Shown: in pieces, positions 1-64,000 of the stretch
Layout of the letters: each line of letters starts with the position of its first letter
Position numbering within the stretch: position 1 is the stretch's first letter
From: Neonectria sp. B-13
Taxonomy: Eukaryota; Ascomycota; Sordariomycetes; Hypocreales; Nectriaceae
Direction of reading: 5' to 3'
NCBI GenBank assembly: GCA_002682825.1
Contig: NOKP01000036.1
Coordinates: forward strand, 62,001-126,000
Length of the DNA stretch: 64,000 bases
The notes under the pieces: model-generated
The model's input: the letters and a program-made list of their open reading frames with translations, nothing else
Told to the model about the DNA's origin: nothing
Databases searched by the model: none
Position numbers and translations under genes: made by a program

Positions 1-1
1 G

Positions 2-1609
2 TCCTCGTATCAGTCTCAACCGGCGAAAGATGCCCTGACAAATTCTGTTTGCACCGATAAGGTGGCAAAGATAAATTATACTACGCACCGGCACATTGGG
101 AAGGCACTCACATCTACTAACCGCACTCAAAACGCCCTTGACTACGCACTGGTAGAACTTTCAGAGAGTGTCGGAGAAAACTCTATCGACTTTGTGCTTT
201 ATGGTATCCGGGGCCACCTTCAGATATCAAACGTTGCGGAAATTAGGCCGGACGACGTGGATGTGGTGACGCGGATAGCTTCAAAGGGCATAGCTATGGG
301 CAAACTGTCTGCCACGGCATCGTACATGCGTTTGCCGAACGACGAGACTTTCCAGGAGCTGTTCCTAGTCCGACTTAACCATGCTCTCAGCGAAGGGGAC
401 TGTGGCGCGGCCATTGTCGATCAAACTACAGGAGACCTTTATGGCCACGTTGTTGCGGGAACTCCTGGCACTGGGCTTGCATACGTTGTCCCTGCAGCCC
501 GAGTTTTCAGTCATATCAGGGCAAGGTTTGGACCAGAAGTGGAGTTGGTCTCGCCGGTTCACTCTCAAGGCCTAGGAGTAAACCAGCCAACTTCAACCCT
601 GGATTCCGAGGTAGAGTCGAGTGGCCCTTTCGCCCTCGACACCTTCATGTTGGATGACCCTATCATCAACTTCGAAGGTTCCTTCGCACAAAACTTCTCG
701 TTCTCTCCTTCGCCCTCGCCCCTCACGGCGAGCGGCCCATTTTCCAATGCGGACCAATGCTCATCTGAAGTCACGGCCTTCCTCGATTCCGTCGACGTCT
801 ATTTACCTCCCGCTCAAGAGGGTTCCCAGTTCTCCTTTGGATCGGCCGAACCTTGGCAAATCAATCAGCAAGCTGCTTCTCCCGCCAAGCAGATGCAGCA
901 GGAGATGATGTTTCCACTTGGCCGTGACCCGGATAGGGAGATGAATCCCTGGCTAGGCTACCCCCCCGCCCCTAAGCATCCTTCCACGGACTGGGATACT
1001 CCAACCACGTGTATGAACTGCTTCACCCAGACGACTCCCCTTTGGCGACGAAACCCAGAAGGTCAACCACTATGCAACGCTTGTGGCTTGTTTTTGAAGC
1101 TGCACGGCGTGGTTCGACCGTTGGGCTTAAAGAAGGACACCCTCAAGAAGCGACATCGCGGCTCTGACGTCGCTAGTGGTCCTTCTTTGAGAAACAACAG
1201 TAATACACAAAGCACCCCTAGCAGCTTTGTGGAGGCTGATAATATGGCCCCGACTGGTATCACACCTTCAGAGATGAGTACTAGACCCGGCACATGGTCT
1301 GTTTCAAGACTGGCCACTGTTCCATCAAAACGTCTACGCCGGCACGGCAGAAGCATCACCGATGCCTCAAGAGGCATGGAACTCAACTACCATGACCTTC
1401 TTGAACGCAATGAAGCAGCGGATCGTCTAGGCTCCTCTGCTGGGGTCACAACGGCGCTGTCTGGTGGAACGACAACTACTGGCTTCATGGCCCGGCACTC
1501 TCCGCTGGGACCAGAAACAATCGGCAGCTCTAGCAGCCAGGGGCAGGGTCGAACAGTAGTGAACGATGCTGGGCCTCAAGAATGGGAATGGCTGACGAGG
1601 AGTCTATGA
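2..1609 (+). CDS. GATA zinc-finger regulator (AreA/NIT2 type) fused to a trypsin-fold domain, 5' partial
   Basis: The frame is open from the window edge, so the gene starts outside the window; the GTG at 62 is an internal valine codon, not a start. The first ~170 residues resemble the degenerate trypsin-like domain common in fungal proteins: DYALVEL (the region of the catalytic Asp) and [10 protein letters not shown] followed by [11 protein letters not shown], with Cys where chymotrypsin-type serine proteases have the nucleophilic Ser. A Ser/Pro-rich linker follows, then one GATA finger of C-x2-C-x17-C-x2-C form (Cys 317, 320, 338 and 341 counted from base 62) ending in a basic tail, as in AreA/NIT2 nitrogen regulators. 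The protein ends EWEWLTRSL, close to the AreA C-terminus that the co-repressor NmrA recognises. A nuclear DNA-binding role is likely; whether the N-terminal domain is catalytic is unknown. No intron is seen across the junction. Confidence 0.82.
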
Positions 1610-2070
1610 ACCCATAACATCATGGAATCGGCAGATCCCATCAATCCGGTTCTGAGCATCAAGATTCTCCTGAAGCGTGTGATTGATATTTCCCTGGTCA
1701 CTAGACGGTGTCTTGAGAAAAGAATCCAAGCTGAGCCGAGACAAGGAGAGGAGAGATTCTTTGTTGGATTGGACCTGAATCAAAGGTCATGGAAAATCTG
1801 AGGAGATTTGAACTGCTTCCTGATTTTTGTAAATTTTCTATAAGTATTCATGCCTATAATCCTTCCAATGTTACAATTCTTGTGCAGCTGTTTATAAGCA
1901 TGGTGCTATGGCCCTTATTTGACTAATGACTGGGATTATTGTTGGGATGATCAGACGACCTTGCTGATTGCATATTAAATGACTGCACCCCGCTTTACTA
2001 AATCACGTAACATCCTTCAATTCTACACAGCTACTACTTAGTACTGCTGGTTTTATTCAGCATTCTTACA
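1610..2070. other. Intergenic, GATA factor 3' side and HET-gene promoter
   Basis: 460 bp between two plus-strand genes. It becomes AT-richer after about 1830 and is probably the 3' UTR of the GATA gene plus the promoter of the HET gene. I see no ORF, repeat or RNA gene. Confidence 0.5.
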
Positions 2071-4319
2071 ATGTCGGTATGCTCGCATTGCCTTCCTGCT
2101 TTAGCAGTCCCAACACCGCTCCCCGCCCTATCAAAAGCTTGGTGGGACCGAGTCGGCACACTTAGCACTACACCTTATTTCTTGGCTCGTCGAGATGAGG
2201 CAGAATCCTGGGACGCAGTTGGCGTGCCTTATCATCCCAGCCTGGACTCTCTAGCACGATCCGCAAAGGACTGTGCCCTTTGCCAATTTGTTCTACAAAA
2301 GGTCGAATCTTTCATTGCCGAGTTCCGAGACTTGGAGCAAAACTCTCATGCAAGATACTTCACCATTGAGCGCCGCGGCCATGGCTTGCCAGAGGCATCC
2401 ACCTTCAAGCTGGTTCGGCGCTTCGATGGGGCTGATGGGTTCGCTGTCCTCACAAACAGTAAGAGAGACAGAGTCTTGTATCTTGTAGCCGTTGTCGGAT
2501 TTGCTGTAGAACCCGGTACGTCGGCCTGCTTGAATGATGTCCTGAAGGAGCAAGCCTAACCCAATGCCACAATTAAGGAGAACATGCTGGTTTCATTCGC
2601 GGCCAAACAATCAACCCTGATGCTGGATCTGGAGGACCTTTGGGCTTGGCGGCCAACTGGCTACAAGACTGCGTAATCAACCACAGCTGCTGTTTGCCAC
2701 CATCAGGCGCATTGCCCTCCCGCGTTATTGACCTGGATGCTCTGGATGACCTGAACAAAGTCTGTCTGTTGGAGACCCACGACACGGAGCCAGGTCCCTA
2801 TACTGCACTCAGCCACTGTTGGGGAGCTAGCAACTCAGGATATGTAACAACGACTCGGAAAACCCTCCCAACCTATGTGCATGGCCTCTTTGTCGACAGT
2901 CTCCCACAAACTTTCCAAGATGCCATCAAGGTCACTCGCTATCTCGGTATTCGATACTTGTGGATTGATTCACTGTGCATCTGCCAAGATGACGTCGACG
3001 ACTGGGCACGGGAGTCCGCCGCCATGGCGGATGTGTACGCCAGAGCCCATGTGGTGATTTCGGCTGACAGCGCGCGGAACACTACCCAGGGCTTTTTCAA
3101 AAGGCCTGAAAGGCAATACGTGCCCGTTTCGTTGACTGTAGCACCTCAAACGACAGAAGGCGCTGATCAGGCATCCATGATCATTGCTTCATTGGCATTC
3201 GATGTTCCCGCATCCTCAGCTATCAACGAGCGCATCCTACTTGAACTCGAGGACGAACCACTGGTTTCCAGAGCCTGGGCCTCACAGGAACGTCTTCTTC
3301 CGTATCGAATCTTGCACTTCGCAACTGATCAGATTTTCTTTGAGTGCAACAGCCACTTTGTCTCAGAAGACGGCATTGTAATCCCGGGCCGATGGAACTC
3401 CCTATATCCAGGACCGAAGCCATCTTTCGTTCAGATCGCTCGCATTTCCAGGCTGAGTGAGATACACCAGTTGTGGTATTTCATTCTCGAAGACTTCACG
3501 GGGCGGCAACTGACCATTGAGACGGACCCGTTCCCGGCAGTTTCGGGACTAGCCATTCTGCTTGGACGGAGATTGAGAGCCAAGCGACACTCAGGCGGCA
3601 GTCTGGGTACAGGATCCGACATCGAGTATATAGCCGGACTCTGGAGTGATGCTCTTGTTGAAGGCTTAGGTTGGCAAAGCCTCAGCATCAAAGGCGATAA
3701 AGCCCGCTTACCAGACGAGGTGCCTCTGTCTGGCGAGACAGGATACATCGCACCAACCTGGAGTTGGGCGTCTTACGGGGGCAGATCCGCGCATGGAACA
3801 ACGATGGAAGGCTGGTTGGATGTAGCGGTTGCCACTGGTTGCAACGTGACACTCAAGAACGTTCAAAACCCCTACGGTGAGGTGACAGATGGCTGGATTA
3901 GCTTGCGTGCTCCCTTGATAAGGTTGAGTCTAAGCGACCTGCCAGAAAAGGATGAAGAGTCGCTACCCAAGGACTTTCTCCGCAATATCCGGCTATGCAC
4001 GCCTCAAGGAGATCCGTTCGGAGCATACTCGAGGTTTGATGGAGTTCGAGGGCAGACAGAAGAGACAAGAGCATGGGCGAAAGAAAAGGCTTTATATGCA
4101 CTATTTTTGGCAAGGAATCAGGGCCTGGATGTCAACCCCGATGATCATTGGTCCTACAAAGTACTTATTGTACAACCCGTGGAGTCGCAGAGCAAAACGC
4201 CGTCTGGGATGCAACAGTTTAGAAGGCTAGGGTCTCTTCATATTGGCTCTCCAACATTGAAAGAAGACGAGGAAGACATTGACAACCCCGAGATGCACTC
4301 AGAATTGGTTCTGGTCTAG
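2071..4319 (+). CDS. HET-domain (heterokaryon incompatibility) protein
   Basis: Two exons, 2071-2515 and 2578-4319, give 728 residues. The 62-bp intron opens GTACGT, has a CCTAAC branch site at 2555-2560 and closes AATTAAG; splicing restores the HET N-terminal motif GFIRGQTINPD, which an unspliced reading destroys. The HET domain follows: TALSHCWG (about residue 224), YLWIDSLCICQDD, then DVYARAHVVISADSA. In fungi, HET proteins trigger cell death when incompatible strains fuse. The C-terminal half (SWASYGG motif and beyond) is the usual variable part, with no added NLR or ankyrin module. The gene appears intact, with no stop or frameshift. It is followed by an MFS relic on the same strand and lies in a window with several other allorecognition-type genes. 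Confidence 0.88.
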
Positions 4320-4549
4320 CACATTGTTGAATTACTGGAACATGTGCAAGAAAGTGGTTACTCGTCAGTTGCATTTATCCCTATAACGTACCAAAATCGA
4401 TGGATGTTGATATCATGCATCACATCGTCTCGGGTATTTGAGCAGTTCCTCATTCAGGTTCGAGAAGCTAGAGGGCCACATCTTTGGGAGTCTGGGCAGG
4501 GACTTGTGCTTTGTAAGTTTTGACACATACAATTGAAAATCGAGAGCTG

Positions 4550-5332
4550 ATCAGATGCTCAGGGCTTCATTGCTCCAGTCCTCGGTACCATCAACGCAGA
4601 CCTCGGGCCAGACCCTCGATGTACCTGGATATCCCTCGTGTACAGTGCTACTTTGGCCACTGGTTCCCATGCACCTTTTTAGGAACATCGAGTGGGTTTC
4701 AGCTGTAATATTGCTCGGTCTTGGAGCAGTAGTTTACTACGCCTTTGCTATTATATGCATGTACCGTTACGTTCTATTCGCTTCAGCTGAGCCTCTAAGC
4801 TAACGGGTTGTTCTCTCTAGGGCCAATACAAGCTGCAGTCATGTACTCTGACGGCAAAGACCTCCAATATTTGGGGGGTATCTCAAACATCATCGGCATC
4901 GGCATGACCTCTGGCTAAATCACTGGCGGCTTTGTTGCTGCGAGAATCGGTAAACCGAAGCTACAGCGCATGTGTGTCTTCCTCGTCGGAGGCATCTTCC
5001 TGGCTTGCGCCGCACTCGCCACGCCAGATACCAAGGCGCTTGCTGTGTCTGTCATCTTTCTCGGCTGCTTCTTGATCGGTTGGAACGAGAGCATCTGTAT
5101 TTCAAACGCCACCATCTGCGTGCATGATCAACGTGCCATTCTCGTGGCTGTCTATACGACTTCGTTGACAAATCGCCTGAGTACCACCATCCCGAAGCGA
5201 GTTCCGTCGGCCGTCGTCGAAGCTGGTTTGCCTCCTTCATCCGTCGAAACTTTCATGACTGCGATTGCTGCAGGCCTAAGTTGTGAGTTTGCGCGCTTGC
5301 GGTTTGTGATGATTTCGCCGGACTTAACTTGA
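4550..5332 (+). pseudogene. Decayed TRI12-type MFS drug/trichothecene efflux pump
   Basis: Fragments of one MFS transporter are spread over all three plus frames. GFIAPVLGTINADLGPDPR at about 4562-4618 matches the loop and second helix of the fungal TRI12 family; then GPIQAAVMYSDGKDLQYLGG; then a TAA stop at 4915-4917 before ITGGFVAARIGKPKLQRM; then LVGGIFLACAALATPD and the family's late segment LTNRLSTTIPKRVPSA..AGLPPSSV. Large blocks of the usual ~580-residue family are missing, so internal deletions plus nonsense and frameshift changes have inactivated it. The sequence is not AT-rich, so this decay looks like drift and deletion rather than RIP. The N-terminal and C-terminal ends cannot be placed. 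Confidence 0.75.
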
Positions 5333-6040
5333 TTGACTCCAATGCTTCAGGCGTCATTGATGTGTTATCGTTATTCGTAGTTGGAAGCCAAAAATTGTGG
5401 GAAACATCTCGTACACCGCCTGCTGGAATAAATAATAACATGGTTTATCGCAGAGTTAACATACATCCATGTCAACCAACCCAGTGAAGTCACACGAGTC
5501 CAAAGCACTACCGCACAGTTGACCGGCCTCTGTCATTTCTCCGATATCAAGATCGTAACTCCACAGTTCGCAAACAACGGTAAACCATTGCGGGTGATAT
5601 AAGCGGAACTTGTGCGGGTTTGGTGCGGGTTTGGTGCGGGTGTTTTGCGGAAACTCGTCGGGGGTAATCTAGAAGCCCCACAGTTGCGAGGACGGGTCTC
5701 CCCTCGGATTCTACGGAATCTCGCTGAAGACATCATGGACCCCTGTTACTAATAGTTGAAACGGATTATGTGCGGAATGCCGCCATCTTGCTGGTAGTGG
5801 CATCCATTTGTCATCTGTTAGCCACAATAAAGTCTGGTGCAATTCAACTTCAAAATGACTACCAAAGTGGAGGAATATGCCTCCGAAGCACGAGACGAAG
5901 ATGTATAAGATAGATCGATGCCCTCGGAGGTTAAGCATCATCTCTCCATCCAAACCATTATCCATCTCCATCAGCTCATCCATCAGTCAACGGTCCCCAC
6001 TTCACTCTTCTCTTCCTGCCTAAGCTTCTCTCAAGCAATC
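5333..6040. other. Intergenic, promoter of the SDR gene; short G-rich tandem motif
   Basis: Between the MFS relic and the dehydrogenase. At about 5612-5645 a unit close to GTGCGGGTTTG is repeated three times with slips. A TATA-like ATGTATAAGAT lies near 5898 and a pyrimidine-rich stretch runs to the ATG at 6041, as expected for a fungal promoter and leader. No coding signal is seen. Confidence 0.45.
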
Positions 6041-7039
6041 ATGAGTCTTCCTGGTAGCACTATGACAACTGTCATCCACCACGAGACATATCCCGGGATA
6101 TCGCCGTTGCGGCCCGAGGTCTCGCAGACTGGAAGAACGGTCCTGGTAGCTGGAGGCTCTACGGGCATTGGCTTCAGCATCTCACAATCGTTCGCGGCTG
6201 CGGGTGCTGCCAAGGTCATCATTGTCGGCCGTCGTCAGGAAGTGCTCGACGCCTCCGTTGCCAAAGCTGCAGCAGAGTACCCGAGCGCCAAGTTCCTAGG
6301 CTATGCCTGCGACGTGGCGGATGACGTTTCGGTCGAGAAGCTCTGGTCGGACTTCGCGAAGGACGGAATCCTTATCGACGTTCTTGTCATCAGCGCAGCA
6401 ACAATCTCGCCGGCGCACACCATTCTCGGCCTAGGCAAGGAGGCAGTCTGGAAGGAGTTTGTGATCAATGTGAAGGCTCCACTGGATTTGACGGAGAGAT
6501 TCTGGAAGCAGAAGGGCAGAGATCCTTCTCGAAAGCTGGTAAGATTACTTGATTTGATGTTGCTGAGACACGCAGCTAATGCAGTACAGTCTCTGGTATA
6601 TCTGTCTACCAATGCCGCACATGATTTCGCTGTTGCAGGGCCATGGCCAAACTACTCAGCCACGAAGAACTCGGCCACACTTTTGCTGCAGCTGGCCGCC
6701 AAGGACATTGCGGCTTCTGACATGCAAGTCGTGTCCTTCAACCCGGGCCTCTACTACACCGACTTTGTGAGCTCCGCATTCGAGAAGGACGCAGCGCCCT
6801 GGGATGACAGTGAGTACACGCAAACCAAAATACTGGGACGTGAGGAATAGGGGCTAACAACGAACAAAGTCAAACTTCCAGGCGACTTCGCCGTTTGGGC
6901 GGCTTCAGATGAGGCTCAGTTTCTTCATGGTAGGTTTGTGTGGGCACTGTGGGATGTTAACGAGTTGAAGGCCGGACCTATCCGCGAGAGGATTGACAAG
7001 GAAGACACGTTCTTGAAGGTTGGAATTCACGGAATTTGA
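6041..7039 (+). CDS. Short-chain dehydrogenase/reductase (SDR), three exons
   Basis: Exons 6041-6538, 6590-6809 and 6870-7039 give 295 residues. The first intron (51 bp, branch CTAAT) has no stop and is a multiple of three, so it can be misread as coding; the second (60 bp) has GTGAGT and GGCTAAC. Classical SDR signatures are present: nucleotide-binding GGSTGIG near residue 35, a core serine in YLSTNAA, and catalytic YSATK; the usual NNAG is replaced by VISAAT. The enzyme is expected to use NAD(P)H on a small alcohol or carbonyl substrate, which cannot be named. An upstream in-frame ATG at 5918 would add a pyrimidine-leader-encoded tail (HHLSIQTIIHLHQLIHQS) and is rejected. Splicing replaces the apparent stop near 6850 with a conserved-looking C-terminus ending KVGIHGI. 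Confidence 0.85.
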
Positions 7040-7144
7040 GCTGTTATTGTCCGAGACGGTGGCGTGTCCGAGGCGGTGACGTGTCTGAGACGGCTACTTG
7101 TTGGATAGAAGCCCTTTCAAATACACTCTTTTCTCTTTCGCTCA

Positions 7145-8971
7145 TCAACGACCATTTGAACGATGGATAGCCGGCCAGGACACAACAGAAGGCGAGGTAA
7201 TAGCCAGCATCTGACCTCCCTCGTACGAATACAGAGCTCCGTACTTAGCCTCTCGGCTACCAACCTGAGAAGCGAGTTGAGCTGCATCGGCATTTGAATC
7301 CGCCCCGGCGGTTATTGGCGCCTGGAACGCCGCAGCGATCTCGAGGGGACTCATTGACACACGACGGCCCAGCAGCCAGAAGCCGTGGAACAGCCAGACG
7401 ACAGCGACAGCGGCGACGATGACGATGGCCAGCGTTCCGCTGAGGAACTCCATATGGAGGACGTACTTGGTGGTAGTACGTAACTGAGTGCCGTGGACGG
7501 TTTGTTCGGAGGAGGAATTCGAGAAAGCGATGGCGGTGCGAAAGCTCAGCTCGCGAATTGCCTCGAGGACAGACGGTGTTGGATCGGTCCATGTCATGTT
7601 CCATGTGCCCAGATACTCGTCGCTGGAGTTCATGTACGTGTACTGCATTGGGCCAGTGCCTTGGAGGGCCAGCGTCCCCGACTGATACAACTCGATCTCG
7701 CTGTTGTGAATGTTTCCAGCAGCGTAGGCGATGCCGTCGAGGAGGGATGGCCACTTTCCCAGCCCGGAGGTCTCGTTTTTAGGATACAGCAGCGCGACAG
7801 TGCGGTTCACAACCATATCAACGGATGAAATAGAGCCTCCCAGCGTGATTGTCCCGTTAATGAACTTGAAAGGATACCCGACCTGGGCGCTGTGCAAGGT
7901 GCAGTTGGTCCTGATGAGGCGACCCTTCTCGCCCGCCATAGCCTTGTAGATCGTCGAGACGTCGATGACACCGGGTGCGCCGATACCGTCGGACAACACG
8001 CTGATAGACCCGATACTGGCCGTGTCGCCGGGGGCTATGTTTAGGTTGTACTGGGTTGTGTCCTTGGTGCAGTCGACGTCGAAGCCTGCGGCGATGAGCG
8101 TGCCGGAGCATGTTCCATTACAGCCCGTTAGGTCGAGAGTGATGGGGCTGCGGCCGCTGTACTCTTGCACCACCCGCGAGAAATTGGGTGATAGCGTGTT
8201 GACGGAGTGGGCGCGCGTCATGTAGTAGGCCGTGGGTTGGTTAAGCTGGTCTAGAGAGAGAGCGGCCGTGAAGGTGGCTTTCTCCGTCTCGGTGACGGTG
8301 GTAAACCCGGCGGCTCGCTGGAGGAGAGGACCATCGATGATCAGCAGCAGGAGGAGTATCGACACGACGGAGATCTTGTTCACATGGCGTATGCCGACGA
8401 TGGACTGCCACGCACTGGACCCGTGCTCCCAGTACCGGTGGCTATCCGCAAGACTGCCTCCTTTCAGCATCTTGATCCACCATGACAGCGTCACGCCCTC
8501 ATTGTAGGCCATTGTCAGTCCCGCGTTCCCCACGGCGATGATGACGGCGAGTACCACGGCCAGTTGGATGGGCCACTCCTCGTTGGGCCACGAATCCGTC
8601 GATTTTCCGTTGGCTGAGAGCAGCACGGCCACAGTTGCCACGACGCTCAGCAAGGTCACCACCAGGCCGAAAATGCCTGTCCACGGAAGGCTCTTGAGAA
8701 GTGTCGGTTGCCATTCTCTCCCTGGGTACTGTGTTGATGTGTCGGGAATGAGGTTTGCTCGCGACTGTGTGGCTGAGTGGCGTTGGTGTTGTTGTTGTTC
8801 CCGTTGTAGGTGGTCCGGGATTCCGTTTTCGGCTGGAATCGTACTTGCGTGATAAAACGGACGACGTTTGTGCTGTTCCCAGTCCAGACCCTCATCTTGA
8901 ACCTTGCTAAACCGCTGCTCCCCGTAGTAAGCTGGCAAGATCGGGCTGAAAGACTCATACGGTGCCGCCAT
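7145..8971 (-). CDS. Fungal multi-pass membrane protein of unknown function
   Basis: A single exon of 608 residues. The N-terminal ~90 residues are polar. Hydrophobic segments lie at about 99-120, 133-156 and 200-215, with the motif GPLLQRA just after the third, and a fourth at about 513-535. Between the third and fourth helices lies a ~290-residue loop with many N-x-S/T sites and several cysteines, probably outside the cytosol. This arrangement (three N-terminal helices with WW and HRYWEHG motifs between them, large glycosylated loop, one C-terminal helix) is that of a widespread uncharacterised ascomycete family; I do not know a function. The ATG at 8969-8971 fits the start. The next genes on either side are unrelated. 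Confidence 0.75.
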   Translation of the reverse strand: MAAPYESFSPILPAYYGEQRFSKVQDEGLDWEQHKRRPFYHASTIPAENGIPDHLQREQQQHQRHSATQSRANLIPDTSTQYPGREWQPTLLKSLPWTGIFGLVVTLLSVVATVAVLLSANGKSTDSWPNEEWPIQLAVVLAVIIAVGNAGLTMAYNEGVTLSWWIKMLKGGSLADSHRYWEHGSSAWQSIVGIRHVNKISVVSILLLLLIIDGPLLQRAAGFTTVTETEKATFTAALSLDQLNQPTAYYMTRAHSVNTLSPNFSRVVQEYSGRSPITLDLTGCNGTCSGTLIAAGFDVDCTKDTTQYNLNIAPGDTASIGSISVLSDGIGAPGVIDVSTIYKAMAGEKGRLIRTNCTLHSAQVGYPFKFINGTITLGGSISSVDMVVNRTVALLYPKNETSGLGKWPSLLDGIAYAAGNIHNSEIELYQSGTLALQGTGPMQYTYMNSSDEYLGTWNMTWTDPTPSVLEAIRELSFRTAIAFSNSSSEQTVHGTQLRTTTKYVLHMEFLSGTLAIVIVAAVAVVWLFHGFWLLGRRVSMSPLEIAAAFQAPITAGADSNADAAQLASQVGSREAKYGALYSYEGGQMLAITSPSVVSWPAIHRSNGR

Positions 8972-10355
8972 GACAGAGTTGAATACCTATTGCTAGTGAC
9001 TTAGTCAGTGGCACTCGTCAATGGACAGTTGAAATAAGCATTGGAAGGGAAGACAAACAGGGCGCCGTTATATGAGGCCTCCGCAACTTGACGCCTTTGT
9101 GCATGTGCGACCTCGTCCACTCAAATAAGACCCATGTCTCTGCAACCGTGGGCACAGATAATTCCTCGTATTGCCAACAGGGTTGATAAAGTCATTATTC
9201 TTGCAATGAAAGCACTAGAACGATCCCTTCACGTCAGGATCTAAGCGAGTTCACGTTCTGTGACGCACGGATGAAAGAACTGGGGAAGAATCATAGATCG
9301 CCCTCGTATTCCTAGGTATTAGTGGAAACTTAATGTTAAACTACAAATCAAATGCCATCCTGGCTCTCACCTCATTTGTAAGGCTATAAGGTTCAGCGGA
9401 ATCCCTACTACGTAGCATGTTACTTATTTTACTCCGTTTTCCTGGCCAGCGAGTTACATCGAATGAAACAAGGTTACATTCAGTAATACTACGGCTTCTT
9501 GGCTAGTGAATGTGGATGCACTCCGCTCATCTTCCTGTTTTCCACTATTTCTAGTGACGCAACATTTAGATTTTGAGAGCCATAAGTATCGCATGAATCA
9601 CAAGTGGCTTCGTGTTTAACAGACAACGGATAACACCGGCGATCATCATACAGGACACCCCACTCCAGCCTCCAATTGCAGTCTCACGAGCCGCGAGGAT
9701 GCACAGGAGAGACATCAGTGAGCACCCACTCACTCTAACGCAAGGGCGAGATCACCACTTGTAGTTGATGAGGCCCCTTAGCAACAAACGCATACCTAGA
9801 TAGGTAGGTACAGATAGTCAAATACACACATATTGCATCACTACGAATTGAGACTTAGCCTTCTAGCTTCTACTGTAACCGACATCCGTGGTCTGAGGCA
9901 TCGTCGGATAGTGGCATTTGCCAGCCTCGAACTTGAGGCCACGTGGGCATGTTTCCCCGTCATTCTACGTCCAGAACTCACATCACAAATCTCGAGCCTC
10001 AGTTTTCTGCCATCTCGATCGGTTTGGTTTCTCCACAAAAGTCTTCACTTTAAATGGCAAGCCTGATACTTGCAGCCACAGACCAGGACAGACCGCACAC
10101 CCAACCTAAGTAGTAAAAGATAAAGGACAATACTATATAATCGATAGACGGACAGAAAGCCAGCAACACTTTTCCTTATCTTCGCGATGACCATGCAACT
10201 ACGAATGAATAGAAATGAGGCTAGGTTATCATAGGCAATCGACTAGAAAGTAATTCTATCTTGCAGTCTGAACCCAACTTAATTCACGCTTTTTGTCGCA
10301 AAAAGGGAGAATCAAATAGACGCATGTATCGAACTGTAGAAGAACGTGGCGAACA
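8972..10355. other. Intergenic region without recognisable gene
   Basis: 1.4 kb between the start of the membrane-protein gene and the 3' end of the methyltransferase gene (both minus strand). It should contain the promoter of the former and the terminator of the latter. A short TAGGTAGGTA motif occurs at about 9799. ORFs of 60-80 codons here show no family resemblance. Confidence 0.45.
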
Positions 10356-11809
10356 CTAAACCTTGGGCTTTCTGCCGTATATCGAGTATCTTCACAATCA
10401 TTAGTACAGGCTAACAGACCCTATAGTAGAAAACTCACAGCGGCCAGTACGCATGGACAGCCTTGCTATTCATGTCCTTCCTCACTTCAGCCAAAAAGCC
10501 ATCAACGTCTTCTCTACTCCAACCGAGGGCCCTCGTAAATGGCGCCATTGTCAGCGCCTCCAGACCCGTAGCCATGTTTCCGTTGTTCCACGCGCCGAGC
10601 TCCTTATATTTCTTGTCCCGCGGCCAGGAATTCGTTGGCCACTTGAATGTCGTGACGACGATGTCGACAAAGCCAATCTCGGCTAGGATATCCTTCAGCT
10701 GCAGGTTGTCCTGGAACGGCCGGCCAAGTTTGATGCATGCTTCTCCGAGAAGCTTGGCACATCTGGAGAGGGCGCTGTCGTCGGCGAGCGTGCCGTCGTC
10801 TGATTTTGCGAGAAGGTCAATCTCCTGCAACTCGAAATAGCCACCTGGAGCCAAATTGCTGCGATAATTAGACAGTCACTTTATAATCGAATCTCGTCGA
10901 GTGAACCTACTCAAAACAATCACGCAGGAAATTTGGCCAGCTCGCGAGGCTGGATGTCATCATTCGGCAATGGATGTAATTTAAAGGATGCGCATAAGAC
11001 CACGGCTCCTCGATATCGTCGATGTAAAACCTGACATTAGGCGGGACACTCATTTTTTGTCAGCTTGGAAAGACAGAGCAAGTAATCGTCAACTCACAAG
11101 CTAGGTTGGATGGGAGAAAGATCAACTCCAATGACCTAAAAGACATTAGTCGTAATTGCATCTCCCACACGCACAGTTCCGTCGTACGTCGGCCTCTGGA
11201 TGCTCATCGCCGTAGTCGATGGCCCAGATCCCGGTCCCGGTGCCGACATCTAGGACATGATCGACCTTAGAATCGGGGTGGTTTGGTGGCGCGAGGCCGA
11301 GCTTGTGGTCAAAGGTTAGGAGGAACAGATGATGCTGCAAATCTATTTTCTTCGAATCAGTGAGCGCTTGCTTCACACCAGGCCTGAACAATGCACCTAG
11401 CCTTTCGTTCTCAGTATCGTCATTTGGGATGCTGTATTCTACACGCGGTGAAGTTAGCGCTGACATGCTGTGATTTCACTGAATAAATTTTGGTCTCACT
11501 CCCTTCTTTGTACCGATGATATGTCCTCCCATTCTCGCGGCGGTAGTCGATGATGGAGCTTGCCAAGCTCTGGGTCGACGATGTAGCATCCTGTAGAATG
11601 GAATTGTTAGATTTAAAGAGTTTTCTTTTACAAACAAAGTCAAGGTGGATATTGGTTAGAAAGAAACGGCTATCCTACAGATCCAAGTGAAGAGTCTCGG
11701 TCGTCAGCTGGCTAGGAACTGATAGTCAGATTGGGTTGTTCCAAGGTCCACCAGGGGATACAACCTCTTCGTCTGGCTCGATAACAGGATCTGGATTAAT
11801 TGTCGCCAT
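10356..11809 (-). CDS. LaeA-like SAM-dependent methyltransferase, seven exons
   Basis: Exons in transcript order: 11809-11765, 11590-11500, 11438-11188, 11135-11098, 11048-10911, 10858-10439 and 10389-10356, giving 338 residues in frame. Family landmarks appear in order: the acidic N-terminus NPDPVIEPDEE; STQSLASSIIDYRRENGR then YHRYKEGKYSIPND; SAM-binding motif I VLDVGTGTGIWAIDYG; DVIGVDLSPIQPSFVPPNVR (the Phe codon spans an intron); IDDIEEPW; NLAPGGYFELQE; and the usual tail YGRKPK. The last intron (49 bp, 10390-10438) hides this tail: without it the protein appears to stop at YWPL. The first intron (about 174 bp) has a weak donor, GTTGTA or GTATCC three bases later, and is the least certain. 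This family includes LaeA, a nuclear regulator of secondary metabolism, and many paralogues of unknown substrate; no biosynthetic cluster lies beside it. Confidence 0.85.
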
Positions 11810-12504
11810 GTCTCAGTTTCCGAAGGTTGTGCAGATTGTGTTTCTCAATTGACAAGTGCAACGATCACGTTGTCAATGGGCTTCCCCTCTCATCAACGAG
11901 GGGTCATCTTTAATACCTGCCATGGCCCCTGTCGATAGCTGCACAAAAACCCTACGGAGCCAATGAAGAAGCAGTGAATCATATGATGCTCTTGTCGGTC
12001 GAACCAACTGATGTATCGAGATGCAGGGCGGTCAATGACGACCTCGGCTACGGGTAATTATCCCGTGACAATTCATCCATGGATGGAATTCTCTAGATCC
12101 ACTGATATGTAAATGTCAATCCTGGCAAGATCTGGGAAGCATATCTACATGGAGCAAGGCCATGGCTTATCTGACATACATAGTGGCGGTTTATCTGACT
12201 GCGCGCGGGCGAATCTCAGACGCCAATGACGATCAGAAACCGTCGGTACTTATCAAGAAGGCGCATGTATACCAGCATGCATGTAGATAGAGGGCGTCTA
12301 TCTCCAGAAGGCGCAACGCTAGGGCAAGCCTACTTAAACCTCCATGAATTACTAGTGATGTTGAGTAAGAATTATCGTACACTTTTATCACAGAACAGCT
12401 GTATTGAGGCCCATTTGTCGTCTTATTCGACCAGCCCTTTCTTTACTTCAACTCCTAATTTCAACCGCCCATCTATCATTTATACTCGCATCGTTATCCT
12501 TACC
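11810..12504. promoter_or_regulatory. Divergent promoter shared by methyltransferase and class II aldolase genes
   Basis: 695 bp separate the divergent start codons at 11809 (minus) and 12505 (plus). It must hold both promoters. A pyrimidine-rich stretch (12420-12500) precedes the aldolase ATG. Its in-frame ATGs, such as 12226, would add a low-complexity leader and are not favoured. Confidence 0.5.
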
Positions 12505-13404
12505 ATGGCCCCCTCTGCCACCACCATCAAGGCCGTTAGCGTCAAGCCAAAGGAAGCATCACACACCAGCCACGGCAATGAACTCGTAAACAAAACGCCC
12601 TTGCAAGCAATGTCTCACGGTGACATCGTCTTGCCCGGAATTCCAAAACATGTCGATTTCGTCTCGCATCGCAAATGGCAGCTCGAGCACATGACGGCTG
12701 CCTTTCGTCACTGGCATCGCGAGGGCTACGTTGAAGGGATGAGCGGCCACATCTCGGTCCGCGATCCCGAGTTCCCTCACGCGTTCTGGACCAACCCGCT
12801 CGGCCGCCACTTTGGACTGCTCAAGGTCAGCGATATGATCCTGGTGGACCTCGACGGCGCTGTTATCGGCGGCAATCGGCTGCGTCCTCCCAATACGGCC
12901 GGGTTTCTGATCCACGCGGCCGTCCACAAGGCACGGCCCGATGCCCACGCCATCTGCCACTCTCACAGCGTCTACGGCAAGGCGTGGTCAGCGTTTGGGC
13001 GTCGACTGGAGATGCTGACGCAGGACGCCTGCAAGTTCCGCGGCGACGCACACAGTGTTTACGACAGTTACGGGGGTGTTGTCTTGGGCAGCGAGGAGGG
13101 CGACCGCATAGCCGCGGCGCTGGGACCCAAGGGCAAAGGATGCATCCTGCGGAATCATGGAATCCTGACTGTGGGAAAGACGGTCGACGAGGCGGCGTTT
13201 CTGTTTACCTCCATGGAGAACAGTTGCCGTGTGCAGCTCCTCGCTGAAGCAGCGGCTGCCAACGGGCTATCCAAGGTTCTCATCACCGACGAGGAGGCCA
13301 ACTTCAACTTTGAGGTCGAGAGTGACCCAGAGATCTGCTACTGCGAGTTTCAAGTATACTACGATTTGGAAACGGAGTTGAGTAATGGGGATTTCAAGAA
13401 CTGA
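12505..13404 (+). CDS. Class II aldolase/adducin-domain protein
   Basis: A single exon of 299 residues. The start is ATG at 12505 in a good context (TACCATGGCC); the frame is open further upstream to 12226 but reads through leader-like sequence. The class II aldolase/adducin fold is clear: EGMSGHISVRDPE, then the metal-ligand pair in ICHSHSVYG, then LRNHGILTVGKTVDEA carrying the third histidine. In the characterised members these histidines bind a divalent metal for aldol cleavage of phosphosugars such as fuculose or ribulose phosphate; most fungal members have unknown substrates. No adducin tail is present. The protein is probably cytosolic. It is divergently paired with the LaeA-like methyltransferase. 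Confidence 0.88.
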   Translation: MAPSATTIKAVSVKPKEASHTSHGNELVNKTPLQAMSHGDIVLPGIPKHVDFVSHRKWQLEHMTAAFRHWHREGYVEGMSGHISVRDPEFPHAFWTNPLGRHFGLLKVSDMILVDLDGAVIGGNRLRPPNTAGFLIHAAVHKARPDAHAICHSHSVYGKAWSAFGRRLEMLTQDACKFRGDAHSVYDSYGGVVLGSEEGDRIAAALGPKGKGCILRNHGILTVGKTVDEAAFLFTSMENSCRVQLLAEAAAANGLSKVLITDEEANFNFEVESDPEICYCEFQVYYDLETELSNGDFKN

Positions 13405-15285
13405 GGACTAGGAACTAAGCATCAGTGGCGAGTTAGATAACTACTTACACTTCAGGCGCTACCCCACGGGATAGGTGCGGATATATCACTCCAAAATTAT
13501 ATCAAAATACTGCATTTCTTGGAGTCTATGATGTCATTACAAAGCGTGCATTCACTTACCCCCTCCTAGCATTGGTGTATCTACCTGACCCCCAAGTCCC
13601 TGGTCGCAAACTCGCATTTTCCAAAATTCCCACGGCCCTAGTGCCATGTCCTCGGTTCCTCATCCCTGTATCCGAGGAATTTACCTGGGCAGCAGGCTGG
13701 TGCTTGGTCACGTTGGCGTTTGTGACCAGTCCACTGATGGCGCTGTGGCTGATAACCATGGCGGCAGTGGCCCCTTTGTCGCTTGAGGCAACTTGGGCGG
13801 CCGGAGTTGTTGTCCTGAACCTTCTAACTTCCCCATCGGGCCCTGATGTCCGCAATATTTCGATAGGAGAAGTTTCGACAACGATGTAATTTGACCTCTG
13901 TTGCAGGTTGCCGTTGCCTTCGTCGGCACCCGTGATTGCAACGACCGTGTCATGAGGAGAGACAGCAGTGGCGTTTCAGCCCTGTCAGATGATGAGGGAA
14001 AGGAGGCGCCATCAATACACCAGCCATAGCTGGAGTGGCATGAAGTGACACTGGTCGGTGTCCTGGTGGCCTCTGAATTTGGTGATATGTGACATGTGGT
14101 TTGACCATGTTTAGGATGTGCATGGCTCGTACGTTCCGAAGCTACCGACGATTTGGGAAGAAATCACACATGCACGACACGATCAAACATGAATTTATGT
14201 AATTCGAGTGTGAGAAATGATCTTTGTACCACGCCGTCCGCTTGCTTGGACAACAAAGCCAGAACCATATTAATTCCTCGCCGCGCTAATCATTGATTGC
14301 AGACCAATTATCGCATCTGCAACTTTCCGAGCGTCGTTGCGCCTTCAAAGGATTTAACACCTGAAATGGCGGCTGTAGCATCTGCATCTGCAAGGGTACC
14401 CAGCTAACTTACTTAGGTGCCAAGGTAGTCTAATTGGTTGTTTGTTTGCCGGTTGCCTCGCTTGCTGCCAAGCAAGCAATCCGGACATTTGTAGCATTCG
14501 TAAGTACGAGGATATGCGCGAAAGCGTTGTCTGCGTTCCCTTTCCGATGGCTGTCGGCATGTTTGCTTTGTATTGCAGTAAATACTAGTAGCGTGCAGGC
14601 AGTGGGTGTCAGGCCGTAATTTTAGGGGCGTCCAGCGGTGAGTTTAGCGCCTGTCTAGGCTGGCTACAGTGGATAGCGGAAGTATTGCAACTTGGCGCCC
14701 TCAAAACCCGGCAGCTTGCAGTCCATTCCATCCAGCTACGGCAGAAATCAATGAGGTTGGCTTTACGCGGGCAGCCTGAACATGCGAATCATTAATCCAG
14801 GCGACGTACGGAGTACCCGTCAGCTCCATCACTTTCCGTCGCCTTCGCCACGTCACGGCTGAGCAAACAAAGAAGTGCGAAATCCCCGTCTGCGCCAATC
14901 AAACAGTGAATGTGAAATGTGAGAAGGAAACTGGACGCGCCGTATTCGCATACGCTATAAAATGAGACAGACCCTTCTATCCGTTCTCTGCATCTCGGTC
15001 CGGTTTGGCATCACCAACCATCCATCCATCTATTCATCCGTCTTATCCATCCGCCCGATGTCATGGTTGTTGCAACCAAGAAAATGCTTGATTCGATGAA
15101 GCCGCAGCTGTCTTCTTCCAAGTATCCCGCCATGGTACATCTGCACTGAGTCTGGAATGAGCCGCCTAAAAATGCTAACACTCCATCGACAGCCGTCTGG
15201 ACACAGAAAAAAGGGTCCTCTGTCTCGCAAAACCTGCCCCCGAGACCAATACAACCGCGTACTGGACGTCGGCACCGTGAAGACC
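13405..15285. other. Long intergenic region
   Basis: 1.9 kb with no convincing gene. A minus-strand reading at 13556-13855 has a loose internal similarity (PAAQVASSDKG and PAAQVNSSDTG) but no recognised domain. The last 350 bp are probably the promoter and leader of the next gene. Confidence 0.4.
14956..14962 (+). promoter_or_regulatory. Probable TATA box of the downstream acidic nuclear-protein gene
   Basis: TATAAAA about 325 bp before the ATG at 15286. It is followed by pyrimidine-rich leader sequence with CCATCCATC runs. Assignment is by motif and position only. Confidence 0.4.
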
Positions 15286-16212
15286 ATGGTGCGCCGATCG
15301 CCTCGCGTTGCCCGCCAACCCGCTACTCGGTCATCCACCAACGGCCATGAAGACGACTATGCCTCATCGGATGTGGCTTTGCAGCGCGCCGTCACCCGAG
15401 AGCGGGAGAAGGACACGGTGAAGGAGGAAGAGGAAGAGGAAGAGGAAGAGAAGGGGAGCGAAGGAAGCGCACTATGTATCAAAGAACAAAGCGACTCCGA
15501 CAGCGAGGAAGAACTCAGCAGCGACGGGGATGACGGAGTCGCCAGCCAAGACAATCTCCGCCAGCATTCTTATCCCCCGAGACAGTTTTCACCACCCTTC
15601 CCGCCGGAACCTGAACGAAGGCCTTTCCTGCCTATCTCTCGGGTCCCTCTGTCTCTCAAATTTCCCAACGGCTTGATCAGCGTCATTCGGCGACGCGATG
15701 ACGCTCCCGCGAGTCGTGCTTCGTCTGTCAGTCGTCTCTCCTCTGAGAACATCGAGTCGCACTCACCCATCACCATCGTCGCCCATCGCCGTCGCAACAA
15801 TGAAGAACTCTTCGACTTCCAGGTCGTCCAGCCCGACGGCTCCCACAAGTGGCGCTCCGAGGACAGCGTCGAAGCCGACGACCGCAACGCCGTGTATGAG
15901 TACTGGGACAGATTTCCCAACGGACGCAGACACTTTATGCAGGCCGACGTGTGGTACATGGCCCAGGTCGAAGCCCATATTCCCAGCAAGAGAGGCTATT
16001 CTGTGAGAGTCCGCTGGCTGGGATCGCCCGTCAGAACCTGGGAGCGCCAGTCACGCGTCCGCCAGATCGCGCCTCGTTTGCTGGATGACTACTTGCGTGA
16101 CACAGAAGCCCAAGGCGTTGGCAAGCGCGGCTCTTCTGACGAGCATGATGATACCAATATTGAGGGTGATGAAGCTGTTGATGAGAGTCTGAAGCGGCGA
16201 CGGCTGAAGTGA
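15286..16212 (+). CDS. Acidic nuclear protein with a possible chromo-like C-terminal module
   Basis: 308 residues from the ATG at 15286; the frame stays open to an ATG at 15157 (351 residues), but the 15286 start has the better context and begins with a basic MVRRSPRVAR. Residues 41-60 contain a run of nine glutamates, followed by a Ser/Asp/Glu stretch and a Pro-rich stretch. The conserved-looking part is about residues 195-285: LFDFQVVQPDGSHKW, NAVYEYWDRFPNGRRHF, then VEAHIPSKRGYSVRVRWLG and TWERQSRVRQIAP, which has the aromatic spacing of chromo-like folds. The protein ends KRRRLK, a plausible nuclear localisation signal. A chromatin-associated role is an inference only. Confidence 0.6.
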   Translation: MVRRSPRVARQPATRSSTNGHEDDYASSDVALQRAVTREREKDTVKEEEEEEEEEKGSEGSALCIKEQSDSDSEEELSSDGDDGVASQDNLRQHSYPPRQFSPPFPPEPERRPFLPISRVPLSLKFPNGLISVIRRRDDAPASRASSVSRLSSENIESHSPITIVAHRRRNNEELFDFQVVQPDGSHKWRSEDSVEADDRNAVYEYWDRFPNGRRHFMQADVWYMAQVEAHIPSKRGYSVRVRWLGSPVRTWERQSRVRQIAPRLLDDYLRDTEAQGVGKRGSSDEHDDTNIEGDEAVDESLKRRRLK

Positions 16213-16558
16213 TTCATTCAAACAAGCGACGTCTTGGCTAGTTGGTCAGAGGCTTGGGGCTTATGGATTTTGGGTCGCGCTGGATCTTGGGTTGGCTGGA
16301 TTTCGGTTAAACAAAACCTCAACTGTCACCATTGAAATCTCGATCCATCATATTGCAATTTGGTATCCGTGTTGACGTATAGTTGATGGGAGTCATGGAT
16401 ATGGTTTCTTCTGGAGACAGCTTGGTGATATTTTATCTTGCTATTAATTACATGGGACTACCTCCATTCGCACAATTATTCTGACCCAATAGTAAATTTT
16501 CTGTAGTTGAGATGGTCGCCTCGGGGCCTTTGCCTTTCTAGACGGGCTTGATCACGCT

Positions 16559-18075
16559 TTAAACCGCTCTGCAGGTGAATGGCGCGTGGTCGGTACCATG
16601 CGAGATCTGGTCAATCTGTCAAGGGTTAGCAACGATGTGAGGTTCATGGAAGTAACATGGAAACTCACAATATCCACAATGGTAGAGTAGGTGCCGCCAA
16701 CCAGCACCACAACGCCGATGATAAACACAATAATGCTTCCAATGCTCATGGCGAGGTTCTTGCGAGCATACCACTTACCCTTACACAGGAGGACAAACCA
16801 CATGACACCGGGGATGTAGAACGAGAAACCCGACACGAAAAGGGCCGAGCAGAGTGAAAGAAGATCCGAGAAGATGGGAATCGTCTCGGCGATGACCCAT
16901 GCGATGATGGTGAAGATGGTGACGATGCCAATCCAGCTCGCCCATCCGAGAGGCGTATTGATATATCGGTGGATCGAGTTCTTGTACATGCGGCCATGTA
17001 CGTAGCGGAGAGCAACCGTGGTGTTGATAGAGCCTGAAATGAAGATGACAGGCAACGCAATTCCGAAGGCGATTTTCGAGATGAGGTGGCCCGCCGACAA
17101 GAGAGCTGGCGATTGGACGCTGGACCCGATAAAAGCATAGCAGAGCGCACCGGTGAGCGTGTAAATCAGGATCTGAATCACACCGTTTGCCCAGATCGAC
17201 TTCATGTAGTCCTTGGGTGTATGCATCTCGTCCATAAAAGAAAATTGTCCAATGGCGAAGCTATACGCAAAGACGATGTTGCTCACTGCAACGAAGGCCG
17301 AGGAAAAGCTCAAGTCGTCTTTGGGATAAGCAGACCACGAAACACCCGACAGGCCGCCGGGGGAGTCATTTGCCTGGACGCCAGTTGCGATGATGGTGAG
17401 TCCAATGGCCACCAAGATAGACACAAAGTCGATGTATCCCAGGATAGCAACCTCGGTGAAGGACGGGGGAATGGCGAGGATAAGAAGAACAATGGCCGAG
17501 ACTGCAGAGAAGGCAATTGAACAGACATGGCCGCCATTGATGGTGACCAGGGCAATACTTCCGGTCAGAGCGTGCGAGCCGACGACGAGGAGCAACTCAA
17601 GAACGAAGGCAGCGCCAAAGACCTCGTATCCAAAGCGTCCGAGCAACAAACGACCAGCGTCTGCGTAGTGAGAGATCTCAGGGTGTGCCAGCTTGACTCG
17701 ACCGACAATGTAACTCGTAAAGACAGCAGCAAGTCCCAGAAACACTGTCAAGAAGACGCCGAGGATCATTCCCAGTGTGTGAAAGGCACCGGGAAGACTC
17801 AGGGAACCAAGGGCGACAGCCTCGACGACGAGCACAATGGACAAGCGCTTCCATCCCAGTCGATGGAAGTGGGCGTTTCCTTCGGCTGCAATTTGCTTCA
17901 TCCGGTCCACGTTCAACTCATCACTCGTCTCGCCAAAGATGTTGTTGGTGTCGTCCGGGTTGTCCAACGACGGCTGCCGGGGCGTAGCCGCATTCTTGTG
18001 AAGACCGGACTCCATCTCGTGCTGCTGGGTCTTGGCCGGAGCCGAAAGAGGGGCCTCGGAGATTTCTTGGGCCAT
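16559..18075 (-). CDS. Amino-acid permease of the AAAP family (Mtr-like)
   Basis: Exons 18075-16669 and 16615-16559 give 487 residues. The intron (53 bp, GTGAGT...TTGCTAACCCTTGACAG) changes the frame of the last exon and replaces an unrelated tail with DQISHGTDHAPFTC, matching the family's usual C-terminus. The start is ATG at 18075 (MAQEISEAP); a TTG 12 bases upstream is not used. An acidic cytosolic tail of ~75 residues is followed by about eleven hydrophobic segments, starting at RLSIVLVVEAVALGSLSLPG, the typical first helix with its small-residue bend. Relatives import neutral aliphatic and aromatic amino acids across the plasma membrane by proton symport. The gene appears intact. Confidence 0.85.
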
Positions 18076-19329
18076 GGTGATGCGCAAGTATAAAGTTGGT
18101 GGTGGTGTGTTTGCGGGTGAGAAGAAGGAGAGAGGCAGTGTGGGGAGAACAGGGACTTAAGAAGGACAAGGCCTGCGTTGATAGAGGCGAGATGAGATGT
18201 TAGTGACAGCAACCAGTGACAAAACAGAGATTGCTCGAACACCGATCAAGGACGCACGCTCCACGAGATGCGAGTCCACATGGCTCCGAGAGTCGAGTGG
18301 GCGCCAATGTCATGAATCAGGACGCAGTCCAGAAAGGTTGAAAACTCCACAAGGACGGAGACATGGCAAGGGCAGACCCCAGAGATGGAGTCCCCGCGTG
18401 ATTTCAGACACACGAGGCTCATCGTCTCGCCATGGCACGTTCCGATATCGTTGCTACGATGCTACTGCCGGCCCGTTCTAGGAGGGCGTCTGTTGGGCCC
18501 GGCATCTCGAATCTCGAATGATGCGAGGCGCAGTGTGACTGGCAGTGGCAAGCTAAGACGAAAAGAAGAAGCTGTGTACTATGTACGGCGTAGTTGAAAG
18601 GAAAGCCCAGGGATTTCCATCCTTGACACTGTAAACTCTGTAAAAAATGCCGCGCCCCGACCTGTTATTCGCGTGAAGGAGCTCGCATTCTTACGTCGCG
18701 GAAACTCTCTCATTGGCGAGGATCCCTGGAACGATATGTCATAGAACGAACCCCGGCCGAGGAGCGGACTGTGGCTAAGACGGCCAAAGTGGATTAAATC
18801 TGTTCTCAATCCATTCTAGAAGCTCCAGCGGACATGACGGACCCGGCGAGGACCCTCTCAATCCCGCGGTAACGCCGCTAGAGTGGATCCAAAAAGCATT
18901 CCACACGGGGATCCGTCCAACGCCGAGTTGACGTTTTTTTTTCAATTTAATCAAAGTTACGTATTACCTTGTTGGTTACTCACCGGATAATTACAATTAC
19001 CTCACACCTGGAGAGGCCCTGGTAGCTTTCTCGCTCCAACGTTAATTGCTCTGGGGAAACACGGGGGAGATTGTCATTACGTGACGATGCTATGCTGTGT
19101 GTCACGGATTGGAGCGGGATGTGAACTGGGGAACCTGGCAGAGTGGGCACTCAATAAGGACTCTAGAGAAGTTGGTTTACCAGAATACGAGCGGGCCGCC
19201 TATTACATGTAGTAGCGCCGCATTATCACAGACATGGTGGTTCGGGACCCAGATGGTGATTGTGGCGGCGTGTGGTGTGTTCGCAAGCCCAACATCGCCT
19301 CTATATGCCGCTTTTACCGAACACCTGGT
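18076..19329. other. Intergenic, permease promoter and 5S rRNA upstream region
   Basis: 1.25 kb containing the promoter of the permease gene (minus strand) and the 5' flank of the 5S rRNA gene. Small ORFs here have no family resemblance. A poly-T run occurs at about 18934. Confidence 0.4.
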
Positions 19330-19448
19330 ACATACGACCATAGCTCTTAGAAAATACGGGATCCCGTCCGCTCTCCCTTAGTCAAGCTGAGAAGCGGTGA
19401 ATTAGTACTCGGGTCGGTGACGACCGGGGAATCCTCACTGTTGTATGT
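19330..19448 (+). rRNA. 5S ribosomal RNA gene
   Basis: Exactly 119 nt from ACATACGACCATAG to TTGTATGT, followed at once by CTTCTTTTTTT, a pol III terminator. The internal control region is well conserved (GGGATCCCGTCCGCTCTCCC, then GTCGGTGACGACC and GGGGAATCC), and the ends ACATAC and GTATGT pair as helix I. As in other filamentous ascomycetes it is a dispersed single gene rather than part of the rDNA repeat. The body (CTCTTAGAAAATAC) differs from the most common fungal type, so it may be a variant isotype. Confidence 0.9.
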
Positions 19449-19530
19449 CTTCTTTTTTTGCTCGTTGTGGGTGCTTATAAAGCAATAGGGTAACAATGCC
19501 CTCATATATCGACTCACTGCAGTCTCAGGT

Positions 19531-19569
19531 ACATACGACTATAGCTCTCAGAAAATACGGGATCCTGTC
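19531..19569 (+). pseudogene. Truncated 5S rRNA copy (first ~39 nt)
   Basis: ACATACGACTATAGCTCTCA and the next 19 bases repeat the 5' third of the adjacent 5S gene with a few transitions, then similarity stops at GATCCTGTC. Immediately downstream the sequence turns into the AT-rich tract. The preceding bases (AGGTACATACGA versus GGTACATACGA) are also shared. It could be a duplication scar, a 5S pseudogene or the head of a 5S-derived SINE. Confidence 0.7.
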
Positions 19570-21160
19570 AAGTTCTTATCCATGGACCATCTGTCTCCAT
19601 TTTCTGAGGTATATGCCTCTAGAAGCAGAGTCTTAAACCCCCAAAACTGGATGCTATTAAACCAGCTATATAAGCGCTAAGGAAGGGAAAATTGCTAATA
19701 CTAGCATAGAGGAGGCCTAATAAATATAAATAAAATATTTAATAGTAGAATAAGCTTTAAATGATTTTATTATATTTTAATCTACTTTTTGAATCTTCTT
19801 TTAATATGCATTCTATGAATAATTAGCATTTATTATTCAGAGCTAGACTATTTAATTACTAAAAGTCCATTTGAAACTATAGATCTGGCTATTATATTAT
19901 ACATTAAATATACTCCCCCCTTCTTAGTGCTTATATTAGTATTAAGTATAGCTATATTTAATATTAATATATTAATATTAACCTAATAAGATAAGGAATA
20001 AATAGTATACTATCTATGTATGCCTTAACTGTATATTAGTTAAAGAGGGCCTTTGATCTTTCTATAGTATAGTATATAGTCTCCTAGGAGACTAAGCTGT
20101 TGAATATATTTCCCTAAGGATATAGCCTAGTTATAGCTTTCTGCACTAGCTGAATTACTATATAGTAGTATTAAATAAGGCTATAACTTCCTAATTAGGC
20201 CATATAAGCAATTATTCATACTGATATTATGTTGTTCTTCCTATAGCTAGTTATAGTAAGATAACATATATTTATTTAGTACTCTAAGTTAACCTAATCT
20301 ATCTAGCAACTATTTTCACTGATTTTACTTTATACTATAAGGGTATTTCTTACTTAATAGATCCATTAAGTTTCTAAAGCTCTTCTTTTAAGTCTCCTAT
20401 CTAATTAACCCTATAGAAACACTAGGAAGATCTATAATACCTCTGTCTATTAGCAATAGGATAAGTTAGATTTTAGTAATAGTTTTAATCTCTATATAGA
20501 CTACTATCTTAAGAATTGGAAAAACTACCTTAAGTCCTTTAGATATAATAAAGAATTGGCTGAGGAGTTCTGTTTAGCAACTACTAGATGTAAAGCTATA
20601 CTCTTTAGTAATCTTATTATATAAACAGACTATACTATAAGCTCTCCTACTATGCCCTACTATAAATAAGAACCTATGAATGGGTATAAAGAATAGGATA
20701 TAGTTAGTTAACCTAGTATAATAATAGTCTTATGTTATATACTAATCTTTTCTAGATTATTAAGGGAGATACTTATACCTACTGTATTAATAGGTCTAGT
20801 AAGGAGGTAGGAAGAAGAGCTGATCTATATTGAGAAGACTTATAGCTTAGAGATATATTTGTTAGCTTTTAATGGAAAACAATAGAGATTGCTTTCTAAT
20901 TATATGATATAGCCTTAATAGTCTGGCTAGGGATATCTATTATCTTCTATTATCTTTAAAAGTTATGTATTTAAGACTGACCCTTAGACTATTATTAGTA
21001 TAGAAATCAAGAGCTTTTATTATTAATCTCTATCACTAGATGCAATATATACATTTAAATAAGGAAGTTATAATTTATCCTAGTTCAATCTATACTACAA
21101 TATAATACTAATCCTTAATCATTAACCTTAATAGGTTCAAACACTACTAAGCTTATCAAG
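19570..21160. other. RIP-degraded AT-rich tract, left part
   Basis: From about 19,660 the sequence is strongly AT-rich, with TA-rich words and no ORF of 60 codons on either strand. Directly left of the ankyrin array it probably includes the C-terminal coding part of the same dead NLR gene (minus strand), but I could not align it. The rest is unassigned. Confidence 0.5.
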
Positions 21161-22190
21161 GAGAAGCTATACAATCTTATTGTAACCTTTAGCTAATGCT
21201 GCCTAGAGTGTTAATACTGCCTAGAGTACTGTTCTATGCTTTCTATCTTATGTATAGATATTGGCATTATTGTTAAGGAGAAGCTGGATAACCTTATTAT
21301 AACCTTTAGCTAATGCTACTTAAAGTGCTATTTTATGCTTTCTACCTTATGCATTAATATTAATATTATTATTGAGAAGAAGCTAGATAATCTTATTATA
21401 ACCTTTAGCTAATACTACCTAGAGTGCTATTCTATATAGTTTACCTTATGTATTAATATTAATATTATTATTAAGGAGAAGTTAAACAATCTTATTATAA
21501 TCTTTAGTTAATACTATCTAAAGTACTATTCTATTCTTTGTATCTTATATATTAATATTAGTATTATTATTAAGGAAAAGCTAAACAATCTTATTATAAT
21601 CTTTAGCTAATACTACTTAAAGTACTATTCTATACAATCTATCTTATGTATTAATATTAGTATTATTATTAAGAAGAAGTTAAACAATCTTATTATAACC
21701 TTTAGCTAATACTGCTTAAAGTGCTATTCTATACCTTCTACCTTATGTATTAATATTAGTATTATTATTAAGGAAAAGCTAGATAACCTTATTATAACCT
21801 CTATCTAATACTGCCTAAAGTACTATTCTATATACTCTATCTTATGCATTAATATTAGCATTATTATTAAGAAGAAGTTAAACAATCTTATTATAACCTT
21901 TAGCTAATGCTATTTAAAGTACTATTCTATTCTTTATACCTTATATATTAATATTAGCATTATTATTAAAGAGAAGTTAAACAATCTTATTATAACCTTT
22001 AGCTAATACTACCTAAAGTACTATTCTATACAGTCTACCTTATGCATTAATATTAGTATTATTATTAAGGAGAAGCTAGATAATCTTATTATAACCTCTA
22101 GCTAATACTATCTATAGATTAGCTTTATATTATTCACCTCTAGTATCTAGAAAAGTAGAAAGCACTTTATTATCTAGAAGTAAAAGTATA
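21161..22190 (-). repeat. 99-bp tandem array = RIP-mutated ankyrin repeats
   Basis: Unit boundaries fall at 21161, 21278, 21377, 21476, 21575, 21674, 21773, 21872, 21971 and 22070: one 117-bp unit (with an internal ~18-bp duplication), eight exact 99-bp units and a partial one. 99 bp is 33 codons, the length of one ankyrin repeat. On the minus strand each unit reads like NNNTNINA then a TAG stop, later LAKGYNKII, another TAG, then LL, which follows the ankyrin consensus with Gln codons turned into stops and Gly/Ala/Asp codons changed by G-to-A/C-to-T. About ten repeats are present. Confidence 0.85.
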
Positions 22191-23900
22191 CTTATACTAA
22201 GCCTAAGAAGTAAAGCATAGTACAATAGTAATATAGCTCTTTAATAAAATGCCTTACCCCTAAAATCATTAATATTCTAAGTAGTAAACTAGTATTTAAA
22301 AAGGCTTTTAGTACTTCTAAAGAGTTAAAGGATTTAAACTACTACCTAAGAATTTTTATTTCTAGCTTAAAAATAGCTTAGCTAGTATTAAATAGTATAA
22401 TGCATTAGTATAAAATTTTCTTATTATTAGTAGGTTAATACTAATACTATTATTCTAGACTCTAGTAGGACTATTAAGTAAATATAAGCCATTTGAGTAT
22501 TAGTATACTATTTTCTTATACTAAATAAGTATATACTCTTAGGATAGCCTTTCTACTTAGATTCTAAGTACTTTTAAATAGAAAAATAAGTAATATATAT
22601 AATAGCTTCTTAAGTATTAGGATATACATTTAACTTAGTAAAGCTAGAGTAGACTTATTAAATTGCATTAGTATTATTAAGTTTATACTTTAGATTGAAT
22701 CTTAGCCTATTACTAAGTTCAATAGTAATTCTATCTATAAGCTTTACTACTATTAAAGGTCTTCTTATACAATAGAGCAGTATTAGCATCTACTAGGTAT
22801 AGTCCCTAGAAGTCAATAGGATATTACTAAGTATTTATTCATATGTATTATCTAGTGTTTAAAGAAGGGAACTAAGAAGATATTCAAAAAGGTCTTTACT
22901 ATATAGATAACTAGCTAGTACTTTAAATTAATACTCTACTTAGTAAAACCTATCTTATATTAATAGCTACTTATAAGGCTTAATAAAAGTATACTTATAT
23001 ACCTTAAGCTTATATAATAAGTATAGTCTCAATCTAAGTATAATACTCCTTCTATTTTCAAAGCTATTAATTAATATAGAGATACTAAGAGATAAAAGAT
23101 ATAATATTCTTATTTATAGAATTATTTTTCATTTTGATTATCTCTTTAGGCAATATGCCTAGCTTCTTTTAAATGTTAATCTTATTTTAACTTAAGATAA
23201 GAAGGTATAGATTAGGCTTAATTTATATATATAGCTTAGCTAAAACTTATAATATAGCCTTTTAATACTTATCCCTTAAGCTCTTATCTAAGGTATCTAG
23301 AATAATATATATATCTTTAAATGCTTATATAAGCTATTAAAGGCAGTCCAGTAAAGCTAGGTTTAATAGTAAGGTATTATAATAATTATTATATAGCTAT
23401 AAGAGAAAGGTATATCTATTGTTAAGTTAGCTTAATAGCTATAGTATAAGAGTATAGAGTATAATAAATACATCCTATTTGCTCTTATTATTAAAAGTAA
23501 AGAAGAAGAAGGCTATAATAATACTTTAGTTCACTTTATAATATTAGAAGGTATACTAAATAGCTATAGAGTATAATATAGACTTACTATATTCTATAAA
23601 ACTGATAAGCTAGAGGAAAGAATAAGACTTCTTAAGCTATATTATAAAGGCTATACCTTTTATAAACTATAACTCTATACTAGAATACTTCTTCTTAATA
23701 GTCTTATTAAAACTAATTATAGCATCTAAGGCCTTAAGCTATTCTCTAATACCTAAAGAGACCTAGGTAGCTCTTGCTAGGTTAAGTAATACTTTAGTAT
23801 TCTTAATATTATCTTATACCCTATAGATATTACTCTATTATAATAATTTTATAATAAAAGATAAATAAGAGATAAAGTTATTAATATTCTTATTAAGCTT
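21161..23900 (-). pseudogene. Dead NLR-type gene: NACHT ATPase followed by ankyrin repeats
   Basis: Read on the minus strand. N-terminal to the ankyrin array (higher coordinates) a NACHT core is recognisable despite RIP: QVSLGIREQLKALDAI near 23,700-23,760, the Walker B segment DIYIILDTLDKS at about 23,281-23,320, then KPNLYLLILS followed by GILPKEII, which match the order and spacing of the fungal NACHT family (DALDE, LHLLVTSR, sensor region). The Walker A region lies near 23,550-23,650 but is scrambled by stops or frameshifts. The ankyrin array supplies the C-terminal ligand-sensing part. Intact members are STAND NTPases that control incompatibility and cell death. Nearly every defect seen is a transition, so RIP is the likely cause. 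The N-terminal effector domain could not be identified. Confidence 0.75.
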
Positions 23901-24090
23901 TTATAGTATACTTTATTAAAAGGGATATATAAGATAGCTATTAATAGTATAAAATTACACTCTAGTACCTTAGTAGAATACTTAATTAAACTTATTCAAC
24001 TTAGTCTTAAGGTCTCTAATAAGCTTCTTATAATCTTTTATATAAGATTTTATATTTATAAGTATTTTACTATCTTTAGCTTAGGATTAG

Positions 24091-24640
24091 TTTGGCGGCG
24101 GAAAGGGACAAGAAACAACACCCCAAATGGATGACAGTCCCTTAGTGAGGTACACAGAAATGCGTCGCACAGGCGTCTCAGTCGGTCAGCCCAAAGCTGC
24201 ACCAGACAGCGCGTATGTGGTCAGGCAGTCTAGTGTTTAGTACCTCCTAATAGGGAAGTATCTCATGAGGTTGATTATCAAGCCGAAAGCGGGAAAGAAT
24301 GTTGGCAAGGCATCGAAAAGGCCTACAGTTGGCTTGACAATCGGCGTTGTAGAAGACAGAGGTTCGACCTAGAATAGAGTGGTGATTTCGAATGTAAAAT
24401 ACAGAATAAACTCCTAGAAAACAAAGGCAAAGGGTAGAGCTTTGAGCTCAATGAGCTCATATCTCTCGTCTCTCTGCAGTAAGAATCTCTCAAGTCTCTT
24501 GTCTCTCAAGATGATGATGAAAAGAAAAAGACCCTCTCCCTCCTTCCCTACTTAACCCTCCTTGCGGCAGCCCCCTTCCACACCCAATTACATCCCTGCT
24601 AGCAACCAGCTAGCCCACTTATTCCTTTGCCCCTGCCACA
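24091..24640. repeat. 550-bp interspersed repeat, copy 1 (little RIP)
   Basis: Runs from TTTGGCGGCGGAAAGGG to GCCCCTGCCACA. It is flanked by TTAG on both sides (24087-24090 and 24641-24644), which looks like a 4-bp target duplication. The ends form an imperfect inverted repeat (TTTGGCGGCGG-AAAGG against TGTGGCAGGGGCAAAGG). No ORF. It is best described as a non-autonomous DNA element or solo terminal repeat of unknown family. GC content is far above its surroundings, so it inserted late or escaped RIP. Copy 2 is at 46713-47259. Confidence 0.75.
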
Positions 24641-24644
24641 TTAG

Positions 24645-25579
24645 TACTATTTAAGTTATTAATATAAACTCTTAAGTAGGTCAAAAAGGCAGAAGCACTT
24701 CTTAATTATATAAGTAACATTAGATATCTAGCTTTAAAATGCTACATAGTAGTTAATTAACCCTTAAGTAACTATAATACTAAGTAATACAATACTAACT
24801 ATACTTCTAGCAATAAACAATAAGTCTAATATATTAGTATATAAAGGAGTAACTTATATCTAAGGGCAATTACTAAAGAGTTAAGAAGAATAAGGAATAA
24901 GGGTCAGTCAGAGCTAGGACTTTACTGGTTTTCTATGTCCAATCACTATAGTAGTATACTGAATGTTAGGCAATAATATGCAAGTAGCCTAAAGAGTTAA
25001 AGACTGCCTTTCTTATATAGAGGTATAGTAGATACAACTGAAGATGGCTAGTGTTATAATGTAGCAGCTACCAATTGCTAATAGCTCGATTAGCTTAGCA
25101 TAGTGATTGGCGTCCATAAGGTACCTCAAGGTGCGAATTGGGGGCCAGGCGCTAGGTTGACAGGTTGACAGCTTGAGAGGGAGGGTCTGTCGCAGGGGTA
25201 TTCGGGCGAGTGCTAACAAGGCTTCGCATCTTGTAACATGGCTGAGTTATGGCTTAGACTTCCGCTGAGATAAGAATCGATTTGTGCATTTTACAAAGAT
25301 TGGCCTGATATAATTAGTACATAACTATTTCAGAATGCAAGTAATAACTAGTAGTAAAAATAAGCATAAGAATTTGTTCTATGCAAGTGTGTGCTTATGT
25401 AATAGCACATTGATGTTCACGGTCAGCGGTCTTTAATATGCCACTGATGTGCTGCCCACTGTATCATAGACGCGTTGGGTCTTGCTGTACAGTCTCAGCC
25501 CTAGAACAAGCAGGCTGAATCCATCACAGTAACCACCAGTATATAGTATCCAACCCAAACTGAAACCCCTATTGCCCTC
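24645..25579. other. Mixed AT-rich and unmutated sequence, no gene
   Basis: RIP-like sequence to about 24,980, then patches of normal composition (25,020-25,290 and 25,400-25,579). A 68-codon minus-strand ORF at 25013-25219 shows no family features. The final stretch is the likely promoter of the remnant at 25580. Confidence 0.4.
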
Positions 25580-25702
25580 ATGAAACTTGATTTTGTACTC
25601 TTCTCCAACACTTTCATTTCCTTTCTCAGCGCCTTCACAGTGACAATTCCTCCTACACTAAACGCAGGATGTTATCGTATTGCCTCTAGTACCTCTGGTT
25701 AA
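25580..25702 (+). pseudogene. Possible 5' remnant of a small secreted protein gene
   Basis: Forty codons from an ATG in promoter-like unmutated sequence: a signal-peptide-like start (MKLDFVLFSNTFISFLSAF) then TVTIPPTLNAGCYRIAS and a stop where the sequence changes abruptly to the AT-rich tract. The charged N-terminus, hydrophobic core and small-residue end fit a secretion signal. The likely reading is that the 3' part was lost to the repeat that forms the neighbouring tract. Too short to assign to a family; it may be chance. Confidence 0.3.
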
Positions 25703-26663
25703 GTATATATTACATCTCTAAGGCGCTTAGCACGTATTATAGGTTAATCTCTATAGCTATTATTACCTTAAGTTTTTATATATACTTAGATAAACTTAGT
25801 AAGTATTAAGTAGTATATTTAGGATATATATTTGTATATATTACTTACTTACTTTTCTAATGTTTATACTTAAGATCTAATGTATTTATAATAGTAATTA
25901 GTAGTTAAAGTAGTAATTCATAGCTATTCTCTACTTTCTAGAGTTATTAGGTTAAGTTATACACTATAATAGGGGAAGGTTTAATCTAATATTATTAAGA
26001 TTTTACTAGGCTGTTAAGAAAGAGTAGAGAATTCAATTGTATATATCAATTCTACTGTGTAATAGCTGCCTATAGGGGAAAATAAGGTTGAAATGGTTAA
26101 ATTGCTCTCATTCAGACAATCTTGACTTAGGCCAAAAATCCATAACATGGCACTTAGGCCATTTGGTCGAGCACCCTACCGATTAGGTATAGTGCCGTGT
26201 GATGCCTTAGGCATGACGCAAATGGCTTGAGCTTGCTGAGGTAAGGTTGCTCGTTTGATGGGTCACGTGCCGATCCCTTTTGAGACAGTCTCCACGGAGG
26301 TCAAAGGAGGATCAAGACGGCAAAACAGGATCACAATCCCGGAACGCAGCTCTTCGCAACCCCAAACAGCAGAAAATATACAGCCTCACCTAGCCAGACC
26401 TTGGACGGATTTCCTAATAGTCTAGCCTTACGATGGTCTGGTAGTTGGAACGCCCCAAATGGTACGGGCGCCTAGTCAGCCTCGGTGCAGATGTCTCAAG
26501 ACTGCTAAGCTGAGACTAGGCATGTCGTCCACAAACGCAAGCAAGCCGTTGATCAGGTTTCGAACTTAGTAATACATCAAGAAACAAACAGAAGTTACTT
26601 CGCGTACTACTCGCCCCGCTTCTTCCTTCTGAGTTCCGTTGCCAGTTGGGCTTGCCCAGAATA
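25703..26663. other. AT-rich tract then unassigned unique sequence
   Basis: 25,703-26,090 is RIP-like. 26,090-26,663 has normal composition but no ORF with recognisable features; it precedes the CHAT-gene stub. Confidence 0.4.
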
Positions 26664-26787
26664 CCGGCCCTGACTTCAATGGTGAGACTGCATGCAACGG
26701 CGGACAATAATTAGGGATCGTCTGGCCGCCTTGCATGGGTGCTACAACCCCAGAAAGAGAGGGCGTTTTTAAGCATTTCTGAGAGAC
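26664..26787 (+). pseudogene. 3' stub of a second TPR-CHAT gene
   Basis: From about 26680 the sequence is clearly alike to 44982-45090, the end of the TPR-CHAT gene. The similarity keeps frame and stop codon: this copy reads RLHATADNN-stop (stop at 26712-26714), the intact gene RLHATADDN-stop. It continues about 70 bp into the 3' UTR, with GAGAGGG and CTGAGAGAC in both. Nothing upstream resembles the protease, so only the last codons and the 3' UTR survive. This suggests a paralogous CHAT gene once stood here or a segment was copied here. Confidence 0.65.
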
Positions 26788-26863
26788 TATAGCTATCGAC
26801 GAATACAAAACGGTGCACATTAACTGCCAAGCCCTATCATCGCCCTAGCACTGACATCGACAT

Positions 26864-29050
26864 TCAATCATAGGTAGCATTAACAGATCCTGCTTCCTTC
26901 CCCTGAAATTCTAACCAAAATTTCATGGTCGCGGTTTGCGTTGATACAGCAAGATCATAGTGTACGTCGTAATAGGTGAGGCCATCAACGCCGGTTTTCT
27001 GTTTCAAGAGAGTCCTATCGACATCCCGCAAGTCGGCTTCTAGGGTGCACACCTCTTTAGTTTCCTGAGTCGGATGATTCGGCGGGATTGGCGAATCGGA
27101 TGTGATTAGCTTGTCCCTGAAAATGAGTTCATTGTCGTTGTAGTTTGCGTTCAGGGTCCGATAAAATGAGAACTTGATGGTCTGGTCTCTCTTCAGGTCC
27201 TCGCCAATGTATATGTACCAGGTCATCTATGTTTCGTCAGTTGATTTCAAGGAAGTATCTCGGAACTAGATCCTTTCACCCTCAAAGTCCGCGTCACTCC
27301 GTCACACTGATGAACCTCAGTTGGCCGCCTTTTGTCGAGAGCCGGTTCGTAAATGGACAACGCAGATACCCCGTAGTGATGTGTTGCCTTTGTCGCGACC
27401 ACAGCTGCCTGCTGTGGCAATCGGCTCAGTAGGGCGCCTCTATGTATGGATTAGCCAAAGTCAGAATCAGGGCCTAAAGAGCGTCTCGCGTACTTGAGAA
27501 TTGCGGCCCAAGCATCATCGGGCTGTATAACCTGACGCAGAGTGTCAACTTGAGCGCCGCTAAGAATCAGTGAGATTGCCCACCTGGACATCAGGGTGTG
27601 CCTTTTGTATGCATTCCTTGAGATACTGGCTAGCACCAAAGCCGCCGACAAGGAATATTCCCTAGACGAGTCAGAGAAGGGTTCCTGAGATGTACAAGTG
27701 ATTCTGACATTGATCCCCCGACCCTGTCGCGTTATAAGCGTATTCTTGACCTGCTCGTCAACGAAGCGAAGGATATCGTTTACAATAGGGTCGAAGACTT
27801 GCTTCACCTTTGCTCTTTATATTATCTAGAGTTAGTCTCATCCATGGCGCGGGATTAAATGGCGAAACTCACCCACTCATCGCCCAGCAATCCTTTTCAA
27901 GTCCTTCAGACAGATTATCCTCCAGTCCCGCTTGAGGAAAGTTAACAAAGTACTCTGCCTCGATGTCACCGCAAAAACTCCGCTTGACATATTGATCAAA
28001 GTAGTCGTACGCGTATGCCCATCCTTTGCCCTTTTTCAGTCGTATCCATTCCTCCTCCCCAACAAGGTCCTGGACCGTCTCGGCAAACCTCTTGTTCAGC
28101 CCAAGAGAGCCAGCCATGCCACCTATTCCCAACTTAATTTTAGCATTATTTGGATATTTGGGATTTACTGACCAGATCCTGGGACAACTTCGGCCAGTTC
28201 CAGACTCGGTGATGTCGCAACTACCTCGTACGTGATTAGATCTACCGTTCCGCCACCTGCGTCACACACAACGAAGGCATCGCCAATCTGCATCAGTAAG
28301 GTAAATGTTCAAAAATTACCGAGCAAAGGCAAACTAACGTACCCCTAGTGCCCTTTCCTGGCAGTACATTGTGTATAATGCTGCGGCTTCTGGTTCTTTT
28401 ATTAGGCTCACGGGGTGGATCCCGGCTTTCTTTGCTGCCTGGCAATATGTCAGCTGATGGGCTGCCTTACTTCTGCAGAATCAGGAGATACCAACGCGAA
28501 GTGTCTTGTCTTTTGCTTTGTCTGACCATACAGCTGGTACAGTCAAGACAAACTGCTTCTGGCAAAGAAGGAAGTACCCCTTCTCGCATTTAGACTCGAT
28601 TTTAGCCATGGCGTGGGTGTAGATGGCTCCAATGTAGTCGCCTGCGACGTCAACAGGGTCCTTAGGCAACTTTTTGATCTCCTTTTTCTTATTGCCTGCT
28701 GGAAGGTATAAAGGCTCCGGTTGATCTGGATCGAGAAGCAGCTTCACGCCGTGAACGCAGTCCTCTCTCCAGTCCAGCTCGCCTCCCCATTTGAACGGTT
28801 TGGCACCATCTGGAGTGTAAGATATTATGGACGGTATCTTCGGCTGTGTGCGGCCTGAGACACTCTGACCCGGCCAATCCACGATGGGTCGAAGCTCTGG
28901 CTTCTTTCCTGGAATACAGAAAGCATAGCCAATTCCAGAAAATGTTGTCCCGAAATCAAGAGATATGACGACTCGGTCCTCGGCCTCTGGTACCGTAGGC
29001 GCGCCGCTGCCCATTAGGTCCGCCATACCCTTAACGAGCCGATCACTCAT
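26864..29050 (-). CDS. Hsp70-like ATPase (fungal actin-fold family), nine exons
   Basis: Exons in transcript order: 29050-28496, 28438-28343, 28287-28173, 28122-27873, 27814-27709, 27661-27584, 27531-27494, 27439-27280 and 27226-26864; together 586 residues with no stop and correct phase at all eight introns (47-58 bp). The actin-like ATPase signatures stand in order: phosphate-1 VISLDFGTTFSGIGYAF near residue 30, phosphate-2 VVCDAGGGTVDLITYEV, and the adenosine motif IFLVGGFGASQYL followed by VIQPDDAWAAIL. The C-terminal ~150 residues form a divergent beta-rich part (MTWYIYIGEDL) rather than a canonical Hsp70 substrate domain with an EEVD tail. Such Hsp70-like proteins are expanded in ascomycetes; their role is mostly unknown. 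It is divergent from the coiled-coil gene at 29836. Confidence 0.85.
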
Positions 29051-29835
29051 TGCTCACGTTGTAGAGATGAGATATATCTTGATGAGGGTGAGGGAATTGA
29101 ATGGAGATTCGAAGGAATCCGAGACGGGGAGTTCTTCGCTCGTAGTTGAAGGGATTGATAGCCGGTCAAAATGTCCAAGCCTCACCCACCGCTTTCCGTT
29201 AACCCACACTTTAGCTGTACAAAAGGACTAAATTTAGGTAGATTATTTATAGTATCAGCAGTTTTATACTTTGTAGCTATACCCACCCTCGTTTAAACTA
29301 TCTAGCATTTAAGCCTCGCTGGCATACAATTAACTTTAGGAATCAGGATCAAACATGATGAAATGATGACCTGATGCCAGTCACATGTCAGAGATACCGC
29401 CTACACGATGCCGCTACAGCAAATACACTCAAAGTCAGCCCACAGATGATCATGATATTATTTGTCTTATTGAGCCCACATGTTCCAGGTATGGGTGTTA
29501 CGCCAACCCATCAGCGCAAGATATGACGCGCCACCGATACCACGTCTGGGCTCCGGGTACCAATCAGAAGCAAAGAAAAGCGGTGCGTAAAATGATATTT
29601 GGCCCCGGCAGGTCAGAAATCCGGGACAGTACCCGTCATGTGATTATGTTGCCCGGTCCGATATGGCTCGAAGCCTACGGCCCATCGGCTTAGGAACAGG
29701 AGCGGATATCCAGCCCACTCCGTGGCTCATCTCTGTGCAGGAACAATACAGGGTCTTGGGGTATTTTAAGGGAGTTTACTTCACATCATCGTTTGAGACG
29801 GCTCACTTAACTTTTGACGATACACTCAGCCTGCT
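29051..29835. promoter_or_regulatory. Divergent promoter of Hsp70-like and coiled-coil genes
   Basis: 785 bp between start codons at 29050 (minus) and 29836 (plus). A more AT-rich patch at 29,230-29,330 is the only compositional change. ORFs at 29385-29693 and 29663-29941 overlap the region but have no family features. Confidence 0.45.
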
Positions 29836-31211
29836 ATGGCGAACGAAGCAGTATTTCGAGGCGAGCCAATGGATTGGAGAGGCGATGGACGGTTGTCCGA
29901 CGAGCTCCGCCAGATTCTTACGGCTCACCTTGAACAAGTGAGGGATATCATCAAAACCGAATGCCAAACTGTCACTAGTACACCCGAGCGTGCCGTCATT
30001 CCAGAGCAGAGATTCTCAACCGGCTTCTCTGGAGGATCCCTTGTAAGCTCCCCGAATCATCTATCATGACTGAGATGCGCAACAATCTAACAGAGCGACC
30101 ACAAGATTCGTATATTTGGTAGTAAGGATCGACCTGGGCATGCGACCGCTCCTGCAACCGAGCAAGCACCTCCTCTAGATGCTAGTTTGGATAGAGAGGT
30201 TGATGATTTGAAAGTCCGCCTCGCTACGAAGGAGTCCGAACTTGATCAGGCGCGGTCGCAGGTGGCAGATGCTACTGACCAACAGAAAAACATGAAGCGC
30301 CAACTCTCCGAAGAGCAACACAAAGCTAGGGAGCTCCAAGAGAAAGTGGCCAACCTACGCGGTATTCTGACGAAGTCCCCAGGCGGCATCGTCTTGGACG
30401 GTGACGTGCGATCCAAGTTCATGGAGGTCCGAAATTTGGCTCACACGGTCGTGAGAAAGCTGTATAGCAGAGAGCGGATTTCTTCCACTTGGGACCGGAC
30501 TAACGAGACCCGAGCCTTCTTCGAGCCCTTAGTTTCGAAGCGCATTCCCTCTCAGTACTTCGAGAACCGCTTTAGGGGCAAGGTTTTCGACATCCTGAAT
30601 GAAACTCTATTCAGCCGGCCGCAATTCGGTCTCGGGCGTGAAAACCAAAAGCTCGAGCGCCGCTTGACCAAAATCGAGCAAGGCTGGAAGAACCTACAGA
30701 GTATGCACTCGCTCGTAGCCTACAGGATGTGGGGTTGGGGTATAGAGAGCTCGCTAACGATTGATCTGTTGCAGTGCACTGCCCAAAGGAGATGGCTGAT
30801 TGGAGGCTTGCTACCTTGAAGTGTGTTGAGCTGATGAGGACCGAGCCGGACGCGCCAGAAGTAACATTCCAGATGATCTGGGATTTCATGGTGCCCGCCC
30901 TCACGACCAAGGGGGCAGATGAGGAGAGAGGTCGGGCTTTGCTCGTTAAGCTTTGTGAAGAGGCTTACTCTCTGGCCATGATGACACGCAAATCCCGAGA
31001 TACATTTATTGTGGAAAAGCCGCCCCATCGGGCCGTACTGAGCGAGTGGGCAGATTATGCAGAGGAATTCGCCAACGAACCGGCCGGAAACAACGCCTTT
31101 GAAGGAGAGATACTGTTCTGCCTATTTGGCGGCTTATCCAAAATAGCCGAGGAACACCCAAGTGCAAAGATTGTCTTAGAGAGGGCCCAGGTTGTGGTCA
31201 TTGGGACTTAG
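29836..31211 (+). CDS. Coiled-coil protein of unknown function, three exons
   Basis: Exons 29836-30042, 30094-30700 and 30775-31211 give 416 residues, in frame throughout. Donors GTAAGC and GTATGC and acceptors AACAG and TTGCAG support the introns. The middle has a heptad-rich stretch (REVDDLKVRLATKESELDQA and on through QQKNMKRQLSEEQHKARELQ), about residues 100-160, predicted to form a coiled coil. The C-terminal ~250 residues are alpha-helical with RERISSTWDRTNETRAFFEP and a hydrophobic end VVVIGT. I recognise the style of fungal orphan proteins but no named domain. It may share regulation with the Hsp70-like ATPase across their common promoter. It converges with the ZZ-finger gene, 121 bp apart. 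Confidence 0.65.
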
Positions 31212-31332
31212 TAGGAAAGACTACCGTTACCAGACCAGAATTCTAAAATCAATGTGATCTGTTGCTACTTAACAATATGACTACCCTACGAGATACTGCT
31301 TCCGATGATATACCTACGTCTAATCTGGCTCA

Positions 31333-32778
31333 TCAGAATCGAAGGAGTCGTAGGCTACGTTTTGGTGGATGGCTATGTCCAAATGGATTCCTGAGTTCGT
31401 AACAGCTTTCGCAGACCTGAAAATCCCCACATTCCCCACATTCCAGGTACTTGGGGTTGTCTTCCTTCAACACTAGCATAAAATCCCGTCAGCCCGCCTC
31501 GTCGTGGAGCGCCCAACGATGTTCTCTGGACTCACCTTGCTCACAGATATCACACGTAATTTGCAGCTCACTCCTTTCGGTCTTATCTCTGCCTTCCGCC
31601 CAAGAGCATTCACACATAGATTTATGTATGTGAACTGTACTCTCCGAACAGCTACGACAGAAATGCCGGTAACACCTGCGGCAGAACCAGTAATTCTGGC
31701 CATGACGAATCCCTTGGGTCGCTCAGCCGGAAGACGGCACTATGGATTGCTGCATAGGAACACCAGGTAGGATTTCCACACACCTTGGAGACACTTGGAG
31801 CACTTAAAGGGGCCTGCTACCTCAGTCACAGGTGGTGTGTCGGGACGATTGCCAGTACGAGGGCATTGTCTCCAACATTCAAAGGTCATGGTCTCGGCAT
31901 CGTCAGCACTGAACGGCAGGCTGAAACGTCGATGTTCGTGGCGGCATGCATTAAGTAAAGAGAAAGCTATTTCAGATTAGTCCTGCTAGGCTATCAATAT
32001 AACAAGCTGGTAATACATTCAGAGCATGTCTCGCATTGTAATACACAACCTCCACGCCCAGGCTGTAATTTATACTCGACGGCAATAAATTGGTGAAGTG
32101 GGTCGTGATGCTTCGAGACGAAGGTGTAGCATTTGCGGCAGAGTTTTGGTGATGTTCCATATGCCAGAAAGCAAGTACTGCAGCAAATCATGGCAGAGCC
32201 AAGCGTGGAACCTAAAGGTCTAAGCATCAGTCTTTAATGGTGCATTCAAAGGTCAGTGTCCAACCTTGGAAACAGCTTCGGCAGTGAAAGACGCTAGAAG
32301 TTGTCTTGCATGACATGCAGACTCTCTCAGGCATGGGATTATCGAGGTATTCTGCCCCCAGAGGCTGGATTGAGGTGAAAAGACGGTGGGGGTGGACCAG
32401 AAGGTAGCTTGCGGATTCGGAGACACAATCGAGGCACCAGAAAGCGTTGCACTCGTCGCATATGACTCCACACTGGACGAGTTTGAGACAGACCGAACAT
32501 CGCTTCCGCTCGGCAGGGATAGCGGCGAAGGACTGCCTGGCAGTGATCACGACACCTTTCTCCCTCAGATGGACGCGCGGGTGTTCCGAGTGGCAATCAT
32601 TACATACGGTAACGTCGCAGTGAAGGCACTGAATGTAGGATTCATTGAACGGGATACCTGGACACAGTCAGCCTTAACAGAGTGCTAGGGAAGCACGAGG
32701 GCAGAGCTTCTATGGACCTCTGAAACAATGAGCGCACAAGGATGCCTTTTTAGGTAGCTGAATCGAAGGGCTAGCCAT
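31333..32778 (-). CDS. Cysteine-rich protein with serial ZZ-like zinc fingers, six exons
   Basis: Exons in transcript order: 32778-32718, 32657-32265, 32211-32017, 31966-31784, 31721-31536 and 31472-31333, giving 385 residues with all phases consistent (introns 50-63 bp). The protein is a string of ZZ-like units, each with C-x2-C pairs then His-x-His: CAHCFRG...CLHCDVTVCNDCH; CSVCLKL...CDECNAFWCLDC; CMSC...CRSC; CSTCFLA...CRKCYTF; a run ending CSKCLQ and WFCRRCYRHFCRSC; and CDICEQ...CGECGDFQVCESC followed by GHSHPPK. ZZ fingers bind zinc and usually recognise protein N-termini or modified histone tails. Several units are incomplete, so zinc stoichiometry is unclear. A string of this kind without any enzymatic domain is unusual. 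Confidence 0.72.
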
Positions 32779-33099
32779 GACGAGCTCTAGTTGGAGGGCT
32801 GTCAACTATCGGCGTAGTGGAATCAAAATTTAAGATACCGAACGAACCCAGGTAACATATTTATCACTGAGGTTTACGCAGGCTCGCTGCCTTGAGGAGC
32901 CGCTCTGGCCGTTCGGCACGCTAGTTCCACAGGGGCTGACCTTGCTTTTGCCAGAAATTGGCTTTCTTGGCACGGTGGAATGCATACACCGCATCCACAC
33001 CCCGTGGAGGTATTTGCTTTCTCGGCGTCACCCCAATAATCGAACTCCGGCATATTCATTCATTACAGGATAGGTAGCTCAGATCTCCTCTTAGGAGGA

Positions 33100-33568
33100 T
33101 TATTCCGGCGTGGCTGTGGTGTAGGAGCTCGTTGATGCGTTGTCATTTGTGTGACCATGGCCGAACAAGTGGAGTAGGTTTGCCCTCGGAACCCTACCAT
33201 ACAAAGTTTCAGCTTTTTCTTTGGAGCATCCCGAATCAGAGTTTGCCTGAGAACTGAAGGCGACAGTAAGATTTTTCACATGGCGTGCCGACCCAACCTT
33301 CCCAAAGCTCGATCCTCGGGATAGTTCCTTGTATGGACTGCTGTAACCCACGTACAAAAGTCCGTCCGCTGCACCAGCCCCTAATTAATGTGCAGATCGT
33401 GATTTGGGAGTTAAGCAACTGCGGCACCAGGTGCAAAATGTTTATTTCCCCACACGGGGCGATTTCACCCTGCAAAGTTTCACACGGTAATTGCACTGCC
33501 CTTACGTTGACAGGAACAAGCCGAGTTTCATTCGGACTCTTGGGAGTGTAATCGATAGAATCCAGCAT
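33100..33568 (-). CDS. Small protein of unknown function, two exons
   Basis: Exons 33568-33469 and 33380-33100 join in frame to 126 residues. The 88-bp intron has donor GTGAAA and acceptor ATTAATTAG. No signal peptide, membrane segment or known motif; the C-terminus is Ser/Thr-rich. Unspliced, the first ORF reads on to a different 110-residue product, so the model is uncertain. Confidence 0.4.
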
Positions 33569-33806
33569 TGTTCACAAGACTCTCATTCATTGTCTGGTCA
33601 CGTTTAGTCCTAGAGAACTTCCGTTATGCGTAATTTGCTGCTCTTCAAGGCTTCATCGTCATTAGTCATTCCTTTGCAAACAACTACCAAACTACAATAC
33701 CATGATACATCCCATAGCCTCCGTCATTGAAATGACACGTAGACATCGCCTAAATCAGGTCCGGGTTTTGGCGGTTATGGACCAGCTCCAAGTGTATCTT
33801 TCGCAG

Positions 33807-34370
33807 TCAACGTCCCATCCCCAAACCCCAGCTGATCGGAGCCTGGTGGAGTTCAAGCCCACCGCTCCTGTGCCACGTAGCTAAAAGAGTGTTGCAAATT
33901 CCGCATCTATGCTCCACGTCTTGTAACGGCGTCATTAGATATGGTATGCAGCATAGTCCCGTGAAAATGCCGAGGCAGATTGCCCACATACTATGTGTTT
34001 ACCGCAGCGTCAGCTCTCAACTACTTTCGGGTTATGCGTACTGCAGCAGGAACATTGTTCCGCTAACTGGGAGGGTGGCGAAGGAGGCTTACTGAGTGGT
34101 AGACCCAGGAGTGTAACTGATTACTGTCATGCCTGTCGACCCGCAGACAGGACATTGCACGAGTGCTGTCGTCTTGTTCATTGAACCGAGCGCAGTTGTC
34201 CTGCGAACCATATCTTGGGGGTTCGCGTGCAAAACTGATCGTTGTGGTTCATGAACGGGATTGGGGACGTTTGGAACTCCTGGTTGGGCCGGAAATCTTG
34301 CCGTTGGATGGAAACATTGGTGTTGCCATGGAGAAGTCGCGTCCACCTGCTGGGGATTGGGAGTTATCAT
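33807..34370 (-). CDS. LITAF-like membrane-associated zinc-ribbon protein
   Basis: Exons 34370-34093 and 33990-33807 give 153 residues. The 102-bp intron splits the LITAF domain exactly between its halves: the first Cys pair VQCPVCGSTGMTVISY, then, after splicing, THMWAICLGIFTGLCCIPYL (the hydrophobic membrane-inserting segment) and DVEHRCGICNTLLATW (second Cys pair). The N-terminus is Pro/Gln-rich (FPAQPGVPNVPNPV), as usual for the family. LITAF proteins sit on the cytosolic face of endosomal and lysosomal membranes. The start is uncertain: an upstream ATG near 34448 may belong to an extra first exon. No defects seen. Confidence 0.75.
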
Positions 34371-35479
34371 CTCCAGTTCCCTACCTCCCGTTCCTTGGTC
34401 GCTGCCATGAGGAGTCGGGCTGTTGAGGATTCGGAAAGTCAGTCAACATTTCTGAATGCGTATTCTTCAAGTACAGGAAGACGTAAGTCAACGTGGCCAT
34501 AACACCTACTTCTGATGGGACGGTGGCGGGGTTCTATAGGAAGGACTAGAACATGTTTCATTCTTTGTCGTTTTCGCCATCTGGTCTTTAAGGGTCGAGC
34601 AAATCGTTGTGGGAGCGAAGGCTCTTACCATCTGCAGTGGCCAGCTTCAATTGTCACGAAAATAATATACTCTCCACCTTCGAGCATCGTCCCTTCAACT
34701 GGCTACTTTGGCGCCGAGAACCAAGATCATTTTGGTTTTCTTTCGATGAATTTCACTCGCTGCAGACCAGGCCTAGATATTTTAGTGCCAGCACCATCCA
34801 ACATGATTCACATGATTACACAGGAATAGCATTTTGGAAACTGAAATCTTCTCAAGGTCAGTGGCATTTGAGTCGCAATCCGTTAACAAATCCGCTCATA
34901 AAATGTATCAAGACATGGTAGGTCTCGGCTCACGACCTGCTTGTACTACCATCTTGGGTTTGGGTGAGGCTTGCTTTTCACATGCACGCGGGCTCGCTGA
35001 AGACACATCCATGATATAGCCTTGCTCTAGCCTCCCGAGTCAAATAATGCTACAGTCAAAACTTGGGGCGTCATGATGACAATGGCCTGGCATTTGATCC
35101 GATTTTTGACGGAAACCTAAAGTGAATGCCAAGAGAACGCATGACTGCTAGGACGATAAAACAATGCCTGTCATCGCTCCACTCTTTTGGCTTCAGCCAC
35201 TAAAGCGAGTCTTAGCTGGTAAAGTTGAGGAATGGATTGTTAATATTTAGGGAGGCCGACTGATTTGCATGTGAGTTCGTGTTTCGGAGGATCCCGGCTG
35301 GCACAAGCCCTCTTATAATTAGAATGTGTCCCTTACGAGACATCTACGTCACCTATTGCGATGATGAGGTTGTAGGGCTAAACTCTTAGCTACAGTGTTG
35401 CTAATAATACAAACAATACGTATATTGGCAATATGGACCCCTCGCAATATTATTGTATTGTCAGAGATGCATATTATAT
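34371..35479. other. Intergenic region before the palindromic element
   Basis: 1.1 kb. It holds the LITAF-gene promoter and unassigned sequence; composition turns AT-rich after about 35,390. Overlapping small plus-strand ORFs (34515-34921) have no protein features. Confidence 0.4.
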
Positions 35480-35910
35480 TAACGTACATGATAAGCAAGT
35501 GTCATAGATAAGCGAGTGTCTCACTCAGATTTACACCTTGAATCACGATTTTAAAAGAGCTATTAAAAATCCAAACTAAGCCTAAAATAGCTATAATTTT
35601 CAAAATGAGCTAATTAGCTTAGGCACTATCTAGAGAGAAATTCCTTAAAATCCTAGATAACTAGAATCTAGGTAGATATGAAAAGTAGGTCTAGTAAGTA
35701 TCCACTTTTCATATCTACCTAGGTTCCTAAGGGTTAGAATTTCTGGAAATTATTTTCTATTTAAATGCTAATCTAATTAGCTCATTTTGAAAATTATAGC
35801 TATTTTAGGCTTAGTTTGGATTTTTAATAGCTCTTTTAAAATCACAATTCAAGGTATAAATCTGAGTGTGACACTCACTTGTCTATGACACTCGCTTATT
35901 ATGTACGTTA
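35480..35910. mobile_element. 431-bp palindromic (fold-back) MITE, Tc1/mariner-pogo type
   Basis: Arms 35480-35617 and 35773-35910 are near-perfect inverted repeats of 138 bp; a second pair lies inside (35668-35686 against 35704-35722), so almost the whole element folds back. It starts TAACGTACAT and ends ATGTACGTTA, consistent with TA target duplications and termini ACGTACAT. The arm contains AAGCAAGTGTCATAGA and AAGCGAGTGTC. No ORF. The arm resembles the sequence in front of the pogo-like transposase at about 48,845-48,890, so that family could have mobilised it. Confidence 0.8.
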
Positions 35911-36080
35911 CCCAATATGAACATTACCCATATTGTATTGTATTGCTAAGAACTTAAGATATTTGCAGTATGGCAATATATCCTATATATTGTATGTTAT
36001 CTTTGTTATTAAACTGTGGTAGCTATAGTATTGTCTATTTGAAAGTCTTGTATTTTGAACCATGACTTTATGTACTCTAA

Positions 36081-38250
36081 TGCTTTAATTACATTACCCA
36101 AGTCGATTTTAACGGTCTATAATCATTATCTTTGCCCTAGAGAAGAGTTATTCAGGCTCTATAGACATTGTAGGAATTAATAGTATATCTATAGCTATCT
36201 TGCTTAGGCTTAGGTAGTTTTTCTACTGTATTTTCTCTAGCTACTATAAAAGAGTGCTTATAAAACTATAAACCTATTTAGACTTATAATAATGCTTATA
36301 TTTGTTTATAATGAGTAATAACTATAGGTACTTATTTTATTAATTTAAGAACTTATTTATAGTTACTAATGGGATCTTATAGGGAGGAAGAGGTAATTCT
36401 ATAGGTTTATATTCATTCTATAGTATCTTAATTAACTTCTTTAATAACTTAACCTACTTTTTTTTCTAGTTATCCTATATATAGTACTATTTATATAAAG
36501 GGTGGAGTATAATAGCTATAATGTAGGTAGATAATTCTTTAGTAAGCTAGTAGTACTTATCTAACTTTGCCCAGCTAGAGTTATATATTAGTACTATTAT
36601 TAGATTGCTAATATATGCCTCCTTCCCTACTTTAAATTGTACTAAAATGAAGTCTATAGCTAAGAGGATATTATTAAGTATTATAAATAATAACTTAAGA
36701 GCCTTAGTCATTATCTTTAGCTTCTCTAAGAAGGACTTAATCTTCTCTAAGATAGTCCAGTCCTCTGAAGAGAGCTTATCTTTAGTGCAATCTACTTCCA
36801 TCCATTTATTGAAATAGCTATCAATTGCATCTCTAAGGTTTAAGGCCACTTACAGCATGTTATACCACAAACTCCATCTTGTATCATTATCTCACACAAG
36901 CTTACAGTTATGGCTAATAGTGAGAAACTTTTGGCTGTACTGGATGCTTCGCTGGACGAAAACGACGAAGTTATAAAGCTTGCCAAGAGACCCCTTTTTC
37001 TGCTACGCTTCAATATGTTTTAAGGTCACATTATACAGACCAGGATCATCGAGTTCAAGTTTCTCATTAATGGTAACAAAGAGGAAGGCTTTGACAGCAA
37101 GGTTCATAATATGGCCTTAGCAGCAGAGTCAGTGCACTTTAGGATCATTTGAATGTTATATCAGCATAGGAGGCCTATAGGATATTAGGGCCGCCAGCTA
37201 GGAGAAACAGTGAGTTATACTAACCAAGCGAAAGGGATCTCATTATTGTATCAATATTGCCTACATTATCCATCATAAAATATCCAAGCTTTAAAGCAAA
37301 GCCCTAGTTATCAACTACTTCCAAAATGGCTATAGTAAGGTAAGAACCATTATACTTACTGTTAATGTCTTTCAATGCTAAAATATAGTATTCTAGCTGA
37401 CTGTCTTCTATGATATAGTGGCTAACTATGCCTAAGATAGCTAGAGAGTTAGGAGAAGTCTAAAGGTTATAGCTAATATAAATTCTTAACTTTACTAACT
37501 GTATATACTACTTAACCTTCTCCTTCTGGTCTTTATACTACTGTATGATCTATTTCTTAATAGTCTTATGCATATCTAGAAGCTATATATTGATATTGTT
37601 ATTAATATAGGCTAAGAGTGCTTAGAACTTTAGGCATTTTATAAGCTGAAATGGGAGAGAATAGGCTATAATAAACCTTATGTATAACACTTTGAGCTAG
37701 CTAGGGTTGATTGAATCTCTAGATTGATCGTTGAGCTGATAGTGTTTGTAGGGATTTTCTTCTGCTGTAGTATGAGCTTGTTCAAGAATTGTTTATATTG
37801 TTATTACTTTAGCTGTTTATAGGGCTCCTTTGGGCAGACTATGACTGTTAGGAGGAGGGTCCATAAGATGTTTTATAGGAGCCATAGTACCCCTAGAATA
37901 GGCATAGGTTTTGTCATAATGTTTATAGTACTACTCTTATTTTCCAATCTACTAATTATAGTATCTCATCTTAATCTCCTTGTCTAGCATATGATAGAAG
38001 ACCCATGAGGTTCTGGGCTTGGTGGAGGAGGTTGTGGAGGCTGTGCGAGGTCGAGATGACTGGCATTTGGACGTTCGGCTCACGTCTAGGTCATATAACT
38101 GCTGGCTGGAAAACTCCGAAAAGTCGTCTGAAATTGACAACTCTCTTCGTGGCGACCATTGTACAAAAGGGAGGCGTTGTTGAGGCATCGCGGTAAGTCT
38201 GTAGGCTTGACAGTGATAAAGAAAATGGGTTGAGGCGACAATGGTCAATG
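36081..38250 (-). pseudogene. RIP-mutated hAT transposase
   Basis: Minus-strand reading from about 38,250 down. The N-terminal part is unmutated (STTSSTKPRTSWVFYHML) and matches the BED-finger start of fungal hAT transposases, then RIP stops appear. Later segments follow family order: HYIIEDSQLEYYILALKDIN near 37,400; GYFMMDNVGNIDTIM near 37,250; GSLGKLYNFVVFVQRS near 36,950; DNDTRWSLWYNML near 36,880; and a 100-codon open stretch 36849-36547 with LRDAIDSYFNKW and LSSEDWTILEKIKSFLEKL. Hence a nearly full-length copy with stops. hAT enzymes move DNA by cut-and-paste with 8-bp target duplications; terminal repeats were not found. The lower boundary is approximate. Confidence 0.8.
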
Positions 38251-38551
38251 TCGACAGACAACCACTGGTGATGACCTAGGCTGACCTTGAGTTTGTCTGC
38301 GTTCCTGTTCACGATCTCGGACTGATCTCAGATGGTCTTGAACCTGCTGGCCCCCGTGGCTTTGCGCCAAAAGAAAGCCCCGCCAGGGTCAACAGACATT
38401 AACCCAACGAGCGTGCACGGATAAAAAGGATGTAATTTCTTGAAGATAATGAAGACAGGGGGTCAACGCACGGACGAAAAGTGTGAAATTTATTAAATTA
38501 CAAGCAACCCTTGGTACAGTAGGCTGGAGACCCCTGACAAATTCTAGAATC

Positions 38552-39646
38552 CTATTCCTGAGAGTGTACAGTGCTTGCTCGCTCACCAATATCGCGACCG
38601 CGCTTCTCCCAGGTCTGTTCAACCTTTGCAAACTGTTCCCAGAACACGTCCTCGGATTCGAAAGCGTCGCCCTGCCCGGAGGAGACCTCGTCTGTTAGGC
38701 AGAGCACAGCCATGTTGTCTGGCTCCTTTCTCTCGGTCTCGTCACCACGTGTCCCGCGGCTGTAAATCGCCTTGAGCCGAAGTGGCAATTGGAGAGGCGT
38801 CGCGGGCTTGTCCGTCTCGTTTGATCGAACGCGGCAGAACTTGGCATCCACGAGTTGGTATTCCGCTGCCCATACGCTCTTACCCGGGAAAGTCTCCCTC
38901 GTGTACCGGCCCCGGCTATTGGTGACAGAGGAGGCTGCGCCGAGGGGAATGTTGAGGAGCGCCATGATCTCTGCAGCGACGCTGGCTTCGACTGAGACGT
39001 CGTTCTTGCTCCAGGCGAAGCTCGTGCAATCCTCGAACTCGTATATGCCGGTGAGCATCCAGATCTTGGGCCACCAGCGCAGCGGCGTCAGCTTCAACCT
39101 GGCGTGTTCGTGGCTCGAGACAGACAGCCACTTCTGTACCGTTTCCCGCGTGGAATCGACTGCGAGAACTTTCTCTGAGAGGAACTGCTGAGAGCTTCCA
39201 CTTCATGAGCTACAAATTCCGCGTGGCAACGAAGAAGGGAGAGAAGAGAGGCCCGGAACTCACTTCTTCAGCGTAATACGCCTGCATCGTTCAGAGGCTA
39301 CCGCACGCTGGGTATCCTTGTTTACCGACAACCCGACAGTCACCATGTCGATAGCCGTCGCCGAGATCCCAAATCCTCGCAAAGAAGCGGACGAGTAGCA
39401 GATCTTCGACCTCGGTTGCACCTTTGCCCATGTATCGAGGTCAGTCTCGCTGCGGGAACGTCGTTAGAGGTCGGTTATGCAGCACAGGACGCGTTACTCA
39501 GACTCTCACCTTAATGGCTCCATGAAGCACTGGCGCCCTTTGGTGGGCCTGACGAAGGCGCCGAAGACCAGATGTCCAAGGGCCAGGTCCTGCGGCAAAT
39601 AGCCGTCGCTGTAGAAGTAGAAGGTTCGCTCTTCCGTTTCCGGCAT
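38552..39646 (-). CDS. Gasdermin-like pore-forming protein (fungal RCD-1/HET-Q1 type), probable
   Basis: Exons 39646-39510, 39449-39264 and 39200-38552 give 323 residues (the third exon may start 6 bp later; frame unchanged). The N-terminus FYFYSDGYLPQDLALGHLVF has the layout of fungal gasdermins (aromatic start, then D-x2-LG), followed by GFGISATAIDMVTVGLSV and KIWMLTGIYEFEDCTSFAW, the alternating hydrophobic strand pattern of the pore-forming domain. A charged C-terminal stretch of ~85 residues follows LPLRLKAIY and could be the inhibitory part removed by proteolysis. In other fungi most gasdermin genes sit beside a protease gene of subtilisin or CHAT type, and cleavage releases a membrane-permeabilising, cell-killing form. 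Here the divergent neighbour is a TPR-CHAT protease. Identity rests on remembered family patterns plus context. Confidence 0.6.
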
Positions 39647-40103
39647 GTTTTAGGACAGTAGCCCAATGTTGCTGCGACTTATTACGCTTTCTCAACTAGT
39701 ATTGACCAGGTAGCATGATGTGAACTTGGTGCTGTTAACGTTGACATTTGCATCACAGAGAGGAAGGTTGCCAACAGTGGTCCTTTATGTAGCGACCGCC
39801 ATCGGTTTCTTCCGCATTCTAGACCTTCCAAAACCCCCTCAGGATTTGCTGTTAGGTTGACGCCCAGGAGGATATTCCACAAACACTCCCAAGCGGACCA
39901 TGAGAAGACACGCTACAATCAGGCAACCACAATCACCAGTTTTTGCCTCATCCCTAGAACCACCCTTGCCGCGTGTTTGAGCTACGTACCACATATCCAT
40001 CAACTCCCGACGGGTGAGTTGAGCCAGTTCGCAATATGCCTTCCAGCTTTCTGCAATGCGAGGTCAAACTTTCGCCATGGAGCAGGGCTGACGAATCGAT
40101 GAG

Positions 40104-40283
40104 TCATGCTTCGTGATCCCGCGAGGCCTCCCCTTCACGATTTTGCCAAAGCGCATTGCGCCACTGTCCGAACTTCGAGTCCTCCACCAGGGCGTTGGCC
40201 CAGACCAGGCCGATAGGCTCTGCCACCGGCTGACTACTATGGTTGGGCGATCGTCGTGATGTGGCAGTCGACTGGTATTTCAT
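40104..40283 (-). CDS. 59-residue ORF in the gasdermin/CHAT intergenic region
   Basis: Complete ATG-to-stop frame. It begins MKYQSTATSRRSP, then has a compact hydrophobic/aromatic block, PIGLVWANALVEDSKFGQW and RNALW, and a charged end. The block looks more protein-like than the chance ORFs nearby. It could be a small gene, or the last exon of a gene cut by the MITE 68 bp upstream. No family recognised. Confidence 0.3.
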   Translation of the reverse strand: MKYQSTATSRRSPNHSSQPVAEPIGLVWANALVEDSKFGQWRNALWQNREGEASRDHEA

Positions 40284-40351
40284 GATTATGCTGAAAGTAC
40301 GTCAGAGATACGTAGTGAAGATGAGTTCCGAAAGTAGACGTCGCGCCCGTA

Positions 40352-40678
40352 CTTGGGGGGGGTCTCAAAATCGACCATCCCCTGACCTTCGTACCTCAGG
40401 TAGGGGGGGTCGTTGACTAGCAAAAGGAGGTTTGATTCGCAAAAATGCAGCTAAACCAGATCTATATGTACTTATATAGCAAAAGCTACCCCGCATGTCT
40501 ACATAGATGCAGATAGGCCCCCTAAATTCTAAAAATGAAGCTACAAACTGAGTCACTTAAAATTAGTGCTAACTAAGGTCACCTTTTTTTTGCGAACCAA
40601 ACCTCCTTTTGCTAGTCAACGACCCCCCCTACCTGAGGTACGAAGGTCAGGGGATGGTCGATTTTGAGACCCCCCAAG
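40352..40678. mobile_element. 327-bp Tc1/mariner-type MITE in the CHAT promoter
   Basis: Perfect or near-perfect inverted repeats of about 94 bp (40352-40445 and 40584-40678), ends CTTGGGGGG/CCCCCCAAG, flanked by TA on both sides (40350-40351 and 40679-40680), the Tc1/mariner target duplication. The ~140-bp middle has no ORF. The arms differ mainly in the length of the G run, so insertion looks recent; no RIP signature. Confidence 0.85.
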
Positions 40679-40800
40679 TAGCATGGTTATTACCTGCCTC
40701 TCGCCATCTGTCAGGGCTGCGGGAATTGAGCTATCCATCCTCGTTCTGTTGGTAGCGGTCCCCATCGACGACCTTCACAAACGTCCGAAAGACCGAAATC

Positions 40801-43800
40801 ATGGACTACGCAACCCTATGCCAACTCCTGGGCGGAACAATCTTCTCGGAAGAGTACCGCGGAAACCTGAGTGAAATCGAATCCCGGTGTGCTGAACCAG
40901 CCATTACCCCCCCTGGATCAGCTTCCGTCGAGGACAGACACTTCGCTACCCTACTCCGGGCAGTTCACCTCATCTTCACCGGAAACCTATCCGAGGCACA
41001 GAGCCGCCTCGAGAGCCTCTTAGAGGAAGATGGTACAGGCACACAATTTGCGGCCCGCTGCCGTGTCTACCTGTTCTACCTCGTCTGCGTCAAGCGGCTG
41101 CCTCCTGTACTCCGGTTCCACAGCACTCTTGACAATCCGGCAGGCGTCCTCGTGGAGGCTGAGCTCCAGCTGGGGGAGAAAATGAAAGAACTCAAACGCG
41201 CAAGGCAGTATCTCTCTGCAAAGGACTGCCTGGAGGGTGTACTCCTCGGGAACATGTTGACGTTCAACACCACGCTCCATGTATCCTTCCAGGCACACCC
41301 ACAGTACCCTCCCAATGTGGCGAAAGGCAGGCCGATTCACCTGAATCCCTTCCCAGACGGCCTCAGCGATATGTCGGCTCGTCTCGCCTTGCCGGCCACG
41401 AAGCTCTACCTCGACCGATTGGCCGTTGAGCTGCATTTGGCAAGGGGCTCGCCGGAGTCACAAAGCATGCTAGAGCAGCTCCGAGTCGCCTATGACGCTG
41501 CCGCAGACTTCAGCGGCATGGCGAATTGCCTCCTCATCAAGGCCGACGGTGTGGTGTCCCGTCCGTTCACTAGTCCCTTGGCCATGGGCCTGATAGTCTT
41601 GTTACGCGGTGAAGGCTGGTGTAATGATACCTGGGACGCAGCAGAGCCTGCGTTTCTTCTCCGCGATGACAGGCAAGCCCAGGATCTCTACGACCAAGCC
41701 ACTTTCCTCTTCGAGGCAGCCAATTGTCCTCGTGGCAAGGCCGCCACCCTTCTTCGTCGAGGATGCATCCAGCATGCAGTTGCCCTCTCGGCTTCAGGGA
41801 CTGATACAAAAGCTCTGAAGGCATTTGACGAGGCGGGCCGCTACTTTTCACAAGCAGGTGAGCTTTTCGAGGGCGATATAGTGAATAGCATGCTGGTTCG
41901 ATGCCACCAGCTGCTGTTGGCTATAAGTGCTCGAGAGGTCGTCGAGGTTGGCAGTATCGTGGGACTGGCGTTTGACCCATTCGATGCCGCCAAAGACCTG
42001 GGACTGTGTGCCCATGGCACGGGGAATGTCGGGGCAGCACAATTCATGGGAACCTTGATCTTGAGGTTCGGGCGGTGGAGGTTCGTCTGCGACAGGGACG
42101 TCAAGCTCGCCTTGGTCTGCTGCGCGTGTGCCCGGGCCTTCTTCGCTGCGGCAAAGGATTCGTACCTGGAGCTCCAAGCACTTCTCGCCCATGCCAGTCT
42201 CTTGCACCAATCTGGGGATCTCGCACGAGCCGAAATCAAAATCATCGAAGGCCGAGAACCCGGCGGGCTCTTGGCGAGGGCGCTAGAGCGCATAGCAATG
42301 GTATGCGACAAGTCAGAAAAGATCAGCGCGCTGCACGCCTTGAGGTTCAGTACGCTCAAGAGTTTCGACATCGTAGCCAGCCGAATCTACCAAGCGACAG
42401 GCAACTCTGCGATGTTCCTCGAATGGATCAGTGAAAGGGACCGGCTAGCCCCGTTGGGAACTGGGAACCATAAGCAGGAGATGGAACGCCTGTTCGATCG
42501 CCTTGCTTCCATAGCACTGGGCACCGATCCCAGCGAGATGCCGTCGAGAAGAGCTGACCTCGTCAGCAGAATCGTGTCGCCAATCATCTCACAAGAACAG
42601 CTGCTGGCTGACTATAACAACACCATGCGGCTAGTATACGCAGCTCTTGACAAGGCTGACGTCGAAGCCTGGCAAGACCTCCTCCGCGAGTTCGTGTGGC
42701 GATGCGACCACGCTACCCAGCCAAGCCTGCCGAGCGACCAGATTGCCATCTTCAAATTGATTGCTTTGTCTCAACTTGGTGATCTGGATGAAGCGAGGGC
42801 AATTCTGCCGGCTGCTCTGCCCAGGCAGTTCGCCGGCCCTATGGTCCGTACCGCGCAAGATGTTCTGGAGCAGTATATGGAGGCGCATGCGCCGCCAGAT
42901 GTGGCCGCGTGGCGGCGTAAGCAGAAGCTAGATGCAGCGGACCGAGCAATATCATACTGCATCCTTGCTCGAGACTGGGCTCGTGGAGCCGAGGTGATAT
43001 CCAGAGCCATCGCCGCTCTTCCCGAGTACAACAGTCCACAGTCATTGCCACGCACTTCCAACTCCTGGCAGACGCTGACCTTTGTTGCGATGATACAAGA
43101 GCACAACAGGCAGCCAGAGAAGGCACTTAAGTGGTATCTTTATGCCCTAAAGGAGTTAGATGCCCTCAGAAACTCCGTGGATGTCGAGGCTCGTCGCGGA
43201 TGTCACTCGTCAATCCATAGCGGAGAGCTATTCGCTGGACTGATAAGGGTATGCCTTGCCTTCGAACGGAGCCCGCCCTCGTCAAGTCGAGAGCGGCTGC
43301 CGCAACAGTGGGATCTGCCCGGTCTGTCCTGGGCGCAGCAGGCTCTGATCTTCATTGAACGTGGGCGATCTAGGGCACTGCTGGACCTTCTTGTGACAAA
43401 GGAGAACTTGGATCCTAAGAAGGTCACGGAATGGGCGGCATGGGCAAACAGGGCATACGAGGTCCATCTCCTCCTTCCCCTGGCAACTCGGCAGGGCAAT
43501 GACGGTCGTATCCTGTCATACGGCGAAGTAGCCGAGAGACTGGGCCAGCATGGACGTAGTTCTGCAATGCGGAACCTGGAGGACGTTCTTAGCGCACTTT
43601 CAAGACTTGAGGCAGAACAGCTGGCGGCGGGCTCCATGTTCAGCCTCGCTGATCCTGTGCTAACTGCCGAACCACTCTTTGAGTGTATCCCCCAGGATAC
43701 GGTTGTCTTTGAGATCAGTTCGAGCAGACAGGGCCTCATTGTGCTAGGCGTCACACACAAAGGAGTCGAGGCTTGGCACCAGAGCAGCCTGACCGACATC

Positions 43801-45018
43801 CAGCTTCGCACTCTAGTCCTCGCCTTTAGTAATATCGTGCGTAAGAGCAAGGGGACTGCAAAAGAGAAGGAAGAACTCGGCCAAATCGCTGCCGAGATAT
43901 CCAAGGAGATCGTGGCGCCGCTTAAGCGCACGATGGACGGCAAGGAGGTCGTCGTCGTCGCTCCTTCTCACGTCATGCAGCTCTTCCCTTGCTCTGCCTT
44001 GCTTCTCGACGGGAAACCACTATTCCTCCAGAAGATCGTGTATCACATCCCGAGCCTCTCAGTCCTCCAGCACCTCTCTAGACGGCGCGCTGCTGCCAAG
44101 ACCACCGGCGATGGGATAATCAGCGTCCTCGCTAGTTCTGCGGCGGCGGGCGCAAACATGGACCCTCTGGAGGCATTGGAATACCGGAAAGCAATCCCGA
44201 TGATCGGCCCCGAAGCGGTCATGGTTGCGGACGCCTTCAAAACAAACCCCATGGACCTAGCAGGCTGCGACGTGGACAAGCTACGGGCGATACTTGGGCA
44301 GTCAGATATCGTGCATCTCGCCACCCACGGGATCGCCCTCTTCGACTCCCCCTGGCAGTCGTACCTGGACACCAAACCACCATTCCGCGTGCTGGACTTG
44401 GCCGCGCTGACGGACTGTGCTCGGCTCGTGGTTTTCGGATGCTGCTGGAGCGGAGCAGGGAGCGCGAACCCCGGAAACGATATCATCGGCTTCACACACG
44501 CGACACTGGCATCAGGCGCCCAAGCGTATATCGGCGGCTTGTGGAAAACTGACGATATCGCCTCGATGCTCTTGATGGTGCTGTTCTACCGCGAGCTTGC
44601 GCGCTCGCTGCGAGGCCAGCGTGTGCGTCTCGCCGAGGCGTGGAGAAAAGCGCAGGTGGCGATGTATAACTTGGACGCGGCATCGGTGCGAGCGCTACTG
44701 GCCGATGCCCAGCGTCTCTGGAGCGATAAGGTGCAAAGTGAAGAGACGCCACACCTGCGGCTGTTCGAATACTCTGAGGATGCACTTAACGTCACCTTGG
44801 AAACGTATGATGAGGGTGATACTATCGTCGACTTGAAACACCCGGCAATATGGGCCCCCTACATCTTGGTAGGATGCGGAGATGTGATGTTTGGACAACT
44901 GCCCCTTGGGTCGACCGCGGCGGCGCAAGAGTCAGCGGAAAGTCGCGCGGATGCCTCCACTGGTAAGGACTCTAAATTATCAGTGGCGAGACTGCATGCA
45001 ACGGCTGACGACAATTAG
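40801..45018 (+). CDS. TPR-CHAT caspase-family protease
   Basis: A single exon of 1405 residues. Residues 1 to about 900 are alpha-helical with TPR-like helix pairs (for example LLHQSGDLARAEIKI, QEHNRQPEKALKWYLYALKE), a protein-interaction and sensing scaffold. The CHAT protease domain fills about residues 950-1370: VVVVAPSHVMQLFPCSALLL, then the catalytic His in VHLATHGIALF (His1176) and the catalytic Cys in VVFGCCWSGAG (Cys1215, aligned with the family's C-E-S-G), then GFTHATLASGAQAYIGGLW. Both active-site residues are present, so activity is expected. CHAT enzymes are caspase-like cysteine proteases; in fungi and bacteria some cleave gasdermins to start cell death. The divergent gasdermin-like gene is the obvious candidate substrate. 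The last codons and 3' UTR recur at 26,680. Confidence 0.9.
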   Translation: MDYATLCQLLGGTIFSEEYRGNLSEIESRCAEPAITPPGSASVEDRHFATLLRAVHLIFTGNLSEAQSRLESLLEEDGTGTQFAARCRVYLFYLVCVKRLPPVLRFHSTLDNPAGVLVEAELQLGEKMKELKRARQYLSAKDCLEGVLLGNMLTFNTTLHVSFQAHPQYPPNVAKGRPIHLNPFPDGLSDMSARLALPATKLYLDRLAVELHLARGSPESQSMLEQLRVAYDAAADFSGMANCLLIKADGVVSRPFTSPLAMGLIVLLRGEGWCNDTWDAAEPAFLLRDDRQAQDLYDQATFLFEAANCPRGKAATLLRRGCIQHAVALSASGTDTKALKAFDEAGRYFSQAGELFEGDIVNSMLVRCHQLLLAISAREVVEVGSIVGLAFDPFDAAKDLGLCAHGTGNVGAAQFMGTLILRFGRWRFVCDRDVKLALVCCACARAFFAAAKDSYLELQALLAHASLLHQSGDLARAEIKIIEGREPGGLLARALERIAMVCDKSEKISALHALRFSTLKSFDIVASRIYQATGNSAMFLEWISERDRLAPLGTGNHKQEMERLFDRLASIALGTDPSEMPSRRADLVSRIVSPIISQEQLLADYNNTMRLVYAALDKADVEAWQDLLREFVWRCDHATQPSLPSDQIAIFKLIALSQLGDLDEARAILPAALPRQFAGPMVRTAQDVLEQYMEAHAPPDVAAWRRKQKLDAADRAISYCILARDWARGAEVISRAIAALPEYNSPQSLPRTSNSWQTLTFVAMIQEHNRQPEKALKWYLYALKELDALRNSVDVEARRGCHSSIHSGELFAGLIRVCLAFERSPPSSSRERLPQQWDLPGLSWAQQALIFIERGRSRALLDLLVTKENLDPKKVTEWAAWANRAYEVHLLLPLATRQGNDGRILSYGEVAERLGQHGRSSAMRNLEDVLSALSRLEAEQLAAGSMFSLADPVLTAEPLFECIPQDTVVFEISSSRQGLIVLGVTHKGVEAWHQSSLTDIQLRTLVLAFSNIVRKSKGTAKEKEELGQIAAEISKEIVAPLKRTMDGKEVVVVAPSHVMQLFPCSALLLDGKPLFLQKIVYHIPSLSVLQHLSRRRAAAKTTGDGIISVLASSAAAGANMDPLEALEYRKAIPMIGPEAVMVADAFKTNPMDLAGCDVDKLRAILGQSDIVHLATHGIALFDSPWQSYLDTKPPFRVLDLAALTDCARLVVFGCCWSGAGSANPGNDIIGFTHATLASGAQAYIGGLWKTDDIASMLLMVLFYRELARSLRGQRVRLAEAWRKAQVAMYNLDAASVRALLADAQRLWSDKVQSEETPHLRLFEYSEDALNVTLETYDEGDTIVDLKHPAIWAPYILVGCGDVMFGQLPLGSTAAAQESAESRADASTGKDSKLSVARLHATADDN

Positions 45019-45251
45019 GGATCGTCTCGTCACCTCGCATGAGTGATACAACACCAGACAGAGAGGGTTGTTGTAAGTCCTTCTGAGAGACCTGGGGGGG
45101 TGGGTTATCATTGCCAACCTAGGATCACACACTACATTGGCAAGCCTGAACGCCCACCAACATCATATACCTATGGACCAAGGTGTATGTGTGTACTTAA
45201 TCAGTGCCGATTGAATCGAAACATCTTCAGGCTGTGTCAATCTTTTCAGCT

Positions 45252-45610
45252 TTAAATATGGCTCCTCTTTGGCAGCTCGGCGCAATGAAGGTAGACGGAG
45301 AGTTCTGAGCTTGTATTCTGCGTATCTCTAATTATGGTGATAGCGCCAACATCGGTCAGCAGACGTGAATTACCAGGTTCAAATAATAGGCGAGAGGAAA
45401 CAACCCCAATGTCAATATCCTGGATACACTCGCCCGTATCGGCGCGCCAGATCCGTACCGTCTCGTCGCGAGAGGCTGAGGCCACGAGCGCTGAGTCGTG
45501 CGAGAAGGCGACCGACATAACCCCGTCGCTATGGCCCTCGAGGGTCTGCATACACTCGCCCTTGAAGGGTGGGGCGGGTGAGCCAGCTCCGGCAAAGCTC
45601 ACCCGGCTCC
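45252..45610 (-). pseudogene. Last WD40 repeat and tail of a truncated NLR-type gene
   Basis: Minus-strand frame with one complete WD40 unit, [20 protein letters not shown] through [18 protein letters not shown], then the closing segment [17 protein letters not shown] and a 3' tail ending PKRSHI. This is how fungal HET-E/NACHT-WD40 proteins end: the last repeat followed by a half repeat. The frame loses similarity before residue 12, where the AT-rich tract begins (about 45,650), so the other repeats and the NACHT core are missing. It is a 3' fragment rather than a working gene. The remaining part is not mutated by RIP. Confidence 0.75.
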
Positions 45611-46708
45611 GCTGAGTCGCGCGATTGGCTCGACCACAGGAGCAAACTATACATTTTTATCCTAATCCCGTACAAACGGCAACTCTACATTCAGCTCATG
45701 GCCTTTGCTAACTATAATACTAGAAGCAGCCTGAGTTAAGACCTTAAGATTGCCTTAGTTTATAATATAATAATCTATAATACAATAGACATATAACTAT
45801 TATAGATAATACTACCTTCTACTACCTTACTAAGCCTTCCTTTTGAGCTTTACCCTAAAATAGTTAAGAATTTGTCATTTCTAGACAATATTAATCTAAA
45901 GAGGACTTATAAATACTTTTAGGGCCTTATTAAGTTCAGTCATATTAAGCAAATCAAAGCTAAAACCTCCCCTTATGCAATAGCTAAAGATATTTATGCC
46001 TATATTAGCTGTTAATGCCTATAGCCTATTTATAGGTTTATAGATAAAATGCTAAAGGCAAAGAAATAGAAAAGTAGAGTAGAAGCTTTAAAGTACTTCT
46101 ATATTAAATATAGTATAATACTATAAGGGAAAGAATGCATTTAAGGGTATACTATGAGTACCTATATATTAATATAAGGGATATATTATATAATCTGCTT
46201 TAGCTACTAACATTTTAATAGAAAGGTATAAGATAATTAAGATAGAAATACATTATATTATTTACTTTATATAATAGTAAAGGAGAGCTTTTAGATAGCT
46301 TTCTAATAATACTAAGAGAAGTATAGAATAGTAAAAGAGTAGAGAAGGTTAAGGTAGGAATAAGAACAGAGGTAAGCAGCTAGATATGCTTTTTAGGGCT
46401 TAGACTATAATAAAGACTCAGATGGATTAGAACCTAGCCCAACCTAGAGTAAGTTATAGATGGATATAATTCAAGCTAAGGCAGATATGTATATGAATAG
46501 CCCAAAGGCCAGGTCAGAATAGCTCTCTTATGTCACTTCTTAAGATATCAACTTGATCAGTAATCAAAGCCGAAATTCTTAGTTACTTTAATAGTCTTAA
46601 TGCAATATAAATGAGCAACTAGAACTGCCTTATGCAAAGACGCAGGACTAGGCAAAGAAAGTAACCTGCTAAGGTTAGTACTACTAGTATGGAGCTAAGC
46701 TCTAAGGC
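45611..46708. other. RIP-degraded tract, unassigned
   Basis: AT-rich with dense TA words. A plus-strand reading starting near 45,700 (MAFANYNTRSSLS) keeps a frame with RIP-like stops for about 300 bp but I could not name the family. Probably a transposon body. Confidence 0.4.
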
Positions 46709-46712
46709 ATAG

Positions 46713-47259
46713 TTTGGCGGTGGAAAGGGACAAGAAACAATACCCCAAATGGATGACAGTCCTTTAGTGAGGTACACAGAAATGCATCGCATAGGCGTCT
46801 CAGTCGGTCAGCCCTAAGCTGAACTAGACAGTGCGTATATGGTCAGGCAGTCTAGAGTCTAGTACCTCCTAATAGGGAAGCATCTCATGAGGTTGATTGT
46901 TAAGTTGAAAATAGGAAAGAATGTTAGTAAGGCATTGAAAAGGCCTGCAGTTGGCTTAGCAATCGGCATTATAGAAGACAGAGGTTTGACCTAGAATTAA
47001 GTGAAGATTTGAATGTAATTATAGAATTCTTTCTCAGTAAACAAAGGCAAAGGCTTGAGCTTTGAGCTCAATGAGCTCATTTCTCTCGTCTCTCTGCAGT
47101 AAGAAGCTCTCTAGTCCTTATCTCTTAAGGTGATGATGAAAAGAAAAAGACCCTCTCCCTCCTTCCCTACTTAACCTTCCTTGCGGCAGCCCCCTTCTAT
47201 ACCCAATTACACCCCTGCTAGCAACCAGCTAGCCCACTTGGCCTTTAGCCCCTGCTACA
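46713..47259. repeat. 550-bp interspersed repeat, copy 2 (RIP-mutated)
   Basis: 547 bp matching 24091-24640 over its whole length, from TTTGGCGGTGGAAAGGG to GCCCCTGCTACA, flanked by ATAG on both sides (46709-46712 and 47260-47263). Differences from copy 1 are mostly C-to-T and G-to-A (GCGTCGCACAGG against GCATCGCATAGG), as RIP would cause. It sits inside an even more degraded tract. Confidence 0.8.
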
Positions 47260-47263
47260 ATAG

Positions 47264-48844
47264 GCAGTACTATATTACCTTGTTTAAAGAGCCTCTAGTA
47301 TTATCCATTAACCCAAAACTCCTTATTAGCATAGGAGCCTAGGCTCTTAACTGCCCAGTCCTACTTAAAGTTATCCTCTTCTATCTCTATTAAATATCCT
47401 TTCTCTTCTTTTTAAACTTTATTCTCATAAGTAATAGCTTTTGCATTTGTCTTTCTCCTCTTTTAATAGGTCTTAGTCAATAAGCCTATACTCTCCTCCT
47501 TATGCATTTTACACTTAAGTAAGTTCTCTTTTGTCCTATGAATAAATTTCATATGTTCTATCTATCTATTAAGGCTAATAATTATTATCTTATTACTATC
47601 CTTATAGTATATAGAGTAAGAAAATAGGTTTTTAAATTTGCCTATTTAGATATACTTTATAGTAATATATACATTAAAGCTATTAATAGTAAATAATCCC
47701 TTATATAAGTAATAATAAGATATTCTATTATTTATATTTAGTATATTAATCTTATTATAGTATTATATAGTATAATTGCTTTAGGCCTATATATTAGCCT
47801 TAACCTTACTATTCTCCTTCCTAAGCTTTTTATACTTTAAACAGAAGAATAGCTTTTCTACTTTCTCTTTATAGAAATACTAGAAATGTTTTATAAGGTA
47901 TAAACAACTTTAAAAGAAACTATATAGCCCTAGGAGATACTAAGGCTATTTAGTTATATATCTAGCTAGATTGATAGTAGTATTATCTATCTTTAATAGA
48001 ACTATAGCCTTATAATCCTTTTGAATATAGTTCTTTATTATTTCTAGGACCTTCTAGTAAGGTTTTTAACCTATTAATAAGCCTTTAATATATAAGGCAG
48101 TTAGGTTACTCTTTATATATAGATACTAATAATAATCTTTAAGAATAGTATTCTATAAATAAACTATCAGTTTACCTCTTATATACAATCAATTTACCTT
48201 ATTAAAATAAATATCCTAGTTCTTTAATAACTAAAGGTACTTAAGGTAATCTTTTATTAATCTTATCTTTATTATAATCTTCTTTTTTACTTCTTAGCTT
48301 TAAGGTAGAAAGGCACTATACTCTGTCTAAAGACAGTAGATATTATCCCTCTTCTTAAAGCTATTAAAATCTTCCTTAGAGATATAGATTAAAGCTAGAT
48401 TATCTTATTTTAGAAAGGCATAATAAGTCTTTTTAAGAAGAATATCTATATTGCCTATATAATCTTTAAAAGAGATCCTTATAAGGTTCAATTTAATATT
48501 AAATAGTTAATAACTCTTCTTAAATACTTTAGAAGAGTTAAATAGAATAAAATTATATAAAGGTACTTTTAAATATCCTAAAATATTATAAGCTTAAATA
48601 TAACCTTTAAAAATCTTAACTTACTAATGAATTAACTAATAGAATCTACCCTTAAAGAGTATAGTCTTATTCTATTCTTATTACTAAGATTTATAATAAG
48701 GATAGTACAATCCTAAATAGCCTAAAACTAATTATATAAAATAGAAAGAATTTCCTAGTCTAATATTTTAGGTTTTCAGTCAACTATTATATAGTTAGCT
48801 TTAATACCTAATAGTATCTTATATGATAATATATTATTCACTAT
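47264..48844. other. RIP-degraded tract, unassigned transposon-like
   Basis: Very AT-rich, without ORFs. It probably continues the element interrupted by copy 2 of the 550-bp repeat. I could not recognise protein domains on either strand. Confidence 0.4.
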
Positions 48845-50209
48845 ATAGCTAATATACTTAATAAGCAAGTACAATAAACAAGCAAGTGTAACAAAAATCC
48901 CTCAATCTCTCTTTCTTCCATTTAATCAATTGATTCTTAACTACTAAACATATCTCAATTTAATAATAAGGCTTCTATACTCCTTGCTCTTTAAGCCCTT
49001 TAAAATAACCTAAAATTAAGTCTCTAATGTACTATAAGCATCTACTAGGTCCATTTTTAGACCTTATATTACTAATAGAAGGGTATTCTTTCTTAATATA
49101 ATACTATCCTTAAATCATATAGACTATTTGATCTAGAGGAAAAGATTATTATTTAGTTTATTCTTAATCTAAATTCATAAGAATTTCCCTTATAACTATA
49201 TAATATTAAAGAAATAGTTTACTAACTGCTTACTAACTATAATATATTACCTATTAGTAAGTATTAAGCTTCTAACTTTATTAGGTAATAACTAAAGCTT
49301 AAAATATTTTTCTTTTATAAATATAACTATTAGAGGGCTAAATATAAAGATCTAACTATTATTTATAATTGGTTCTAGCTTATAAAGAATATAATCATAA
49401 AATATAGTATTAATTTAGCTAATATCTATAACTTTAATAAGACTAGCTTTATAATAAGTATAATTATAAGTAGAATAATTATTATAAGTATAAATAGATA
49501 TAAAAACCTAAAATCAGTCTAGCCTAAAAACTAGGAATAGGTTATAATCATTTAGGCAATTAATATAGAAGGCTAAGTAATCTAGCTATTTATTATAGTT
49601 ATAGGCTAATATTACCTTACTAACTAGTACTAAGAAAGTAACCTTTTAAGCAATTAAGCTATTATAATAACTTAAAATAACTAGACTAATAATAAGATAG
49701 GTCTTAAGTAGCTTAAGTACTTTAGCTAGTATATAAAGAATTAATTAACTAATTATTATTATCTTCTAATCCTTAATAAGTATAAAAGTTATTACTCTAT
49801 TAACTTTAAGAAATATTATAAAGAGAATAATATTATTATACTTTATATACTGCCTTATTTATCTTATCTACTCTAGCCTTTTAATGTTAGGTACTTTAGG
49901 CTATTTAAAATAGCCTATAGTTAACAAATTGAATAATTAATCAAATGTTTTATAATCTATATTATAAAGACTAAGTTCTTCCTAGCCTTCTATGCTATCT
50001 ATATAGCTACTATAATAAGGAGTAATATTAAAGGAGGTTTTTAAAGGGCTAGACTTATTCCTTTAAACCTAGAAAATGTTATATTAAAGCTTAATATATA
50101 GCTATAGACTTTAATATTAACTATAGAGAAGGTTAGCCTTTCTAACCCTTAAGTCTTAAAGACCCTAAAGATAATACTTAAGGCTAGTTTATAGTCTAAA
50201 TACCTTAAA
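48845..50209 (+). pseudogene. RIP-mutated pogo/Fot1-like (DDE) transposase, 5' part
   Basis: One reading frame runs from an ATA at 48950 (mutated ATG) to 50209 with stops that fit RIP (TAA/TAG) but no frameshift. Readable pieces follow the pogo family order: SQFNNKASILLAL; DLEEKIII near 49,133; RAKYKDLTIIYNWF near 49,340; IYNFNKTSF near 49,425 and LLILNKYKSYYS near 49,763, where the first two catalytic Asp residues now read Asn; then ILYILPYLSYLL. Upstream, 48,845-48,890 resembles the arm of the palindromic MITE at 35480, probably the terminal repeat. The enzyme's 3' part continues at 58534, after the gypsy insertion. Confidence 0.8.
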
Positions 50210-50577
50210 TGTAATAGTCAGGTCTAGCCTAAGGGTATAGAGTAGGTCTAAGGTATATAGTTTAATGATTGAGTAGATTAGGATATTATAGTAAGTAATA
50301 TAGGTTATAATAGTAATATATAAAGGTAAGTTATTGTATAACTAAGTAGAAGTATTAATAGCTAAGAAGCTTAAGGCTCTTATCTAATGTACTAAATGAA
50401 TATATATATATATAACATAGAATAATAAGGTCTAGGAGCATATTAGTCCTAGAGTACTATTGCTCTTAGAGTAATATTATTCCTATAAGTTATAGTCCTT
50501 CTATAGTTAGAGAGAAAAAGTAGGTATATTATAGTTCTACTGATTGTAACTATCTAGTCTTAACCTAGGCTATAATA
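50210..50577 (-). repeat. LTR (3' LTR in element sense)
   Basis: Begins TGTAATAGTCAGG and ends CTAGGCTATAATA on the plus strand; matches 58166-58533 closely, with differences mainly transitions (GGCTATAATA against GGCTGTAATA). TG...CA ends are inferred, the final CA having become TA. Confidence 0.88.
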
Positions 50578-53500
50578 TAATGTCTCCCTTCTAGTAGTCT
50601 TATCCTTAAGGCTATATTAGTAGGCCTATTTGGATTTCTTATTGATTTATAGTTTCTTCTTCTATAAATATTCTATGTAATATTATACTAATGAAATATC
50701 CAGCTATATTATAAAGACTTCTATACAAAAACAAACTAAGTGTTTAGCTTTATCCTATACTATTGCTATTTTAGGGTAATCTATTGATATATTATATACT
50801 TACTGCTTTTATAGTAGTAAGTATTATATTATATCTAGGGATTCTATATAATATAGTGAGTATATTGATATAAGAAAAACTTATGATAGTATATATATTG
50901 TATTATCCTATGAGTATTCTTTAGGGTATTGTTTTTCTTTTGCTAATTCCTTTTAGTTATTAAATTAATAAACTAAGAGAAGAAGCTAAAGGTAGATAAG
51001 AAAGAGGTAGATAAAGATTTATTAAAACTTTATAATGAACTAATAGCCTTTTAATTGTATATAGTAATTGCTATAGGTTGCTTATTGTATCTTTGAAAAA
51101 TGTAGAATAAGGTAAAGGAGAAGTGTTCTAAGATAGTTCATTAGGGTCTATAGGGTCTAGAGGAGGAGGATAGTCTATTGGATGCACTAAATGCATAGGA
51201 ATATAAGATGATTTAAAATCTCCTAGGGTTTACTATTCTAAGTAATATTGACTAATCCTCCTTTAGTCTTAGTTTCCTTAATAGTACTAATACTTTAGTT
51301 TTAGATCCTTTTTTGTCTTTTAGTATAATTAGTAAAAGTTCTTTAAGAGGTATTAAATATAAGTAAGATTTTTTACTAGTTCTTATTAATTATTACTCTT
51401 AGGATAGTCTTTCTATTTAATAAGATACTTAGTTTGATTATTTACTTTATATATATTTAAGATTACTTTTACTATATATTCTTTTAGTCCTTTAACCTTA
51501 GTTTTATATTTATTATTAAACTTAGTATAAATTGTATCTTTTATAGTCTTAAGGAATAAGATATAGAAAACTAAGTAAAGTCTAACTTTTAGTAGTAAGT
51601 CTAACTAATAGTTATTTTCTAAGATTTTCTTAATAATTTTGTAAGATCTAATGAATTTATAGTTCAATTTTTTATTTTATTATTTTATTTTAATGTTTTT
51701 TATTATAAGATAAACCATATCTCTTTCCTAGAAAGATAGTCTCTTTATTCTTTTTGAATTATAGTATTTTTTTATCTAGTTTCTAATGAATTTAAGCTTA
51801 GTCTTAAGTTCTTTATATAGATTCTTTAATTTTTCTATTGTAAGAATGGCTTTAGGGATAATTAATCTATCTTAGCTTATTCTATAAGCATTAGGATTGA
51901 ATCTAAAGTTAGTATATACTAGGGTAAGCTTTATGCTTTTATTTATAGCTATATTATAGCTCAATTATATAGTTAGTAGCTTCTAAACCTAGTTATTCTA
52001 TTTATAATTAATATAGTATTAAAAGTACTATTCTAGTATTTAGTTTATTCATTCTATTTGATTGTTAATCTAAGGTTAGAAAGCTATAGTAAGTTAATAG
52101 TTTAATCCTAAATAGTTTATTAATGATTATTAAAACTTTAAAGTAAATAAAGGTCCTTAATTAGAGAGAATCTTTATAGGAAGTCTATAAATACTAATAA
52201 TGTTTTATAAGAAGATATAAATAAACTGCTTTATATCTATTGATTCCTAGTAAGATATAAAATAGGAAAATTTTATAAGTCTATCTATAATAATAAGAAT
52301 ACTATTATAGAAGGTTCTAATTATAGGGTCTTCTAATAGAGGTAGTTTTATAATAAAATCTATAGTAATAAAGTCCTAAGGTTATTTAGTAACTAATAAG
52401 GGCTATAGTTCTCTATATGGTTTATAGTATTAAGCCTTAGTTTTATAATATTTATTGTATTAGTTAATAATCTCTTTAATTACTATCTTTATTTTAGGAA
52501 ATTAGTATATTAATTTAACTCTATTAAGGGTTTTATTAACTCCTTAATGTTTATAAAGCAAATACTTATATATTTCTTATATAAATTAGTATTAAAGTTC
52601 TATAGGAACTTATTACTTATTAGTTTTTTTATCTTAAGGTAGCTTATTATTATAACATTAGATCTAAGTATAAAGGTCATTATAATTTATAATAATATAA
52701 GTACTTCCTAATGTTTTTCCTTTATTATTTATTACCTATTGTATAGCCTTATAACTTAGGTATTTTATACTAAAGTCCTATTAGTAGTAGGTATTATATT
52801 AGTAGTAGTTATTAGGTCCTTCTATATTCTATATAAAATAGTTATTAAAGTAGCCTTAAAACTATTTATCTAACTATTTATATTAATATTTAATAATTTA
52901 ATAATAGTATTTAATAAAGTCTTTATAATGCTTTAGTAGTATATAAAGGCTTCCTTTAATTTAAACTATACCTTAGTCTATTATAACCTAGTTTAGTTTA
53001 TTAAACATTATTTATTATAATTCTAGGTTATATAATTATATCTAAAACTTCTTTTTCTATTTAGAGGTAATACTTTCTTAGATAGATTATATCTTATAGT
53101 ATATTCTATCTTTATTAATAAATAATTATCTAATGATAGTAATGTACTTCTATTTAAGATATCCTTTAGGCATAAAGTATAAAAGTTATTTATTAATCTC
53201 TTATTTTCTATTATTAAAGTTATATTAGTAGCTTATAGTATTAGCTTATCTATTTTCTAATTCTTTTCTATAGATAATAGTATAATTAAATTCTAAAAGA
53301 TATTTAATATAATAGAGTTATTATTTAGTAAGTTATTATATAATTGCAAAGTAAGTAATATTCTTATAGTCTATATAGACCTTAACTTAGTATTTACTTC
53401 CTAGGAGATATTATTAAAATTCTTTGAATGAGTTAATAATTATAAGGAATTCTTTATTATAGATAGGATAATTAAGTTTAGCTTTATACATTTTATAAGA

Positions 53501-53749
53501 GAAGAAGGCAATAGGGTAAAGTATATTATTATTATCTTATTGTCTAATCTAAGAGTCTTATATATAGTCTAATAAGTCTATCTTAAGTTTAATTTCTTAT
53601 TTAGAGTTAAAGGTTATTAGTACTAGTTTACTTAGGATAATATTCTTAATATTATTGAATGCTTTCTTAGTAGTTATATCCTATTGAAAGTTTTCTTCTT
53701 TTTTTATAAATCTAGTAAAAGGTATAATAAGTCTACTAAAGTTTTAAAT

Positions 53750-54560
53750 AAATCTTTAATAGTAATTTGTAAACTTAAGGAATAATTATACTTTCTTAAT
53801 GTTCTTTAGTCTAGGCTATTTACTAATTATAGCAATTTTCTTTAGGTTTATTCTAATCTAGTTATATAAGATTATATATTTAAGAAATTCTATTTCCTTA
53901 ATATAGAAATAACTTTTCTCTAGTTTAACTAACAATTTATTATCTTATAATACTTATAGTATCTTATGGATATATTCTATATATTCTTCTTTAGTTTTTA
54001 AGAAGATTAGGATATTATCTAAATAGTATACTATAAATATATTTAGATATTCTTAAAGTATATAGTTAATTATTTACTAGAATAATACTAAGGTATTTAT
54101 AAGTCCAAAGGGTATAATAAGGTATTTAAAGAGTTTATACTTTATTCTAAAGATAGTTTTCTATTTATATCCTAACTAGATATAGATAAGGTTATATACT
54201 CCTTTGAGATTTAGTACTATAAAGATCTTTATCCTATAGAGCCTATCTTTAAGCTTAGTAATAAGAGGTAATAGAGTTTAATCTTTAAGAATAATTATAT
54301 TTAACTATTTATAATCTATAATAAGTTAGAGCTTTCTATTTTTCTTAGGAATAAATATAATTAGATAATCTATAAAGGACTTAGATTTCTTAATATATCC
54401 TTTCTTTAATATTTTATTAAGGTATTCCTTAAGTATATATAGTTATGTTTTATTAAGATTAAAGATTTTATAGAATATAGGTAATATTCTATCTTTTAAT
54501 ACAATTTTATAACTCCACTTATTGAATTCTAATAGGCCTATCTTAAGTTCTTCCTTAAAG
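53750..54560 (-). pseudogene. Gypsy reverse transcriptase remnant
   Basis: On the minus strand: PFGLINTLVLF near 54,110, then FIVYYLDNILIF at about 54,005-54,040, where the polymerase's second catalytic Asp is read as Asn, then KTKEEYIEYIHKIL and EIEFLKYIIL. Order and spacing are those of Ty3/gypsy reverse transcriptase. Stops fit RIP. Confidence 0.82.
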
Positions 54561-56934
54561 AGTTTCTTATAGATCTAATACTCTAATAGTATATTCTTAA
54601 GTTATTCTTCTTTAGGGAGTTTCTTCTATTCCTTAAGGTCTTTATTTAACTATATAAACTATTATCTAATGTATTTAATTATTCTTTAAAGCTATTATTA
54701 TTTAATATTCTTTTATTTATATTATATTCCTTTTAAAAGTATTAAAGTATTTATTGTATTCTTATACTTATTCTTACTTTTTATTTCTTTAAGAGTTAAG
54801 ATTTAAGATTTTTCTTCTTCTATTAAGTTATTTTTATTATTACTAGAGAGAATATTATTAGGATTAATGTATACTTAGTTAATTCTTTAATTAATATAAA
54901 GGTTGAATTTCTTTAGCTATAAGTACCTTAAAATAATATTATAATATATTATAGGTATAATATTAAGAGTAATATCTTAATTTTATCTATTAATAAGAAT
55001 CTTTAAGTAATTAATCTATTAGGTTATTTATTCTTTATTATATAAAAATAGGTTATCTTTAAGATTCTATACTATATATAGATCCTTTTTGTTTTTCTAT
55101 AGTAGCTTTAGCTTATTGATTATACTAGGGTTAATATATAATACTTAAGCTCTACTATCTATTAATATAGTAAGCTATTTATCCCTAACTTATACTTATA
55201 GCTTAAGTATTATTTATTTCTTTACTAATTCTATTGTTATATATAAAGCCTTTATTAAAGGTAGTTTGTTCTCCTTTTGATTACTTACCTATTGCTCTTC
55301 TATAGATAGTATTTATTGTTTTTTATATATTTATAGAGTTCTTTATACTATATATAGTTTATTAGTATTCTATTAGTTTGTATAGTAAAGTTAAATCTAT
55401 CTTTATGCATTATAAGGATCTATTTATAGATTCTTTATGCTTCTTCTATGTATTCCTTATAGTTATAGTTCTTATAGTTTATTATATACTTCTTAGTATA
55501 TTAAGGGTAATTATTTTCTTATGTATTATATTATTCTTAAATCTTAGTGTATATATAGACCTTGCATTCTAGGTATAGTTAGTCCTTTAGGTCTAATAGT
55601 CCTTTTATATATTATTTAGTAAAGTATTAATCTTATAGCTAGATAACTATAATATGTCTAGATTGTAACTATTGCATTCTAATATAGCCTTATATTTCCT
55701 ATTTAAGGTATAGGTTTATAATAGGGTAGTTAGTAACCTTAGTTAGATAATAATCATTCTTTACTTTATCTACTAGGTATACTAAGTATATATTATAGAA
55801 ATAAGATATTTATGAAAGTTCCTTATATTCTATAGTATCTTTAGGCAGTTAAGGATTATCTTCTTTGTCTGGGTTTAGTATATATAGTAGTATATATTAT
55901 TGTATATAAGTAACTTATTAATATTAGGCCTAAATATAGATATTATCCCCTTCTTTAGTATTTAGCCTTTCTTGGATAAGTTATATATATATTTACTTTA
56001 ATGTTTTCTATCTTTGTTCTATTATCCTATTATAGATAACTATTATCTATTATAGCTTTAGGATTAGAGCTTTTAATAGTATACTAATGATTGCTTACTC
56101 TAGGGGTTTAGTTGAAGGTATAATAACTTTAGACTACTATCCCTTTTTATTTGATTCTTCTAATAAGGTATTATTAATGCTAAAGGCTGTTTTATAGCTA
56201 GTATAATTATCACTTAGATATTCCTTAGTAAAGGCTTAAATGTTATTATCTTAGATAGATAGACTAAGCTATTATGCACAGTTTGCTTTATATCTAGCAT
56301 TAATACATAGGTTTCTATCCTTTCTAGTATAGAACTATTAGTAAATACAATTATTATCTTTCTATATTAGAGACAAGTTAGTACTAAGTTCTTTAATGTT
56401 TATAGATATAAATAGTTTAGTTAATATACTATTATATTATATTTAAGATATTAGGAAGGTTTATATTTTTCTACTTTCTAGATAGCTATAGTCTATAATG
56501 ATTTGCTTAACCTCTAGCTATCTATTAGGAATATTAATCTTAATAGTTAGTTATTAGTAGGACTCTATATCTTCTAGGATAGGTTCAAAAGGGATTTATA
56601 TCTTTCCTTTTTGAACTATAGTAATAGTTTTACCTTTGGTTATTATTCTTAGTTTTCCTTTAGGGATAGAAGTCTAAAGGTTATATATTCCTTTCTTAAA
56701 TCCCTTATTATTCCTAGTAGGTTCTAGAACTCTATATTATGTTTTTTTAGTATACTTACTATTATCTTTAGTTTTATATTATTTAATATTAGGCAGAGGT
56801 AGTATTATATTAAAGCAGTTAGTATTTACTATATTATATAACCCTTTAATTATACTAATAGTTTTATTATAGTTAGTAAATTGAATATATTTACCTTTAA
56901 GTATAGGTTTATACTTTTATCCTAACTTAGGCTT

Positions 56935-56990
56935 TTAATACTTACTTTCAAAATGTCCTATTCCTCTATAGTTTTAATATTTAACTTAAG
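56935..56990 (-). pseudogene. Gag CCHC zinc-knuckle remnant
   Basis: Minus-strand reading Y-x2-Y-RGIG-H-FESK-Y keeps the exact C-x2-C-x4-H-x4-C spacing, with each Cys codon (TGT) now TAT. This places gag upstream of pol in the minus-strand sense. Confidence 0.7.
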
Positions 56991-58165
56991 AGTAGTCTTA
57001 TTGTATAGCTCCTAGTTCTATAGGGCTAGACTGAATTCCCTAAGAGGTATTTCTATTCTTCTTTTTACTAGTATTAGAGTAGTTTTTCTTATTCTTCTAA
57101 ACATTAAAGGAATCCTTCTTTTTCTTAATGTATCTTTTGAATAGTTAGTTATTAATGAGTATATAGGTCTTTGTATAAGAGTTAAAGTTAATTAATAGGT
57201 CTAAGATTTTATAGATCTTATTCTTAACTTTATCCTTAAGTCCTTAGTAGAACTTATTAATTTGGTTTTTATTAGTCTAGTTAAGTTTAGTAGTAAGGTA
57301 TCTAAATTCAGAAAGGTACTCTAAAGTAGCCTTAATCTACTTTAGCTTTTAGATTATAAGGAGGGCATTATGTTTTTTGTCCTATTCTCTATAAGTATTA
57401 ATAAGTTATTCTTTGTATAGTATAAAGCTACTAAAAAGTTCCTTTATCTTAATCTTTTAGTTCTTAAGGGAGTTTATATTTTTAATAAAGTTCCTTAGGT
57501 ATAATTCTATTCTATATAGGGCCTTATCTTTAAAGAGGCTTATTCTATATTATACCTTAAGTTATTTGTTCCTAAATGCACTAGGGTAGTATATATAGAA
57601 TAACTTGATTTAGGTTAAGTGTTTATAGAAGTCTTTTAGGGTACTATTGAACTTTAGTGACTATATTAGCTTGATTATTTTACTAATATCCCTAGGTTAT
57701 AGGATATTAAGGGTAACTAAAAAGCTACTAAATTGTTCAATTTATTAGAGTTATTCCTAATGTATAGCTATTTACTCTATCTTAAGGTATTAAATAATCC
57801 CTTAAAGAGTAGTAATCATTAGGTCTAGAGTAGCTTAGGTAGTGGTAAGTCTCTATATTTCTGTATACAGATAGTTAAAACATTCCTAGTTTTCTTTATT
57901 TTCCTTTTTAGAGGCTTTTAGAATAATAGCCATTTGTGCATTAAGTTGGTTGTTTTATTCCTAAAGACATTGGATTTTCTCTTCCTTGTCTTTATCTTTA
58001 GAGTCTACTAGGTCTATATTATTATCTTTATTATTATCTTTTACAATCTGCTTTCCTTAGGGGGCAGTAGATAATAAGCTTATTATAAAGGTCATAGGAG
58101 CTATAATAACTATTTAGGTATTACTTAGGTTAATATAGTAATACACTAAATAAGAGCTATTAATA

Positions 58166-58533
58166 TATAATAGTTAGGTTTAGCCTAAGGGTATAGGGTA
58201 GGTCTAAGGTATATAATTTAATAATTAAGTGGATTAGAACATTATAGTAAGTAATATAGGTTATAATAGTAATATATAAAGGTAAGTTATTATATAACTA
58301 AGTAAGAGTATTAATAGCTAAGGAGCTTAAGGCTCTTATCTAATATGCTAAATGAATATGTATATATATAATATAGAGCAATAAGGTCTAGGAGTGTATT
58401 AGTCCTAGAGTGCTATTACTCTTAGAGTAATATTATTCCTATAAGTTATAGTCCTCCTATGGTTAAAGAGAAAAAGTAGGTATGTTATAGTTCTACTGGT
58501 TGTAACCGCCTGGTCCCAACCTGGGCTGTAATA
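58166..58533 (-). repeat. LTR (5' LTR in element sense)
   Basis: 368 bp, plus-strand ends TATAATAGTTAGG and CTGGGCTGTAATA. Its last ~40 bp keep more G and C than the other copy, so the two LTRs have diverged mainly by transitions. Confidence 0.88.
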
Positions 58534-58640
58534 TTAAAAGATAAGTAAGAAAGCATTAAAGTAGCTCTTTAGTATTTATCCTTAAGATACTTAAGTTATT
58601 TTCTAAGAGAATAAAGGTAATAATACATTAAATAATATTA
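58534..58640 (+). pseudogene. 3' remainder of the pogo-like transposase
   Basis: After the duplicated TTAAA the pogo frame resumes: VRKH, a stop, SSSLVFILKILKLFSKRI, KVIIH. This matches the C-terminal part of pogo-like enzymes and joins 50209 without loss of phase. The 3' terminal repeat was not found; another sequence starts near 58,645. Confidence 0.7.
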
Positions 58641-61600
58641 TAAAGGTTGGTTCAACCAGGGTGAGATATTAGGCTTAAAGGGTAGGTATTAGTATATTAT
58701 AAGACTTTAACTTTGTAAGCAGTTAGAGAGTGCTTACTAAGGACTCTATATAGTCCTTATAGGGCTAGGCCCCTAGCTATAGTAGCTATAGTAGCTTTAC
58801 TCTAAGGTTAGCTGTATAAGTCTATCCTCTTATAATTATCCCCCTCTCTGAATGGCTAATCTCTAGTTATTATTATTATATAACTTAGTATATTATAGGG
58901 TCTTAGTTGCTATAGTTATAGTAGAGGTAGCTCATTCAGTATACTATTGGTGAATGGTAGGGTAAGGCTACTCTGACCTACAGTCTAGTGTTATTTACCT
59001 AGCTTGTTTATTTCTCTTATAGGTTTTTTCTTTTTATTACTCTATTACTTTCTTTCCTCTGTATTAATGCTTATAGTTCTTTGAGCATTCTATGTTCTAT
59101 TACTACTATTTCCCTATTCTATCTTAGTACTTCTATCCTTAGCTTCCTTAGATTCTATCTTATCTTTATCTATTTACTAAGCCCTTACTATTATTACTAT
59201 AATATCTATTCTTCTTTGAATAAGATAGGTATTAAGCTAGTACTAAACTAATAATATAGAATTCACTATATAACTTTTCAGTTAAGTGCCTTATTTTTAT
59301 TGCCTTACCTAGAAATATAATTCCCTAGTTCTTTATTATTCTATTAGAAGTTTAAAGAATTAGTATATAATCTATAAGTAGGCTAATAAAAAATATAATA
59401 TAATATATCCTATATATAATTATTATATATTTATTAACTGACTTTTAGTAGATCCCCTTAGAATTACTTAATGCTACCTAGTAGTATTAGAATACCTTAT
59501 GCTTAAAGTACCTATAGGATAATCCTAAAAGCTTTTATTCTATAGGAATAGAAAATCCTACTCTTTTAGCCTTAGGTTATTAGTATCTAAAGTATACTAT
59601 ATATAATACTATTTCTATTTAGTATAGTATTCAATTATTCCTTAAAGACCTAGTAATTACTTAATAAAAGCAGTAAGATAATATTACTATAATAGCTACC
59701 CTATAGATATAGGATACTACTTTAATATAAGAAATAATAGTACTTAACTTCTAACTTTAGGTAGGTATTTACTTATTGTATATTCAATGGACCTTTACTA
59801 ATCTTTTCCTAGTACTATCTTATTATACCTACTAGCCCTAATAAACTTATATAGCTCTTAGAAGCTGCTTAACCTCTTTATATCTAGAATAATAGTATTA
59901 TATATAGCTTATAGCTAGTACTTGCTTATCTTATAGTTACTAAGATTACTAAGGATCCTTCTATTAAGAAGGAAAGTACCCTTAGAGAGTACTCTACAAT
60001 TATAAGTACTAGTACTCTTACTTTAGTTAATATAGCATATAAGAAGTATATACTTACTTCTCTTTATTCTATCTTATTCTATAGAAGTGCTTTTACTCAT
60101 TGTAGAGTAAGTACTAGCTTTATGCTATACTATATGGATATCTTAATTATTGAAATGCCTATATAGTCCTTTGACCTATCTCTTCTAACCTCTGCCCCTT
60201 GTAATCCTACTCCTCCTCCTCAGAAAGTAATTAAAGAGCTCTTGCCTCTTATATATAAGTTTTCTTAATAGGCTAAGAAGTATAAAAGTAAGGATAAGGG
60301 AAAAGGTAAGACTATAGCTAAGGAGATTATTATTCCTTCTGAGTCTATTAATAAGCTTTCAGTAAACCCTCTATATAGTTCTATCCATTTTGCCTCTAAT
60401 TCTAAGTATAAGACTTTCTTTCCTTTGACTAAGAAGGTTAAAACCTCTTATTCCTTAGTATAAACTCCTAGTTCTTTATAATACTATACTTATATTAGTC
60501 TTATCTAGTATTTTCTAAGTACTTATTAAGATAGTTCTAGTTATCCTACTAATAGTAGTTCTAAGTCTTTTACTATTTAAGACTTATGTATTTTCTAGGT
60601 TCTTATAAAGGATCTTATATTATTTTTAGACTCTTTATAGTAATAGTTTAATATAGGTTTTAGAGCTAGTAAGAGAGCTTAGTCTTTAGATAGGTATAAG
60701 GTTTTTAGTAAGATAGTATTAAAATAATAATCTCTTATTATACCTTTAGTATTAATAATAATAGATTTACTTATTGTTTTATTTCTTATATATTTATCTT
60801 TATTACTTATAATATTACTAAAGGATCTTTAAGGTATTTTCTAAGTATTATTCTAGCTCCTAGGTATTATATTCTACTAGTTAGCCTATCCATTTGACTT
60901 AATAGAAATTTTATTCTATCTTCTCTTTATAGCTTATAATATCTTCTACTTTCTATTCATCCTCCTCCTTTTTAAGCTTTAGTAAGGTTAATAAGCCTTT
61001 AGCTACTACTTAATTATTACTTAATCATAGCTTTAGAAGAATAATAGAAAATATATTATATATCCTTTGATATTACTCTAGGAGGTATATATAGTAGGCT
61101 TATTTTCCTATTCTTTTTATAATAACTACCTTAATGAATTTAAGAGCTAGCTTCTAGTGTTTAAAGTAGAAGTTTCTTATTAATAGTCCTATAACCTACT
61201 CTTTATAGTATTCTTAGGGCTTATATTATTAGTTATAGTATTTTGCTTAGGATTCTATTACTCTTTGCTAACATTTTAGGGCTTTAGTATATACTTACTA
61301 AAGGGTTATAATATATTCCTATACTTTTTATACCTTTGACTTTATATATTCTAATATATACTCTATTAGTCTAAGGTAATATTTATATAGAGCTTATATT
61401 AGTAATACTCTAATAATACTATAAGTATTATTATTATATATAAATTCTACTTTTAGTAGTTATATAGCTTATTATTATAGGGAGTCTTTAGTATATAATT
61501 AAAAGTACTTTTTTAGCACTTAGTTTATTCTTTCTATTTATCTATCTATCTATAGGTAATATATAGTAGACAGTTAGCAATAGATTGCTCTTTCTTTTAT

Positions 61601-63470
61601 TAGGTCCTTTTAGAATTAGCTAGTAAAAAGCTTATCTTAATTACTTATAATGCCTTTTAGTACTTTAAACTTATATTCTATGTATTTATATAAGATCTAT
61701 ACTATTTATACTATATTAAGTATTTTCTTTATTAGAAGGAATATTATATACTTTATTATATAATAGATAATAATAAGGATTATATTATATTTCTTACTAT
61801 CTACTTAAGTACTATTTAGTAAGCTTATAATAAAGTCTAAGCTGATTTCTTAGAATAAGTATACTAATAGTAATAATAATTATAATTACCTATAAGGTTT
61901 ATACTTTAATATATATATACCTTAGTATTACTAATACTTCTAGGTATAATCCTTTATATCCTTAGAAATCTAGTTCTAGTAGAACTTATATATAATAAGC
62001 TCTAAAGTCTTAGTAGCTCTTATATATTCTAACTATAGATTATTATAGTATTAATAAAGGATCTTTTATCTTATTATATATTGGTCTAGGATTACTAACC
62101 TTCCTTTGAAGAAAAGAGTATCTTATGCATTATAGTAGTAATATCCCTAGTTCTTAGCTATTTCCTAAACCTTTACTAACTATTATTAATAGAATTGATC
62201 TTTAGCTTATAGTCCTTAGACTAAGTCTTTTAACTTATAGGATAGTTATAAAAGAAATGTTATTTCTTTTTCTATAAGTTCTTTTATAATAGAGTATAAG
62301 ATATATTACTCTAGAATAATAACCCTAGCTTTAATTAAGTCCTTATAGCATTATGAAGAGGCTGGCTCTTATTGAGTAGTTTCTAACTGTTCAATGGTTA
62401 TATCTATAGCCTATTTAGTGCATATAGTAACTATAGAAATAAATACTAGGTCTAATGTTATATTAGGGGGTCTATTAGCCTAGGGCTGACTAAAAAGGGA
62501 GGAGTTTTCTTAGGGCTTCTTGCTTATTAAGTTTGCTTTTATAGCCTATATAAATGCCTTAATAGTCTTATTCTTACCTAGTAAGTCCTTAATCATTTAG
62601 TAGACTTTTAATATTAGTACCTTAATTAGGTTAAGTTTTTTAGTTAATATAGAGAGTATATTCTTATATACTATTTCCCTTACTATATAGTTTAGATACT
62701 TTAATAGCCTATTAGCTAGATTAATAGCTCTTAGTTAATACTATATTTTAAAATCAAAAGGGGCTAATTAGTATACCTATCTAGTAAGCCTTCTCTAAAG
62801 GTCTTATATAAAGGCTTAAACTATACTTATTAGGGCTATATAATCCATTAGTAGTATGAATTTCTTACTTAGTCCTAGAAGGTAGTAACTCTAGTGCTCT
62901 AAGCTCTTAATAATAGCTAGTAGTTCCTATTAGCCTATAGCTTAATGCTATTCTATCTCTAAGAGCTTCTATAACTAGTAGGCAATAGGTTTCTACTGCT
63001 TATCTATTAGTTAGGATAGAATGCTTAATACTACCTTAGCTAAAGCATTAGTCTTAACCCTTAAGTAGAGTTCTAGATTCTAGTATTAGAGAACAATTAT
63101 AGAGTAGAAAGTATCCTTTAGTTCTTAAAAGGCCTTATCCTATTCCTTTATCTAATAGAATTTACCTATCTTATAACCTTTCTAACTACCTTTTAGTATT
63201 ATAGTAAGTAGCTCTATGATCTTAGAGTACTTAGGTATAAACTTCTAATAGAAATTATAGAATCCTAAAATAACTTAAATATCCTTAAAGTTCTTAGGTA
63301 TTAGCTATTTAATAACTATTTAGATTCTCTTTAGATCTATCTTAATCCTTTCTTAAGTAATAATATACCTAAGGAATTTAACCTCTTATTAATAAAATGT
63401 ATACTTAGATAGCTTAGTATATAGTTAGAAACTCTATAGCCTTTAAAGGACTTCTTTTATATCCTTAGTA
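58641..63470 (-). mobile_element. RIP-degraded tract, probably 3' part of a second gypsy element
   Basis: 58,645-59,030 is less AT-rich than its surroundings and may be an LTR (GGTTCAACCAGGGTGAGAT at its start), but its partner would lie outside the window. The rest is strongly AT-rich with no ORFs and lies where RNase H and integrase of the minus-strand element at 63.5 kb should be. Individual domains were not resolved. Confidence 0.45.
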
Positions 63471-63940
63471 TATTAGTCTCTATCTTAAGAGTAGATTATA
63501 ATATTATCTAAGTATATAATATAGATTATATCTAATAGTCTAGTGAATGCTTAATAGATATATGCTTAGAATGTTATTAAAGTATTAGTTAACTTAAATA
63601 GTATAACTATATACTAAAAATGCCTATAGTATATTTAGAATATAGTCTTCTAATAGTTACTAGGCTTAATATGGATTTAGTAGTAAGTATCTTAAAGGTT
63701 AATCTTTATAATCTACTTAGCTCCTATAAGATAGTCTAATAAATCCTTAATCAATAGTAAAGGATAATAATTCTTAATTATAATTATATTAAGACCTTAA
63801 TAGTCTATATATAGCCTTAGTATACTATCCTTCTTAAGGATAAAGAGCACTAAGGCTCTAGCCTTACTAATGGATTATTCTATTTAACTACTTTAAAGGT
63901 ATTCCTTAATGTATTCTCTTAAGACCTTATCTTATTTCCT
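63471..63940 (-). pseudogene. Reverse transcriptase remnant of a second Ty3/gypsy element
   Basis: Minus strand: LREYIKEYL near 63,920, ALVLFILKKDSILRLYIDY near 63,830, NYYPLLLIKDLLDYLIGAK near 63,740 and IIYIIYLDNIIIY at about 63,493-63,530, in the order of Ty3/gypsy reverse transcriptase. The active-site second Asp reads Asn. It is a different lineage from the first element (IIKNYYPL against the other's PLLPLITKL). The 5' part lies beyond the window. Confidence 0.8.
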
Positions 63941-64000
63941 ATTAGTAGAGTATAATAGTTCATATAAGGGTTTCTTTCCTTCCTAAAGGTCAATAGTATA

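Follow-up and report, generated by a model that had tools for sequence, protein, structure and literature searches.

The window analysed here, a stretch of 64,000 nucleotides (positions 62001-126000 of contig C57, in a genome of 60.9 Mb and 123 contigs), holds two genes that diverge from each other, with start codons 1154 bp apart. On the forward strand a single open reading frame (40801..45018) encodes a CHAT protease of 1405 residues, as judged from the reading frame, Pfam and relatives. On the reverse strand three exons (38552..39646) encode a candidate gasdermin-like protein of 321 residues, a structure based on the reading frames and on alignment with eight homologues. Positions are those of the window unless a contig is named.

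The protease gene runs through 1405 codons without interruption, and a profile search of its product returns the Pfam CHAT domain (PF12770, E 7.5e-35) at residues 1030-1358 (43888..44874, forward strand). The sequence-only reading, which had described an intact protease, is therefore confirmed on this point. Scoring of the best 7995 candidates yielded at least 51 relatives; among the matches listed, 14 (P0009-P0022) have E < 1e-100, and 14 of the 51 were aligned with the window protein. The CHAT domain is present in all 15 aligned proteins, and His1176 (codon 44326..44328) and Cys1215 (codon 44443..44445), both on the forward strand and both proposed before, are identical throughout (15/15); we take these predicted catalytic residues to be the protease's active pair. 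Neither a NACHT nor an NB-ARC model matches the protein in Pfam at E <= 1, in line with the suggestion that a NACHT core is missing, and no similar chain is found among the PDB sequences at E <= 10. For the label TPR-CHAT the outcome is divided: the CHAT part holds, whereas the TPR part is weak, with TPR_4 below the cut-off in the window protein (E 0.009). TPR_12 is matched at E <= 0.1 in 6 of the 15 aligned proteins (best 2.2e-4), and a loose home-made TPR pattern gives a single hit within residues 1-1000, a result equalled in 84 of 500 shuffles. The N-terminal region of about 1000 residues is probably a helical-repeat (TPR-like) region, and a role as sensor is plausible.

The small gene begins with exon 1 (39510..39646, reverse strand as for all its parts), which starts MPETEERTFYFYSDGYLPQDLALGHLVFG and was aligned to P0001, P0003, P0004 and P0007. 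Intron 1 (39450..39509, 60 nt, GTGAGA...CCCGCAG) was placed by comparison of splice sites, and exon 2 (39264..39449) by alignment to P0001, P0003 and P0004. Intron 2 (39195..39263, 69 nt, GTGAGT...GAAG) ends in an unusual AAG acceptor, 11 nt downstream of a branch-like CTCAT; exon 3, including the stop codon (38552..39194), follows from a single stop-free frame and the family alignment. Eight acceptors of intron 2 were compared for agreement with the protein family, among which the chosen one agrees best. Only two, both AAG, preserve the whole conserved reading: with any of the five nearest CAG/TAG acceptors the protein shrinks to 109-193 residues, and a CAG acceptor at 39099 leaves 289 residues, a loss of 32.

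Using the AAG acceptor six bases further upstream yields 323 residues, presumably the version in the sequence-only reading. Since the relatives are two residues shorter at the exon 2/3 junction, where they read LK-x-P (LKRPQQ, LKSPKS, LKDPQK, LKNPQK), the 321-residue form aligns best and is preferred; the divergent gene itself stands, the length of 323 does not. At this same junction the database models of P0002 and P0005, the two named relatives from Fusarium, begin or shift frame, which suggests that gene finders stumble there too. P0001 and P0003 cross it in one frame; their contigs measure 1231 and 981 bases, and they may be transcript-derived. Because AAG is non-canonical, the intactness of the small gene in vivo hangs on this acceptor, and so it is uncertain whether the module is 'complete', as had been proposed.

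Ten homologues (P0001-P0008, P0060 and P0061) define the family of the small protein. Using boundaries set by motifs hand-picked from the family alignment, all ten, several of them partial, show a core, then a linker and then a conserved acidic tail. Core charge ranges from -1 to +6, linker length from 12 to 34 residues, and the tail measures 43-55 residues with a charge of -6 to -16. The window protein follows this layout: a core at residues 1-253 (net charge +5), a variable linker at residues 254-266 (38720..38758, reverse strand) and a conserved acidic C-terminal segment at residues 267-321 (38555..38719, reverse strand; net charge -8), which is a candidate inhibitory tail. A cleavage zone had been placed in the C-terminal ~85 residues; a zone of 55 to 68 residues agrees better with the family layout. 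For comparison, activation of HET-Q1 removes 40 residues according to PMC10989679.

The gasdermin resemblance proposed for this protein was not borne out by the searches. In Pfam (hmmscan) the three exon pieces give no match at E <= 1 and four relatives none at E <= 10; the homologue tables likewise list no Pfam domain for any of the ten. The same four relatives match no PADLOC model and nothing credible in NCBIfam, where a lone row (TrbD, E 0.092) lies at chance level, far below the cut-off. Neither the spliced protein nor two family profiles find a PDB sequence at E <= 10; in none of these four libraries do the searches provide a link to gasdermins. The gasdermin model PF04598 has no match in the whole genome at E <= 10. 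A related-locus search in genome contigs and viral contigs also returned no match, as expected for a fungal gene. AlphaFold models of the homologue family with P0001 or P0004 as query reach a mean pLDDT of 31 in both cases (pTM 0.26 and 0.21, respectively). The P0001 model places strands around a helix (153-161, 175-187, 214-222), and the first of these strands (153-161) is absent from the P0004 model.

According to the available parts of PMC8742441 and PMC12547243, fungal and animal gasdermins have hardly any relevant sequence identity in common, or none, and the missing match to animal gasdermins therefore weighs little. Because RCD-1 has PDB entries, the missing match to that protein counts somewhat more. 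By analogy with the fungal systems discussed below, membership of the gasdermins is likely. The candidate branch is missed by the sequence searches of Pfam, NCBIfam, PADLOC and the PDB made here, and surfaces through its CHAT partner.

As to conservation of the pair, the closest named relatives of both genes, among the matches listed, are found in Fusarium falciforme. The match to the small protein covers 63% of its length at 93% identity, that to the CHAT protein 97% at 92%, and by these matches the host is probably a Fusarium near that species. In F. falciforme the two genes bear adjacent locus tags (FALCPG4_010076 for the small gene, FALCPG4_010077 for the CHAT gene) on a contig of 4,096,864 bases. 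Both genes also share a contig in L. hispida (1,365,264 bases) and in P. plurivora (2,563,405 bases); in all three species identity of the contig was derived from equal size in bases. Of the ten homologues, five have contigs longer than 100 kb and are testable, while the contigs of the remaining five measure 981 to 6744 bases. Three of the five testable species carry the two genes side by side or on a shared contig. For V. albo-atrum and C. notabilis no CHAT partner appears among the matches listed, which is no proof of absence. The expected co-occurrence in relatives is thus seen in three of five testable species, together with a homologous divergent partner at a second CHAT gene, and it is unlikely that the two genes are chance neighbours.

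This second TPR-CHAT gene lies on contig C63 of the same genome, with its homologous partner again in divergent orientation. Comparison of the two small proteins with hhalign gave P 0.034 and 0.063 (probabilities 1.5% and 0.9%), values that are non-significant alone; we assert homology on the basis of shuffled global alignments together with gene position. Controls for these alignments were nine true control ORFs, all taken from the flanks of other CHAT genes. The CHAT proteins of the window and C63 align in BLASTP at E 0.67, which is uninformative as a score and leads us to regard the two genes as distant. Searched against the PDB sequences, the C63 small protein finds no gasdermin chain at E <= 10; two weak rows for ZCCHC8 (E 0.36 and 0.44) were judged to be chance and this candidate relative was rejected. 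Look-out patterns for gasdermin start and strand motifs, to which we give no weight as evidence, have no match in the flanks read around other CHAT genes.

A number of further observations concern these loci. The CHAT locus on C63 is adjoined by a C14 caspase-domain gene (L037:741-3077, forward strand, E 1.6e-12), giving the gene order C14, gasdermin-like, TPR-CHAT. A CHAT locus on C94 likewise adjoins a C14 caspase-domain gene (L038:2719-4764, reverse strand, E 4.9e-11). CHAT matches on C63 and C36 occur as opposite-strand pairs with equal scores.

The upstream region shared by the two window genes contains a MITE-like insert (40357..40675, unstranded), recognised by repeat comparison from its 89-nt terminal inverted repeats (99%), with 125 bp between it and the CHAT start codon. 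Its repeat ends recur at 83-89% in at least 18 places outside C57, at least five of them no further than 400 bases from where a contig starts. A small open frame between the genes (40104-40283, reverse strand), which begins MKYQSTATSRRSPNH, may be an exon belonging to a third, small gene. A WD40 fragment (45252-45602, reverse strand, E 5.7e-13), which may be what is left of a repeat-protein gene, lies just past the end of the CHAT gene and close to AT-rich DNA. An incompatibility-type HET-domain gene (2577-4316, forward strand, Pfam HET E 4.3e-30) is found about 34 kb from the pair. In 2-kb steps, three AT-rich blocks (20001-26000, 36001-38000 and 46001-64000) show 19-38% GC against 43-57% elsewhere, and from their composition they look RIP-affected.

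The contig itself is palindromic where compared. The 64-kb window and its mirrored stretch differ at 0 of 64000 positions, and each 3-kb end of the contig is the reverse complement of the other. Around the centre 279 mismatches occur in 9963 positions, all within 201333-201631 of the contig, a segment of 299 bases that includes a run of 100 N. The idea of two genomic copies of the locus was dropped, given a mirror match that is, where compared, perfect outside the N-bearing centre; the second gene 'copy' on C57 is, judging by this pattern, probably an assembly duplicate, with a real inverted duplication as the less simple reading.

We read the pair as a two-gene module for regulated cell death, in which the CHAT sensor-protease would cut its gasdermin-like partner and the freed core would form pores; we put the probability of this reading at about 0.72. 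The data themselves establish the CHAT domain with its dyad, the conservation of the pair, the division of the small protein into core, linker and tail, and its homology to the C63 partner. The gasdermin fold, the cleavage, the pore, the cell death and the sensing we infer. According to the proposed mechanism, the TPR-like region of about 1000 residues would perceive a cue and license the C-terminal CHAT (caspase-like) Cys/His protease, which would then cut the linker of the 321-residue partner and remove the acidic tail of about 55 residues. The freed core of about 253 residues could form pores in the plasma membrane, leading to death of the hyphal compartment. Such a module might serve in allorecognition or in defence against mycoviruses or other intruders, the former being suggested by analogy with fungal precedent in the parts available of PMC12881547, PMC10197012 and PMC11138114.

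Much of the same evidence would suit a small protein with a different, undescribed fold, a CHAT substrate or effector activated by proteolysis yet not a gasdermin. The libraries searched gave no sequence or structure support for a gasdermin and the models are of low confidence, while pairing with a CHAT gene, a variable linker and an acidic tail fit any protease-activated effector. Nonetheless we consider this alternative rather unlikely: the size, the short C-terminal tail and the divergent TPR-CHAT neighbour match what is reported for fungal gasdermins in the reviews cited below, and the strand-helix-strand arrangement in one pLDDT-31 model may weakly resemble the beta-alpha-beta arrangement described for bacterial gasdermins in PMC12547243. 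Mere proximity of two functionally unlinked genes is highly improbable. It would account for the species in which the small gene shows no CHAT gene among the matches listed, but hardly for the adjacent locus tags of F. falciforme, the common contig in each of two more genera or the independent homologous divergent pair on C63.

The pair could also be a decaying or non-functional locus, a reading compatible with descent from a gasdermin and whose odds thus overlap with the others. The AAG acceptor (with nearest CAG/TAG acceptors that truncate the protein), the insert with 89-nt inverted repeats in the shared promoter at 125 bp from the CHAT start and the AT-rich, probably RIP-affected flanks (19-33% GC) all point in this direction. 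The coding exons and the 1405-codon frame are nevertheless stop-free, identity to F. falciforme remains high (92% for the CHAT protein; 93% for the small protein, across 63% of its length) and relatives show an exon 2/3 junction that fits the same boundary, so that decay seems unlikely. A more tentative thought, which we regard as improbable, is that the small protein is the founding member of an executioner family distinct from the recognised gasdermins (or forms a very deep branch of them) and wired to large CHAT proteases; its C63 relative would then sit in a three-gene cluster with the C14 gene, with two caspase-type proteases around one executioner.

Returning to the preferred module, fungal gasdermins are very diverse and the candidate branch escapes the standard family libraries searched here. 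Should the 321-residue protein prove to be a gasdermin, the pair would offer a ready two-gene system in which to study the cue perceived by a CHAT sensor that lacks NACHT, and the way a CHAT protease picks out a gasdermin tail. The window pair also draws attention to the second cluster of this genome, the one with a C14 gene. In the available portions of the literature on gasdermins with CHAT or heterokaryon incompatibility in Fusarium, partly judged by title (including PMC13304501), we found nothing on this pair.

Comparison with known systems shows likenesses as well as differences. Bacterial gasdermin operons also place a caspase-like protease gene beside a pore-former whose inhibitory tail is short (PMC12881547, PMC12547243, in the parts available), but they are prokaryotic, and the four relatives of our small protein matched no PADLOC model. 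The hetB locus of Aspergillus fumigatus encodes a CHAT protein of similar kind (1327 residues) that controls heterokaryon incompatibility; its partner allele, unlike the small gene here, is an idiomorph of 149 residues, and no gasdermin role is reported in the available part of that source (PMC11138114). RCD-1 of Neurospora crassa shares the proposed relation as a fungal gasdermin, whereas it measures 244-257 residues, is activated by meeting the other allele rather than by cleavage (PMC12881547, in part) and is absent from our results, no PDB chain being similar to the small protein at E <= 10. HET-Q1 is of the same size class (278 against 321 residues) with a comparable tail (40 against ~55 residues). 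Its protease HET-Q2 is a subtilisin-like serine protease of the S8 type, and het-Q1 and het-Q2 are idiomorphs (both from the accessible text of PMC12881547), whereas the window has both genes together.

The setting of the pair agrees with what the available parts of three reviews (PMC12881547, PMC10197012, PMC10989679) describe for fungi. Among fungal gasdermin genes, about 80% lie in a cluster that includes a protease gene. CHAT accounts for about 17% of the proteases so clustered or, by another figure, occurs with 19% of gasdermins, and repeats such as TPR, ANK and WD40 are usual. In P. anserina a TPR-CHAT protease activates its gasdermin (Clave et al. 2022, via the same reviews). The window's small protein differs from that cluster in having no detected similarity to solved gasdermins and in being known here from its sequence alone. 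The two are alike in that a small executioner adjoins a large repeat-CHAT protease and the tail is short, as in microbial gasdermins; as far as these sources go, a gasdermin/CHAT two-gene cell-death module is of a type already known in fungi.
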